From: an uncultured Actinomycetes bacterium
GTDB taxonomy: Bacteria > Actinomycetota > Actinomycetes > Nanopelagicales > Nanopelagicaceae
DNA length: 39,403 nt
NCBI GenBank assembly: GCA_937888825.1
Contig: CALBFE010000042.1
Location: 1-39,403 of the forward strand
Direction: 5' to 3'
This document shows positions 1 to 39,403 of the stretch, in pieces. Below the pieces are notes generated by a model. The model was given only the letters and a program-made list of their open reading frames with translations. It had not been told where the DNA came from and searched no databases. The stretch's first letter is position 1, and each line of letters begins with the position of its first letter. The translations under genes and the position numbers were made by a program.

Positions 1-681
1 ATGGGTATGTATAACTTGGATGAATCAATTCGCGACTTCGCCCGTGCTTCTTTGAACTATGGCCTTAATCGTAAGTTCCCAGTTTATCTCTCAACTAAGA
101 ACACAATCTTGAAGGCTTATGACGGCCGCTTCAAAGATATCTTTGAAGAGATTTATCAAGCAGAATTCAAGGCCGCATTTGATGCTGCAGGTATTTGGTA
201 TGAGCACCGCCTCATTGATGACATGGTTGCAATGTCTCTTCGTATGGAAGGTGGCTATGTCTGGGCATGTAAGAACTATGACGGCGATGTTCAATCTGAC
301 ACCGTGGCACAGGGGTATGGCTCACTTGGTCTCATGACTTCTGTTCTTATGACGCCAGATGGAAAGGTAGTTGAGTCAGAGGCAGCACACGGCACTGTTA
401 CTCGTCACTACCGTGATCACCAAAAGGGTAAGGCAACTTCTACAAATCCGATCGCATCAATTTTTGCGTGGACTCGTGGACTTGCTCATCGTGCAAAGCT
501 TGATAACAACTCTGATCTAGCTAAGTTTTGCGACACCCTAGAGCGCGTTTGTATCGAAACTGTTGAGCAAGGAAAGATGACTAAAGACTTATCTTTGCTG
601 ATCTCAAAAGAGGCTCCGTATCAAACTACTCAGGAGTTTCTCAACTCAATCGATGAAAACCTTAAGAAGGCAATGGCGTAA
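1..681 (+). CDS. icd: NADP-dependent isocitrate dehydrogenase, C-terminal part (5' end outside window)
   Basis: Converts isocitrate to 2-oxoglutarate, CO2 and NADPH in the TCA cycle; cytoplasmic homodimer. The 226 visible residues match the eukaryote-like (human IDH1-type) subfamily almost line for line. From memory of human IDH1 the constant offset is about 179 residues, which puts Lys33, Asp73, Asp96 and Asp100 on the catalytic/metal residues Lys212, Asp252, Asp275 and Asp279. HGTVTRH (substrate/NADP region) and [15 protein letters not shown] are also intact. The ATG at base 1 is an internal Met, not the start, since about 180 residues lie upstream. The C-terminus is of normal length. No good intrinsic terminator follows; only a weak inverted repeat (TAGGA at 708-712, TCCTA at 722-726) is seen before the next promoter. 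Confidence 0.95.
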
Positions 682-726
682 GCCCAGCGCCTAAAATTAT
701 TGAGGGGTAGGACTAGCCAAATCCTA

Positions 727-762
727 TTGACAGCCTTTTTCGCCAGGTCTACGTTCAATCCA
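727..762 (+). promoter_or_regulatory. Sigma70-type promoter of the aldehyde dehydrogenase gene
   Basis: A perfect -35 TTGACA (727-732), a 17-bp spacer and a -10 TACGTT (750-755) predict a transcription start near 762 and a leader of about 40 nt. It is the most canonical promoter in the window. Read from sequence only. Confidence 0.6.
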
Positions 763-766
763 ACAC

Positions 767-780
767 CGCGAACTTTCGCG
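767..780. promoter_or_regulatory. 14-bp palindrome just downstream of the predicted start, possible operator
   Basis: CGCGAA-CT-TTCGCG lies about 6 to 19 bases after the predicted transcription start of the aldehyde dehydrogenase gene. A perfect palindrome there is typical of a repressor site, but no regulator is identified. It could instead form a small leader hairpin. Confidence 0.3.
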
Positions 781-801
781 CGATAAGAAGTTGGAGGAGA
801 T

Positions 802-2325
802 ATGACCGATTTCATTGCACCAGGACAACCTGGAAGCAAAGTCAATTACGCATCACGATATGACCATTGGATTAATGGTGAGTATGTAAAGCCAGATTCA
901 GGTGAGTATTTTGAAAACGTAACACCAGTTACTGGAAAAGTATTTTGTGAAGTAGCACGTGGAAATGCAAAAGATATCGATAAGGCCCTAGATGCAGCAC
1001 ATGCTGCAGCTCCTGCTTGGGGTAAGACATCTGCAACCGAGCGTGCAAATATCCTTAACAAGATTGCTGATCGCATGGAAGCAAATGTTGAAGCTATCGC
1101 TGTTGCTGAAACATGGGAAAACGGAAAACCAGTCCGCGAAGCTCTTTACGTAGACATTCCACTAGCTATCGACCACTTCAGATATTTTGCTGCAGCAATC
1201 CGTGCTCAAGAAGGATCTGCTGGAGAACTTGATAATGACACTGTTGCTTATCATTTTCATGAGCCTCTAGGTGTTGTTGGTCAGATTATTCCTTGGAACT
1301 TCCCAATCTTGATGGCCGTGTGGAAATTAGCCCCAGCTATTGCTGCGGGTAACTGCGTAGTGCTTAAGCCAGCGGAGCAAACTCCAGTGTCAATCCTGTT
1401 CTTGATGGAGATCATCAAGGATCTATTGCCACCAGGTGTTGTTAATATTGTTAATGGTTTCGGTGTTGAAGCAGGTAAGCCACTTGCATCTTCACCACGT
1501 ATTGCAAAGATCGCATTTACTGGTGAAACCACAACTGGTCGCCTCATCATGCAATATGCCTCTGAAAACATCATTCCTGTCAGCCTTGAACTAGGTGGCA
1601 AGAGCCCAAACATCTTCTTTAATGATGTTGCTGCTGAAAATGATGCCTTCTATGACAAAGCACTTGAAGGCTTCACAATGTTTGCCGTTAATCAAGGCGA
1701 AGTGTGCACATGTCCATCACGCGGTTTGGTTGAGGCAAAGATCTATGACAAGTTCATGGGCGATGTAACAGCTCGCACCAAGGCAATCAAGATGGGTAAC
1801 CCACTCGATCTTTCAACAATGATGGGTGCACAAGCAAGCACAGATCAGTTAGAAAAGATTCTTTCCTATCTAGATATTGGAAAGAAAGAAGGCGCAAAAG
1901 TAATTACTGGAGGTGAGCGCGCAGATCTTGGCGGCGAACTATCTGGTGGCTACTACGTGATGCCAACAATCTTTGAAGGCAACAACAAGATGAGAATCTT
2001 CCAGGAAGAAATCTTTGGCCCTGTTGTCTCTGTTACTAAGTTTGATGGCTTTGATAACGCCATGGAGATTGCTAATGACACGTTGTATGGATTAGGCGCT
2101 GGAGTTTGGACTCGCGATATGAATACTGCTTATCGCGCAGGTCGAGCAATTCAAGCTGGCCGTGTCTGGACGAATTGTTATCATGCATATCCAGCAGGTG
2201 CGGCATTTGGTGGTTACAAGGCCTCTGGTATTGGCCGAGAGAACCATAAGATGATGCTTGATCATTACCAACAAACAAAGAACCTGCTAGTTTCATACTC
2301 ACCAAACAAGCTCGGTTTCTTTTAA
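802..2325 (+). CDS. NAD-dependent aldehyde dehydrogenase (acetaldehyde dehydrogenase, AldB/ExaC type)
   Basis: Oxidises aldehydes, most likely acetaldehyde, to the acid with NAD(P)+. At 507 aa it is full length. Catalytic residues are visible: Asn166 in PWNF, general base Glu263 in LELGGK, and nucleophile Cys302 in [11 protein letters not shown], a cysteine context typical of AldB/ExaC-type enzymes. The ATG is preceded by a strong Shine-Dalgarno (GGAGGAG, from 793) and a canonical promoter. The DUF779 gene follows after 9 bp with its own AAGGAG, so the two form an operon; this pairing is common in actinobacteria. The substrate is inferred from family and from the acetaldehyde-producing deoC pathway elsewhere in the window. 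Confidence 0.9.
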
Positions 2326-2334
2326 GGAGTACTA

Positions 2335-2736
2335 ATGTCTCTGCCGTCCCGAGTTGATTACTCACCCGAGGCGGCAGAGCTATTACTAAAACTTACTAAA
2401 ATTAATGGTCCACTGATGTTTCACCAATCTGGTGGGTGTTGTGATGGGTCATCGCCCATGTGTTATCTCAAAGGCGAATTTCGATTAGGTGGTTCAGATG
2501 TCTTAATAGGTGAGCTAGTTATAGCTCAGATGAGTGAACCAGTTGAAGTCTGGATGTCGGCATCGCAATTTGAATATTGGAAGCACACTCATTTAACTAT
2601 TGATGTTGTTGATGGACGCGGTGGGGGCTTTTCACTTGAATCTCCCGAGGGCAAGCGATTCCTTATACGCTCTCGTCTATTTACTGAGCAAGAGTGGGAA
2701 CAGCTCGAGAATTCTCCAGTCAAAACTGGAGCATAG
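2335..2736 (+). CDS. DUF779 family protein, aldehyde dehydrogenase partner
   Basis: A 133-aa protein of the DUF779 family, function unknown to me but repeatedly found immediately downstream of acetaldehyde-type aldehyde dehydrogenases. The family core is visible as a His/Cys-rich stretch (FHQSGGCCDGSSPMC, residues 29-43) with His30, Cys35, Cys36 and Cys43, which looks like a metal or redox site; that reading is inference. No signal peptide or membrane segment. The ATG at 2335 follows AAGGAG by a few bases, so it should be co-transcribed with the dehydrogenase. No U-tract terminator follows; the next structure is an inverted repeat at 2758-2777. Confidence 0.85.
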   Translation: MSLPSRVDYSPEAAELLLKLTKINGPLMFHQSGGCCDGSSPMCYLKGEFRLGGSDVLIGELVIAQMSEPVEVWMSASQFEYWKHTHLTIDVVDGRGGGFSLESPEGKRFLIRSRLFTEQEWEQLENSPVKTGA

Positions 2737-2757
2737 ATATTTTCTTATGTGATATTA

Positions 2758-2777
2758 AGTGAGGGGTCGCTCTCACT
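2758..2777. promoter_or_regulatory. Inverted repeat, putative activator site upstream of the DUF2249-regulator operon
   Basis: AGTGAG (2758-2763) and CTCACT (2772-2777) form a perfect 6-bp inverted repeat with an 8-bp spacer. Its centre (2767.5) is 61.5 bp upstream of the start predicted from the -10 at 2817-2822, the usual class I activator distance. The arms recall CRP/FNR-type half sites (GTGA/TCAC), but the spacing is 4 bp longer than a CRP site. No T-run follows, so a terminator is unlikely. Confidence 0.35.
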
Positions 2778-2816
2778 GATTGCGATGAAAAACAGTTGTT
2801 GTATTTTTGTGCCCGA

Positions 2817-2822
2817 TAGAAT
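2817..2822 (+). promoter_or_regulatory. -10 element placed for a leaderless transcript of the DUF2249 gene
   Basis: TAGAAT sits at -12 to -7 if transcription starts on the A of the ATG at 2829. No Shine-Dalgarno precedes that ATG, consistent with leaderless translation, which is common in actinobacteria. A TTGTTG 15 bp upstream is a poor -35. Confidence 0.5.
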
Positions 2823-2828
2823 TACGGC

Positions 2829-3131
2829 ATGGAGATGATTTCAATTACTCAAGCACCAGAAAATGAGAATTCTCATTCCTGCCGATGTGGTGAAGCAAGT
2901 TCAGATATCTACCCTGAACTTGATGCCACGCTAATCCCGCATCAGATTCGTCATCCTGCGATCTTTGGCGCACTTGAATCACTCAAAGCTGGAGAGGGGA
3001 TGGTTCTAGTTGCGCCCCATAAGCCAATTCCACTGTTAGCTCAGATTGAAAAGAAGCACCCTGGTGCTTACTCCATAACTTTTCTCGATGAGGGTCCAGA
3101 AAAATGGCACATTGAGTTCATTAGAAGTTAA
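2829..3131 (+). CDS. DUF2249 domain protein (small TusA-like protein)
   Basis: A 100-aa cytoplasmic protein. Residues about 29-100 match the DUF2249 pattern: an LDAT...IRHPAIFGALESL opening, GEGMVLVAPHKPIPLL in the middle, and a closing FLDEGPEKWHIEFIR. DUF2249 proteins have a TusA-like fold and often accompany denitrification, NO or haemerythrin genes; their biochemistry is not settled. An N-terminal Cys-x-Cys (Cys18, Cys20) plus His38, His42 and His64 could bind metal or thiol (inference). The gene is 12 bp upstream of the response regulator, so they are co-transcribed. The start is supported by the leaderless promoter geometry rather than by a ribosome binding site. Confidence 0.75.
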   Translation: MEMISITQAPENENSHSCRCGEASSDIYPELDATLIPHQIRHPAIFGALESLKAGEGMVLVAPHKPIPLLAQIEKKHPGAYSITFLDEGPEKWHIEFIRS

Positions 3132-3143
3132 CAAGGGGATTGT

Positions 3144-3785
3144 GTGAGCACCAGAGTATTTGTTGTTGATGATCATGAATTGGTCCGTAAGGGATTAATT
3201 GATCTTATTGATGCTGAAGAAGATTTAGTAGTTGTAGGAAGTGCTGCTAATTTCTACGAAGCTGTAGTTAATTTCACCACCTCCGATGCTGATGTAGCAG
3301 TTCTAGATGTGCGCCTTCCAGACGGAAATGGCATCGAGCTCTGCCGAGAGTTAATGACTATCAAACCCACACTAAAAGTCTTAATGTTAACTTCTTTTCA
3401 AAACGATGAAGCACTGCTTGGCGCTGTCCTTGGAGGTGCTGCAGGATACTTGATTAAGGATATAAAGAATCTTGAACTTCTAGACTCTATTCGCAAGGTT
3501 GCCCAAGGAGTAAATTTCCTTGACACAAAGTTAGTCTCCTCAGTTACTAATCGCCTGCGCGAAAACAGGAACCCTGCCAGTGAAATATATGAGTTGACCG
3601 ATCAAGAGCAACGAGTTCTAGAGTTTATTGGAATGGGAATGACTAACCGAGAAATAGCAAAGAATATGTTTTTGGCGGAAAAAACTGTAAAAAACTATGT
3701 CTCATCACTTCTTAGAAAGTTAGGCTTGGAACGGCGAACACAGGCCGCAGCGATGGCAGTACGTCTGAGTGTGGGAAATAGTTAG
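3144..3785 (+). CDS. NarL/LuxR-type response regulator, DevR/DosR-like
   Basis: A 213-aa cytoplasmic DNA-binding regulator. The receiver domain (1-120) has acidic Asp9/Asp10, phospho-acceptor Asp55 in AVLDVRLPDGNG, and the conserved Lys in YLIKD. The C-terminal LuxR helix-turn-helix (about 148-210) contains MTNREIAKNMFLAEKTVKNY followed by VSSLLRKLGLERRTQAA. Both the phosphorylation segment and the recognition helix are very close to mycobacterial DevR (DosR) as I remember it, pointing to a hypoxia/NO/redox-type regulator. GTG start after AAGGGGA. Its likely cognate kinase is encoded convergently, with the stop codons overlapping (shared TTAG). Likely targets are the nar genes and the transporter operon, by context only. 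Confidence 0.88.
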   Translation: MSTRVFVVDDHELVRKGLIDLIDAEEDLVVVGSAANFYEAVVNFTTSDADVAVLDVRLPDGNGIELCRELMTIKPTLKVLMLTSFQNDEALLGAVLGGAAGYLIKDIKNLELLDSIRKVAQGVNFLDTKLVSSVTNRLRENRNPASEIYELTDQEQRVLEFIGMGMTNREIAKNMFLAEKTVKNYVSSLLRKLGLERRTQAAAMAVRLSVGNS

Positions 3786-4948
3786 AGGCTAGCTCTCCAC
3801 ATTGTTCGAGTCCCAGAAACTACATCACCGATAATTTCAAACTCACCACCTCTAGCCAAAGCGCGCCGTTCTAAATTGAGCAATCCGCTTTTACGCTCTC
3901 CTGGGATATAACCTTTTCCATCATCAACGACTCTTATTTCACAATATGTTTGATTAGCTAAAACTACGAGATCAATAGCATTTGCTTCAGCATGTCGAAT
4001 GGCATTGGTAATTAACTCCCTAATAACAGGAATCACTTGGTTTGATAACTCTTCTCCAATGAGCGTATCGATTGGACCCAGAAATGAGTATGAGATTTGA
4101 AATCCCGCAGTTGCACTGAGTGATGCAACTTCACTCATAATCAAGGTTCGAAGATCGGCTATGGGATGTTCATCTAGAAGTGCAAATATAGTTGTACGAA
4201 TCTGCTGGACTGTGGAATCAAGATTATCTAAAACGCTTTGAACTTTCTCCTGGACTTCTAATGAGAGCGAAGGTTCTGACTCAATCGAATGTAGAGAGAT
4301 TCCCGATGCAAAAAGCCGTTGAATAACTAAGTCGTGGAGGTCCCTGGCAATGCGTTCGCGTTCTGCGAGGACAACAACTTGATTTTGCGCAATATGGCCA
4401 CGATAGCTATCAATGGCAACCCCAGCAGCCGATGCTAAGACAACTACGAGTTTCTCGTCCTCTTCGGTAAAACTCTTACCATTTCGCTTTTGTGTGAGAT
4501 AAATACTTCCGTAGAGCTCGTTACGTATGCGAATTGGTACTCCTAAGAAACCCGACATTAGGGGATGTCCCTTTGGAAAACCAACAGATGATGGATGTTC
4601 ACTGATAACTGAAACACGTAATGGTTCAGGAACTGCAAGTAAATGTCCCAGAAGTCCCTTTCCTTCTGGGAAGGTATCTATTTCATCAGCTGTTTCATCA
4701 CTCATACCTACAAATGTGAAGTCTTCAAGTGTTCCATCGGCAGTGATGGAGCCAAGTGCACCATAAGTGCAGTCTGTAATAAGGACAGCATTTTGAATAA
4801 GTCGATTCAGTGATGTCTTTAAATCTTCTCCTTTGGCAACATCCATCACTGCATCAGATAGTGCGCTAAGCCGAGTGACATCCATGATGAGAGTCTGCCT
4901 GCTATCACCCGGAATAACGAGTCCTCCTCTAACTCTTTGCTGCCGCAC
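3782..4948 (-). CDS. GAF-domain sensor histidine kinase, DevS/DosT-like
   Basis: Residue numbers use the GTG at 4948 (388 aa). One GAF domain (about 28-185) resembles GAF-A of mycobacterial DevS/DosT, including SVGFPKGHPLM; His128 aligns with the proximal haem ligand His149 of DevS, so a haem-based O2/NO/CO or redox sensor is likely (inference). A HisKA_3 dimerisation domain follows with phospho-acceptor His205 (ARDLHDLVIQRLF), then an HATPase domain with N-box Asn315 and G-box DDGKG (342-346). DevS has two GAF domains; this has one. No membrane segments. It is the third gene after the two transporters. The start is uncertain: the GTG overlaps narK by 20 bp with a weak ribosome site, an ATG lies at 4885, and the strongest Shine-Dalgarno (minus strand 4930-4923) precedes an in-frame ATT at 4915. 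Confidence 0.88.
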   Translation of the reverse strand: MRQQRVRGGLVIPGDSRQTLIMDVTRLSALSDAVMDVAKGEDLKTSLNRLIQNAVLITDCTYGALGSITADGTLEDFTFVGMSDETADEIDTFPEGKGLLGHLLAVPEPLRVSVISEHPSSVGFPKGHPLMSGFLGVPIRIRNELYGSIYLTQKRNGKSFTEEDEKLVVVLASAAGVAIDSYRGHIAQNQVVVLAERERIARDLHDLVIQRLFASGISLHSIESEPSLSLEVQEKVQSVLDNLDSTVQQIRTTIFALLDEHPIADLRTLIMSEVASLSATAGFQISYSFLGPIDTLIGEELSNQVIPVIRELITNAIRHAEANAIDLVVLANQTYCEIRVVDDGKGYIPGERKSGLLNLERRALARGGEFEIIGDVVSGTRTMWRASL

Positions 4949-6257
4949 CTTTACGCGCGTAGAACCACCATGCGATTGCCGTTCCTACTGCAGCAAAGAC
5001 GGCAACGCCTTGAAAGAAACCGGCAGGTGCCATCACTGATAGCAGAACACCAAAAATGAAAGGTCCAAAGGCAGCAATTGCTCCAGTCCATCCCAACACA
5101 CCACCAGCTTGACGCGGTTCAAAGATCATCGGCATTTGCTTGAATGTACTTGCATTGCCAACACCTGCGAAGAAAAAGATTGCCATCATGCCCCAGAAAA
5201 AGCTCATGAAGTCATCACTGTTTGCGGGAGAGAGCTGAGTAGAAGTGAAGAAAGCTGACATCGCAATGCCTAACCCCGATACAAACGTAAGAATTCCGCC
5301 ACCTAATCGATCTGCAATAGGGCCGCTAATAACGCGTGCAGCAGAACCAACAAGTGGGCCAAAGAAGGCGTATTTAACTGGATCTGGTGCGTTAGCGAAT
5401 TCACCAAAGAGATTCTTAATGAGTAAACCAAATTGTGCAGAGAAACCAGCAAAAGTTCCAAAAGTCATAAAGTAAAGCACTGTCATTAGCCACGTGTGTC
5501 TATTGTTAAAGATATCCAACTGATCTTTAATTCCGCGTGAAGTGACAGGCACTGATTTCAAAAACTTCCATGAAATTAACACTGAGAGAATGACAAATGG
5601 TACCCACACAAGTCCAGCATTTTGGTACCAAACTGATTTATCAATCCCTTTTACTTCGTCAACGAATCTTTGTGGTGCACCCAGAGTTGCTCCAAACATG
5701 GCTGAGCCGACAATTATTGGAGTAAAGAATTGGATGATGCTTACGCCAAAGTTCCCAACACCTGCCTGAATACCTAGTGCCAATCCCTGTTTTGATTTAG
5801 GGAAGAAATACGAAGTACTGGGCATAAATCCAGAAAAGACTCCGCCACCGATTCCAGAAAGAAAAGCAAGAATTAGTAGTGCAACATAAGGTGTGGAAGG
5901 TGAGCGCACAGCAAATGACCAACCAAGGAGTGGAAAGATTAGTAAAGCAGTGGAGTAAGTAACTAACTTACGAGTTCCTAGAATTGGTGGGAGGAACATC
6001 CATATTAAACGGAGCCCACCTCCGGCAAGCCCTGGCATTGCTGCTAACCAGTAGAGCTCCTTTTTAGAGAGATCAAAGCCCAAGTTGTTTAGTTTTGGGG
6101 CGAGGGCTGAAACTAAAAACCAGCTCATAAAACCTAGCGTTAGGGCATAAGTAGTTACCCAAAGTGTCTTCCAAGCAATCTTAGATTCCCACTTGCCATC
6201 AGCATTTGGATCCCAGGACTCGAGCCAATCGGAAGATTTTGCAGTTTTTGTAGACAT
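4929..6257 (-). CDS. narK: Nitrate/nitrite antiporter, NarK (NarK2-like), MFS/NNP family
   Basis: Integral membrane transporter with about 12 hydrophobic segments. The sequence follows E. coli NarK: an N-terminal WDPNADGKWESK segment like the NarK WRPED region, the NNP signature GIQAGVGNFGVS, and the two nitrate-binding arginines, Arg83 (GGGLRLIW) and Arg308 (GSAARVISGPIADRLGG) in the 442-aa numbering. It probably exchanges external nitrate for nitrite made by NarG. I place the start at 6257 rather than at the upstream ATG at 6269, because that ATG is part of ATGGAG, whose GGAG is a well-spaced (6 nt) ribosome binding site for the second ATG. This leaves one base after the stop of the upstream transporter gene. 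Direction and stoichiometry are inferred. Confidence 0.9.
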   Translation of the reverse strand: MSTKTAKSSDWLESWDPNADGKWESKIAWKTLWVTTYALTLGFMSWFLVSALAPKLNNLGFDLSKKELYWLAAMPGLAGGGLRLIWMFLPPILGTRKLVTYSTALLIFPLLGWSFAVRSPSTPYVALLILAFLSGIGGGVFSGFMPSTSYFFPKSKQGLALGIQAGVGNFGVSIIQFFTPIIVGSAMFGATLGAPQRFVDEVKGIDKSVWYQNAGLVWVPFVILSVLISWKFLKSVPVTSRGIKDQLDIFNNRHTWLMTVLYFMTFGTFAGFSAQFGLLIKNLFGEFANAPDPVKYAFFGPLVGSAARVISGPIADRLGGGILTFVSGLGIAMSAFFTSTQLSPANSDDFMSFFWGMMAIFFFAGVGNASTFKQMPMIFEPRQAGGVLGWTGAIAAFGPFIFGVLLSVMAPAGFFQGVAVFAAVGTAIAWWFYARKGAAAKS

Positions 6258-6258
6258 C

Positions 6259-7575
6259 TTAAGCTCCATTCAATTGTGGATCACGGTGATCGATATGTTG
6301 TTTCAATTGGGGACTTGCGAGATTTAGCATTTTCATGATTGCCACATGCATCCATAAAGTTGCAGCGAAAGTGAGAAGAAAAAGCACTATGAATGTTGAT
6401 TGAGGAAGGCCGGTCCACTCGCGCACATAGACAAATAACGGAGGCAATAAAAAGCCACCTAAAGCTCCAAGTGTGCCAACAAGCCCACCTACTGCGCCTA
6501 CATCGTTAGGGAAATATTCAGGGATGTGCTTAAAGACTGCAGCCTTACCGATACCCATAGAACAACCGACGATAAATAGAAGTGCAGTGAAAGGCATTAC
6601 ACCCAAATGGTAGGGAAGAACATTCTTAGGACCTTCCGGAGTATTCAAAACAATATAGCCAAAGGGTGCTGCTAAAAAGAGAAGAGCAATCAACATCGTA
6701 AAGAAAGTTGCATACATTAAATGTCTTGCGCCAATCTTGTCTGAAACATAACCGCCAAGAGGACGCAGCAGAGAAGCAGGAAAGATAAAAAGTGCGGTCA
6801 AGAGCGCAGCATCATGTAGATCTAAACCATAAACTGAAACATAGTATTTTGGCATCCATGATGCTAGAGCTACATATGCACCAAAAACTACAACGTAGTA
6901 AAAACTAAATCTCCAGACCTGCAGATATTTCAATGGAGCAAACATCTCACCAAGAGGACGAGATGCTTGCAAGTTTTCGGTATCGCTGGGTGTAAAGAAT
7001 TGAATGGCAATAGCAGTCAGAATAAGAAGGACTGCATACAAAGCTGGTACAAAACGCCATCCTCCAGGGATGATGCCACCAAGATAAGACCCACCAATTG
7101 TGCCTGCGATAACTGCCGGGCCAATAAATTTTGTCGCTGAAGCTCCGACGTTGCCTGCACCAAAAACACCAAGCGCAAAGCCCTGGCGGCTGCGATCAAA
7201 CCAGTGGGAGTTCCAAGCAATACCAACACTAAATAGATTTCCAGCAAAGCCTACAAAGAAGGCTAAAACTAGCAACCAGGTATAAGTAAGTTCCAAATGC
7301 GCAAGTAAGTACGCTGGAATCGACGTCACAAGCAACATAACAACGGTTACTTTCTTACCGCCAACTCGATCCGCAAGGATGCCTAAAAGTAATCTCCAGA
7401 TTGAACCGTTAAGAATTGCTACAGAAGATAACCACGCTAATTGTGAGTCTGAAATACCAAATTCTTGCTGAATAGGGATACCAAGAACTCCGAACATGAG
7501 CCAAACAGCAAACATTAAAGTGAATGCAAATGTTGAAAGTGCTAGCACTCTGCTGGAACCATTGCGCTGTAACAT
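6259..7575 (-). CDS. Nitrate transporter, NarK1-like, MFS/NNP family
   Basis: A 438-aa, 12-helix membrane transporter. NNP-family nitrate signatures are GVFGAGNVGASATKF (137-151) and GLVGTLGALGGFLLP, with substrate arginines Arg61 (GSIWRLLLGILADRVGG) and Arg271 (ASLLRPLGGYVSD). It is of the NarK1 (proton-coupled nitrate importer) kind, differing from the downstream NarK2-like gene. A NarK1-NarK2 pair is known from denitrifiers, sometimes fused; together they start nitrate respiration and then run it by exchange. First gene of a minus-strand operon (transporter, transporter, kinase), divergent from narG. ATG preceded by GTGAGGAG. Confidence 0.88.
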   Translation of the reverse strand: MLQRNGSSRVLALSTFAFTLMFAVWLMFGVLGIPIQQEFGISDSQLAWLSSVAILNGSIWRLLLGILADRVGGKKVTVVMLLVTSIPAYLLAHLELTYTWLLVLAFFVGFAGNLFSVGIAWNSHWFDRSRQGFALGVFGAGNVGASATKFIGPAVIAGTIGGSYLGGIIPGGWRFVPALYAVLLILTAIAIQFFTPSDTENLQASRPLGEMFAPLKYLQVWRFSFYYVVVFGAYVALASWMPKYYVSVYGLDLHDAALLTALFIFPASLLRPLGGYVSDKIGARHLMYATFFTMLIALLFLAAPFGYIVLNTPEGPKNVLPYHLGVMPFTALLFIVGCSMGIGKAAVFKHIPEYFPNDVGAVGGLVGTLGALGGFLLPPLFVYVREWTGLPQSTFIVLFLLTFAATLWMHVAIMKMLNLASPQLKQHIDHRDPQLNGA

Positions 7576-7593
7576 GAAAACTCCTCACTTTCT

Positions 7594-7605
7594 GTACAAA
7601 TCTTA
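7594..7605 (-). promoter_or_regulatory. Probable promoter of the transporter-kinase operon
   Basis: On the minus strand TAAGAT (7605-7600) fits a -10, giving a start near 7593 and an 18-nt leader with a GGAG ribosome site. No -35 is visible at the right distance, which would fit activator dependence. TTTGTAC follows directly (7600-7594) and recurs in the same sense before narG at 7645-7651. Confidence 0.4.
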
Positions 7606-7637
7606 AGGACATGCTCCTCTTTGGAGGCTAGTGAAAA

Positions 7638-7658
7638 TAGGGTCTTTGTACCTATATA
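7638..7658 (+). promoter_or_regulatory. Probable narGHJI promoter with short palindrome
   Basis: TATATA (7653-7658) is the best -10, giving a start near 7665. It is preceded by TTTGTAC (7645-7651), which also follows the divergent transporter -10, and by TAGG...CCTA (7638-7641, 7651-7654), which brackets it as a short palindrome. A separate CTCC/GGAG inverted repeat is centred at 7620 between the two promoters. No FNR consensus site is recognisable. Confidence 0.3.
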
Positions 7659-7659
7659 G

Positions 7660-10600
7660 ATGCAAGGGTCAGCAGTACAGACTGAGTACATGAAAAGCGA
7701 CATGCCCTCTGGAATAGATATTGAAGAATCACTTGTCAAACTTGGACGATACTTTTCTAAAGGTGTTGTGTCAGATGATCTTCGTTCAATAACAAAAAGT
7801 GGAGGACGTGAAGGGGATGATTTCTATCGTGATCGCTGGAGTCATGACAAAGTAGTTCGCTCAACACATGGTGTTAACTGTACTGGATCGTGTTCATGGA
7901 AAGTTTATGTAAAAGATGGAATCATAACGTGGGAAACTCAGCAGACTGACTACCCATCTGTTGGTCCTGATTCTCCTGAATACGAACCACGAGGCTGTCC
8001 AAGAGGTGCAGCATTTTCTTGGTACACATATTCTCCTACGCGCATTAGATATCCATATGTTCGCGGCCTTTTACTCGAGATGTACCGTGAAGCAAAATCA
8101 CGACTAGGTGATCCAGTTTTGGCATGGGCAGACATCATGGATGATCCAATTCGTCGTACTAAGTATCAAAAAGCTCGGGGCAAAGGTGGATTAGTACGTG
8201 CGCAGTGGGCAGAAATCTCAGAAATTATTGCTGCGGCTCATGTGCACACTATTAAAAAGTACGGACCTGATCGAGTCTTTGGTTTTTCTCCAATTCCAGC
8301 AATGTCTATGGCATCACATGCCGCAGGTGCCCGCTTTATCTCATTAATGGGCGGATCAATGCTTTCTTTTTATGACTGGTATGCAGATCTTCCTGTTGCA
8401 TCTCCGCAAGTTTTTGGTGACCAGACGGATGTACCAGAATCTGCCGATTGGTTTAATGCTTCCTATTTGATTATGTGGGGATCAAATGTCCCAGTAACAC
8501 GAACTCCAGATGCGCACTTTATGACTGAAGCAAGATACCGAGGTCAAAAAGTCATTGCTATTAGCCCAGATTATGCAGACAACACTAAATTCGCAGATGA
8601 ATGGGTTGCTCCTCATCCAGGTACTGATGGAGCACTCGGTATGGCCATGGGTCACGTGATCTTGAAGGAGTTTTTCGTTGATAAGCAAACTCCACGTTTT
8701 ACCGACTATGTAAAGAAGTTCACCGATCTTCCCTATCTAGTTTCCCTGCGTGAAAAAGATGGAGCATGGGTGCCTGATAAATTCTTAGTTGCATCAGAGT
8801 TGGGTGATACTTCTGAGGGCTCAAAGTTCAAAACTGTAATTCTTGATTCTGCAAATGGTCAGACATTTGTTCCAAACGGATCTTTAGGTCATCGATATAA
8901 CGATGATTCGATGGGCAAATGGAATTTGGATCTTGAGGGCATTGACCCATTACTTAGCGTCTATGGTCGTCCTGACTCATCAACTGCACACATATTGCTC
9001 CCACGTTTTGATATGGGACAAAAGGAGTCAGAAAGTGGCGGCGTTCTTAACCGTGGAGTTCCAACAATTCAAATTGGTGACAAAAAAGTAACAACTGTTT
9101 ATGACTTGATGCTTGCGCAATACGGTGTTGGTCGTGAAGGCCTTGAAGGTGATTGGCCAACTGATTACACCGATACAACTCCTTATACCCCTGCTTGGCA
9201 AGAAGAGATAACGAATGTTCCCGCAGCTCAGGCAATTCGTATTGCTCGTGAGTTTGCTCAAAATGCTGATGAGTCACAGGGTCGTTCAATGATTTTGCTT
9301 GGCGCTGGAACAAATCATTGGTTCCACTCCGACACTATGTATCGAACATTTTTAGCACTTGTAACTCTTACCGGTTGCCAAGGTGTTAATGGGGGCGGTT
9401 GGGCTCACTATGTGGGTCAAGAAAAATGCCGTCCAGTAACGGGATGGGCACAGTTAGCCTTCGGTGCCGATTGGTCCCGACCAGCACGACAAATGATTGG
9501 TACTGCTTTTTGGTATGTATCAACTGACCAATGGCGTTACGACGGGTTGAAGTCTGAATTACTTGCTTCTCCACTGGGTGAAAAACGCTTTGAGGATATG
9601 AGTGCAATTGACGTGATGGCTAAATCAGCACGAATGGGCTGGATGCCTTCATATCCATCATTAAACCGTAACTCTTTAGATCTAGTCGATGAAGCACGTG
9701 CACTAGGAGTAGATCCTGCTGCACATGTAGTTGATGAACTTAAAAATGGAAATCTAAAGTTTGCAATTGAAGATCCAGATGCACCTGAGAACTGGCCGCG
9801 CGTATTAACTGTTTGGCGGGCAAATATTTTGGGGTCATCTAGTAAAGGAAATGAGTATTTTCTTAAACATTTGCTCGGAACTGATAATTCTGTGCGTGCT
9901 GAAGAAAATGCCGCTGATGCAAGACCACGCGATGTGAAGTGGCAAGAAGAAGCTCCCGAAGGAAAATTGGACCTACTAGTTTCGATTGATTTTAGAATGA
10001 CAAGTACTGGTCTTTTCGGTGACATTCTATTGCCTGCAGCTACTTGGTATGAGAAGCATGATCTCTCAAGTACGGATATGCACCCATTTGTGCACGCATT
10101 CACGCCGGCGATCAATCCACCGTGGGAAACTAAAACTGATTACGACATTTTCCAAATGTTAGGCCGTCAAGTTGCTGAGCAATCTAAGGGACACTTAGAT
10201 GAACGCGAAGACATTGTTGTTGTTCCGCTTTTGCATGACACCCCGGATGCAATGGCCAACCCAAGTGGAATCGTCGAAGATTGGAAAGATGGCACAGTAG
10301 AACCAATCCCAGGTGTGACAATGCCAAAATTAGTTGTAGTTAAACGTAACTACGCACAGCTTGGTGAAAAAATGGGCGCACTTGGCCCATTGCTTGATCA
10401 ACTAGGAACTAATACAAAAGGCGTTCCAGTCAGCGTGCTACCTGAGATTGAACTTCTGCGTCATAAAAACGGAGTTATTTCACATGGCGTAGCTGAAGGT
10501 AGACCATCACTTGCTCGTGATGTCGATGCATGCGAAACGATCTTGGCTTTATCAGGTACAACTAATGGGCGAATAGCAGTTGCTGGCTTTAGAGCTTTAG

Positions 10601-11373
10601 AAAAACGAACTGGCCAACAGCTCACTGACTTAGCTCTAGATAATGAAGGTAAACGAATTACTTTTGCAGATACACAGGCAAGACCTGTCCCAGTTATTAC
10701 AAGTCCTGAATGGTCAGGCTCTGAACATGGCGGGCGAAGATATACCGCTTTTGCGATAAACGTTGAGCGATTAAAACCGTGGCATACATTGACGGGTCGA
10801 CAGCATTTCTTTATCGATCACGACTGGATGAGCGAACTTGGCGAACAGATGCCAACCTTTAGACCACCATTAAACATGCACCGTATTTTTGGTAGTCAAG
10901 GTGATGGAATCGAAAAAGAAGTCACAGTTAGATATTTAACGCCGCATTCAAAGTGGTCCATTCACTCCGAGTACCAAGACAACCTATTTATGCTCTCGCT
11001 ATCACGTGGTGGTCAAGAGATTTGGATGAGCGTAGAAGATGCCGAAACGATTGGTGTTAAAGATAATGAATGGATTGAGGCTTACAACAGAAACGGCGTT
11101 GTAGTTGCTCGTGCATGTGTATCCCACCGCATGCCAGCTGGCACCGTATTTATGTATCACGCTAAAGATCGTGTTGTAGATGTACCGCTAGCAGAAACAT
11201 CAGGCAAGCGCGGAGGAATCCACAACTCCTTAACTCGTCTCATGATTAAACCTTCACACCTTATTGGGGGATATGCCCAACTGACATTCGCATTTAATTA
11301 CCTAGGACCTACTGGTAATCAGCGCGATGAAATTACTGTTATCCGCCGACGTTCTCAAGATGTGGAGTACTAA
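7660..11373 (+). CDS. narG: Respiratory nitrate reductase alpha subunit NarG
   Basis: Molybdenum (bis-MGD) catalytic subunit that reduces nitrate to nitrite with electrons from quinol; faces the cytoplasm. At 1237 aa it is full length. The FS0 cluster ligands His70, Cys74, Cys78 and Cys113 have the same spacing as His49/Cys53/Cys57/Cys92 of E. coli NarG, and FYDWYADLP contains the Mo-ligand aspartate (Asp243 at the same offset). Long blocks match mycobacterial NarG. No twin-arginine signal is present, as expected for cytoplasmic NarG. The start is uncertain: the ATG at 7660 abuts the putative -10, and in-frame ATGs at 7690 and 7702 would give N-termini closer to the homologues. The stop overlaps narH by one base (TAATG). 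Confidence 0.96.
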   Translation: MQGSAVQTEYMKSDMPSGIDIEESLVKLGRYFSKGVVSDDLRSITKSGGREGDDFYRDRWSHDKVVRSTHGVNCTGSCSWKVYVKDGIITWETQQTDYPSVGPDSPEYEPRGCPRGAAFSWYTYSPTRIRYPYVRGLLLEMYREAKSRLGDPVLAWADIMDDPIRRTKYQKARGKGGLVRAQWAEISEIIAAAHVHTIKKYGPDRVFGFSPIPAMSMASHAAGARFISLMGGSMLSFYDWYADLPVASPQVFGDQTDVPESADWFNASYLIMWGSNVPVTRTPDAHFMTEARYRGQKVIAISPDYADNTKFADEWVAPHPGTDGALGMAMGHVILKEFFVDKQTPRFTDYVKKFTDLPYLVSLREKDGAWVPDKFLVASELGDTSEGSKFKTVILDSANGQTFVPNGSLGHRYNDDSMGKWNLDLEGIDPLLSVYGRPDSSTAHILLPRFDMGQKESESGGVLNRGVPTIQIGDKKVTTVYDLMLAQYGVGREGLEGDWPTDYTDTTPYTPAWQEEITNVPAAQAIRIAREFAQNADESQGRSMILLGAGTNHWFHSDTMYRTFLALVTLTGCQGVNGGGWAHYVGQEKCRPVTGWAQLAFGADWSRPARQMIGTAFWYVSTDQWRYDGLKSELLASPLGEKRFEDMSAIDVMAKSARMGWMPSYPSLNRNSLDLVDEARALGVDPAAHVVDELKNGNLKFAIEDPDAPENWPRVLTVWRANILGSSSKGNEYFLKHLLGTDNSVRAEENAADARPRDVKWQEEAPEGKLDLLVSIDFRMTSTGLFGDILLPAATWYEKHDLSSTDMHPFVHAFTPAINPPWETKTDYDIFQMLGRQVAEQSKGHLDEREDIVVVPLLHDTPDAMANPSGIVEDWKDGTVEPIPGVTMPKLVVVKRNYAQLGEKMGALGPLLDQLGTNTKGVPVSVLPEIELLRHKNGVISHGVAEGRPSLARDVDACETILALSGTTNGRIAVAGFRALEKRTGQQLTDLALDNEGKRITFADTQARPVPVITSPEWSGSEHGGRRYTAFAINVERLKPWHTLTGRQHFFIDHDWMSELGEQMPTFRPPLNMHRIFGSQGDGIEKEVTVRYLTPHSKWSIHSEYQDNLFMLSLSRGGQEIWMSVEDAETIGVKDNEWIEAYNRNGVVVARACVSHRMPAGTVFMYHAKDRVVDVPLAETSGKRGGIHNSLTRLMIKPSHLIGGYAQLTFAFNYLGPTGNQRDEITVIRRRSQDVEY

Positions 11374-12938
11374 TGAAAGTCATGGCCCAAATGGGCATGG
11401 TGATGAATCTTGATAAATGCATCGGATGTCACACATGTTCAGTAACATGCAAACAGGCATGGACTAACCGCACTGGACTTGAATACGCTTGGTTTAATAA
11501 CGTGGAAACGCGACCAGGTCAGGGATATCCACGTGGCTATGAAGATCAAGCAAAAGCAAAAGGTGGCTGGGTAAGAACTTCACGAGGTCGTCTGCGCCTA
11601 AAAGCTGGAAGTCGAGCACGTCGTCTCCTCTCAATATTTTCTAACCCACGAATGTTAAATATTAAAGATTATTACGAACCTTGGACCTATGAATATGACA
11701 ACCTAATTACTGCGCCACTCGGACAACAGACTCCTGTAGCGCGCCCTAAATCTCTCATCACGGGCAAGCCAATGAAAATTGAATGGTCAGCAAACTGGGA
11801 CGATGATTTAGGTGGCGGTCCTGAAAACATTGAGAAAGATCCAATTCTACAAAAACTTGCGCAAGATGTGACAACTAAAGTTAAGTTAGCTTTTGAGCAG
11901 ACATTTATGTTCTACCTGCCACGCATCTGTGAACACTGCCTGAATCCGGCATGTGTTGCAGCGTGTCCATCTGGGGCAATGTATAAGCGTGCAGAAGATG
12001 GAATAGTTTTAGTTGATCAACAACAGTGCCGTGGTTGGCGAATGTGTGTATCAGCATGTCCATATAAGAAGGTTTACTTCAACCATAAGACTGGTAAAGC
12101 AGAAAAGTGCACACTCTGTTATCCACGCCTTGAGATAGGACTTCCAACCGTCTGTTCAGAAACATGTGTTGGTCGCCTTCGCTATTTGGGGCTATTTCTA
12201 TATGACGCAGATCGAGTTGCAGAGGCAGCTGCTACAGAAAATGAAAAAGATCTTTATCAAGCACAACTAGATCTCATTTTGGATCCAAACGATCCAGAGG
12301 TCCTTGCGGCAGCTCGAGCTGAAGGAATTCCAGAAGACTGGCTAGTTGCAGCTCAAAATTCTCCAGTTTATAAATTAGCAAAGGTTTACAAGATTGCACT
12401 TCCGCTTCACCCTGAATATCGCACAATGCCAATGGTTTGGTATGTTCCACCACTTTCACCAATCGTTGATGTGTTAACTGAAACTGGACATGATGGTGAG
12501 GATGTAGGAAACCTATTCGGTGCTATTAACGCACTTCGAATTCCACTTGCCTATCTAGCAGAACTATTTACTGCTGGAGATACTGAATTAGTGGAGTCAA
12601 CGCTTCGCAAATTATCTGCCATGCGCTCTTATATGCGTGATATCAACTTAGGGCGAGAGCCTAGACCTGAGATTCCAGAAGCAGTAGGTATGGATCAAGA
12701 ATCTATTTATGAGATGTATCGATTGCTTGCGATCGCTAAATATGAAGATCGCTATGTAATTCCAGCAGCACATACTGAACAGGCTAAAGATCTTGAAAAC
12801 ATGGGTAAGGGTTCGGGTTGCTCTCTTGATGGTGTCGATCTAGGTCCAAACTCTGGACCATTTGGTCAATCATCAGGAAACCCTGTCCCTGTCACAATTG
12901 AAAACTTTCACATTATGAAAGACAGGCAGACAAAGTGA
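11373..12938 (+). CDS. narH: Respiratory nitrate reductase beta subunit NarH (iron-sulfur protein)
   Basis: A 521-aa electron-transfer subunit linking NarI haems to NarG. Four cysteine groups are visible: Cys16/19/22/26; Cys186/189/194/198; Cys219, Trp222, Cys225, Cys229; and Cys246/249/261/265. The tryptophan at 222 replaces a cysteine and is the normal NarH signature for one [3Fe-4S] cluster beside three [4Fe-4S]. Downstream, LHPEYRTMPMVWYVPPLSP and DTELVESTLRKLSAMRSYMR are typical NarH segments. Starts inside the narG stop (TAATG); a second Met at codon 4 is an alternative start. The 3' end overlaps narJ by 4 bp (GTGA), so translation is coupled. Confidence 0.96.
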   Translation: MKVMAQMGMVMNLDKCIGCHTCSVTCKQAWTNRTGLEYAWFNNVETRPGQGYPRGYEDQAKAKGGWVRTSRGRLRLKAGSRARRLLSIFSNPRMLNIKDYYEPWTYEYDNLITAPLGQQTPVARPKSLITGKPMKIEWSANWDDDLGGGPENIEKDPILQKLAQDVTTKVKLAFEQTFMFYLPRICEHCLNPACVAACPSGAMYKRAEDGIVLVDQQQCRGWRMCVSACPYKKVYFNHKTGKAEKCTLCYPRLEIGLPTVCSETCVGRLRYLGLFLYDADRVAEAAATENEKDLYQAQLDLILDPNDPEVLAAARAEGIPEDWLVAAQNSPVYKLAKVYKIALPLHPEYRTMPMVWYVPPLSPIVDVLTETGHDGEDVGNLFGAINALRIPLAYLAELFTAGDTELVESTLRKLSAMRSYMRDINLGREPRPEIPEAVGMDQESIYEMYRLLAIAKYEDRYVIPAAHTEQAKDLENMGKGSGCSLDGVDLGPNSGPFGQSSGNPVPVTIENFHIMKDRQTK

Positions 12939-13582
12939 GCAAGGAGTTAGCGCGTGCAATTGCCGCTCAATGTTTGGTGTATCCCGAACAGAGCTTTATA
13001 GACCGCAATGCAGAACTCCTCAATATGACTCATGCTCTTGCACCCAAACTTAGAGAGCCACTTGTAAAATTTCTAACAAGTGCAGCGCAGATGCCACTTA
13101 ACCAACTGCAGCAGCATTATGTAGAAATCTTCGATATGCGGAGAAAGTGTTCATTATTTCTAACTTCATGGACACATGGAGATACCCGCAACCGTGGAAT
13201 GGCCTTGGTCTATTTTATTCAGATATATAAGCGTTGTGGCTTACTGCTGAGCCCCCATGAACTACCAGATCACTTGGCAGTGGTGCTTGAATTTGCAGCT
13301 TTAGAAAATCCGATAGAAGGCGACTTACTACTGGGAGAGCACCAAGCACCAATCCTTCTCATAAGAGATGCTTTGCATAAATGTGGCTCAATTTATGGGG
13401 AAGTGCTAGATGCCGTCGTTGAATCACTTCCTGAAATGACACCAGAGATTGAGGCACGTGCAAAGGCGCTTGCTATTACTGGTCCTCCAAAAGAGTTTGT
13501 GGGTCTAAGTGGCGCGGTAGCAGTTGCTCTTGAACCATTTTCTACTAGAGAAGATATTTCATTAGGGGGAGTATCGCGATGA
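12935..13582 (+). CDS. narJ: Nitrate reductase assembly chaperone NarJ
   Basis: A 215-aa cytoplasmic chaperone of the NarJ/TorD family that binds apo-NarG and holds it for cofactor insertion and membrane docking; not part of the final enzyme. The family core is seen in HYVEIFDMRRKCSLFLTSW, HGDTRNRGMALVYFIQIYK and ELPDHLAVVLEFAA. Mostly helical, with no signal or membrane segments. GTG start overlapping the narH stop; the stop overlaps narI (ATGA). Confidence 0.93.
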   Translation: MSKELARAIAAQCLVYPEQSFIDRNAELLNMTHALAPKLREPLVKFLTSAAQMPLNQLQQHYVEIFDMRRKCSLFLTSWTHGDTRNRGMALVYFIQIYKRCGLLLSPHELPDHLAVVLEFAALENPIEGDLLLGEHQAPILLIRDALHKCGSIYGEVLDAVVESLPEMTPEIEARAKALAITGPPKEFVGLSGAVAVALEPFSTREDISLGGVSR

Positions 13583-14319
13583 GTTCAACAAACGTTCTTT
13601 TGTGGTCTGTTCTGCCGTATATCGCAATCTCTTCCTTTGTCATTGGTCTCATTTGGCGTTTCAAGTATGACAAGTTCAATTGGACAACTCGTTCATCTCA
13701 AATCTATGAAGGAAAGCTCTTGAGCATCGCAGGGCCACTTTTCCACTTAGGCCTCTTTGCAGTTATTGGTGGACACGTGGTTGGCCTACTAGTGCCTCAG
13801 GAATTCACTGACTCTTTAGGTTTAAGTCACCAGATGTACCACCTAGGAGCAATCTCTATGGGTGGGGCAGCAGGGATTGCAACTCTTTTGGGAATCTCAT
13901 TACTCATTTATCGACGCAGGACAACGGCAATGGTCTTCGCTCAAACAACTAAGAATGACAAAACTATGTACATATTTCTTATGGCGACATTATTGGCAGG
14001 AAGCGCAGCGACACTTTCAAGTGCTGGCGTAATTGGTGAAGAACACAACTATCGTGAAACCGTTGGCCCTTGGGCGCGATCAATTCTGACACTCAGCCCA
14101 AATGGTGAATTAATGATGGCAAGTCCTATTGCCTTCAGGGTCCACGCCATTGTCGCGATGTCACTCTTCATCATCTGGCCATTCACGCGCTTGGTGCACT
14201 CACTGAGCGCTCCAGTGGGCTATCTATTCCGACCTTCGATTGTCTATCGCACGCGCGATGGGCGCGGAGTTGCAGGAAGCCGTAAAGCTCGTCAAGGTTG
14301 GGAACGAATTAAGTATTGA
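13579..14319 (+). CDS. narI: Respiratory nitrate reductase gamma subunit NarI (cytochrome b)
   Basis: A 246-aa membrane subunit with five hydrophobic helices that oxidises menaquinol and passes electrons through two b haems to NarH. Haem-ligand histidines are visible in pairs: His56 and His66 (LFHLGLFAVIGGH) and His189 and His207 (FRVHA...RLVH), with the same 10- and 18-residue spacing as E. coli His56/66 and His187/205. Last gene of the operon; the 4-bp overlap with narJ indicates coupling. A strong terminator starts 6 bp after the stop. No nitrite reductase or molybdopterin genes follow. Confidence 0.95.
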   Translation: MSSTNVLLWSVLPYIAISSFVIGLIWRFKYDKFNWTTRSSQIYEGKLLSIAGPLFHLGLFAVIGGHVVGLLVPQEFTDSLGLSHQMYHLGAISMGGAAGIATLLGISLLIYRRRTTAMVFAQTTKNDKTMYIFLMATLLAGSAATLSSAGVIGEEHNYRETVGPWARSILTLSPNGELMMASPIAFRVHAIVAMSLFIIWPFTRLVHSLSAPVGYLFRPSIVYRTRDGRGVAGSRKARQGWERIKY

Positions 14320-14325
14320 TGCAAT

Positions 14326-14359
14326 AAAAAACCCGCCGGATACATACGGCGGGTTTTTT
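14326..14359. terminator. Bidirectional intrinsic terminator between narI and the ABC ATPase gene
   Basis: A perfect 13-bp stem (left arm 14326-14338, right arm 14347-14359, GC core CCCGCCG/CGGCGGG) with an 8-nt loop. The arms begin with an A6 run and end with a T6 run, so transcripts from both sides get a U-tract. It sits 6 bp after the narI stop and 10 bp after the convergent ATPase stop. It is the only classical bidirectional terminator in the window. Confidence 0.93.
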
Positions 14360-14369
14360 AATAAATACT

Positions 14370-15449
14370 TTAAATACGCTCTCCAGTTGTTGAGTTAAAC
14401 AAGTGAACTGCATTTTGATTTGCAGTAACAGTAATTGTTTGACCAGCCTTTGGAGGATTCTTTGGATCCCAGCGGACAATAATCTGCGCGCCTTCATCTG
14501 TTGCATTAGCGAACTTAACATTTGTGTCAGCTGGCTTTCCATAAACGAAAGCATCTGAACCAAGTTCTTCAACTACTTCAACCAAAACATGGAATCCCTC
14601 AGTTGATGGTGTGAAGCCTTCTGGGCGAACACCAACAGTGACTTCATTGCCAGCAGAGGCTGGAACAGCGATTCCAAGGTTTCCTAGCATTGCCTTACCG
14701 CCCACGATAGGAGCGTTAAGCAAGTTCATAGCAGGTGAGCCAATGAATCCTGCAACGAAAGCATTTGCTGGGTTGTCATAAAGATTACGAGGTGTGTCTA
14801 CTTGCTGGAGCAAGCCATCCTTAAGAACTGCAACGCGATCGCCCATAGTCATAGCTTCAACCTGATCGTGTGTTACATAAACTGTGGTGATTCCTAAGCG
14901 ACGCTGCAATGCAGCAATCTGTGTACGAGTTGCAACGCGCAACTTCGCATCAAGGTTTGATAGAGGTTCATCCATAAGGAAAACCTGAGGTTCGCGAACA
15001 ATTGCGCGACCCATAGCAACGCGCTGACGTTGTCCACCTGAAAGAGCTTTTGGCTTGCGCTCTAGGTATGGCTCTAGGTCAAGCAACTTAGCTGCTTCAA
15101 GAACGCGACGTTCACGTTCTTCTTTTGGAGTTCCAGCGATTTTTAGTGCGAAGCCCATATTTTCTGCAACGCTCATGTGTGGGTACAACGCATATGACTG
15201 GAATACCATCGCGATATCGCGATCTTTTGGTGCAACGTTTGTTACATCGCGATCACCGATTAAAATTCTTCCGTTATCGACTTCTTCAAGTCCGGCCAAC
15301 ATACGAAGTGATGTTGACTTACCGCAACCTGAAGGTCCGACTAAAACCAAAAACTCACCATCATTGACGGTGAGGTTTAATTTATCGACTGCAGGTGCAG
15401 TAGTTCCTGGATAGATACGTGATGCGGCTTCGAAAACTACTGATGCCAT
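14370..15449 (-). CDS. ABC sugar-importer ATPase, MsiK/UgpC type
   Basis: A 359-aa ATPase that powers carbohydrate (CUT1) importers. Walker A GPSGCGKST (38-46), Q-loop MVFQSYALYP (81-90), signature LSGGQ (136-140), Walker B VFLMDE (156-161), the H-loop in TVYVTHDQVEAMTMGDR, and a C-terminal TOBE-type regulatory region (about 250-359). No permease or binding-protein genes are adjacent; in actinobacteria one MsiK-type ATPase commonly serves several sugar importers, and the isolated position suggests that role. A strong ribosome site (AAGGAGAG) precedes the ATG, and the leader carries several small hairpins. Confidence 0.9.
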   Translation of the reverse strand: MASVVFEAASRIYPGTTAPAVDKLNLTVNDGEFLVLVGPSGCGKSTSLRMLAGLEEVDNGRILIGDRDVTNVAPKDRDIAMVFQSYALYPHMSVAENMGFALKIAGTPKEERERRVLEAAKLLDLEPYLERKPKALSGGQRQRVAMGRAIVREPQVFLMDEPLSNLDAKLRVATRTQIAALQRRLGITTVYVTHDQVEAMTMGDRVAVLKDGLLQQVDTPRNLYDNPANAFVAGFIGSPAMNLLNAPIVGGKAMLGNLGIAVPASAGNEVTVGVRPEGFTPSTEGFHVLVEVVEELGSDAFVYGKPADTNVKFANATDEGAQIIVRWDPKNPPKAGQTITVTANQNAVHLFNSTTGERI

Positions 15450-15537
15450 GAGATTGCTCTCCTTCTCCGGGCAGGTACGTGCCCGACGGTCCGTGGATGA
15501 AGGTGATGGTCCGGGTGGACCAACGCACCGAAGGTTA
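15450..15537 (-). promoter_or_regulatory. Leader and possible promoter of the ABC ATPase gene, with small hairpins
   Basis: On the minus strand TAACCT (15537-15532) could be the -10, giving a leader of about 76 nt. The leader contains CGGGCA/TGCCCG arms (15468-15473, 15480-15485) with a 6-nt loop; one GGTCC (15521-15517) able to pair with either of two GGACC copies (15512-15508 or 15492-15488); and a GAGA-GCAA-TCTC tetraloop hairpin directly before the ATG, overlapping the ribosome site. Whether these regulate anything is unknown. Confidence 0.3.
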
Positions 15538-15559
15538 CGCGTAAAGGGGCAAATTGGCT

Positions 15560-15590
15560 AGGCCGGCCTCTTGCAGCATTGCCGTATAGT
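15560..15590 (+). promoter_or_regulatory. Promoter of the CNNM/CorC gene with a 10-bp palindrome in the -35 region
   Basis: TATAGT (15585-15590) predicts a start near 15597, four bases before the ATG at 15601, so a near-leaderless mRNA. There is no -35 consensus. Instead the perfect palindrome AGGCCGGCCT (15560-15569) is centred about 32 bp upstream of the start and may bind a regulator. Confidence 0.4.
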
Positions 15591-15600
15591 TGGGCATCTA

Positions 15601-16896
15601 ATGCAGACTCACTCGGTCGGTACGTTATTTGCAGATCTAGCAGTTATTGCTGGCCTTATTGTTTTGGCCTCCTTCTTCGTCGCAGCTGAAATCGCCCTCA
15701 TCTCACTTCGAGATAGCCAAGTCCGAGAAATTGCGACCCGTGGCAAACGTGGCGCTCGCGTTGCAGCCCTAGCCGCACACCCCAACCGATTGCTGGCTGC
15801 GGTTCAAATTGGTGTAACTGTCAGCGGCTTTCTCTCTGCCGCCCTTGGAGCTGATCAACTAGGTGACTATGTCATTCCGTGGCTGGAGTCTCTAGGCATT
15901 TCCAACGCCTGGAGTACGACTATTTCTCTCATTGGTGTCACTTTAGTGATCGCTTACTTCTCTTTAGTCTTTGGAGAGTTGGTTCCAAAGAGAGTGGCTC
16001 TATTTAGGGCTGAAGAGATTGCTATGAGAACAGCGGGAATCATTAACATCGTTGCAAATATTTTCCGCCCAATTATCTGGCTACTCTCAAAATCTACAGA
16101 CATTGTTTTGCGCGCATTTGGCATTGATCCCAAAGAGGCTAGAAGCCAGATATCAGAAGAAGAGTTATTAGATCTTGTGTCTGGCCATGCTGCATTGAGC
16201 GAAGAAGAGCGTGACATTGTTGAAGAGGTATTTAATGCTTCAGAGCGCCAGATTCATGAAGTTATGGTTCCGCGAACAGAAGTTGATTTCATGGATGTTT
16301 CATTAACCGTTGGAAAAGCTATCGAGTTAGCTGTTGATAAAGCACATTCTCGTTATCCAGTAATCCGTGGTTCTTCCGATGAAGTGATTGGCTTTATTCA
16401 CGTGCGGGACCTACTTGATACTTCTTTAGCAACTAAGGAAGCAAAGATTATTGAGTTAGTTCGATCCATAATCTTTTTGCCTGGAACAAAAGGCATTTTG
16501 CCGGCACTTTCTGAGATGCGTAAACAAGGCCAACATGTGGCAATCGTCCTTGATGAATACGGCGGCACTGACGGCATCGTGACTCTGGAAGATCTTGTTG
16601 AGTGCCTCATCGGTGATATCAGAGATGAATACGATGGCGATGAAGCCGATATCGCTGTGGAATCACGGACCGGTGATTTTGAAGTCGATGGCTTAATTTC
16701 AATTGAGGATTTAATTGAGCAGACAGGCCTAGAAATCCAAGACGGTCCTTATGAAACCGCCAGCGGCTTTGTTATGCATCATTTAGGCCGAATTCCTAAA
16801 GAGCATGACGTAGTAGTGGTCGATGGAGTGCGAATTACAGTGCTTTCTATGGAGGGTAAGCGCGCTGGAGCGCTATTGATCTCTCGTAGTGCATGA
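15601..16896 (+). CDS. CNNM/CorC-HlyC family membrane protein with CBS domains
   Basis: A polytopic membrane protein of the 'hemolysin C / CorC' family, associated with divalent cation (Mg2+/Co2+) efflux or homeostasis rather than haemolysis. In order: CNNM (DUF21) membrane domain, about residues 5-190, with ASFFVAAEIALISL and SLVFGELVPKRVAL; a CBS pair (about 205-330) with MVPRTEVDFMDV and IVLDEYGGTDGIVTLEDLVE; and a C-terminal CorC_HlyC domain (about 350-430). I chose the ATG at 15601 because an upstream TTG at 15571 would lie within the predicted promoter. trpS follows 19 bp downstream. Confidence 0.88.
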   Translation: MQTHSVGTLFADLAVIAGLIVLASFFVAAEIALISLRDSQVREIATRGKRGARVAALAAHPNRLLAAVQIGVTVSGFLSAALGADQLGDYVIPWLESLGISNAWSTTISLIGVTLVIAYFSLVFGELVPKRVALFRAEEIAMRTAGIINIVANIFRPIIWLLSKSTDIVLRAFGIDPKEARSQISEEELLDLVSGHAALSEEERDIVEEVFNASERQIHEVMVPRTEVDFMDVSLTVGKAIELAVDKAHSRYPVIRGSSDEVIGFIHVRDLLDTSLATKEAKIIELVRSIIFLPGTKGILPALSEMRKQGQHVAIVLDEYGGTDGIVTLEDLVECLIGDIRDEYDGDEADIAVESRTGDFEVDGLISIEDLIEQTGLEIQDGPYETASGFVMHHLGRIPKEHDVVVVDGVRITVLSMEGKRAGALLISRSA

Positions 16897-16915
16897 TGTG
16901 TGAAAGAATTAACGC

Positions 16916-17914
16916 ATGAGCACCAAGCGGGTTTTATCTGGAATCCAACCAACAAGTGATTCCTTCCACCTGGGTAATTACTTAGGCGCCGTTAAACAGT
17001 GGGTTGATTTACAAGATGGTCATGATGCCTTTTATTGCATCGTTGATTTGCATGCTCTTACTGGCGAGATAGAACCTGCTCTACTGCGAAAGCGGACGTT
17101 GGCATCAGCAGCACAGTTAATAGCACTTGGAATTTCTCCAGAGAAATCAACGTTATTTGTCCAGTCCCAAGTTCCACAACACAACCAATTGGGTTGGCTC
17201 ATGGAATGCATGGCTGGTTTTGGTGAAGCAAGCCGCATGACGCAGTTCAAAGATAAATCTGCAAAGGGTGGCTCAGACTCTGCACGCGTTGGACTTTTCA
17301 CATATCCAATGTTGCAAGCTGCAGATATTTTGTTATATCAAGCCGACTTAGTTCCAGTTGGTGAAGATCAGCGCCAGCACATTGAGTTAACACGTGACTT
17401 AGCAGGACGCTTTAATACTCGCTTTGGTCAGACTTTTACGATTCCAGAAAACTTTATTTTAAAGACTGCGGCCAAAATTCAAGACTTACAAGATCCATCG
17501 GCCAAGATGAGTAAATCATCAGGCTCTGTGGCAGGTGTTCTTGAGTTAATGGACACCCCGGAATCAAATGCTAAGAAGATAAAGAGTGCAGCAACTGATG
17601 CTGGCCGTGAAGTGAAATTTGATGAGATAGAAAAGCCAGGCATTAGTAATTTACTGACAATTCATTCTTCTCTTTCAGGAACTTCTATTGCAGATCTTGA
17701 AAAACAGTTTGATGGCAAGGGTTATGGCGACTTTAAAGGCGAAGTTGCTGAGGTTGTTGTTGAATATTTTCGACCTATTCGCGCTAGCGCAATTGAATTA
17801 TTGAGCGATGAGAAGCATTTGCTTGATATTTTGCATAACGGGGCGTCAAAAGCCCGTGTAGTAGCCTCACAAACCCTTGAAAAAGCCTATGAAAACCTGG
17901 GGATCGTTAAATAA
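16916..17914 (+). CDS. trpS: Tryptophanyl-tRNA synthetase
   Basis: Class I aminoacyl-tRNA synthetase charging tRNA-Trp. At 332 aa it has normal length. The HIGH-type motif is HLGN (18-21) in [13 protein letters not shown] and the KMSKS loop is KMSKS (197-201). The [25 protein letters not shown] segment, quoted here as [10 protein letters not shown] (131-140) and PVGEDQRQH (147-155), is typical of bacterial TrpS. No T-box leader is possible in the 19-bp gap. No clear ribosome site is present; AAGAAT lies at -12 to -7 relative to the ATG, so a leaderless transcript is possible, or read-through from the upstream gene. Confidence 0.95.
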
Positions 17915-17934
17915 CCCAGTCACAGAAGTATCAA

Positions 17935-18086
17935 CTCAAGGTTGAGACTTATCCAAAACGTTACCTCTCGCCGCCTAATTTCTCAGGGCGTTTGTTGAGT
18001 TTATTCGTACATAACTACTAGGCTGACTAATACACAGAGCTCCTATCTCAGCGTCTAGTTGATGTAGGGGAGCCCCTTGAAGGAGG
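17935..18086 (+). promoter_or_regulatory. Promoter and structured leader of the nucleoside operon
   Basis: This 176-bp gap (17915-18090) is the longest gene-free stretch here. It contains a palindrome CTCAAGGTTGAG (17935-17946) and a -10 candidate TAGGCT (18019-18024), the same hexamer as at the nucleoside hydrolase promoter, giving a leader of about 60 nt; TACTAG (18016-18021) with TTGTTG 18 bp upstream (17992-17997) is the alternative. In the leader, CTCCT (18040-18044) can pair with the GGGAG at 18068-18072 or with the Shine-Dalgarno AGGAG (18081-18085), but not both. No known riboswitch core is recognised. Confidence 0.35.
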
Positions 18087-18090
18087 AAAA

Positions 18091-19146
18091 TTGAAGAAAG
18101 TATTTCGTCTCGTAGCAGTTATCGCTGCAGCAACTCTTGCAGCAACTGCATTTGTAGCACCATCAGCAACTGCAGCATCAAAGGTAAAAGTTGGACTTGC
18201 TTATGACATCGGTGGCCGCGGAGACAAGTCTTTCAATGACTCTGCTGCAGCTGGTCTAGATGCTGCCAAGAAGAAATTTGGCGTTAAGGCTAAAGAAGTA
18301 ACAGTTACAACAGGTTCAGATTCAGAGCGCGAAGACAAGCTCCGCTTGCTAGCAAAAGCTGGATACAACCCAATCATCGCAGTTGGTTTCTTGTATGCAG
18401 GCCCACTAAAGGCTGTTGCATCAGATTATCCAGACACTCAGTTCGGAATCATTGATGATGCATCAGTAGATCTTCTCAACGTTGCTGGTCTTGTATTTGC
18501 TGAAGAGCAAGGTTCATACCTAGCTGGCGTTGCAGCAGCACTTGCATCAAAGTCAGGGAAAATCGGTTACATCGGTGGAGTTCGTATTCCACTACTACAG
18601 AAGTTTGAAGCAGGATTCGTTGCTGGTGTTAAGGCAACAAAGAAGTCTGCAACTGTTGATGTTAAGTATGTAACTGAGTTCCCAGACTTCTCTGGTTTCA
18701 ATGACCCAGCTAAGGCAAAGGTTATTGCTAAGGGAATGATCGATAAGGGCACAGATGTTATTTACTCTGCTGCTGGTGGTTCAGGTGCGGGTAACTTCGC
18801 AGCCGCAACTGATGCAGCAAAGGCTGGCAAGAAGGTTTGGACTATCGGAGTTGACTCTGATCAGTACCTAACAGCTTCAAAAGCTGAGAAGAAGAACATG
18901 CTTACATCAATGATCAAGCGCGTTGACCGTGCTGTTTATGACGTAATTGCAACTGCAGTTGTAGGTTCTTCAGTTAATGACATTCTAGATGCCGAGGCTG
19001 GTATCTACGGTCGTCAGTACAACTTGGCGTTAGATGGTGTTGGAGTTTCATACTCTGGCAAATACATCAACAAGTACAAGTCTGCAATCAACAAGGCTGC
19101 AGCAGGGATTAAGGCTGGCAAGATCAAGGTTCCAACAAAGCCATAA
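18091..19146 (+). CDS. BMP-family nucleoside-binding protein of an ABC importer
   Basis: A 351-aa extracytoplasmic substrate-binding protein of the BMP (PnrA/TmpC-like) family, which binds purine and other nucleosides. Family features are GLAYDIGGRGDKSFNDSAAAG (35-55), GSDSEREDKLRLLA, and AEEQGSYLAGVAAALASKSG. An N-terminal Sec signal (KKVFRL, a hydrophobic stretch, then an Ala-Thr-Ala site ending at residue 28) is clear. Unusually there is no lipobox cysteine; the whole protein has none, so lipid anchoring is impossible. TTG start behind a strong ribosome site (AAGGAGG), chosen because it gives the intact signal peptide. It opens the nucleoside operon; a large hairpin follows. Confidence 0.9.
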   Translation: MKKVFRLVAVIAAATLAATAFVAPSATAASKVKVGLAYDIGGRGDKSFNDSAAAGLDAAKKKFGVKAKEVTVTTGSDSEREDKLRLLAKAGYNPIIAVGFLYAGPLKAVASDYPDTQFGIIDDASVDLLNVAGLVFAEEQGSYLAGVAAALASKSGKIGYIGGVRIPLLQKFEAGFVAGVKATKKSATVDVKYVTEFPDFSGFNDPAKAKVIAKGMIDKGTDVIYSAAGGSGAGNFAAATDAAKAGKKVWTIGVDSDQYLTASKAEKKNMLTSMIKRVDRAVYDVIATAVVGSSVNDILDAEAGIYGRQYNLALDGVGVSYSGKYINKYKSAINKAAAGIKAGKIKVPTKP

Positions 19147-19166
19147 TCACTCACTAAATAGTGGCG

Positions 19167-19207
19167 TTTGGCCCAACAATGGAGTTAAATCTCCTTGTTG
19201 GGCCAAA
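19167..19207 (+). terminator. Large hairpin between the binding-protein and ATPase genes (attenuator or 3'-end stabiliser)
   Basis: Left arm 19167-19179 and right arm 19195-19207 are perfectly complementary over 13 bp (TTTGGCCCAACAA). After one unpaired T (19180), four more pairs close on a TTAAAT loop. TGTTTTT follows, an imperfect U-tract. It lies 20 bp after the binding-protein stop and about 20 bp before the ribosome site of the ATPase gene, so it probably stops a fraction of transcripts or protects the upstream mRNA, keeping the binding protein in excess. Confidence 0.85.
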
Positions 19208-19243
19208 TGTTTTTAATTATCAACTCAAAGGAGAGTTCCTAAA

Positions 19244-20746
19244 GTGTCAGTAGCTGTTGAACTGCGACATATCTCCAAGCGCTTCCCAGGCGTGATAGCC
19301 AATAAAGACGTCTCTATGAAAGTTGAAACGGGGACTGTTCATGCTCTTGTTGGTGAAAACGGTGCAGGAAAATCCACCGTAATGAAGATTTTGTATGGAA
19401 TGCAGCACCCAGATGGCGGAGAAATTTTAGTCAATGGCCAAGCCGTTAATTTTAAAAACCCAAATGATGCAATCGATGCCAGCATTGGCATGGTCCACCA
19501 GCACTTTATGTTGGCAGATAACTTCACAGTTTTAGAAAATATCATTTTGGGTGCTGAGCCTCAGCGTGGAATTACAATTGACTTTGCCTCAGCCCGTAAA
19601 AAAGTTGCTGACATGTCTGCGGCATATGGTTTAGATGTTGATCCAGATATTTTGGTTGAAGAGCTAGGCGTAGGGCAGCGCCAGCGTGTTGAAATTTTGA
19701 AGGTTCTTTTTCGCGGTGCTCGAATTTTGATTTTTGATGAACCAACAGCGGTGCTAGTTCCTCAGGAAGTTGATGACTTATTTAATGCACTCAAAGGTCT
19801 TCGCGCCGAAGGAATGGCAATTATCTTTATCTCTCACAAACTCGATGAAGTATTACGCGTTGCCGATGATGTAACTGTGGTTCGTGCGGGATCGACTGTT
19901 GCCCAAGTGAAAGCAAAAGATGTTACCGCAAGGCAGCTAGCTGAACTCATGGTGGGCAGTGAACTTCCACAGCCAACCACCCATGGTGATACTCGTCGCC
20001 CAGAGGTCACACTTTCACTTAAAGATGTTTCGGTTCCAACTAAATCTGGTCGTGATTTGATCTCCCATATCTCTTTCGACCTGCAAGCAGGCGAAGTTAT
20101 TGGAATAGCTGGAGTTGAAGGCAATGGCCAAGCTGAGTTAGTTGAAGCAATCATGGGTTTGCGTGATTACACGGGCCAGATTGAATTTAAAGGCGAAAAC
20201 ATAGACCACTACACCGTGGCTCATCGCCACGATGCCGGAATTGGCTTGATTCCAGAGGATCGCCAACGACAAGCATTGATGATGGCATCGCCTCTTTGGG
20301 AAAATAGAATTCTTGGGCATCAAAGAAGGAAGCCCATAATGCGTGGTTTTATTTTAGATAAAAAGGCAACAATTGCAGATACTCGAGTAATCATGGATGA
20401 GTTTGATGTTCGCGCACCAGGGCCACACACTTTGGCAGCAGCGCTGTCAGGTGGTAACCAACAAAAATTTATCGTAGGCCGTGAAATGAGCAAAGCCCCT
20501 GCACTTCTTGTTGCATCACACCCAACTCGTGGCGTGGATGTTGGTGCACAAGCTGCAATTTGGGAAGAACTTCGCCGAGCACGTGAAAAAGGAATGGCAG
20601 TGGTATTAATCTCTGCTGACCTAGAAGAGCTCATTGGAATGTCTGATCGACTTCTAGTGATGCTACGCGGAGCGATAGCTGCAGAACTTAATCCTCAAAA
20701 GACAACACCTGAGCAACTTGGTTCTGCGATGACAGGCGCACAATGA
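19244..20746 (+). CDS. Nucleoside ABC importer ATPase (double-domain, NupA/YufO type)
   Basis: A 500-aa protein with two tandem ATPase domains, as in the RbsA/MglA/YufO group. Domain 1 (about 5-240): Walker A GENGAGKST, signature in the GVGQRQRVEILK segment, Walker B ILIFDEPTAVLVP, H-loop IIFISHKLDEVL. Domain 2 (about 255-495): a degenerate Walker A GVEGNGQAEL, signature LSGGNQQKF and LLVASHPTRGVDVG; the degenerate second site is normal for this family. Energises nucleoside uptake with the two permeases that follow. GTG start after AAAGGAG. The stop overlaps the next gene by 4 bp. Confidence 0.92.
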   Translation: MSVAVELRHISKRFPGVIANKDVSMKVETGTVHALVGENGAGKSTVMKILYGMQHPDGGEILVNGQAVNFKNPNDAIDASIGMVHQHFMLADNFTVLENIILGAEPQRGITIDFASARKKVADMSAAYGLDVDPDILVEELGVGQRQRVEILKVLFRGARILIFDEPTAVLVPQEVDDLFNALKGLRAEGMAIIFISHKLDEVLRVADDVTVVRAGSTVAQVKAKDVTARQLAELMVGSELPQPTTHGDTRRPEVTLSLKDVSVPTKSGRDLISHISFDLQAGEVIGIAGVEGNGQAELVEAIMGLRDYTGQIEFKGENIDHYTVAHRHDAGIGLIPEDRQRQALMMASPLWENRILGHQRRKPIMRGFILDKKATIADTRVIMDEFDVRAPGPHTLAAALSGGNQQKFIVGREMSKAPALLVASHPTRGVDVGAQAAIWEELRRAREKGMAVVLISADLEELIGMSDRLLVMLRGAIAAELNPQKTTPEQLGSAMTGAQ

Positions 20747-21846
20747 AAAAACCATCAATCTCCCAGGTACTTCTAGCAGTTGCGGCGCCTGTAGCTGCAG
20801 CAGTAGTTTCAATTGTTATCTCTAGTTTTGCAGTCTTAGCATCCAAGAAATCCCCAATGGATGCTTATAAGACAATGTGGGAGTTTGGAACTGAAGCCGG
20901 CTCGCTACTTGAAGTTCTTAATACGGCTACCCCTTATTACATTGCAGCCATTGCAATTGCTGTGACTTTTAGGGCCGGTTTATTTAATATTGGTGTTGAA
21001 GGCCAACTGCGTTTAGGCGCCCTCTTCAGCGCATACCTAAGCGCTAAATTTGTTTTGCCACCAGTGCTTCATGTTCTGGCCGTGTTTCTCATTGCTATGA
21101 CTGTCGGTGGATTATGGGCGGCAATTGCGGCCTACTTAAAAGTTAAGCGCGGTGTGAGTGAAGTTATCTCAACAATCATGTTGAACTCACTTGCCGTTGG
21201 TCTGACCTCCTTCCTGTTCTCTCAGTATTTTGCTGAAATCACTGAAGGCTCTAATAACTTAACCACCAAGGTTCTTCCAGCCTCTGCACAGATTCCTGAC
21301 CTGATGCCATTATTGAATAAATTGGGCGTGGAAGATCAGCCTGGCGGCGGCGTATATGGCATGTTACTGGTCGCAATTGCACTTGGAATTGCTTTCTGGT
21401 TCATCGTTAACCGCACACGTTTTGGTTTTGAATTACGGGCATCAGGCGCAAATCCGATAGCGGCTCGTGTGAGCGGCGTTAATTCCAAGAAAATGATTTT
21501 TATAGCTCTAGTAATTTCAGGTGCAATTGCGGGCTTGTCCGGTCTTCCGGCTGTGCTGGGTGACACTCATTCATACACAATGGGATTTAGATCAGGTATT
21601 GGCTTTTCTGCAATTGCGGTAGCGCTATTGGGTCGAAATGGCGCAGTAGGAATGGGATTTAGTGCTTTGTTATTTGGTTTCCTTGAAGTGAGCTCACGAT
21701 CACTAGAACTCATCGATATTGCCCCTGAAACTTATGTGATTATGCAAGGTTCTATATTACTTAGCTCAGTTATCGCCTATGAAGTTATTCGTCGTTACAA
21801 GATAACACTGCAGAGTAAAGAGCTAGCAAAGGTGGTGGCAGCATGA
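20743..21846 (+). CDS. Nucleoside ABC importer permease 1 (YufP/NupB type)
   Basis: A 367-aa multi-helix permease of the BPD_transp_2 family (ribose/nucleoside type). The family core is in TATPYYIAAIAIAVTFRAGLFNIGVEGQ, given here by its last part FRAGLFNIGVEGQ (about 77-89), and in GVSEVISTIMLNSLA (the EAA-like cytoplasmic loop contacting the ATPase). Pairs with the next permease as a heterodimer. ATGA overlaps on both sides with its neighbours show translational coupling. Confidence 0.9.
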   Translation: MKKPSISQVLLAVAAPVAAAVVSIVISSFAVLASKKSPMDAYKTMWEFGTEAGSLLEVLNTATPYYIAAIAIAVTFRAGLFNIGVEGQLRLGALFSAYLSAKFVLPPVLHVLAVFLIAMTVGGLWAAIAAYLKVKRGVSEVISTIMLNSLAVGLTSFLFSQYFAEITEGSNNLTTKVLPASAQIPDLMPLLNKLGVEDQPGGGVYGMLLVAIALGIAFWFIVNRTRFGFELRASGANPIAARVSGVNSKKMIFIALVISGAIAGLSGLPAVLGDTHSYTMGFRSGIGFSAIAVALLGRNGAVGMGFSALLFGFLEVSSRSLELIDIAPETYVIMQGSILLSSVIAYEVIRRYKITLQSKELAKVVAA

Positions 21847-23078
21847 AAACTAAAGCAACCAAGCTCTTACTTAATGCAACACTCTTAATTCTTGTCATAT
21901 CGATAATTCGCTTAATCACTGGAGCAAGTGACTTAACTAGCATTGGAACGGCCTCTGCGGCGCTCCTTCTCTCAGTTCCAATTGTTTTAGCTGGACTTGG
22001 TGGGTTGTTCTCTGAGCGCTCTGGTGTTGTAAACATTGGCCTTGAGGGCATGATGATTCTTGGTGCATGGGCTGGTGGCTTTATTGGATCTAAGCACGGA
22101 CCATGGCTTGGTTTAGCAGCTGCAATTTTCTTTGGCGCAGTAGGTGCTCTTGTGCATGCAATTGCAACAATTTCTTTTGGTGTAGATCATGTGGTCTCTG
22201 GTGTTGCTATCAACATCATTGCTGCTGGATTAGTTCGTTATCTTTCCACAATCTTGTACCAAGGTGGATCCTGGCCAGGGCCATCACAATCACCAGATGT
22301 TGGTCCAATCTCAAACAATGGCCTTCCCGTTCTTTCTGGTGGAACTTACTTTGGTTGGAAGAGTCCAGATATTTTGACGCCTATCGCTGAAAAACAGTGG
22401 TTTTTCATCTCTGATGTTGCCTCAATTATCCGTGGCTTAACTGGAGATCTTTCATATGTAACTGTTATTGCAGTTGCAATAGTTCCAATCTCATTCTTTA
22501 TCCTTTGGAAAACATCATTTGGACTTCGACTACGCAGCGCTGGTGAGGCACCAATTGCTGCTGAATCATTGGGCGTAAATGTTTACTTAATGAAATATTC
22601 AGGTGTTCTAATCTCAGGTGGCTTGGCTGGATTAGGTGGTGGATTCTTAGCAATTGTTGCGGCAAATCACTATCAAGAAAATCAGGTAGCCGGGCGAGGA
22701 TACATCGGACTTGCAGCATTACTTTTTGGAAATTATCGCCCAGGTGGAATTTTGATGGGTGCCGGTTTGTTTGGATTTGCCGATGCGCTGCAATTACGTG
22801 ATTCAGCCTCGATCCATGCCCTCATTCTCTTGATTGTTGTAATTCTTGCCTACCTTGTTTATCGCGATGTGCGCAAGGGCAAATATCTTTCTGCAGCAAT
22901 TAGTGGCGTGATGTCAGCCGGCTTTATGTGGTTCTACTTAGCAGTTGATGTTCTACCGGGACAGTTAGTGACGATGACTCCTTACATTGCAACGCTTCTA
23001 GTTATGTCACTTGCCTCTCAACGACTACGAATGCCAGCAGCTGACGGTATTCCATACCGTCGCGGCGGATTGCGATGA
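21843..23078 (+). CDS. Nucleoside ABC importer permease 2 (YufQ/NupC type)
   Basis: A 411-aa multi-helix permease of the same family. GLFSERSGVVNIGLEGMMI (about 54-72) and SFGVDHVVSGVAINIIAAG mark the conserved core, and AAESLGVNVYLMKYSGVLIS is the second cytoplasmic segment. It is longer than minimal family members because of extra helices at the C-terminus (after about residue 330: YRDVRKGKYLSAAISGVM onward). 4-bp overlaps with the upstream permease and with cdd. Confidence 0.9.
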   Translation: MKTKATKLLLNATLLILVISIIRLITGASDLTSIGTASAALLLSVPIVLAGLGGLFSERSGVVNIGLEGMMILGAWAGGFIGSKHGPWLGLAAAIFFGAVGALVHAIATISFGVDHVVSGVAINIIAAGLVRYLSTILYQGGSWPGPSQSPDVGPISNNGLPVLSGGTYFGWKSPDILTPIAEKQWFFISDVASIIRGLTGDLSYVTVIAVAIVPISFFILWKTSFGLRLRSAGEAPIAAESLGVNVYLMKYSGVLISGGLAGLGGGFLAIVAANHYQENQVAGRGYIGLAALLFGNYRPGGILMGAGLFGFADALQLRDSASIHALILLIVVILAYLVYRDVRKGKYLSAAISGVMSAGFMWFYLAVDVLPGQLVTMTPYIATLLVMSLASQRLRMPAADGIPYRRGGLR

Positions 23079-23476
23079 TCGCTATAGACTGGGATGCACT
23101 GCGCACCGCTGCTGTTGCAGCCATGAAAACCGCTTACGCCCCTTATTCAAAATTTCCAGTAGGCGTGGCTGCGTTAGTAGATGATGGTCGCATTGTCTCT
23201 GGATGCAATGTTGAAAATGCTAGTTATGGTTTAGGTCTTTGCGCAGAGTGCGGATTAGTTTCAAACCTCATTGCTTCAGGTGGCGGACGTTTAGTTGCAA
23301 TCTCATGTGTTGATGGACAGGGAAATCACTTGGCACCATGTGGGCGATGCCGCCAACTTTTATTTGAGCATGGTGGAACTAAAGCGCTTTTGATGACAGA
23401 TGATGGGCCACAGACAATGGCGGCTATGTTGCCTTGGGCTTTTGGTCCTGATGATTTAGAGCGCAACGAGCGCTAA
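23075..23476 (+). CDS. cdd: Cytidine deaminase
   Basis: Zinc enzyme converting (deoxy)cytidine to (deoxy)uridine in pyrimidine salvage. At 133 aa it is the short tetrameric type. The zinc site is visible as Cys56-Ala-Glu58 with Cys89 and Cys92 (PCGRCRQ), Glu58 being the proton shuttle, and the substrate motif NVENASYG (45-52). It follows the permease with a 4-bp overlap and precedes deoA with no gap (TAA-ATG), so imported cytidine is deaminated and then phosphorolysed. Confidence 0.95.
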   Translation: MIAIDWDALRTAAVAAMKTAYAPYSKFPVGVAALVDDGRIVSGCNVENASYGLGLCAECGLVSNLIASGGGRLVAISCVDGQGNHLAPCGRCRQLLFEHGGTKALLMTDDGPQTMAAMLPWAFGPDDLERNER

Positions 23477-24781
23477 ATGTCCCAGGTTGAGGCTTTCTCA
23501 GCAGCTGAAGTAATTGCTGCAAAACGTGATCGACATTCATTAACTGACCCACAAATCGATTGGGTAATCGATGCATACACACGTGGGGCAGTAGCTGATG
23601 AACAAATGTCTGCGCTACTAATGGCAATTTTGCTCAACGGTATGGAATCTCGAGAGATTTCTCGATGGACTGATGCAATGATCAATAGCGGTGAGCGCAT
23701 GAACTGGTCAGCGCTAACACGACCAACAGTTGATAAGCATTCAACAGGTGGAGTCGGGGACAAGATCACTTTGCCTCTAGCGCCGCTGGTTGCCGCTTGT
23801 GGTGCTGCTGTGCCTCAACTATCTGGTCGAGGTCTTGGTCATACTGGTGGAACTTTAGATAAATTAGAATCAATTCCCGGTTGGCGAGCTTCACTATCAA
23901 ATGAAGAAATGCTTAAAGTTTTGCAAGATTGCGGAGCAGTTATTTGCGCAGCTGGAGCAGGATTAGCACCTGCGGATAAGAAACTTTATGCACTGCGCGA
24001 TGTGACGGCGACAGTAGAGGCTATTCCACTCATTGCATCATCGATTATGAGTAAGAAGATTGCAGAAGGAACAAGTGCACTAGTGCTAGACGTTAAGACT
24101 GGTGCTGGTGCATTCATGAGTGATCCTGAGAAGGCTAAAGAGTTAGCCCATGTAATGGTGGGTCTTGGAAAACGGGCTGGAGTAAAGACCATCGCACTTG
24201 TAACAGCCATGGATATTCCCTTGGGCTTAACTGCAGGTAATGCTTTAGAGGTGCGCGAATCTGTAGAGGTATTGGCAGGCGGTGGCCCATCAGATATCGT
24301 CGAACTCACTGTTCTACTTGCACGTGAGATGTTAGAAACTGTTGGGATTACTAACGCTGATCCAGCTGATATGTTAAAAAATGGAAAAGCAATGGATGTT
24401 TGGCGCCAGATGATTAGTGCCCAAGGCGGAGATCCTGATGCAAAACTTCCAATTGCAAAAGAGAATTTAGTTGTTACAGCTCAATCAAGTGGAACGATTC
24501 TTTCAATGGATGCTATGAAAGTGGGATTGGCTGCTTGGCGCTTAGGTGCTGGCAGATCACGCCAGGGCGAAGCAGTTCAGGCCGGAGCTGGAATTGAAAT
24601 TCACGCTAAACCAGGCGATAGCGTGGCCGCAGGAGCACCGCTCTACACATTGCACACAGACACTCCAGCAGCCTTTGCCCGCGCACAAGAATCGCTGACA
24701 AATTCAGTAACTATTGGCGATTTACCAAAGGGTGGAAAAATAGATAGATTGCCACTTGTAGTCGAGCGAATTACGGATTGA
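23477..24781 (+). CDS. deoA: Thymidine / pyrimidine-nucleoside phosphorylase
   Basis: A 434-aa cytoplasmic enzyme that phosphorolyses thymidine/(deoxy)uridine to base and (deoxy)ribose-1-phosphate. The family signature segment [20 protein letters not shown] (about 114-133) is intact, as is the phosphate-binding [11 protein letters not shown] and the substrate region [20 protein letters not shown]. The C-terminal alpha/beta domain is complete. The ATG directly follows the cdd stop and has no ribosome site of its own, so it depends on coupling. Thymidine- versus uridine-preferring type cannot be told from the sequence alone. Confidence 0.92.
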
Positions 24782-24791
24782 GAGCCTTAAG

Positions 24792-25886
24792 GTGAGTCTT
24801 ACAAGTAAACCTTCACCAGCCCAGATTAAGCGCGTCCCAAAAGTACTGCTACATGATCACCTAGATGGTGGACTACGACCACAAACAATCATTGATATCG
24901 CAGGCGAAATTGGTTACACCGCGCTTCCAACTCATGATGCCACAGAACTTGCAACGTGGTTCCGTGAATCTTGTGACTCAGGTTCACTAGTTCGCTACCT
25001 AGAGACTTTTTCCCACACTATTGCAGTCATGCAGCGACGTGAAGATATTATTCGAGTTGCCCGTGAGTGTGCCTTGGACTTGGCACGAGATGGTGTTGTC
25101 TATGCAGAAGTTCGCGGCGCACCTGAGCTCTTCACAGAAAAAGGCTTATCAATGGCCGATGTTGTTGATGCAACTATTGAAGGTTATAAGCAGGGAATAG
25201 CAGAGGCAAAAGCTGAAGGTCATGAGATTCATGTCTATTCGTTGCTCTGCGGAATGCGCCAGAATAAACTTTCGCAAGAGGTCGCTGAACTAGTGATTAA
25301 GTATCGCGATAAGGGTGTTGTTGGCTTTGATATTGCAGGTCCGGAAGATGGATTCCCACCGAGTGATCAGAAAGATACTTTTGATTATTTGCGTAAAGAG
25401 GATGCTCACTTCACAATCCACGCAGGTGAGGCATATGGACTTCCTTCAATCTGGGAAGCAATTCAATTGTGTGGTGCTGAGCGCTTAGGCCATGGCGTTC
25501 GAATCATTGATGACATCGATTTCTCAGGCCCAGAGCCAAAATTAGGACAACTAGCCTCATATGTTCGAGACCGCAGAATTCCACTAGAGCTATGTCCAAC
25601 TTCTAATCTTCAAACTGGGGCGGCAAAGAGTTATGCCGAGCATCCCATCGGAGCCTTGGCCCGCTTGCGTTTTAGAGTCACTCTCAACACTGATAACCGC
25701 TTAATGAGCCAAACTTCAATGTCATTTGAGATGGAAGAAGCAGTGAAGGCCTTTGGTTGGGATTTTGCAGAGCTTCAGCGCATTACTATTAATGCGATGA
25801 AGAGTGCGTTTATTCCATATCCAGAGCGTTTAAAGATTATTGATGGCGTTATCAAACCTGGCTATGCGAAAATCTCTGCTGAGTAA
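24792..25886 (+). CDS. add: Adenosine deaminase
   Basis: Zinc metalloenzyme converting (deoxy)adenosine to (deoxy)inosine, feeding purine nucleoside phosphorylase encoded in the minus-strand operon. At 364 aa, active-site residues are His21 and His23 (LLHDHLDGG), His210 and Glu213 (HAGEAYG), His234 (RLGHGVR) and Asp301 (NTDNR). The DDP usually seen after the zinc-ligand Asp is DNR here, which I have seen in actinobacterial members. GTG start 10 bp after deoA. The stop overlaps the P450 start (TAATG). Confidence 0.93.
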
Positions 25887-27070
25887 TGATTGATTTCAAT
25901 AATCCTACTTTTGTCGCCGATCCATACGAGCAGTTAAAGGCTCTACGTGAGATTGGCAAACCCGTCTGGCATGAGGGGATGCAGATATTTCTTGCAGCAC
26001 GCCACAGTGATGCAAATGATGTCTTTAGAAATAAGTCATTAGGTCGTATTTTCACAGACAAGTCGCCAGAATTTGAGTGGGAAACTTTCAACTGGTTGCA
26101 CTCAGATTCAATTCTAGATAGCGAACCACCTAAGCACACACGTTTGCGTTCATTGGTGGCAAAGGCATTTAATCGAAACAAGATTGAAGGAATGCGACCT
26201 GCGGTAGAGCGCATCACGCAGCAATTACTGGATGCAATCGATGAGAAAGTTAAATTAGGGGAGACCTTTGATTTAATTGCAGATTATGCAGAACCCCTGC
26301 CTGTGAAAATCATCGCTGACTTGCTAGGTTTTCCAGAATCAGAAGAGCATTTACTTCGGCCTTGGTCACAGTCGATTGTGAAGATGTATGAAGTTAATCC
26401 ATCAGAGCAGTATCAAGTTGAGGCAAAGAAGGCGGCTAGTGAGTTTGCTGAGTATGTGCGCAGTTTGGCTGAACACCGTAAAACAAATCCAGGCCAGGAT
26501 CTCATTACTGATTTAGCAATGGTTGAAGAGAATGGCGAAAAGTTAAACTCCCATGAGTTAGTGGCAACATGCGTGCTTCTTCTTAACGCCGGTCATGAAG
26601 CAAGCGTGAATGCATTTGGAAATGGAATGGTTGCAGCCCTTGAACGCCCTGATCAAGCTGAACTTCTGCGCAAAAATTCCCGTACAATAACTGAGACCGC
26701 CCTTGAAGAATTCATGCGATTTGATGCCCCGCTTCACTTATTTGAGCGCACAGCAACCGTTGATACTGAGTTAGGCGGAGTAAAGATAGAGAAGGGGCAG
26801 AAGATTGCAGCCCTGATTGGTTCAGCTAATCGAGATGCCTCAGTCTTTGAAATGGCAGATGAGATGGATTTAACTCGCGATCCAAACCCCCACATTGGTT
26901 TTGGAGCAGGCATTCATTTCTGTTTAGGCGCACCTCTTGCCCGTTTAGAAATGAGTGTTTCTTTGCCGGCGTTGTGGGAGAAATATCCCAATATGCAATT
27001 AGCTGGTGCGCCAGTGCGCAGACCTACTTTTGTATTACGAGGTTATGAAAGCGTTTCAATCTCTGCTTGA
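25886..27070 (+). CDS. Cytochrome P450, soluble bacterial type
   Basis: A 394-aa haem monooxygenase. Haem loop FGAGIHFCLG (339-348) with ligand Cys346; ExxR at Glu275-Arg278 (EEFMR); I-helix AGHEAS (235-240), where the usual threonine of the oxygen-activating pair is serine. Length and lack of an N-terminal membrane anchor fit soluble class I P450s that need separate ferredoxin and reductase, which are absent here. It is translationally coupled to adenosine deaminase (1-bp overlap), although P450s have no known step in nucleoside breakdown; its substrate cannot be predicted. The last 28 bp overlap the convergent ribokinase gene. Confidence 0.93.
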   Translation: MIDFNNPTFVADPYEQLKALREIGKPVWHEGMQIFLAARHSDANDVFRNKSLGRIFTDKSPEFEWETFNWLHSDSILDSEPPKHTRLRSLVAKAFNRNKIEGMRPAVERITQQLLDAIDEKVKLGETFDLIADYAEPLPVKIIADLLGFPESEEHLLRPWSQSIVKMYEVNPSEQYQVEAKKAASEFAEYVRSLAEHRKTNPGQDLITDLAMVEENGEKLNSHELVATCVLLLNAGHEASVNAFGNGMVAALERPDQAELLRKNSRTITETALEEFMRFDAPLHLFERTATVDTELGGVKIEKGQKIAALIGSANRDASVFEMADEMDLTRDPNPHIGFGAGIHFCLGAPLARLEMSVSLPALWEKYPNMQLAGAPVRRPTFVLRGYESVSISA

Positions 27071-27939
27071 GAAGGATATGAGGATTGTGCACCTTTGCGG
27101 GTGACACTCATGGATGCAACCTTGATCCCTAGCTTCATCGCATCTTCTGGGCTCTTTCCACTTGCTAATCCAAAAGCAAAAACCCCAACAAAGGCATCAC
27201 CAGCACCGGTTGTGTCCACAGCATTAACTTTTGGGGCACTCACTCGAGTGAGATTTCCATCGGAAGTAATTAACACAGCACCTTCTGATCCTAAAGTCAC
27301 AATTGAATTCTTACCTGGTCTAAATGCCTTTAAGACTTCATCACTTGTAGGTGCTTGACCATGGAGTTCATTGAACTCAGTTTCATTAGGGATAATCCAG
27401 TCGGTTACTTCCAATAGTTCTCTACTAAGAGGTTGGAATGGTGCTGGATTGAGAATGGTTAGGCATCCACGTTTTTTAGCTACAGTAAATGCAGCAAGAG
27501 TTACTTCCTGTTTGATTTCACATTGGGCAACTACAACTGCTAAGTCAGCGATTGACTCAATTGCTTCAATAGCCTTTTTAGATTCAATCTCATGATTTGC
27601 GCCAGGAATGATTACGATTCGATTCTCACCATTGGCATCGACCCAAATATGTGCCACACCATTTGGAGTATCACTACGTTCTATATATTCTGAATCAATT
27701 CCGAGCTTTTTGAAATTTTCAGCTATTGAGTCACCGAATAAGTCATTACCTAACTTTCCAACAAAGTGAACTTGGGCTCCGCAATGGGCGGCAATAACGG
27801 CTTGATTAGCTCCTTTGCCGCCAAAACCAGTCGTAAAGAGGTCGCCTTCTAAGGTTTGTCCAGGAGCAGGAATCACTTTGGCATAGGCAGTTAAATCAAT
27901 CATTGCACTGCCAACTACCGCTATTACTGCTTTGCTCAT
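27043..27939 (-). CDS. rbsK: Ribokinase (PfkB family)
   Basis: Phosphorylates ribose to ribose-5-phosphate; a 298-aa cytoplasmic enzyme. Substrate motif GGKGANQAV (40-48), NPAP (164-167), PNETE (184-188), and the ATP/anion-hole motif DTTGAGDAF (242-250) with catalytic Asp248. Ribose would come from the divergent nucleoside hydrolase, so the two genes form a functional pair. The start at 27939 has no ribosome site but a perfect -10 (TAGCCT) at -12 to -7, indicating a leaderless mRNA. The 3' end overlaps the P450 gene antisense by 28 bp, with no terminator between them. Confidence 0.93.
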   Translation of the reverse strand: MSKAVIAVVGSAMIDLTAYAKVIPAPGQTLEGDLFTTGFGGKGANQAVIAAHCGAQVHFVGKLGNDLFGDSIAENFKKLGIDSEYIERSDTPNGVAHIWVDANGENRIVIIPGANHEIESKKAIEAIESIADLAVVVAQCEIKQEVTLAAFTVAKKRGCLTILNPAPFQPLSRELLEVTDWIIPNETEFNELHGQAPTSDEVLKAFRPGKNSIVTLGSEGAVLITSDGNLTRVSAPKVNAVDTTGAGDAFVGVFAFGLASGKSPEDAMKLGIKVASMSVTRKGAQSSYPSQAEIETLS

Positions 27940-27944
27940 ACCGC

Positions 27945-27951
27945 TAGGCTA
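27945..27951. promoter_or_regulatory. Shared bidirectional -10 box (TAGGCTA) between rbsK and the nucleoside hydrolase gene
   Basis: The whole divergent intergenic region is 18 bp (27940-27957). TAGGCT (27945-27950) reads as a -10 toward the hydrolase at -13 to -8 from its ATG, and on the other strand TAGCCT (27951-27946) is at -12 to -7 from the rbsK ATG. Both transcripts would start at or within one base of the start codon. A weak -35 for rbsK (TTGAAG, minus strand 27973-27968) lies inside the hydrolase gene. Confidence 0.65.
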
Positions 27952-27957
27952 TCGCTT

Positions 27958-28911
27958 ATGGAAAAAACTTCAATCATTCTTGATGTTGATACCGGTGTTG
28001 ATGATGCCTTTGCAGTCCTTTTTGCCGCAATGCATCCAGCAATCAACTTAATTGGAGTCACCTGCGTAGATGGCAACACCAATGTTGACCAGGTCGTTGC
28101 AAATACATTGAAGGTTTTAGATGCTGCAGGCGCTGGTGATATTCCAGTTGCTAGAGGTGCAGTCCGTCCGCTACTCGGCAAATCTGAATATGCCGAGTAT
28201 GTGCATGGCGCAGATGGAATGGGCGACCTCGGAATTACCCCCTCTCATCGTAAAGTTGATTCTCGTTCAGCAATTGAGCTTCTTCGCGATTTAATTGAGG
28301 AATCAAAGGAGCCAGTAACACTTGTTCCAATTGCTCCGCTTACAAATATTGCTCTGTTCTTGCGGGCATTTCCAGAAACCGCCAAGAAACTACATAGGAT
28401 CGTTCTTATGGGTGGATCAGCATCTGCCGGTAATGCAACGGCTGCAGCAGAGTTTAATATTTGGCACGATCCAGAAGCAGCTGCAATTGTCTTTCAAAGC
28501 GGTGTCCCAATAACGATGTATGGACTAGATGTCTTTATGCGCCCAGGTGCAACAAGTGAGAATGCAGCACAACTACTCAAATCATCTGATCCTGCTCCAC
28601 AGTTTGCTGCAACTTTGATTCAAGCATTTATTGAGCGCTTGCATGTCTCTCCTATAACTTTGGGGGATTACGGGGCAGTAGCGTGTGTAATACATCCAGA
28701 GCTCTTTACAACTGAAGTCTTTGATGTTGTTGTTGATACATCACAAGGTCCAGCACGTGGTCAAACTATCTGTGATCGCAGAGCACCATTTTTAAAGTCC
28801 ATAGAACCAATTGATTTGGTTGATTCTGCATCAGTTAGAGTGGTTCTAGACCTAGATGTTGGCGCGGTTGAACAACTATGGTTTAAAACCATTGATAAAG
28901 GCTGGCTATAG
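27958..28911 (+). CDS. Inosine-uridine preferring nucleoside hydrolase
   Basis: Cleaves the N-glycosidic bond of ribonucleosides to free base and ribose, which the divergent ribokinase can phosphorylate. At 317 aa, the calcium/ribose motif is DVDTGVDDAF (9-18; commonly DTDPGxDD), with VLMGGSASAGNATAAAEFNI and WHDPEAAAIVF as further family segments. No signal peptide is present, so it acts on imported nucleosides. The start at 27958 is a predicted leaderless ATG. Its TAG stop overlaps the TAG of the convergent aldehyde dehydrogenase-like gene in the hexamer CTATAG. Confidence 0.92.
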   Translation: MEKTSIILDVDTGVDDAFAVLFAAMHPAINLIGVTCVDGNTNVDQVVANTLKVLDAAGAGDIPVARGAVRPLLGKSEYAEYVHGADGMGDLGITPSHRKVDSRSAIELLRDLIEESKEPVTLVPIAPLTNIALFLRAFPETAKKLHRIVLMGGSASAGNATAAAEFNIWHDPEAAAIVFQSGVPITMYGLDVFMRPGATSENAAQLLKSSDPAPQFAATLIQAFIERLHVSPITLGDYGAVACVIHPELFTTEVFDVVVDTSQGPARGQTICDRRAPFLKSIEPIDLVDSASVRVVLDLDVGAVEQLWFKTIDKGWL

Positions 28912-29748
28912 CCCTATTGGGTGCCAGACAGTTTTGTTTTCCATAAAAGCAAGAATGCGTCCAGGATCAGCGTTTTTAAAACTATAGATTCTCTTAATGT
29001 TTTCAGCTCCCGCAAATTTTATCTCGGCGTGCTTTTTCGCACCTAAGCCTGAGATATCTAAGCCATCAATATCCATATGTGAAGCCATCCAAGGGGTTAT
29101 TTCATCTTTCTTTCCAGTCAAAATGTTTATTACTCCAGCTGGAACATCACTTGTTGCAATTACTTCAGCAAAACTCATGGCAGAAAGTGGCGCCTTGGTG
29201 CTTGCTAGAACTATGACGGTATTACCACCAACAATGATTGGCGCAAGTGAATCAATTAAACCAAGCAAAGAAGGAACCTCTGGAGCAATCGCTGCAATGA
29301 CGCCCATGCTCTCAGGGATTGTGAAGTTGTAATAAGGACCAGCAACAGGGTTGAGTGCACCTGAGAGTGAAGAGATCTTGTCGCTCCATCCCGCATACCA
29401 AACAAGTCGGTCAACTGAATCTGTCACTTCTTTTTCAGCTTTTGCTTTAGTAACACCAGTTACTGTGACAATCTCATCGACGAACTGAGCACGACGACCC
29501 TCAAGCATTTCTGCTAGTCGGTAAAGAATCTGGCCTTTGTTATAGGCAGTAGCTTTGTTCCATCCATGTTGGGCAGCACGAGCTGCAACAACGGCATCTT
29601 TTAAATCTTTACGAGATGCTAAGCATGGGTTTGCAATGAAGATGCCTTTGGCGTTCTTAACTTCATATGTGCGCCCAGACTCAGTACGTGGGAACGCGCC
29701 ATTGATAAATAGTTTGTATGTCTTTTTCACATCAATTCGATTACTCAT
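28906..29748 (-). CDS. Half-length aldehyde dehydrogenase-like protein, catalytic domain missing (pseudoenzyme)
   Basis: A 280-aa protein covering only the N-terminal NAD-binding part of the aldehyde dehydrogenase fold (KLFINGAFPRTESGRTYEV onward). The usual PWNF with its catalytic Asn is APEV here, there is no LELGGK base motif, and the catalytic-cysteine domain is absent: after DISGLGAKKHAEIKFAGAE it ends with a distinct tail, ILAFMENKTVWHPIG. The tail looks ordered rather than random, and I recall similar short homologues beside deoC in other actinobacteria, so this is probably a conserved partner, not decay. It overlaps the upstream full-length dehydrogenase gene by 8 bp; a subunit or scaffold role is inference. 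No remnant of the missing half lies downstream. Confidence 0.82.
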   Translation of the reverse strand: MSNRIDVKKTYKLFINGAFPRTESGRTYEVKNAKGIFIANPCLASRKDLKDAVVAARAAQHGWNKATAYNKGQILYRLAEMLEGRRAQFVDEIVTVTGVTKAKAEKEVTDSVDRLVWYAGWSDKISSLSGALNPVAGPYYNFTIPESMGVIAAIAPEVPSLLGLIDSLAPIIVGGNTVIVLASTKAPLSAMSFAEVIATSDVPAGVINILTGKKDEITPWMASHMDIDGLDISGLGAKKHAEIKFAGAENIKRIYSFKNADPGRILAFMENKTVWHPIGL

Positions 29749-31192
29749 GTGAGACTCCCTTTAAGTATGCAGACAAACCATGTCGTCCGCCTTCACGACC
29801 CCAGCCGGATTCTTTGTATCCACCAAATGGGGAAGTAGGATCAAATTTATTGAATGTATTTGCCCAGATGACACCGGCGCGAAGTTGTTGAGAAGCCCAT
29901 AAAATCTTAGATCCCTTTTCACTCCAGATGCCGGCAGAGAGTCCGAAAGGAGTGTTATTGGCTTTATCTATACCTTCTTGAGGTGTTCTAAAAGTTAATA
30001 TTGAAAGCACTGGACCAAAGATTTCTTCGCGGGCAATGCGATGGGCTTGAGTTACACCTGTAAAGATTGTTGGCGCAAACCAGAACCCTTTACCTGGCAA
30101 ATCACAAGGCGCACTCCAACGCTGCGCACCTTCAGAATCCCCGACAGCAGTAAGTTCACGAATCTTTAATAGCTGTTCCTTGCTATTAATAGCACCTAAA
30201 TCTGTGTTCTTATCCATTGGATCGCCCACACGGATTTTAGCCATTCTATTTTTTAGTTTTTCTAATACTTCATCGGCAATGCTCTCTTGAAGGATTAAGC
30301 GTGAACCAGCGCAGCAGACATGGCCTTGATTAAAGAAAATTCCATTAACAATGCCTTCTACGCTCTCATCAATTGCTGCATCTTCAAAGATTATATTGGC
30401 AGCTTTACCACCGAGCTCTAAGGTCACACTCTTATTTGTTGGAGCAACTGCGCGGGCGATAATCTTTCCAACTTCAGTAGATCCTGTAAATGCAATCTTG
30501 TCGATTCCTGGATGATTCACAATAAGCGCGCCAGTTGAACCATCACCAGTAACAATGTTTACAACACCTGCTGGAAGTTCTGCCTGTTGGCATACTTCGG
30601 CAAATAAAAGCGCCGTGAGTGAAGTTGTTTCAGCTGGCTTTAGAACAACCGTGTTTCCTGCAGCAAGTGCAGGTGCTACTTTCCACGCCAACATTAATAA
30701 TGGGAAGTTCCAAGGAATAATCTGTCCTGCAACACCATGAGCTTTAGGTGTTGTTCCCAGGCCTGCATACTCAAGCTTGTCAGCCCATCCTGCGTGATAA
30801 AAGAAGTGTGCTGCAGCAAGTGGAACATCTACATCACGCGATTCGCGAATTGGCTTTCCATTATCAAGGGTTTCAAGTACTGCAAATTCACGTGAGCGCT
30901 CTTGCATGATGCGAGCGATACGAAACAGGTACTTTCCACGCTCTTTACCACTCATTTTTGACCAAGTAGTTGTATATGCCTTGCGCGCAGCCTTTACAGC
31001 AGCATCGATATCGTTTTTACCGGCAAGTGCGATCTGAGAAAGAACTTCTTCAGTAGCTGGGTTGATTGTGGGGAAGTGCTTACTTCCGGCAACAAATTTG
31101 CCACCAATGAAATGTCCGTACTTAGGCTTGATCGAGACTAGGGCGCGCGACTCTGGAGCCGGTGCGTATTCAAAAGTCAATTTTTCCCCCAT
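29741..31192 (-). CDS. Aldehyde dehydrogenase, full length
   Basis: A 483-aa NAD(P)-dependent dehydrogenase. Asn162 (PWNF), Glu259 (LELGGK) and nucleophile Cys293 (NQGHVCCAGSR) are all in place, along with FTGSTEVGK (235-243) and the C-terminal FGGYKESGWGREGG. It lies between deoC (1-bp overlap, TAATG) and the half-length paralogue (8-bp overlap), so its likely substrate is the acetaldehyde released by DeoC, producing acetate. It differs in its Cys context from the AldB-type enzyme at 802-2325. Confidence 0.92.
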   Translation of the reverse strand: MGEKLTFEYAPAPESRALVSIKPKYGHFIGGKFVAGSKHFPTINPATEEVLSQIALAGKNDIDAAVKAARKAYTTTWSKMSGKERGKYLFRIARIMQERSREFAVLETLDNGKPIRESRDVDVPLAAAHFFYHAGWADKLEYAGLGTTPKAHGVAGQIIPWNFPLLMLAWKVAPALAAGNTVVLKPAETTSLTALLFAEVCQQAELPAGVVNIVTGDGSTGALIVNHPGIDKIAFTGSTEVGKIIARAVAPTNKSVTLELGGKAANIIFEDAAIDESVEGIVNGIFFNQGHVCCAGSRLILQESIADEVLEKLKNRMAKIRVGDPMDKNTDLGAINSKEQLLKIRELTAVGDSEGAQRWSAPCDLPGKGFWFAPTIFTGVTQAHRIAREEIFGPVLSILTFRTPQEGIDKANNTPFGLSAGIWSEKGSKILWASQQLRAGVIWANTFNKFDPTSPFGGYKESGWGREGGRHGLSAYLKGVSHE

Positions 31193-32139
31193 TAGTCGAT
31201 CGTCACGTACTGAGGGCTAGCGTAGTAGCCATCATCCATTTTCATGCGTTGCATTAATAAATCATTTAACAATGCACTAGCCCCAATACGAAAGAGAGAT
31301 GGCTTGAGCCATTCTGGCCCAGCGGTCTCATTGACTAGGACTAGCTGCTTAATGGCATCTTTAGTGTTTCTGATTCCACCGGCTGGCTTCACACCAATTC
31401 GCACCTGGGTCATTGCATAAAAATCTCTCACTGCCTCAAGCATCACAAGAACAACAGGGGCGGTAGCAGCTGGTGCAACTTTACCTGTTGAGGTCTTAAT
31501 GAAATCAGCTCCAGCGGCCATGGCTAAAAATGAGGCTTTGCGAACGTTGTCATAGGTCACAAGCTCGCCAGTTTCAAAGATAACTTTTAAATGTGCCTTA
31601 GTACCGCATATGTCACGGATCTTCACGATTTCATCAAAGACTTCGATATATCGACCTGAAAGAAATGCACCGCGATCAATCACCATATCAATCTCTGAAG
31701 CCCCAGCCTCAACCGCATCTTTCGTATCTTGAATCTTTACTGCCATCGAGGCACGACCAGATGGAAAAGCAGTTGAAACAGCAGCCACACCGACATGATG
31801 GCCACCAATGAGATCTAAGTGCGTGCGGGCAATTCCAACCATGTCGTTGTAAACACAGACCGCACCCACACTTGGAACAGATGCATCAGTTGGGTCTGGG
31901 CGCACAGCTTTTGTGCATAGGGCCTTAACTTTTCCAGGAGTATCTGCACCTTCTAAAGTTGTTAAATCCACCATGGTGATTGCAGTGTCAATCGCCCAGC
32001 GTTTAGAAGTTGTCTTGATACTGCGAGTAGCAAGCATGGCTGCACGAGCATCAGCGCCAACTTGGTCAACTCCTGATAGCGAACCCAGATATTTCTTTAG
32101 GGATGCTTCAGTACCATCGACTAAACCATAAAAACTCAC
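31192..32139 (-). CDS. deoC: Deoxyribose-phosphate aldolase
   Basis: Splits 2-deoxyribose-5-phosphate into glyceraldehyde-3-phosphate and acetaldehyde. A 315-aa enzyme of the longer (human DERA-like) kind. Schiff-base Lys215 in FIKTSTGK, the second active-site Lys251 in GVKPAGGIR, and Asp151 in EIDMVID are intact. 4-bp overlap with the upstream phosphopentomutase gene and 1-bp overlap with the downstream aldehyde dehydrogenase put consecutive pathway steps in consecutive genes. Confidence 0.95.
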   Translation of the reverse strand: MSFYGLVDGTEASLKKYLGSLSGVDQVGADARAAMLATRSIKTTSKRWAIDTAITMVDLTTLEGADTPGKVKALCTKAVRPDPTDASVPSVGAVCVYNDMVGIARTHLDLIGGHHVGVAAVSTAFPSGRASMAVKIQDTKDAVEAGASEIDMVIDRGAFLSGRYIEVFDEIVKIRDICGTKAHLKVIFETGELVTYDNVRKASFLAMAAGADFIKTSTGKVAPAATAPVVLVMLEAVRDFYAMTQVRIGVKPAGGIRNTKDAIKQLVLVNETAGPEWLKPSLFRIGASALLNDLLMQRMKMDDGYYASPQYVTID

Positions 32140-33746
32140 GATAGCAATTCCTTCAATGGGGCTCGTAACTGATCCAGAACCGCTTGCGCAGTTGCAGAAT
32201 CCTTTGCAATTGCCTCAATGTAACACTTCATCTTTGCTTCTGTGCCACTTGGGCGAATGATGATTCGAATTCCACCATCTAGCCAAATACGTAAGCCATC
32301 AGTGGGGGGCAAACCATCACTTGGTTTGGCAAGGTCGTCAATGGATGTAACTGAATAACCAGCAATTTCCTTAGGGGGATTACGGCGCAAATTTCCCATG
32401 ATTACACCCACTTGAGAAAGATCGCTCAGGCGTATTGAAATTTGTTCAGTTGCATGAAAACCATGACGAGCCCAAACTTCATCGAGTAGATCAAGAAGTG
32501 TCTTATTCTGCGCAGCTAAATCAGTTGCAATCTGAGCTAGCTTGATAGCTGCAGATATTCCATCCTTATCATTAACGGTATTTGCATCAACGGCATATCC
32601 AAGGGCTTCTTCATAACCAAAAGTTAATCCATCAATTTTTGCTAACCACTTAAAGCCTGTCAGTGTTTCTTTAAAATCTAGTTTGTAATGAGCAGCAATT
32701 TTGCCCAAAATTGATGAGGAAACGATAGAGTTTGCAAGGATTCCCGTGGTTGTTGCTCGAGCGATTGTTTCGCCAAGGATTACACCTAACTCATCCCCAC
32801 GCAGCATTCTCCAGCCTTTTATTGGATCCTTGACTGCAGCAGCGCAACGATCTGCATCTGGATCATTGGCAATTACTAGATCAGCATCAAATGTGCGAGC
32901 AGTCTCTAAAGCTAAATCAATTGCACCTGGTTCTTCAGGGTTAGGAAAGGCAACTGTTGGAAAATCGGGATCTGGTTTTGCTTGAGCATCCACAAGGATA
33001 GGTTGCGGGAATCCAGCTTTATGAAAAATAAGTTGAAGTGTCTCAGTTCCCACCCCATGCATTGCTGTGTAAACAATCTTTAGGTTTCCAGGCCTCTGGG
33101 CAAGAGCTGCTGTGATCCTGACATATTTATGAAGGACCTCTTCGCCTAAGGTTGTCCATTCTTTTCCACGAGGTTGTGAAGCAAGAGATGTGATTAAATC
33201 AATTTTTTGTGCAATTGAATCATCTGTAGGAGAAATTATCTGTGAACCGCGGTAATGGATTCCATCAACAGTGCCACCTAAATAAACTTTATAACCATTA
33301 TCTTGTGGAGGATTATGGCTAGCGGTAACCATAATTCCCACATCGCATTTCAATTCATTGGTAGCAAAAGCTAGTACTGGCGTAGGAAGTGGGCGGGGCA
33401 AGACATAAACCTTCATGCCAGCACCACTCATAATTTGCGCAGTTTCAAAAGTGAAATCCTCAGAGCCATAACGAGCATCACGGCCAATTACTACTGAAGT
33501 TAAATTACGTTCCTTCATATATGCCGCAATTCCTGCAGCAGTACGACCAACAACTGCCCGGTTCATTCCTGAAGGCCCTGGGCGAATGGGACCACGCAAG
33601 CCAGCTGTACCAAACTGCAAAAAGCCATTAAATGATGCTCGTAGTTCTACTTCATTATTGGTATCTAGCCATTGCTGTAATTGGGCAGCAGTCTTTGGAT
33701 CTGGATCATCAGCAATCCATGCTTGAACTTCTTGAGTCAGATCCAT
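32136..33746 (-). CDS. Phosphohexomutase-superfamily enzyme, PGM2-like, probable phosphopentomutase
   Basis: A 536-aa alpha-D-phosphohexomutase. Sugar-phosphate motif FGTAGLRGPI near residue 45, catalytic phosphoserine Ser143 in TASHNPPQDNGYK, metal loop NDPDADR with Asp295/297/299, and a C-terminal phosphate-binding RPSGTEAKMK. The GTAGLRG opening and TASHNPPQDNGYK are those of PGM2-type enzymes, some of which act mainly as phosphopentomutases. Position between purine nucleoside phosphorylase and deoC, with no deoB in the window, argues that it converts (deoxy)ribose-1-phosphate to the 5-phosphate. Often annotated phosphomannomutase; substrate is inferred from context. Confidence 0.88.
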   Translation of the reverse strand: MDLTQEVQAWIADDPDPKTAAQLQQWLDTNNEVELRASFNGFLQFGTAGLRGPIRPGPSGMNRAVVGRTAAGIAAYMKERNLTSVVIGRDARYGSEDFTFETAQIMSGAGMKVYVLPRPLPTPVLAFATNELKCDVGIMVTASHNPPQDNGYKVYLGGTVDGIHYRGSQIISPTDDSIAQKIDLITSLASQPRGKEWTTLGEEVLHKYVRITAALAQRPGNLKIVYTAMHGVGTETLQLIFHKAGFPQPILVDAQAKPDPDFPTVAFPNPEEPGAIDLALETARTFDADLVIANDPDADRCAAAVKDPIKGWRMLRGDELGVILGETIARATTTGILANSIVSSSILGKIAAHYKLDFKETLTGFKWLAKIDGLTFGYEEALGYAVDANTVNDKDGISAAIKLAQIATDLAAQNKTLLDLLDEVWARHGFHATEQISIRLSDLSQVGVIMGNLRRNPPKEIAGYSVTSIDDLAKPSDGLPPTDGLRIWLDGGIRIIIRPSGTEAKMKCYIEAIAKDSATAQAVLDQLRAPLKELLS

Positions 33747-33750
33747 GTTC

Positions 33751-34581
33751 TTAGAATAACTTCGGGATTACCCCTTTGAGAAGAGCGCCCATTCGATCTG
33801 CAGCGGCCTTTCCAGCGGCAATAACTTCTTCATGGTTTAGTTTTTCACCAGTAACACCCGCAGCTGCGTTAGTAACTAATGATATTCCAAGAACTTCAGC
33901 GCCAAGTGCGTGAGCAGCAATTGCTTCAGGAACTGTGGACATACCAACTAAATCTGCTCCCATAGTGCGCATCATTATAATCTCTGCTGGAGTTTCATAT
34001 GTTGGCCCACGCCAATGCACATAGACACCTTCTTCAAGTGAAGAATCTTCCTTCTTAACAATTTCACGAATGCGCTTGCTGTAGAGATCAGTTAAATCAA
34101 CAAAAGTCGCGCCAGATAATGGAGACACAGCAGTTAAAGAAATGTGGTCACGAATCAGAACGGGCTGACCAACTTTGTAGGCGTTATTTATTCCACCGCA
34201 AGCATTTGTCAAAATAACAACTTTGCATCCAGCTTTGACCGCTGTCCGGACGCTATGCACGACTGGTTCAACACCTTTACCTTCATAGAGATGTGTGCGT
34301 CCTAAAAAAACGAGTGCTCGTAGTTTCTTGCCATTTGCTTCAATTTCATAAGAGCGAACTTTTCCTGAGTGCCCCTCAACTGTTGGAGGAAGAAAGCCAG
34401 TTATGTCTTCAGCATTGCATTCATATGCTGGAGTTCCTAATGCATCAACCGCGCTCACCCAACCAGAACCCATTACTAAGGCGACATCATGGGATGCGAC
34501 TCCTGTACGTTCTGTGATTTCTTTTGCTGCAGTAGTTGCTGCGGCTAGTGGATCGGAATAGAGGAGTTCGCTATTTGTCAT
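33751..34581 (-). CDS. punA: Purine nucleoside phosphorylase, trimeric class
   Basis: Phosphorolyses inosine/guanosine and deoxy forms to base and pentose-1-phosphate. A 276-aa cytoplasmic enzyme of the homotrimeric (mammalian-like) class: GSGW phosphate loop near residue 38, [24 protein letters not shown] with the purine-binding Glu, and VTNAAAG with the Asn that marks 6-oxopurine preference. Hence adenosine must first be deaminated, matching the add gene in the plus-strand operon. 4-bp overlap with the upstream carboxylase gene, 4-bp gap to the mutase gene. Confidence 0.94.
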
Positions 34582-36296
34582 GCATCAATGATGTCACAAA
34601 GAGCTGTTCCACTAGAAACTGTGGCCCCTATGACTGCGCTCAAATTGCTAATAACGCCGGCTTTATGAGCCATGAGTGGTTGTTCCATTTTCATCGCTTC
34701 TAGAACGATAACTAAATCGCCAACCTCTACTTGATCGCCGTCTTTAACTGCAATCTTCACGACAGTTCCCTGCATGGGGCTATTAAGTGCTGTGCCACCT
34801 GCGCCCCCTGCCATGGATTGCTTTGCTCTATGGCGCTTAACTACTGGCTTAGGAGCGTGTACTAAAACCTCAAAGCGCTTTCCATTTACTTCAGCAACTA
34901 AATGCTCAGGTGCCATATGTGTCTCAAGTGGCACAACAGGTGACTGATACATCGGAATCTCATTGTTGAATTCATTTTCAATGTAACTGGTGTAGATCTT
35001 AAAATCTTGTGTAAATGCGCGATCTTGCACAATTGCTCGGTGGAAAGGAAGCGCTGTAGCTAAGCCTTCGATACTAAATTCAGCTAAAGCACGACGAGCA
35101 CGCTCAATTGCTTGTTCGCGTGTTGCGCCAGTGACAATAAGTTTTGCTAATAGTGAATCGAAATTACCACCGATGGTGTCTCCATTTTTAAAACCAGCAT
35201 CAATTCTGATACCTGGCCCAGTTGGAATAACCCATTCAGTAATACGTCCAGGTGCTGGAAGGAATGAGCGACCTGGGTCTTCACCGTTAATACGAAATTC
35301 AATTGAGTGTCCACGAATGACCGGGTCATCAAATCCAAGTGATTCGCCCATCGCAATTCTAAATTGTTCACGAACTAAATCAATCCCAGTTACTTCCTCG
35401 CTCACAGGGTGCTCTACCTGTAAGCGAGTGTTTACTTCTAGAAATGAAATTGTGCCATCAAGGCCAATTAAGAATTCGCAGGTACCAGCCCCAACGTAGC
35501 CAGCCTCTTTCATGATGGCTTTACTTGATCTGTAGAGCTCTTCTTCTTGTGCTTTGCTCAAAAATGGTGCAGGTGCTTCTTCAACAAGTTTTTGGTGGCG
35601 GCGTTGCAGTGAGCAATCGCGTGTACTAACGACCACTGCGTGACCATGCTTATCAACTAAAACTTGGGTTTCAACGTGGCGGGGCTTATCCAAATAGCGC
35701 TCAACAAAGCATTCACCGCGACCAAAGCCGCTAATGGCTTCGCGAACTGCAGATGCAAATAACTCTGGAATCTCCTCCATCGTGCGGGCAACTTTTAATC
35801 CACGGCCACCACCACCATGAGCGGCCTTAATTGCAACAGGTAACCCGTGTTCCTTTGCAAAAGCTGTAACTTCTTCATGTCCTTCAACTGGATCTTTAGT
35901 TCCTGCAACAAGTGGTGCTCCCGCTTTAGCTGCAATTTTGCGTGCAGAGACTTTATCGCCCAGCGCACGAATCGCTGCTGGGGGAGGTCCAATCCAAATA
36001 AGTCCTGCATCAAGTACTGCTTGAGCAAAGTTTGCATTTTCAGATAAGAATCCATAACCAGGATGAACTGCATCAGCACCTGATTGCTTGGCAACTTCTA
36101 TTAGTTTTTCAATATTTAGATACGTCTCAGTTGCAGTTGTGCCATGGAGAGAATAAGCAGCATCAGCCATCTGGGAATGAATTGCATTGCGGTCTTCCTC
36201 TGAATAAACCGCAACACTTTCTAACCCATGATCTTTACATGCGCGAATGACGCGGACGGCAATTTCACCACGATTAGCAATTAAAACGCGCTTCAT
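34578..36296 (-). CDS. Acyl-CoA carboxylase alpha subunit (biotin carboxylase + biotin carrier)
   Basis: A 572-aa two-domain protein. The biotin carboxylase part (1-450) starts [20 protein letters not shown] and has the glycine-rich ATP loop [40 protein letters not shown] and RINGEDP. The C-terminal carrier domain (about 500-572) has EAMKME with biotinylated Lys536. Carboxylates its own biotin for transfer to acetyl-/propionyl-CoA by the beta subunit encoded three genes upstream. 4-bp overlaps with maf and with the phosphorylase gene tie fatty-acid precursor supply and nucleoside breakdown into one operon. Confidence 0.94.
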
Positions 36297-36895
36297 TGCA
36301 TCGCCTTGACCTCTGGCCAGGAATAGCCAAGTTGCTCAAATGCTTTTCTCACAAACGGCATAGATATTCCGACTACGTTTGTGTAGTCACCTTCAATTGA
36401 GGGGATAAAGGGAGAGCTAAATCCATCAAGAGTAAATCCACCAGCAACATGTAAGGGTTCACCGGTAGCAACATAGTCTGCAATTTCAGCATCAGTCATA
36501 TTATCAAAAGTCACTTTTGTTGTGACGATGCTTGAAATCTCCTTGTCCTTTGTTGTGTCAATAATGCAGTGGCCTGTGTGGAGTAGTCCAGAATTACCGC
36601 GAACTCTAGAGGCACGCTCAATTGCGATCTCTGGAGTTGCTGGCTTACCAAGAGATTGTGAATCAAATTCAAATGTTGAATCACAGCCAATAATTATTGC
36701 GGGAAAATCTATTTGTTCTCGAATTGTATGAGCCTTAGTTATGGCTAAGGCAATCACCATATCGGCAGGTTTCATGGCATTGAAAAAATCAGATTCCTCA
36801 TCAACATGGCTAACCATGATTTTTGGCTTTACGCCAGCTGATTCGAGCAAACGGCGTCTGGACGCGGATGCAGAAGCTAAAACTATTCTTGGCAT
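36293..36895 (-). CDS. maf: Maf family nucleotide pyrophosphatase
   Basis: A 200-aa house-cleaning dTTP/UTP (or m7GTP) pyrophosphatase of the Maf/YhdE family. The N-terminal [16 protein letters not shown] is the Maf motif (usual LASxSPRR), followed by [12 protein letters not shown] (the family's GxDT/S metal segment), a variant of the KP motif ([10 protein letters not shown]) and [16 protein letters not shown]. The usual Asp-Thr is Asp-Ser here. Located between carboxylase genes as in many actinobacteria, a positional rather than functional link. Confidence 0.9.
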
Positions 36896-36898
36896 TGC

Positions 36899-37081
36899 TT
36901 ATGAGTTCTTTCGTGCGCCGAAAGTAATTTTATGAGATAGCCCTTGTCGTAGTTGTGGCAAACCGTAAACACTTCTGCGGGTAATAGGCTTTAGCTCTTC
37001 ACGTTCGTGTTGGGCCAAAGCCGATTTGAGTGCTTCCAACTCTTGCGCGGTTGGATCTCCTTTAATTATTGAAAACTCCAT
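36899..37081 (-). CDS. Acyl-CoA carboxylase epsilon subunit
   Basis: A 60-aa protein of the actinobacterial acyl-CoA carboxylase epsilon family: an N-terminal strand FSIIKGDPTAQELEALKSAL followed by a basic linker and a short tail. Short length is normal for this subunit, which helps assemble the alpha-beta complex. The start overlaps the beta-subunit stop (TAATG) and the stop is 3 bp from maf. Identified by size, start pattern and position; sequence conservation in this family is low. Confidence 0.78.
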   Translation of the reverse strand: MEFSIIKGDPTAQELEALKSALAQHEREELKPITRRSVYGLPQLRQGLSHKITFGARKNS

Positions 37082-38652
37082 TACAGCGGAATATTTCCGT
37101 GTTTACGGGCAGGTAATGTGTCGCGCTTGGTGCGCAAAGTTCTAAATGCTTTGGTGATGTATGCACGTGATTGATTTGGTTCAATGACTGTATCAATCGT
37201 TCCGCGCTCAGCAGCTAAGTATGGATTTGCAAGCGATTCGTTGTATTCATTGATTAATTCGGCTCTTGCAGCAACTGGATCTTTTGCTTCAGCAATTTCT
37301 TTGCGATACAAGATATTAACTGCACCTTGTGCACCCATTACTGCAATCTCAGCACTTGGCCAAGCAAAGTTAATATCGCTACCAAGGTATTTTGAACCCA
37401 TAACGATAAATGCTCCGCCATATGCTTTACGAGTAATAAGTGTTACAAGTGGCACGGATGCTTCTGCGTAGGCATAAAGTAATTTAGCCCCACGACGAAT
37501 GATTCCATCCCATTCCTGCTCAGTTCCAGGTAAGAAACCAGGCACATCAACAAGGGTCAAGATTGGGATATTGAATGCATCGCAAAAGCGTAAGAATCGT
37601 GCAGCTTTTTCGCTGGAGTTAATATCAAGTGTTCCAGCCAACTGATTAGGTTGATTTGCAATAATTCCAATTGTTTCACCTTCGATGCGGGCAAAACCAA
37701 CAATGATATTTGGAGCATAGAGAGCATGGACTTCTAGGAATTCTGCTTCATCGACTAGCGCTTGAATCAAAACCTTCATGTCATATGGCTGATTCGGACT
37801 ATCGGGAATCAGAGTATCAAGTGCAATATCTGAAGCTTTCTTTTCTAAAAGCTCTGTTGGTGGGAGATGTGGAGCCCTATCCATATTATTTGATGGTAAA
37901 TATGAAAGAAGGGCTTTAACGTAATCAATCGCATCTGCTTCATTTTCAGCTAAGTAGTGAGAGTTACCAGTGCGAACATTATGAGTTCGTGCGCCACCTA
38001 ACTCTTCCATTCCTACTTCTTCGCCAGTCACTGTCTTAATAACATCTGGACCAGTAATAAACATATGTGAAGTCTCATTAACCATCACAGTGAAGTCAGT
38101 GAGTGCGGGTGAATATGCAGAACCACCGGCACATGGGCCAAGGATTAAAGAAATTTGAGGAATTACACCAGAAGAGCGGGTGTTAAGGCGGAAGATTTTT
38201 CCATAACCGGCAAGGGAAGCAACACCTTCTTGAATACGAGCTCCGCCAGAGTCATTAATTCCAATGAGGGGAATTCCACTCTTTAAAGCAAACTCTGCAA
38301 TCTTTACGATCTTTTCTGCATGAACTTCACCAAGTGATCCACCCATAATTGTAAAATCTTGGGAATACAAAGCAATAGGACGCCCATCTACAGTTGCTGT
38401 TCCAATTACAACACCATCGCCGTAAGGACGATTATTTTCCATCCCAAATTGTGTTGAACGGTGTCGTGCAAACTCATCAATTTCAGTAAATGAATCTGGG
38501 TCAACCAACATTTCAATACGCTCACGGGCAGTGTTCTTGCCCTTGGCATGCTGCTTCTCAACGGCGCGTGCCGAGCCAGCGTGTACCGCTTCCTCAACTC
38601 GCGCACGCAGATCTTCGATTTTCCCGGCAGTTGTATGCAGATCACGGCTCAT
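37081..38652 (-). CDS. Acyl-CoA carboxylase beta subunit (carboxyltransferase, PccB/AccD type)
   Basis: Transfers the carboxyl group from carboxybiotin to acetyl- or propionyl-CoA. About 523 aa, normal length, with both halves of the carboxyltransferase fold: [36 protein letters not shown], then [31 protein letters not shown] and [17 protein letters not shown] place the start at 38652 (MSRDLHTT) rather than at the ATG at 38667, because TACCGT sits at -12 to -7 of 38652 and overlaps the region before the outer ATG. First gene of the nine-gene minus-strand operon, divergent from birA. Confidence 0.94.
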
Positions 38653-38657
38653 ACCCC

Positions 38658-38664
38658 TACGGTA
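38658..38664. promoter_or_regulatory. Shared bidirectional -10 box (TACGGTA) between the carboxylase operon and birA
   Basis: The divergent gap is 18 bp (38653-38670). TACGGT (38658-38663) is at -13 to -8 from the birA ATG, and TACCGT (minus strand, 38664-38659) at -12 to -7 from the carboxylase ATG. The offsets are identical to those of the box at 27945-27951. No -35 consensus is visible in either direction. Confidence 0.6.
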
Positions 38665-38670
38665 CATGTC

Positions 38671-39403
38671 ATGGGCATTGAAATGCTAAGAGGGGCACTT
38701 GATAGGTCACTTATCAACTCTTTGGTTACGCAGTACTGGCGAGTAAGCGTGGTTGATGTCACCGCCTCTACACAAACCGATCTCGCCGCTTTAGCGCGAA
38801 GTGGAAAAGCTAAACCTGGCGATGTGATTGCCGCCAATTATCAAAGTGCGGGGCGCGGAAGATTATCCAGAACATTTGAAGCTCCAAAAAACTCTGCACT
38901 TCTATTTTCTTTCTATATTCAACCGAAAAGAAATAAAGAAGATTGGGGATGGATTGCATTAATTGCTGGTGCATCCGTTGCACAAGCGCTACACACAGTT
39001 AAGGCAAGTATTAAATGGCCCAATGATATTTTGGTGAATGAGAAAAAGATTTCTGGATTGATTGCAGAAATAGTTGATGATGGAGTTGTCATTGGAATTG
39101 GAATAAATGTTGGGATGACTGTGGAAGAACTTCCTGTGCCAACTGCCACATCTCTGGCAATAGAAGGTGTGCGTGACACAAATAGAAATGAGATTTTGGC
39201 AAAAGTTTTAGCTTTATTTGAATCCAACTTCACCGCTTGGGATGAGGGAGATAATGCAGTAGCTGAGCTCTACACATCGCTGAACTCCACCCTTGGGACC
39301 AAAGTCCAGATTCATTATCCGAACGATGAAATTGAAAAAGGCCTGGCCGTGGCAATCTCACCCCGAGGAGAGTTGATTTTAGATTCAGGTAGCCATGTTC
39401 AAG
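38671..39403 (+). CDS. birA: Biotin-protein ligase, partial (runs off the right edge)
   Basis: Attaches biotin to the carrier lysine of the carboxylase alpha subunit. 244 codons are visible, no stop. GRGRLSR (61-67) is the biotinyl-AMP loop; KWPNDI (115-120) and KKISGLIAE with the conserved Lys follow, then GIGINVG. There is no N-terminal helix-turn-helix: the catalytic domain begins near residue 25, so this is a non-regulatory (group I) ligase. ATG at 38671 chosen; 38683 is an in-frame alternative. Divergent from the beta-subunit gene it serves functionally. Confidence 0.93.

Follow-up and report, generated by a model that had tools for sequence, protein, structure and literature searches.

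The binding-protein gene and its operon

The window, by which we mean the entire stretch of 39,403 nucleotides analysed here, carries on its forward strand an open reading frame for a BMP-type binding protein (18091-19146; 351 amino acids by translation, with a TTG start), immediately preceded by the Shine-Dalgarno-like sequence AAGGAGG (18080..18086, + strand, read in the sequence). Translation of its 5' end (18091..18174, +) gives a Sec signal peptide of residues 1-28, MKKVFRLVAVIAAATLAATAFVAPSATA/AS, where the slash marks the predicted cleavage; the site was placed by eye after the terminal ATA, and there is no lipobox Cys. The remainder, inclusive of the stop (18175..19146, +), encodes the mature BMP/PnrA-type nucleoside-binding protein, assigned from PF02608, solved relatives and charge and likewise free of Cys. 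Under our own rules the N-terminus has the Sec/SPase I pattern of n-region, hydrophobic core and AxA site, and the AxA-type site is kept across relatives. The preliminary description had reported a Sec signal, an Ala-Thr-Ala site and no Cys in 351 residues, and the translation bears this out. The in-frame stretch from the preceding stop to the TTG of this locus (L050) contains neither a Cys nor any other ATG, GTG or TTG; hence the upstream start with a lipobox that had been envisaged earlier is impossible. Judged by the Cys content of 23 window ORFs, about 5% of proteins of this length would have no Cys by chance; on its own the absence is weak evidence, and the real observation is the missing lipobox. 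As read from the sequence, it is nearly certain that the protein is not lipidated. The mature protein has 37 K, 7 R, 24 D and 9 E, a net charge of about +11 and a pI of 9.4. Its C-terminus is Lys-rich, as described before, but the Lys excess is spread along the entire protein rather than confined to a C-terminal tail.

Downstream on the same strand lie the double ABC ATPase of the importer (19244..20746, with two stretches matching PF00005), permease 1 (20743..21846) and permease 2 (21843..23078), both of PF02653, a cytidine deaminase (23075..23476, PF00383/PF08211) and a pyrimidine nucleoside phosphorylase (23477..24781, PF02885/PF00591/PF07831). These are followed at 24792..34581 by what we take, by eye, to be salvage genes: adenosine deaminase, ribokinase, nucleoside hydrolase, deoxyribose-phosphate aldolase, a phosphopentomutase-like protein and purine nucleoside phosphorylase, along with a presumed P450 and two presumed aldehyde dehydrogenases, likewise named by eye. 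On the other side of the binding-protein gene, 3144-14319 contains genes resembling those of a respiratory nitrate reductase (NarG, NarH, NarJ and NarI-like), accompanied by a two-component system and two MFS transporters of the nitrate/nitrite type (all names by eye), which is unexpected in a streamlined lake actinobacterium. A stand-alone MalK/MsmK-type sugar-importer ATPase (14370-15449, - strand; PF00005 with OB_MalK) has no adjoining permeases, and is possibly common to several sugar importers.

Between the binding-protein and transporter genes, folding energy reveals a strong hairpin followed by a T-run (19164..19210, +); the segment 19147-19225 folds at -35.8 kcal/mol (z -8.7), with a hairpin of about 20 pairs. 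It recurs at the same place in 30/30 relatives compared (36 loci in all), and was not among the hits of a simple terminator scan of the window. Its core, GGAGTTAAATCTCC or near variants thereof, is found in most of L002-L032, and the stems are kept despite substitutions in L029, L032, L010, L014 and L015. The hairpin may be more than a terminator. It is likely to act as an attenuator or 3' stabiliser, which would allow an excess of binding protein over transporter.

Family, fold and ligand

The protein matches Pfam Bmp (PF02608) over residues 34-293 with E 3.3e-57 and 194 bits against a cut-off of 24.1. Its AlphaFold2 model has a pLDDT of 90.8, residues 1-21 being the sole segment below 50. 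The closest solved chains include Lbp of C. thermocellum, PnrA of S. pneumoniae and TmpC/PnrA of T. pallidum, and a Foldseek search with the model places the same PnrA-type set on top at 29-34% identity; the matched structures were crystallised with guanosine, adenosine, uridine, thymidine and inosine. The fold, together with the cytidine deaminase and pyrimidine phosphorylase genes of the operon, points to a nucleoside ligand, and the protein thus probably serves an ABC importer for nucleosides as its substrate-binding component.

Host and lipoprotein machinery

The host genome (G000; 1.37 Mb, 99% complete) belongs to a "Ca. Planktophila"-like lake actinobacterium of the Nanopelagicaceae, acI group, a lineage that we take to lack an outer membrane. 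Nanopelagicaceae are among the most abundant freshwater bacteria. The close relatives of the binding protein, 81-95% identical, belong to Ca. Planktophila, to actinobacterium IMCC19121 (locus L012) and to numerous environmental MAGs. Three MAGs titled Streptomyces griseus, Bifidobacterium breve and Streptomycetaceae (L010, L018 and L015, respectively) carry Planktophila-like operons with BMPs 88-90% identical to that of the window, and these titles are likely to be wrong.

Profile searches of G000 recovered Lgt (E 1.6e-59), LspA (E 2.6e-31) and SPase I (PF10502, E 9.8e-40). As all three are present, both export routes are open and the absence of the lipobox is specific to the protein; with Lgt and LspA in the same genome, loss of the lipoprotein machinery is ruled out as its cause. 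Small genome size as the sole cause is likewise discounted by G040: this genome, 1.4 Mb in size and from another family, has a lipobox in each of the three of its binding proteins that were read (L141, L178 and L375).

Absence of the lipobox across Nanopelagicaceae

BMP loci were found in genome contigs in 36 cases, 33 of them with an N-terminus, and 31 of these 33 lack a lipobox, the exceptions being L030 (LITTGCSSSSSDN) and L031 (LVTTGCSSSSSDN). The same 31/33 rule out a sequencing error at the signal, an objection raised in the preliminary description, which had envisaged a Cys in close relatives. Comparison with other binding proteins of the genome and lineage, also proposed there, showed that the host itself has both kinds: five without a lipobox (the window BMP, L176, L192, L159 and L384, with domain net charges of +9, +14, +10, +8 and +2) and four with one (L127, L160, L161 and L341; -19, -12, -16 and -11).

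Six families were compared (PF02608, PF13458, PF01547, PF00497, PF13407 and PF00496), the census covering the better-scoring matches rather than all matches. Signal-peptide classes were assigned by our own rules and not by SignalP, four assignments being changed by hand. Among outgroups, a lipobox is present in 12/12 BMPs from other families of the class, and 76/84 binding proteins of the six families in other Actinomycetia were called lipobox; the remaining eight include L100 and L353, which have a lipobox by eye, the others having long or unclear N-termini. In Nanopelagicaceae, however, the PF13458 (branched-chain amino-acid type) proteins have a lipobox in 0/31 classified (32 sequences), those of PF00497 in 10/14, and the remaining families are mixed. 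The non-lipobox form is, by these sequence assignments, the common state of binding proteins throughout Nanopelagicaceae, most of which lack a lipobox. The earlier view that a non-lipoprotein is odd for a monoderm proves right, but the trait is not the peculiarity of one protein.

Net charge follows the anchor

Net charge here means K+R-D-E counted from the first Pfam-matched residue through to the C-terminal end, which excludes signal and linker. In the BMP set of Nanopelagicaceae, the 22 lipobox proteins fall at -19 to -5 and the 128 without at -4 to +17. Across the hand-reviewed, better-scoring matches of all six families in Nanopelagicaceae, 66/66 lipobox proteins are net negative (median -10), whereas 245 of the 255 without a lipobox are positive, three are zero and seven lie at -1 to -4 (median +7). 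Before review, the automatic counts were 64 lipobox proteins, all negative, and 259 without (245 positive, three zero, 11 negative), with 2 'TM?', 3 'no signal' and 12 LacI-type as further classes. The totals of 66 and 255 result from moving L391 and L421 by hand to the lipobox class, their lipobox having lain outside the automatic reading window, and from setting aside L099 and L378 as TM-like. Outside the 255 are also L159, L348 and L396 (SPase I type by eye) and the unclassified L097 and L407; L084 and L096, first called lipobox with the Cys within the hydrophobic core, are non-lipobox under a rule revised after seeing them. As the rows are not independent, these large counts describe the pattern and do not test it.

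In 25/25 genomes with both kinds, each lipobox protein is lower in charge than each free one, and all eight genomes with both BMP kinds follow the same rule. A tree of 162 mature BMP domains requires at least 13 changes of lipobox state, and 14 when weak branches are collapsed (164 BMPs were read, of which two truncated ones were dropped; the truncated L204 and two matches with an internal stop were left unread). Independent BMP pairs within Nanopelagicaceae differ in the sign of the charge in the same way in 9/9 cases (sign test p 0.004). PF13407, PF00496, PF01547 and PF00497 provided 5, 4, 6 and 2 independent pairs, none opposed; a few random pairings in these four families were without the difference. 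The sets are small, and PF01547 is the only one to reach p <0.05 alone (L393 was left out of its family's tree by hand). An expectation set before the PF13407 and PF00496 searches largely held: among the first loci, 8/8 lipobox proteins of PF13407 and 2/2 of PF00496 were negative, with 10/11 and 17/19 of those without a lipobox positive. The comparison shows, at the level of sequence-predicted anchoring, that lineages have switched repeatedly between a lipid-anchored, acidic and a free, basic form, with both traits changing together.

Switches at close range

L030 and L031 fall inside the BMP clade of the window on nested branches with support of 94, 93, 92, 84 and 81, although some intervening branches are weak and the direct sister is weakly placed (64). 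As they are nested within a clade of free BMPs, the lipobox was most likely regained in them. Relative to the consensus of their free relatives, the two have 38 fixed substitutions in common; 15 of these alter charge, 14 towards the negative. The protein goes from about +10 to -13, a drop of about 23. The changes are spread over residues 62 to 346, which rules out a C-terminal Lys tail as the anchor. The charges of the neighbouring ATPase (-14 and -13) and permease 1 (+9 and +9) do not leave the range seen at the other loci, and the G+C content is unremarkable.

Contig C1 of G065 carries a tandem pair of PF00496 paralogues (L429/L430), separated by about 4 kb, with net charges of +11 without and -12 with a lipobox; this tandem is a ready-made natural experiment. 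Orthologues of PF13407 divide in the same manner, those with a lipobox (L338, L339, L341, L342 and L387) at -7 to -15 and those without (L340, L343, L345 and L386) at +8 to +13. Only two proteins without a lipobox are strongly negative, L099 (-12) and L378 (-22), both of G086; their N-termini open with extended hydrophobic runs and lack a good cleavage site. By eye these two alone look TM-anchored, which would fit the notion that anchored means acidic. Such uncleaved-helix-like N-termini are perhaps a third way to hold a binding protein in Nanopelagicaceae.

How might the free proteins be held?

A basic composition is not a general property of the host's proteins: of the other window ORFs, 20/22 counted are net negative, and so are 11/12 cytosolic LacI-type homologues. 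A genome-wide drift of charge is ruled out by the contrasts within genomes, the unchanged ATPase and permease and the acidic cytosolic proteins. The families differ in ligand, to judge from their names (sugars, amino acids, peptides, nucleosides), and ligand therefore does not explain charge. Free periplasmic SBPs of E. coli are negative in 11/12 cases and zero in one, with none basic, so freedom alone does not render an SBP basic when an outer membrane is there to retain it.

The preliminary description had left three options for the protein, namely release, an uncleaved signal helix, and electrostatic holding near the wall. The coupling of charge to anchor over six families favours the last, since positive charge arises with loss of the anchor and goes with its return. 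The window protein would be exported by Sec, cut by signal peptidase I at ATA/AS and left unlipidated; the free, strongly basic 33 kDa protein would then be held between membrane and wall by attraction to putative anionic wall polymers and to the membrane. It could thereby form a soluble, diffusing pool that carries nucleosides to the two permeases, and the hairpin after its gene suggests that it is probably in excess over the transporter. In dilute lake water electrostatic forces reach far, by the Debye length argument. We give a probability of roughly 60% to this reading, that is, a free basic BMP exported, cleaved and retained electrostatically in the wall zone. Against it stand the seven unanchored proteins at -1 to -4 and the three neutral ones, and the charge could instead help the protein to dock on the permease or have some other role in the envelope. 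More broadly, cationic free binding proteins would be the monoderm counterpart of a periplasmic pool. The odds appear evenly balanced that Nanopelagicaceae as a whole have a functional periplasm without an outer membrane, in which most nutrient-binding proteins are free and held by charge in low-salt water, the state toggles reversibly, and net charge alone predicts the mode of holding.

The foremost alternative is that a tight wall or surface layer merely confines the proteins, with charge adapting to the compartment through solubility or docking to permease or membrane. The non-lipidated protein with its AxA site and the conserved hairpin, with the binding-protein excess that it suggests, would be at home there, as would oligotroph modelling, in which a high affinity depends on numerous free binding proteins within a periplasm (PMC8168909). 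However, confinement by itself does not predict that anchored/acidic and free/basic should switch on the same branch, and barrier-retained periplasmic SBPs of E. coli are not basic; we consider it possible, at odds of about one in five. The idea that the hydrophobic N-terminus stays in place as a membrane helix draws on the long hydrophobic starts of L099 and L378, from which TM anchoring may occur in the lineage, but these TM-like proteins are acidic like lipoproteins whereas the window BMP is basic, and its AxA-type site is clear and conserved among relatives. This part of the earlier proposal is accordingly weakened, and we regard it as improbable.

A still slighter chance attaches to ancestry, by which acidic lipoproteins would have been imported by gene transfer from other Actinobacteria and the basic ones would be native. 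Several lipobox clades (L200, L256, L257, L262 and L324) do group with outgroup sequences, but close relatives differ in both traits (L066/L067, L030/L031, L429/L430 and the L338-L345 set), L030/L031 are nested within the window clade, the neighbouring transporter subunits are unchanged in charge, and the independent-pair tests correct for relatedness. Simple release, with the protein diffusing into the water as a public good or being lost, accords with the finding of no anchor of any kind in the BMP sequence. For an oligotroph this would come at a high cost, Nanopelagicaceae maintain the state in most of the importers that were sampled, and it would leave the charge coupling unexplained; we hold this to be the least probable reading of all.

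Comparison with known systems

The textbook answer to how a monoderm retains its binding proteins is a lipid anchor. A lineage that has apparently dropped the anchor in most importers sampled, with charge changing each time, would offer a second one, and with it a clean comparative experiment. It would also bear on the high uptake affinity of small freshwater oligotrophs, as free binding proteins can outnumber transporters. For acI it predicts that salt should release the basic binding proteins from the cells but not the acidic lipoproteins. One acI study places transport proteins among the most highly expressed (PMC5574706), and term counts in the main text of this and a further acI genome/metatranscriptome paper (PMC5301498) returned no instance of the word lipoprotein. 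A literature search over titles and the starts of abstracts, with most subscription journals outside its scope, gave nothing on non-lipidated or charged binding proteins in acI and, within the same scope, no report of a coupling between anchor and charge.

The window BMP shares family and fold with the PnrA/BMP lipoproteins (PnrA, TmpC/PnrA, Lbp and BmpD), and the likeness extends to the importer, with its double ATPase and two BPD_transp_2 permeases; several of these relatives were named lipoproteins by their depositors, whereas the window protein has no Cys and is strongly basic. Substrate-binding proteins make up a large share of Gram-positive lipoproteins, according to a review (PMC7530257). 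With these the window BMP has in common the role in ABC import, but it lacks both the lipobox and the Ser/Gly linker and is of opposite net charge. With the free periplasmic MalE, LivJ, OppA and RbsB of E. coli it shares an SPase I type signal and a soluble mature protein; however, these E. coli proteins are held by the outer membrane and are neutral to acidic, while the window BMP is basic. The modelling work indicates that abundant binding proteins give oligotrophs their affinity and that this requires a periplasm (PMC8168909). The SAR11-type strategy of high binding-protein abundance resembles the present case in its many free binding proteins. The host lineage, in contrast, is one that we take to lack an outer membrane, and retention must come from elsewhere. 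Thus, the importer is of a known kind, whereas the way in which its binding protein appears to be held would be new.
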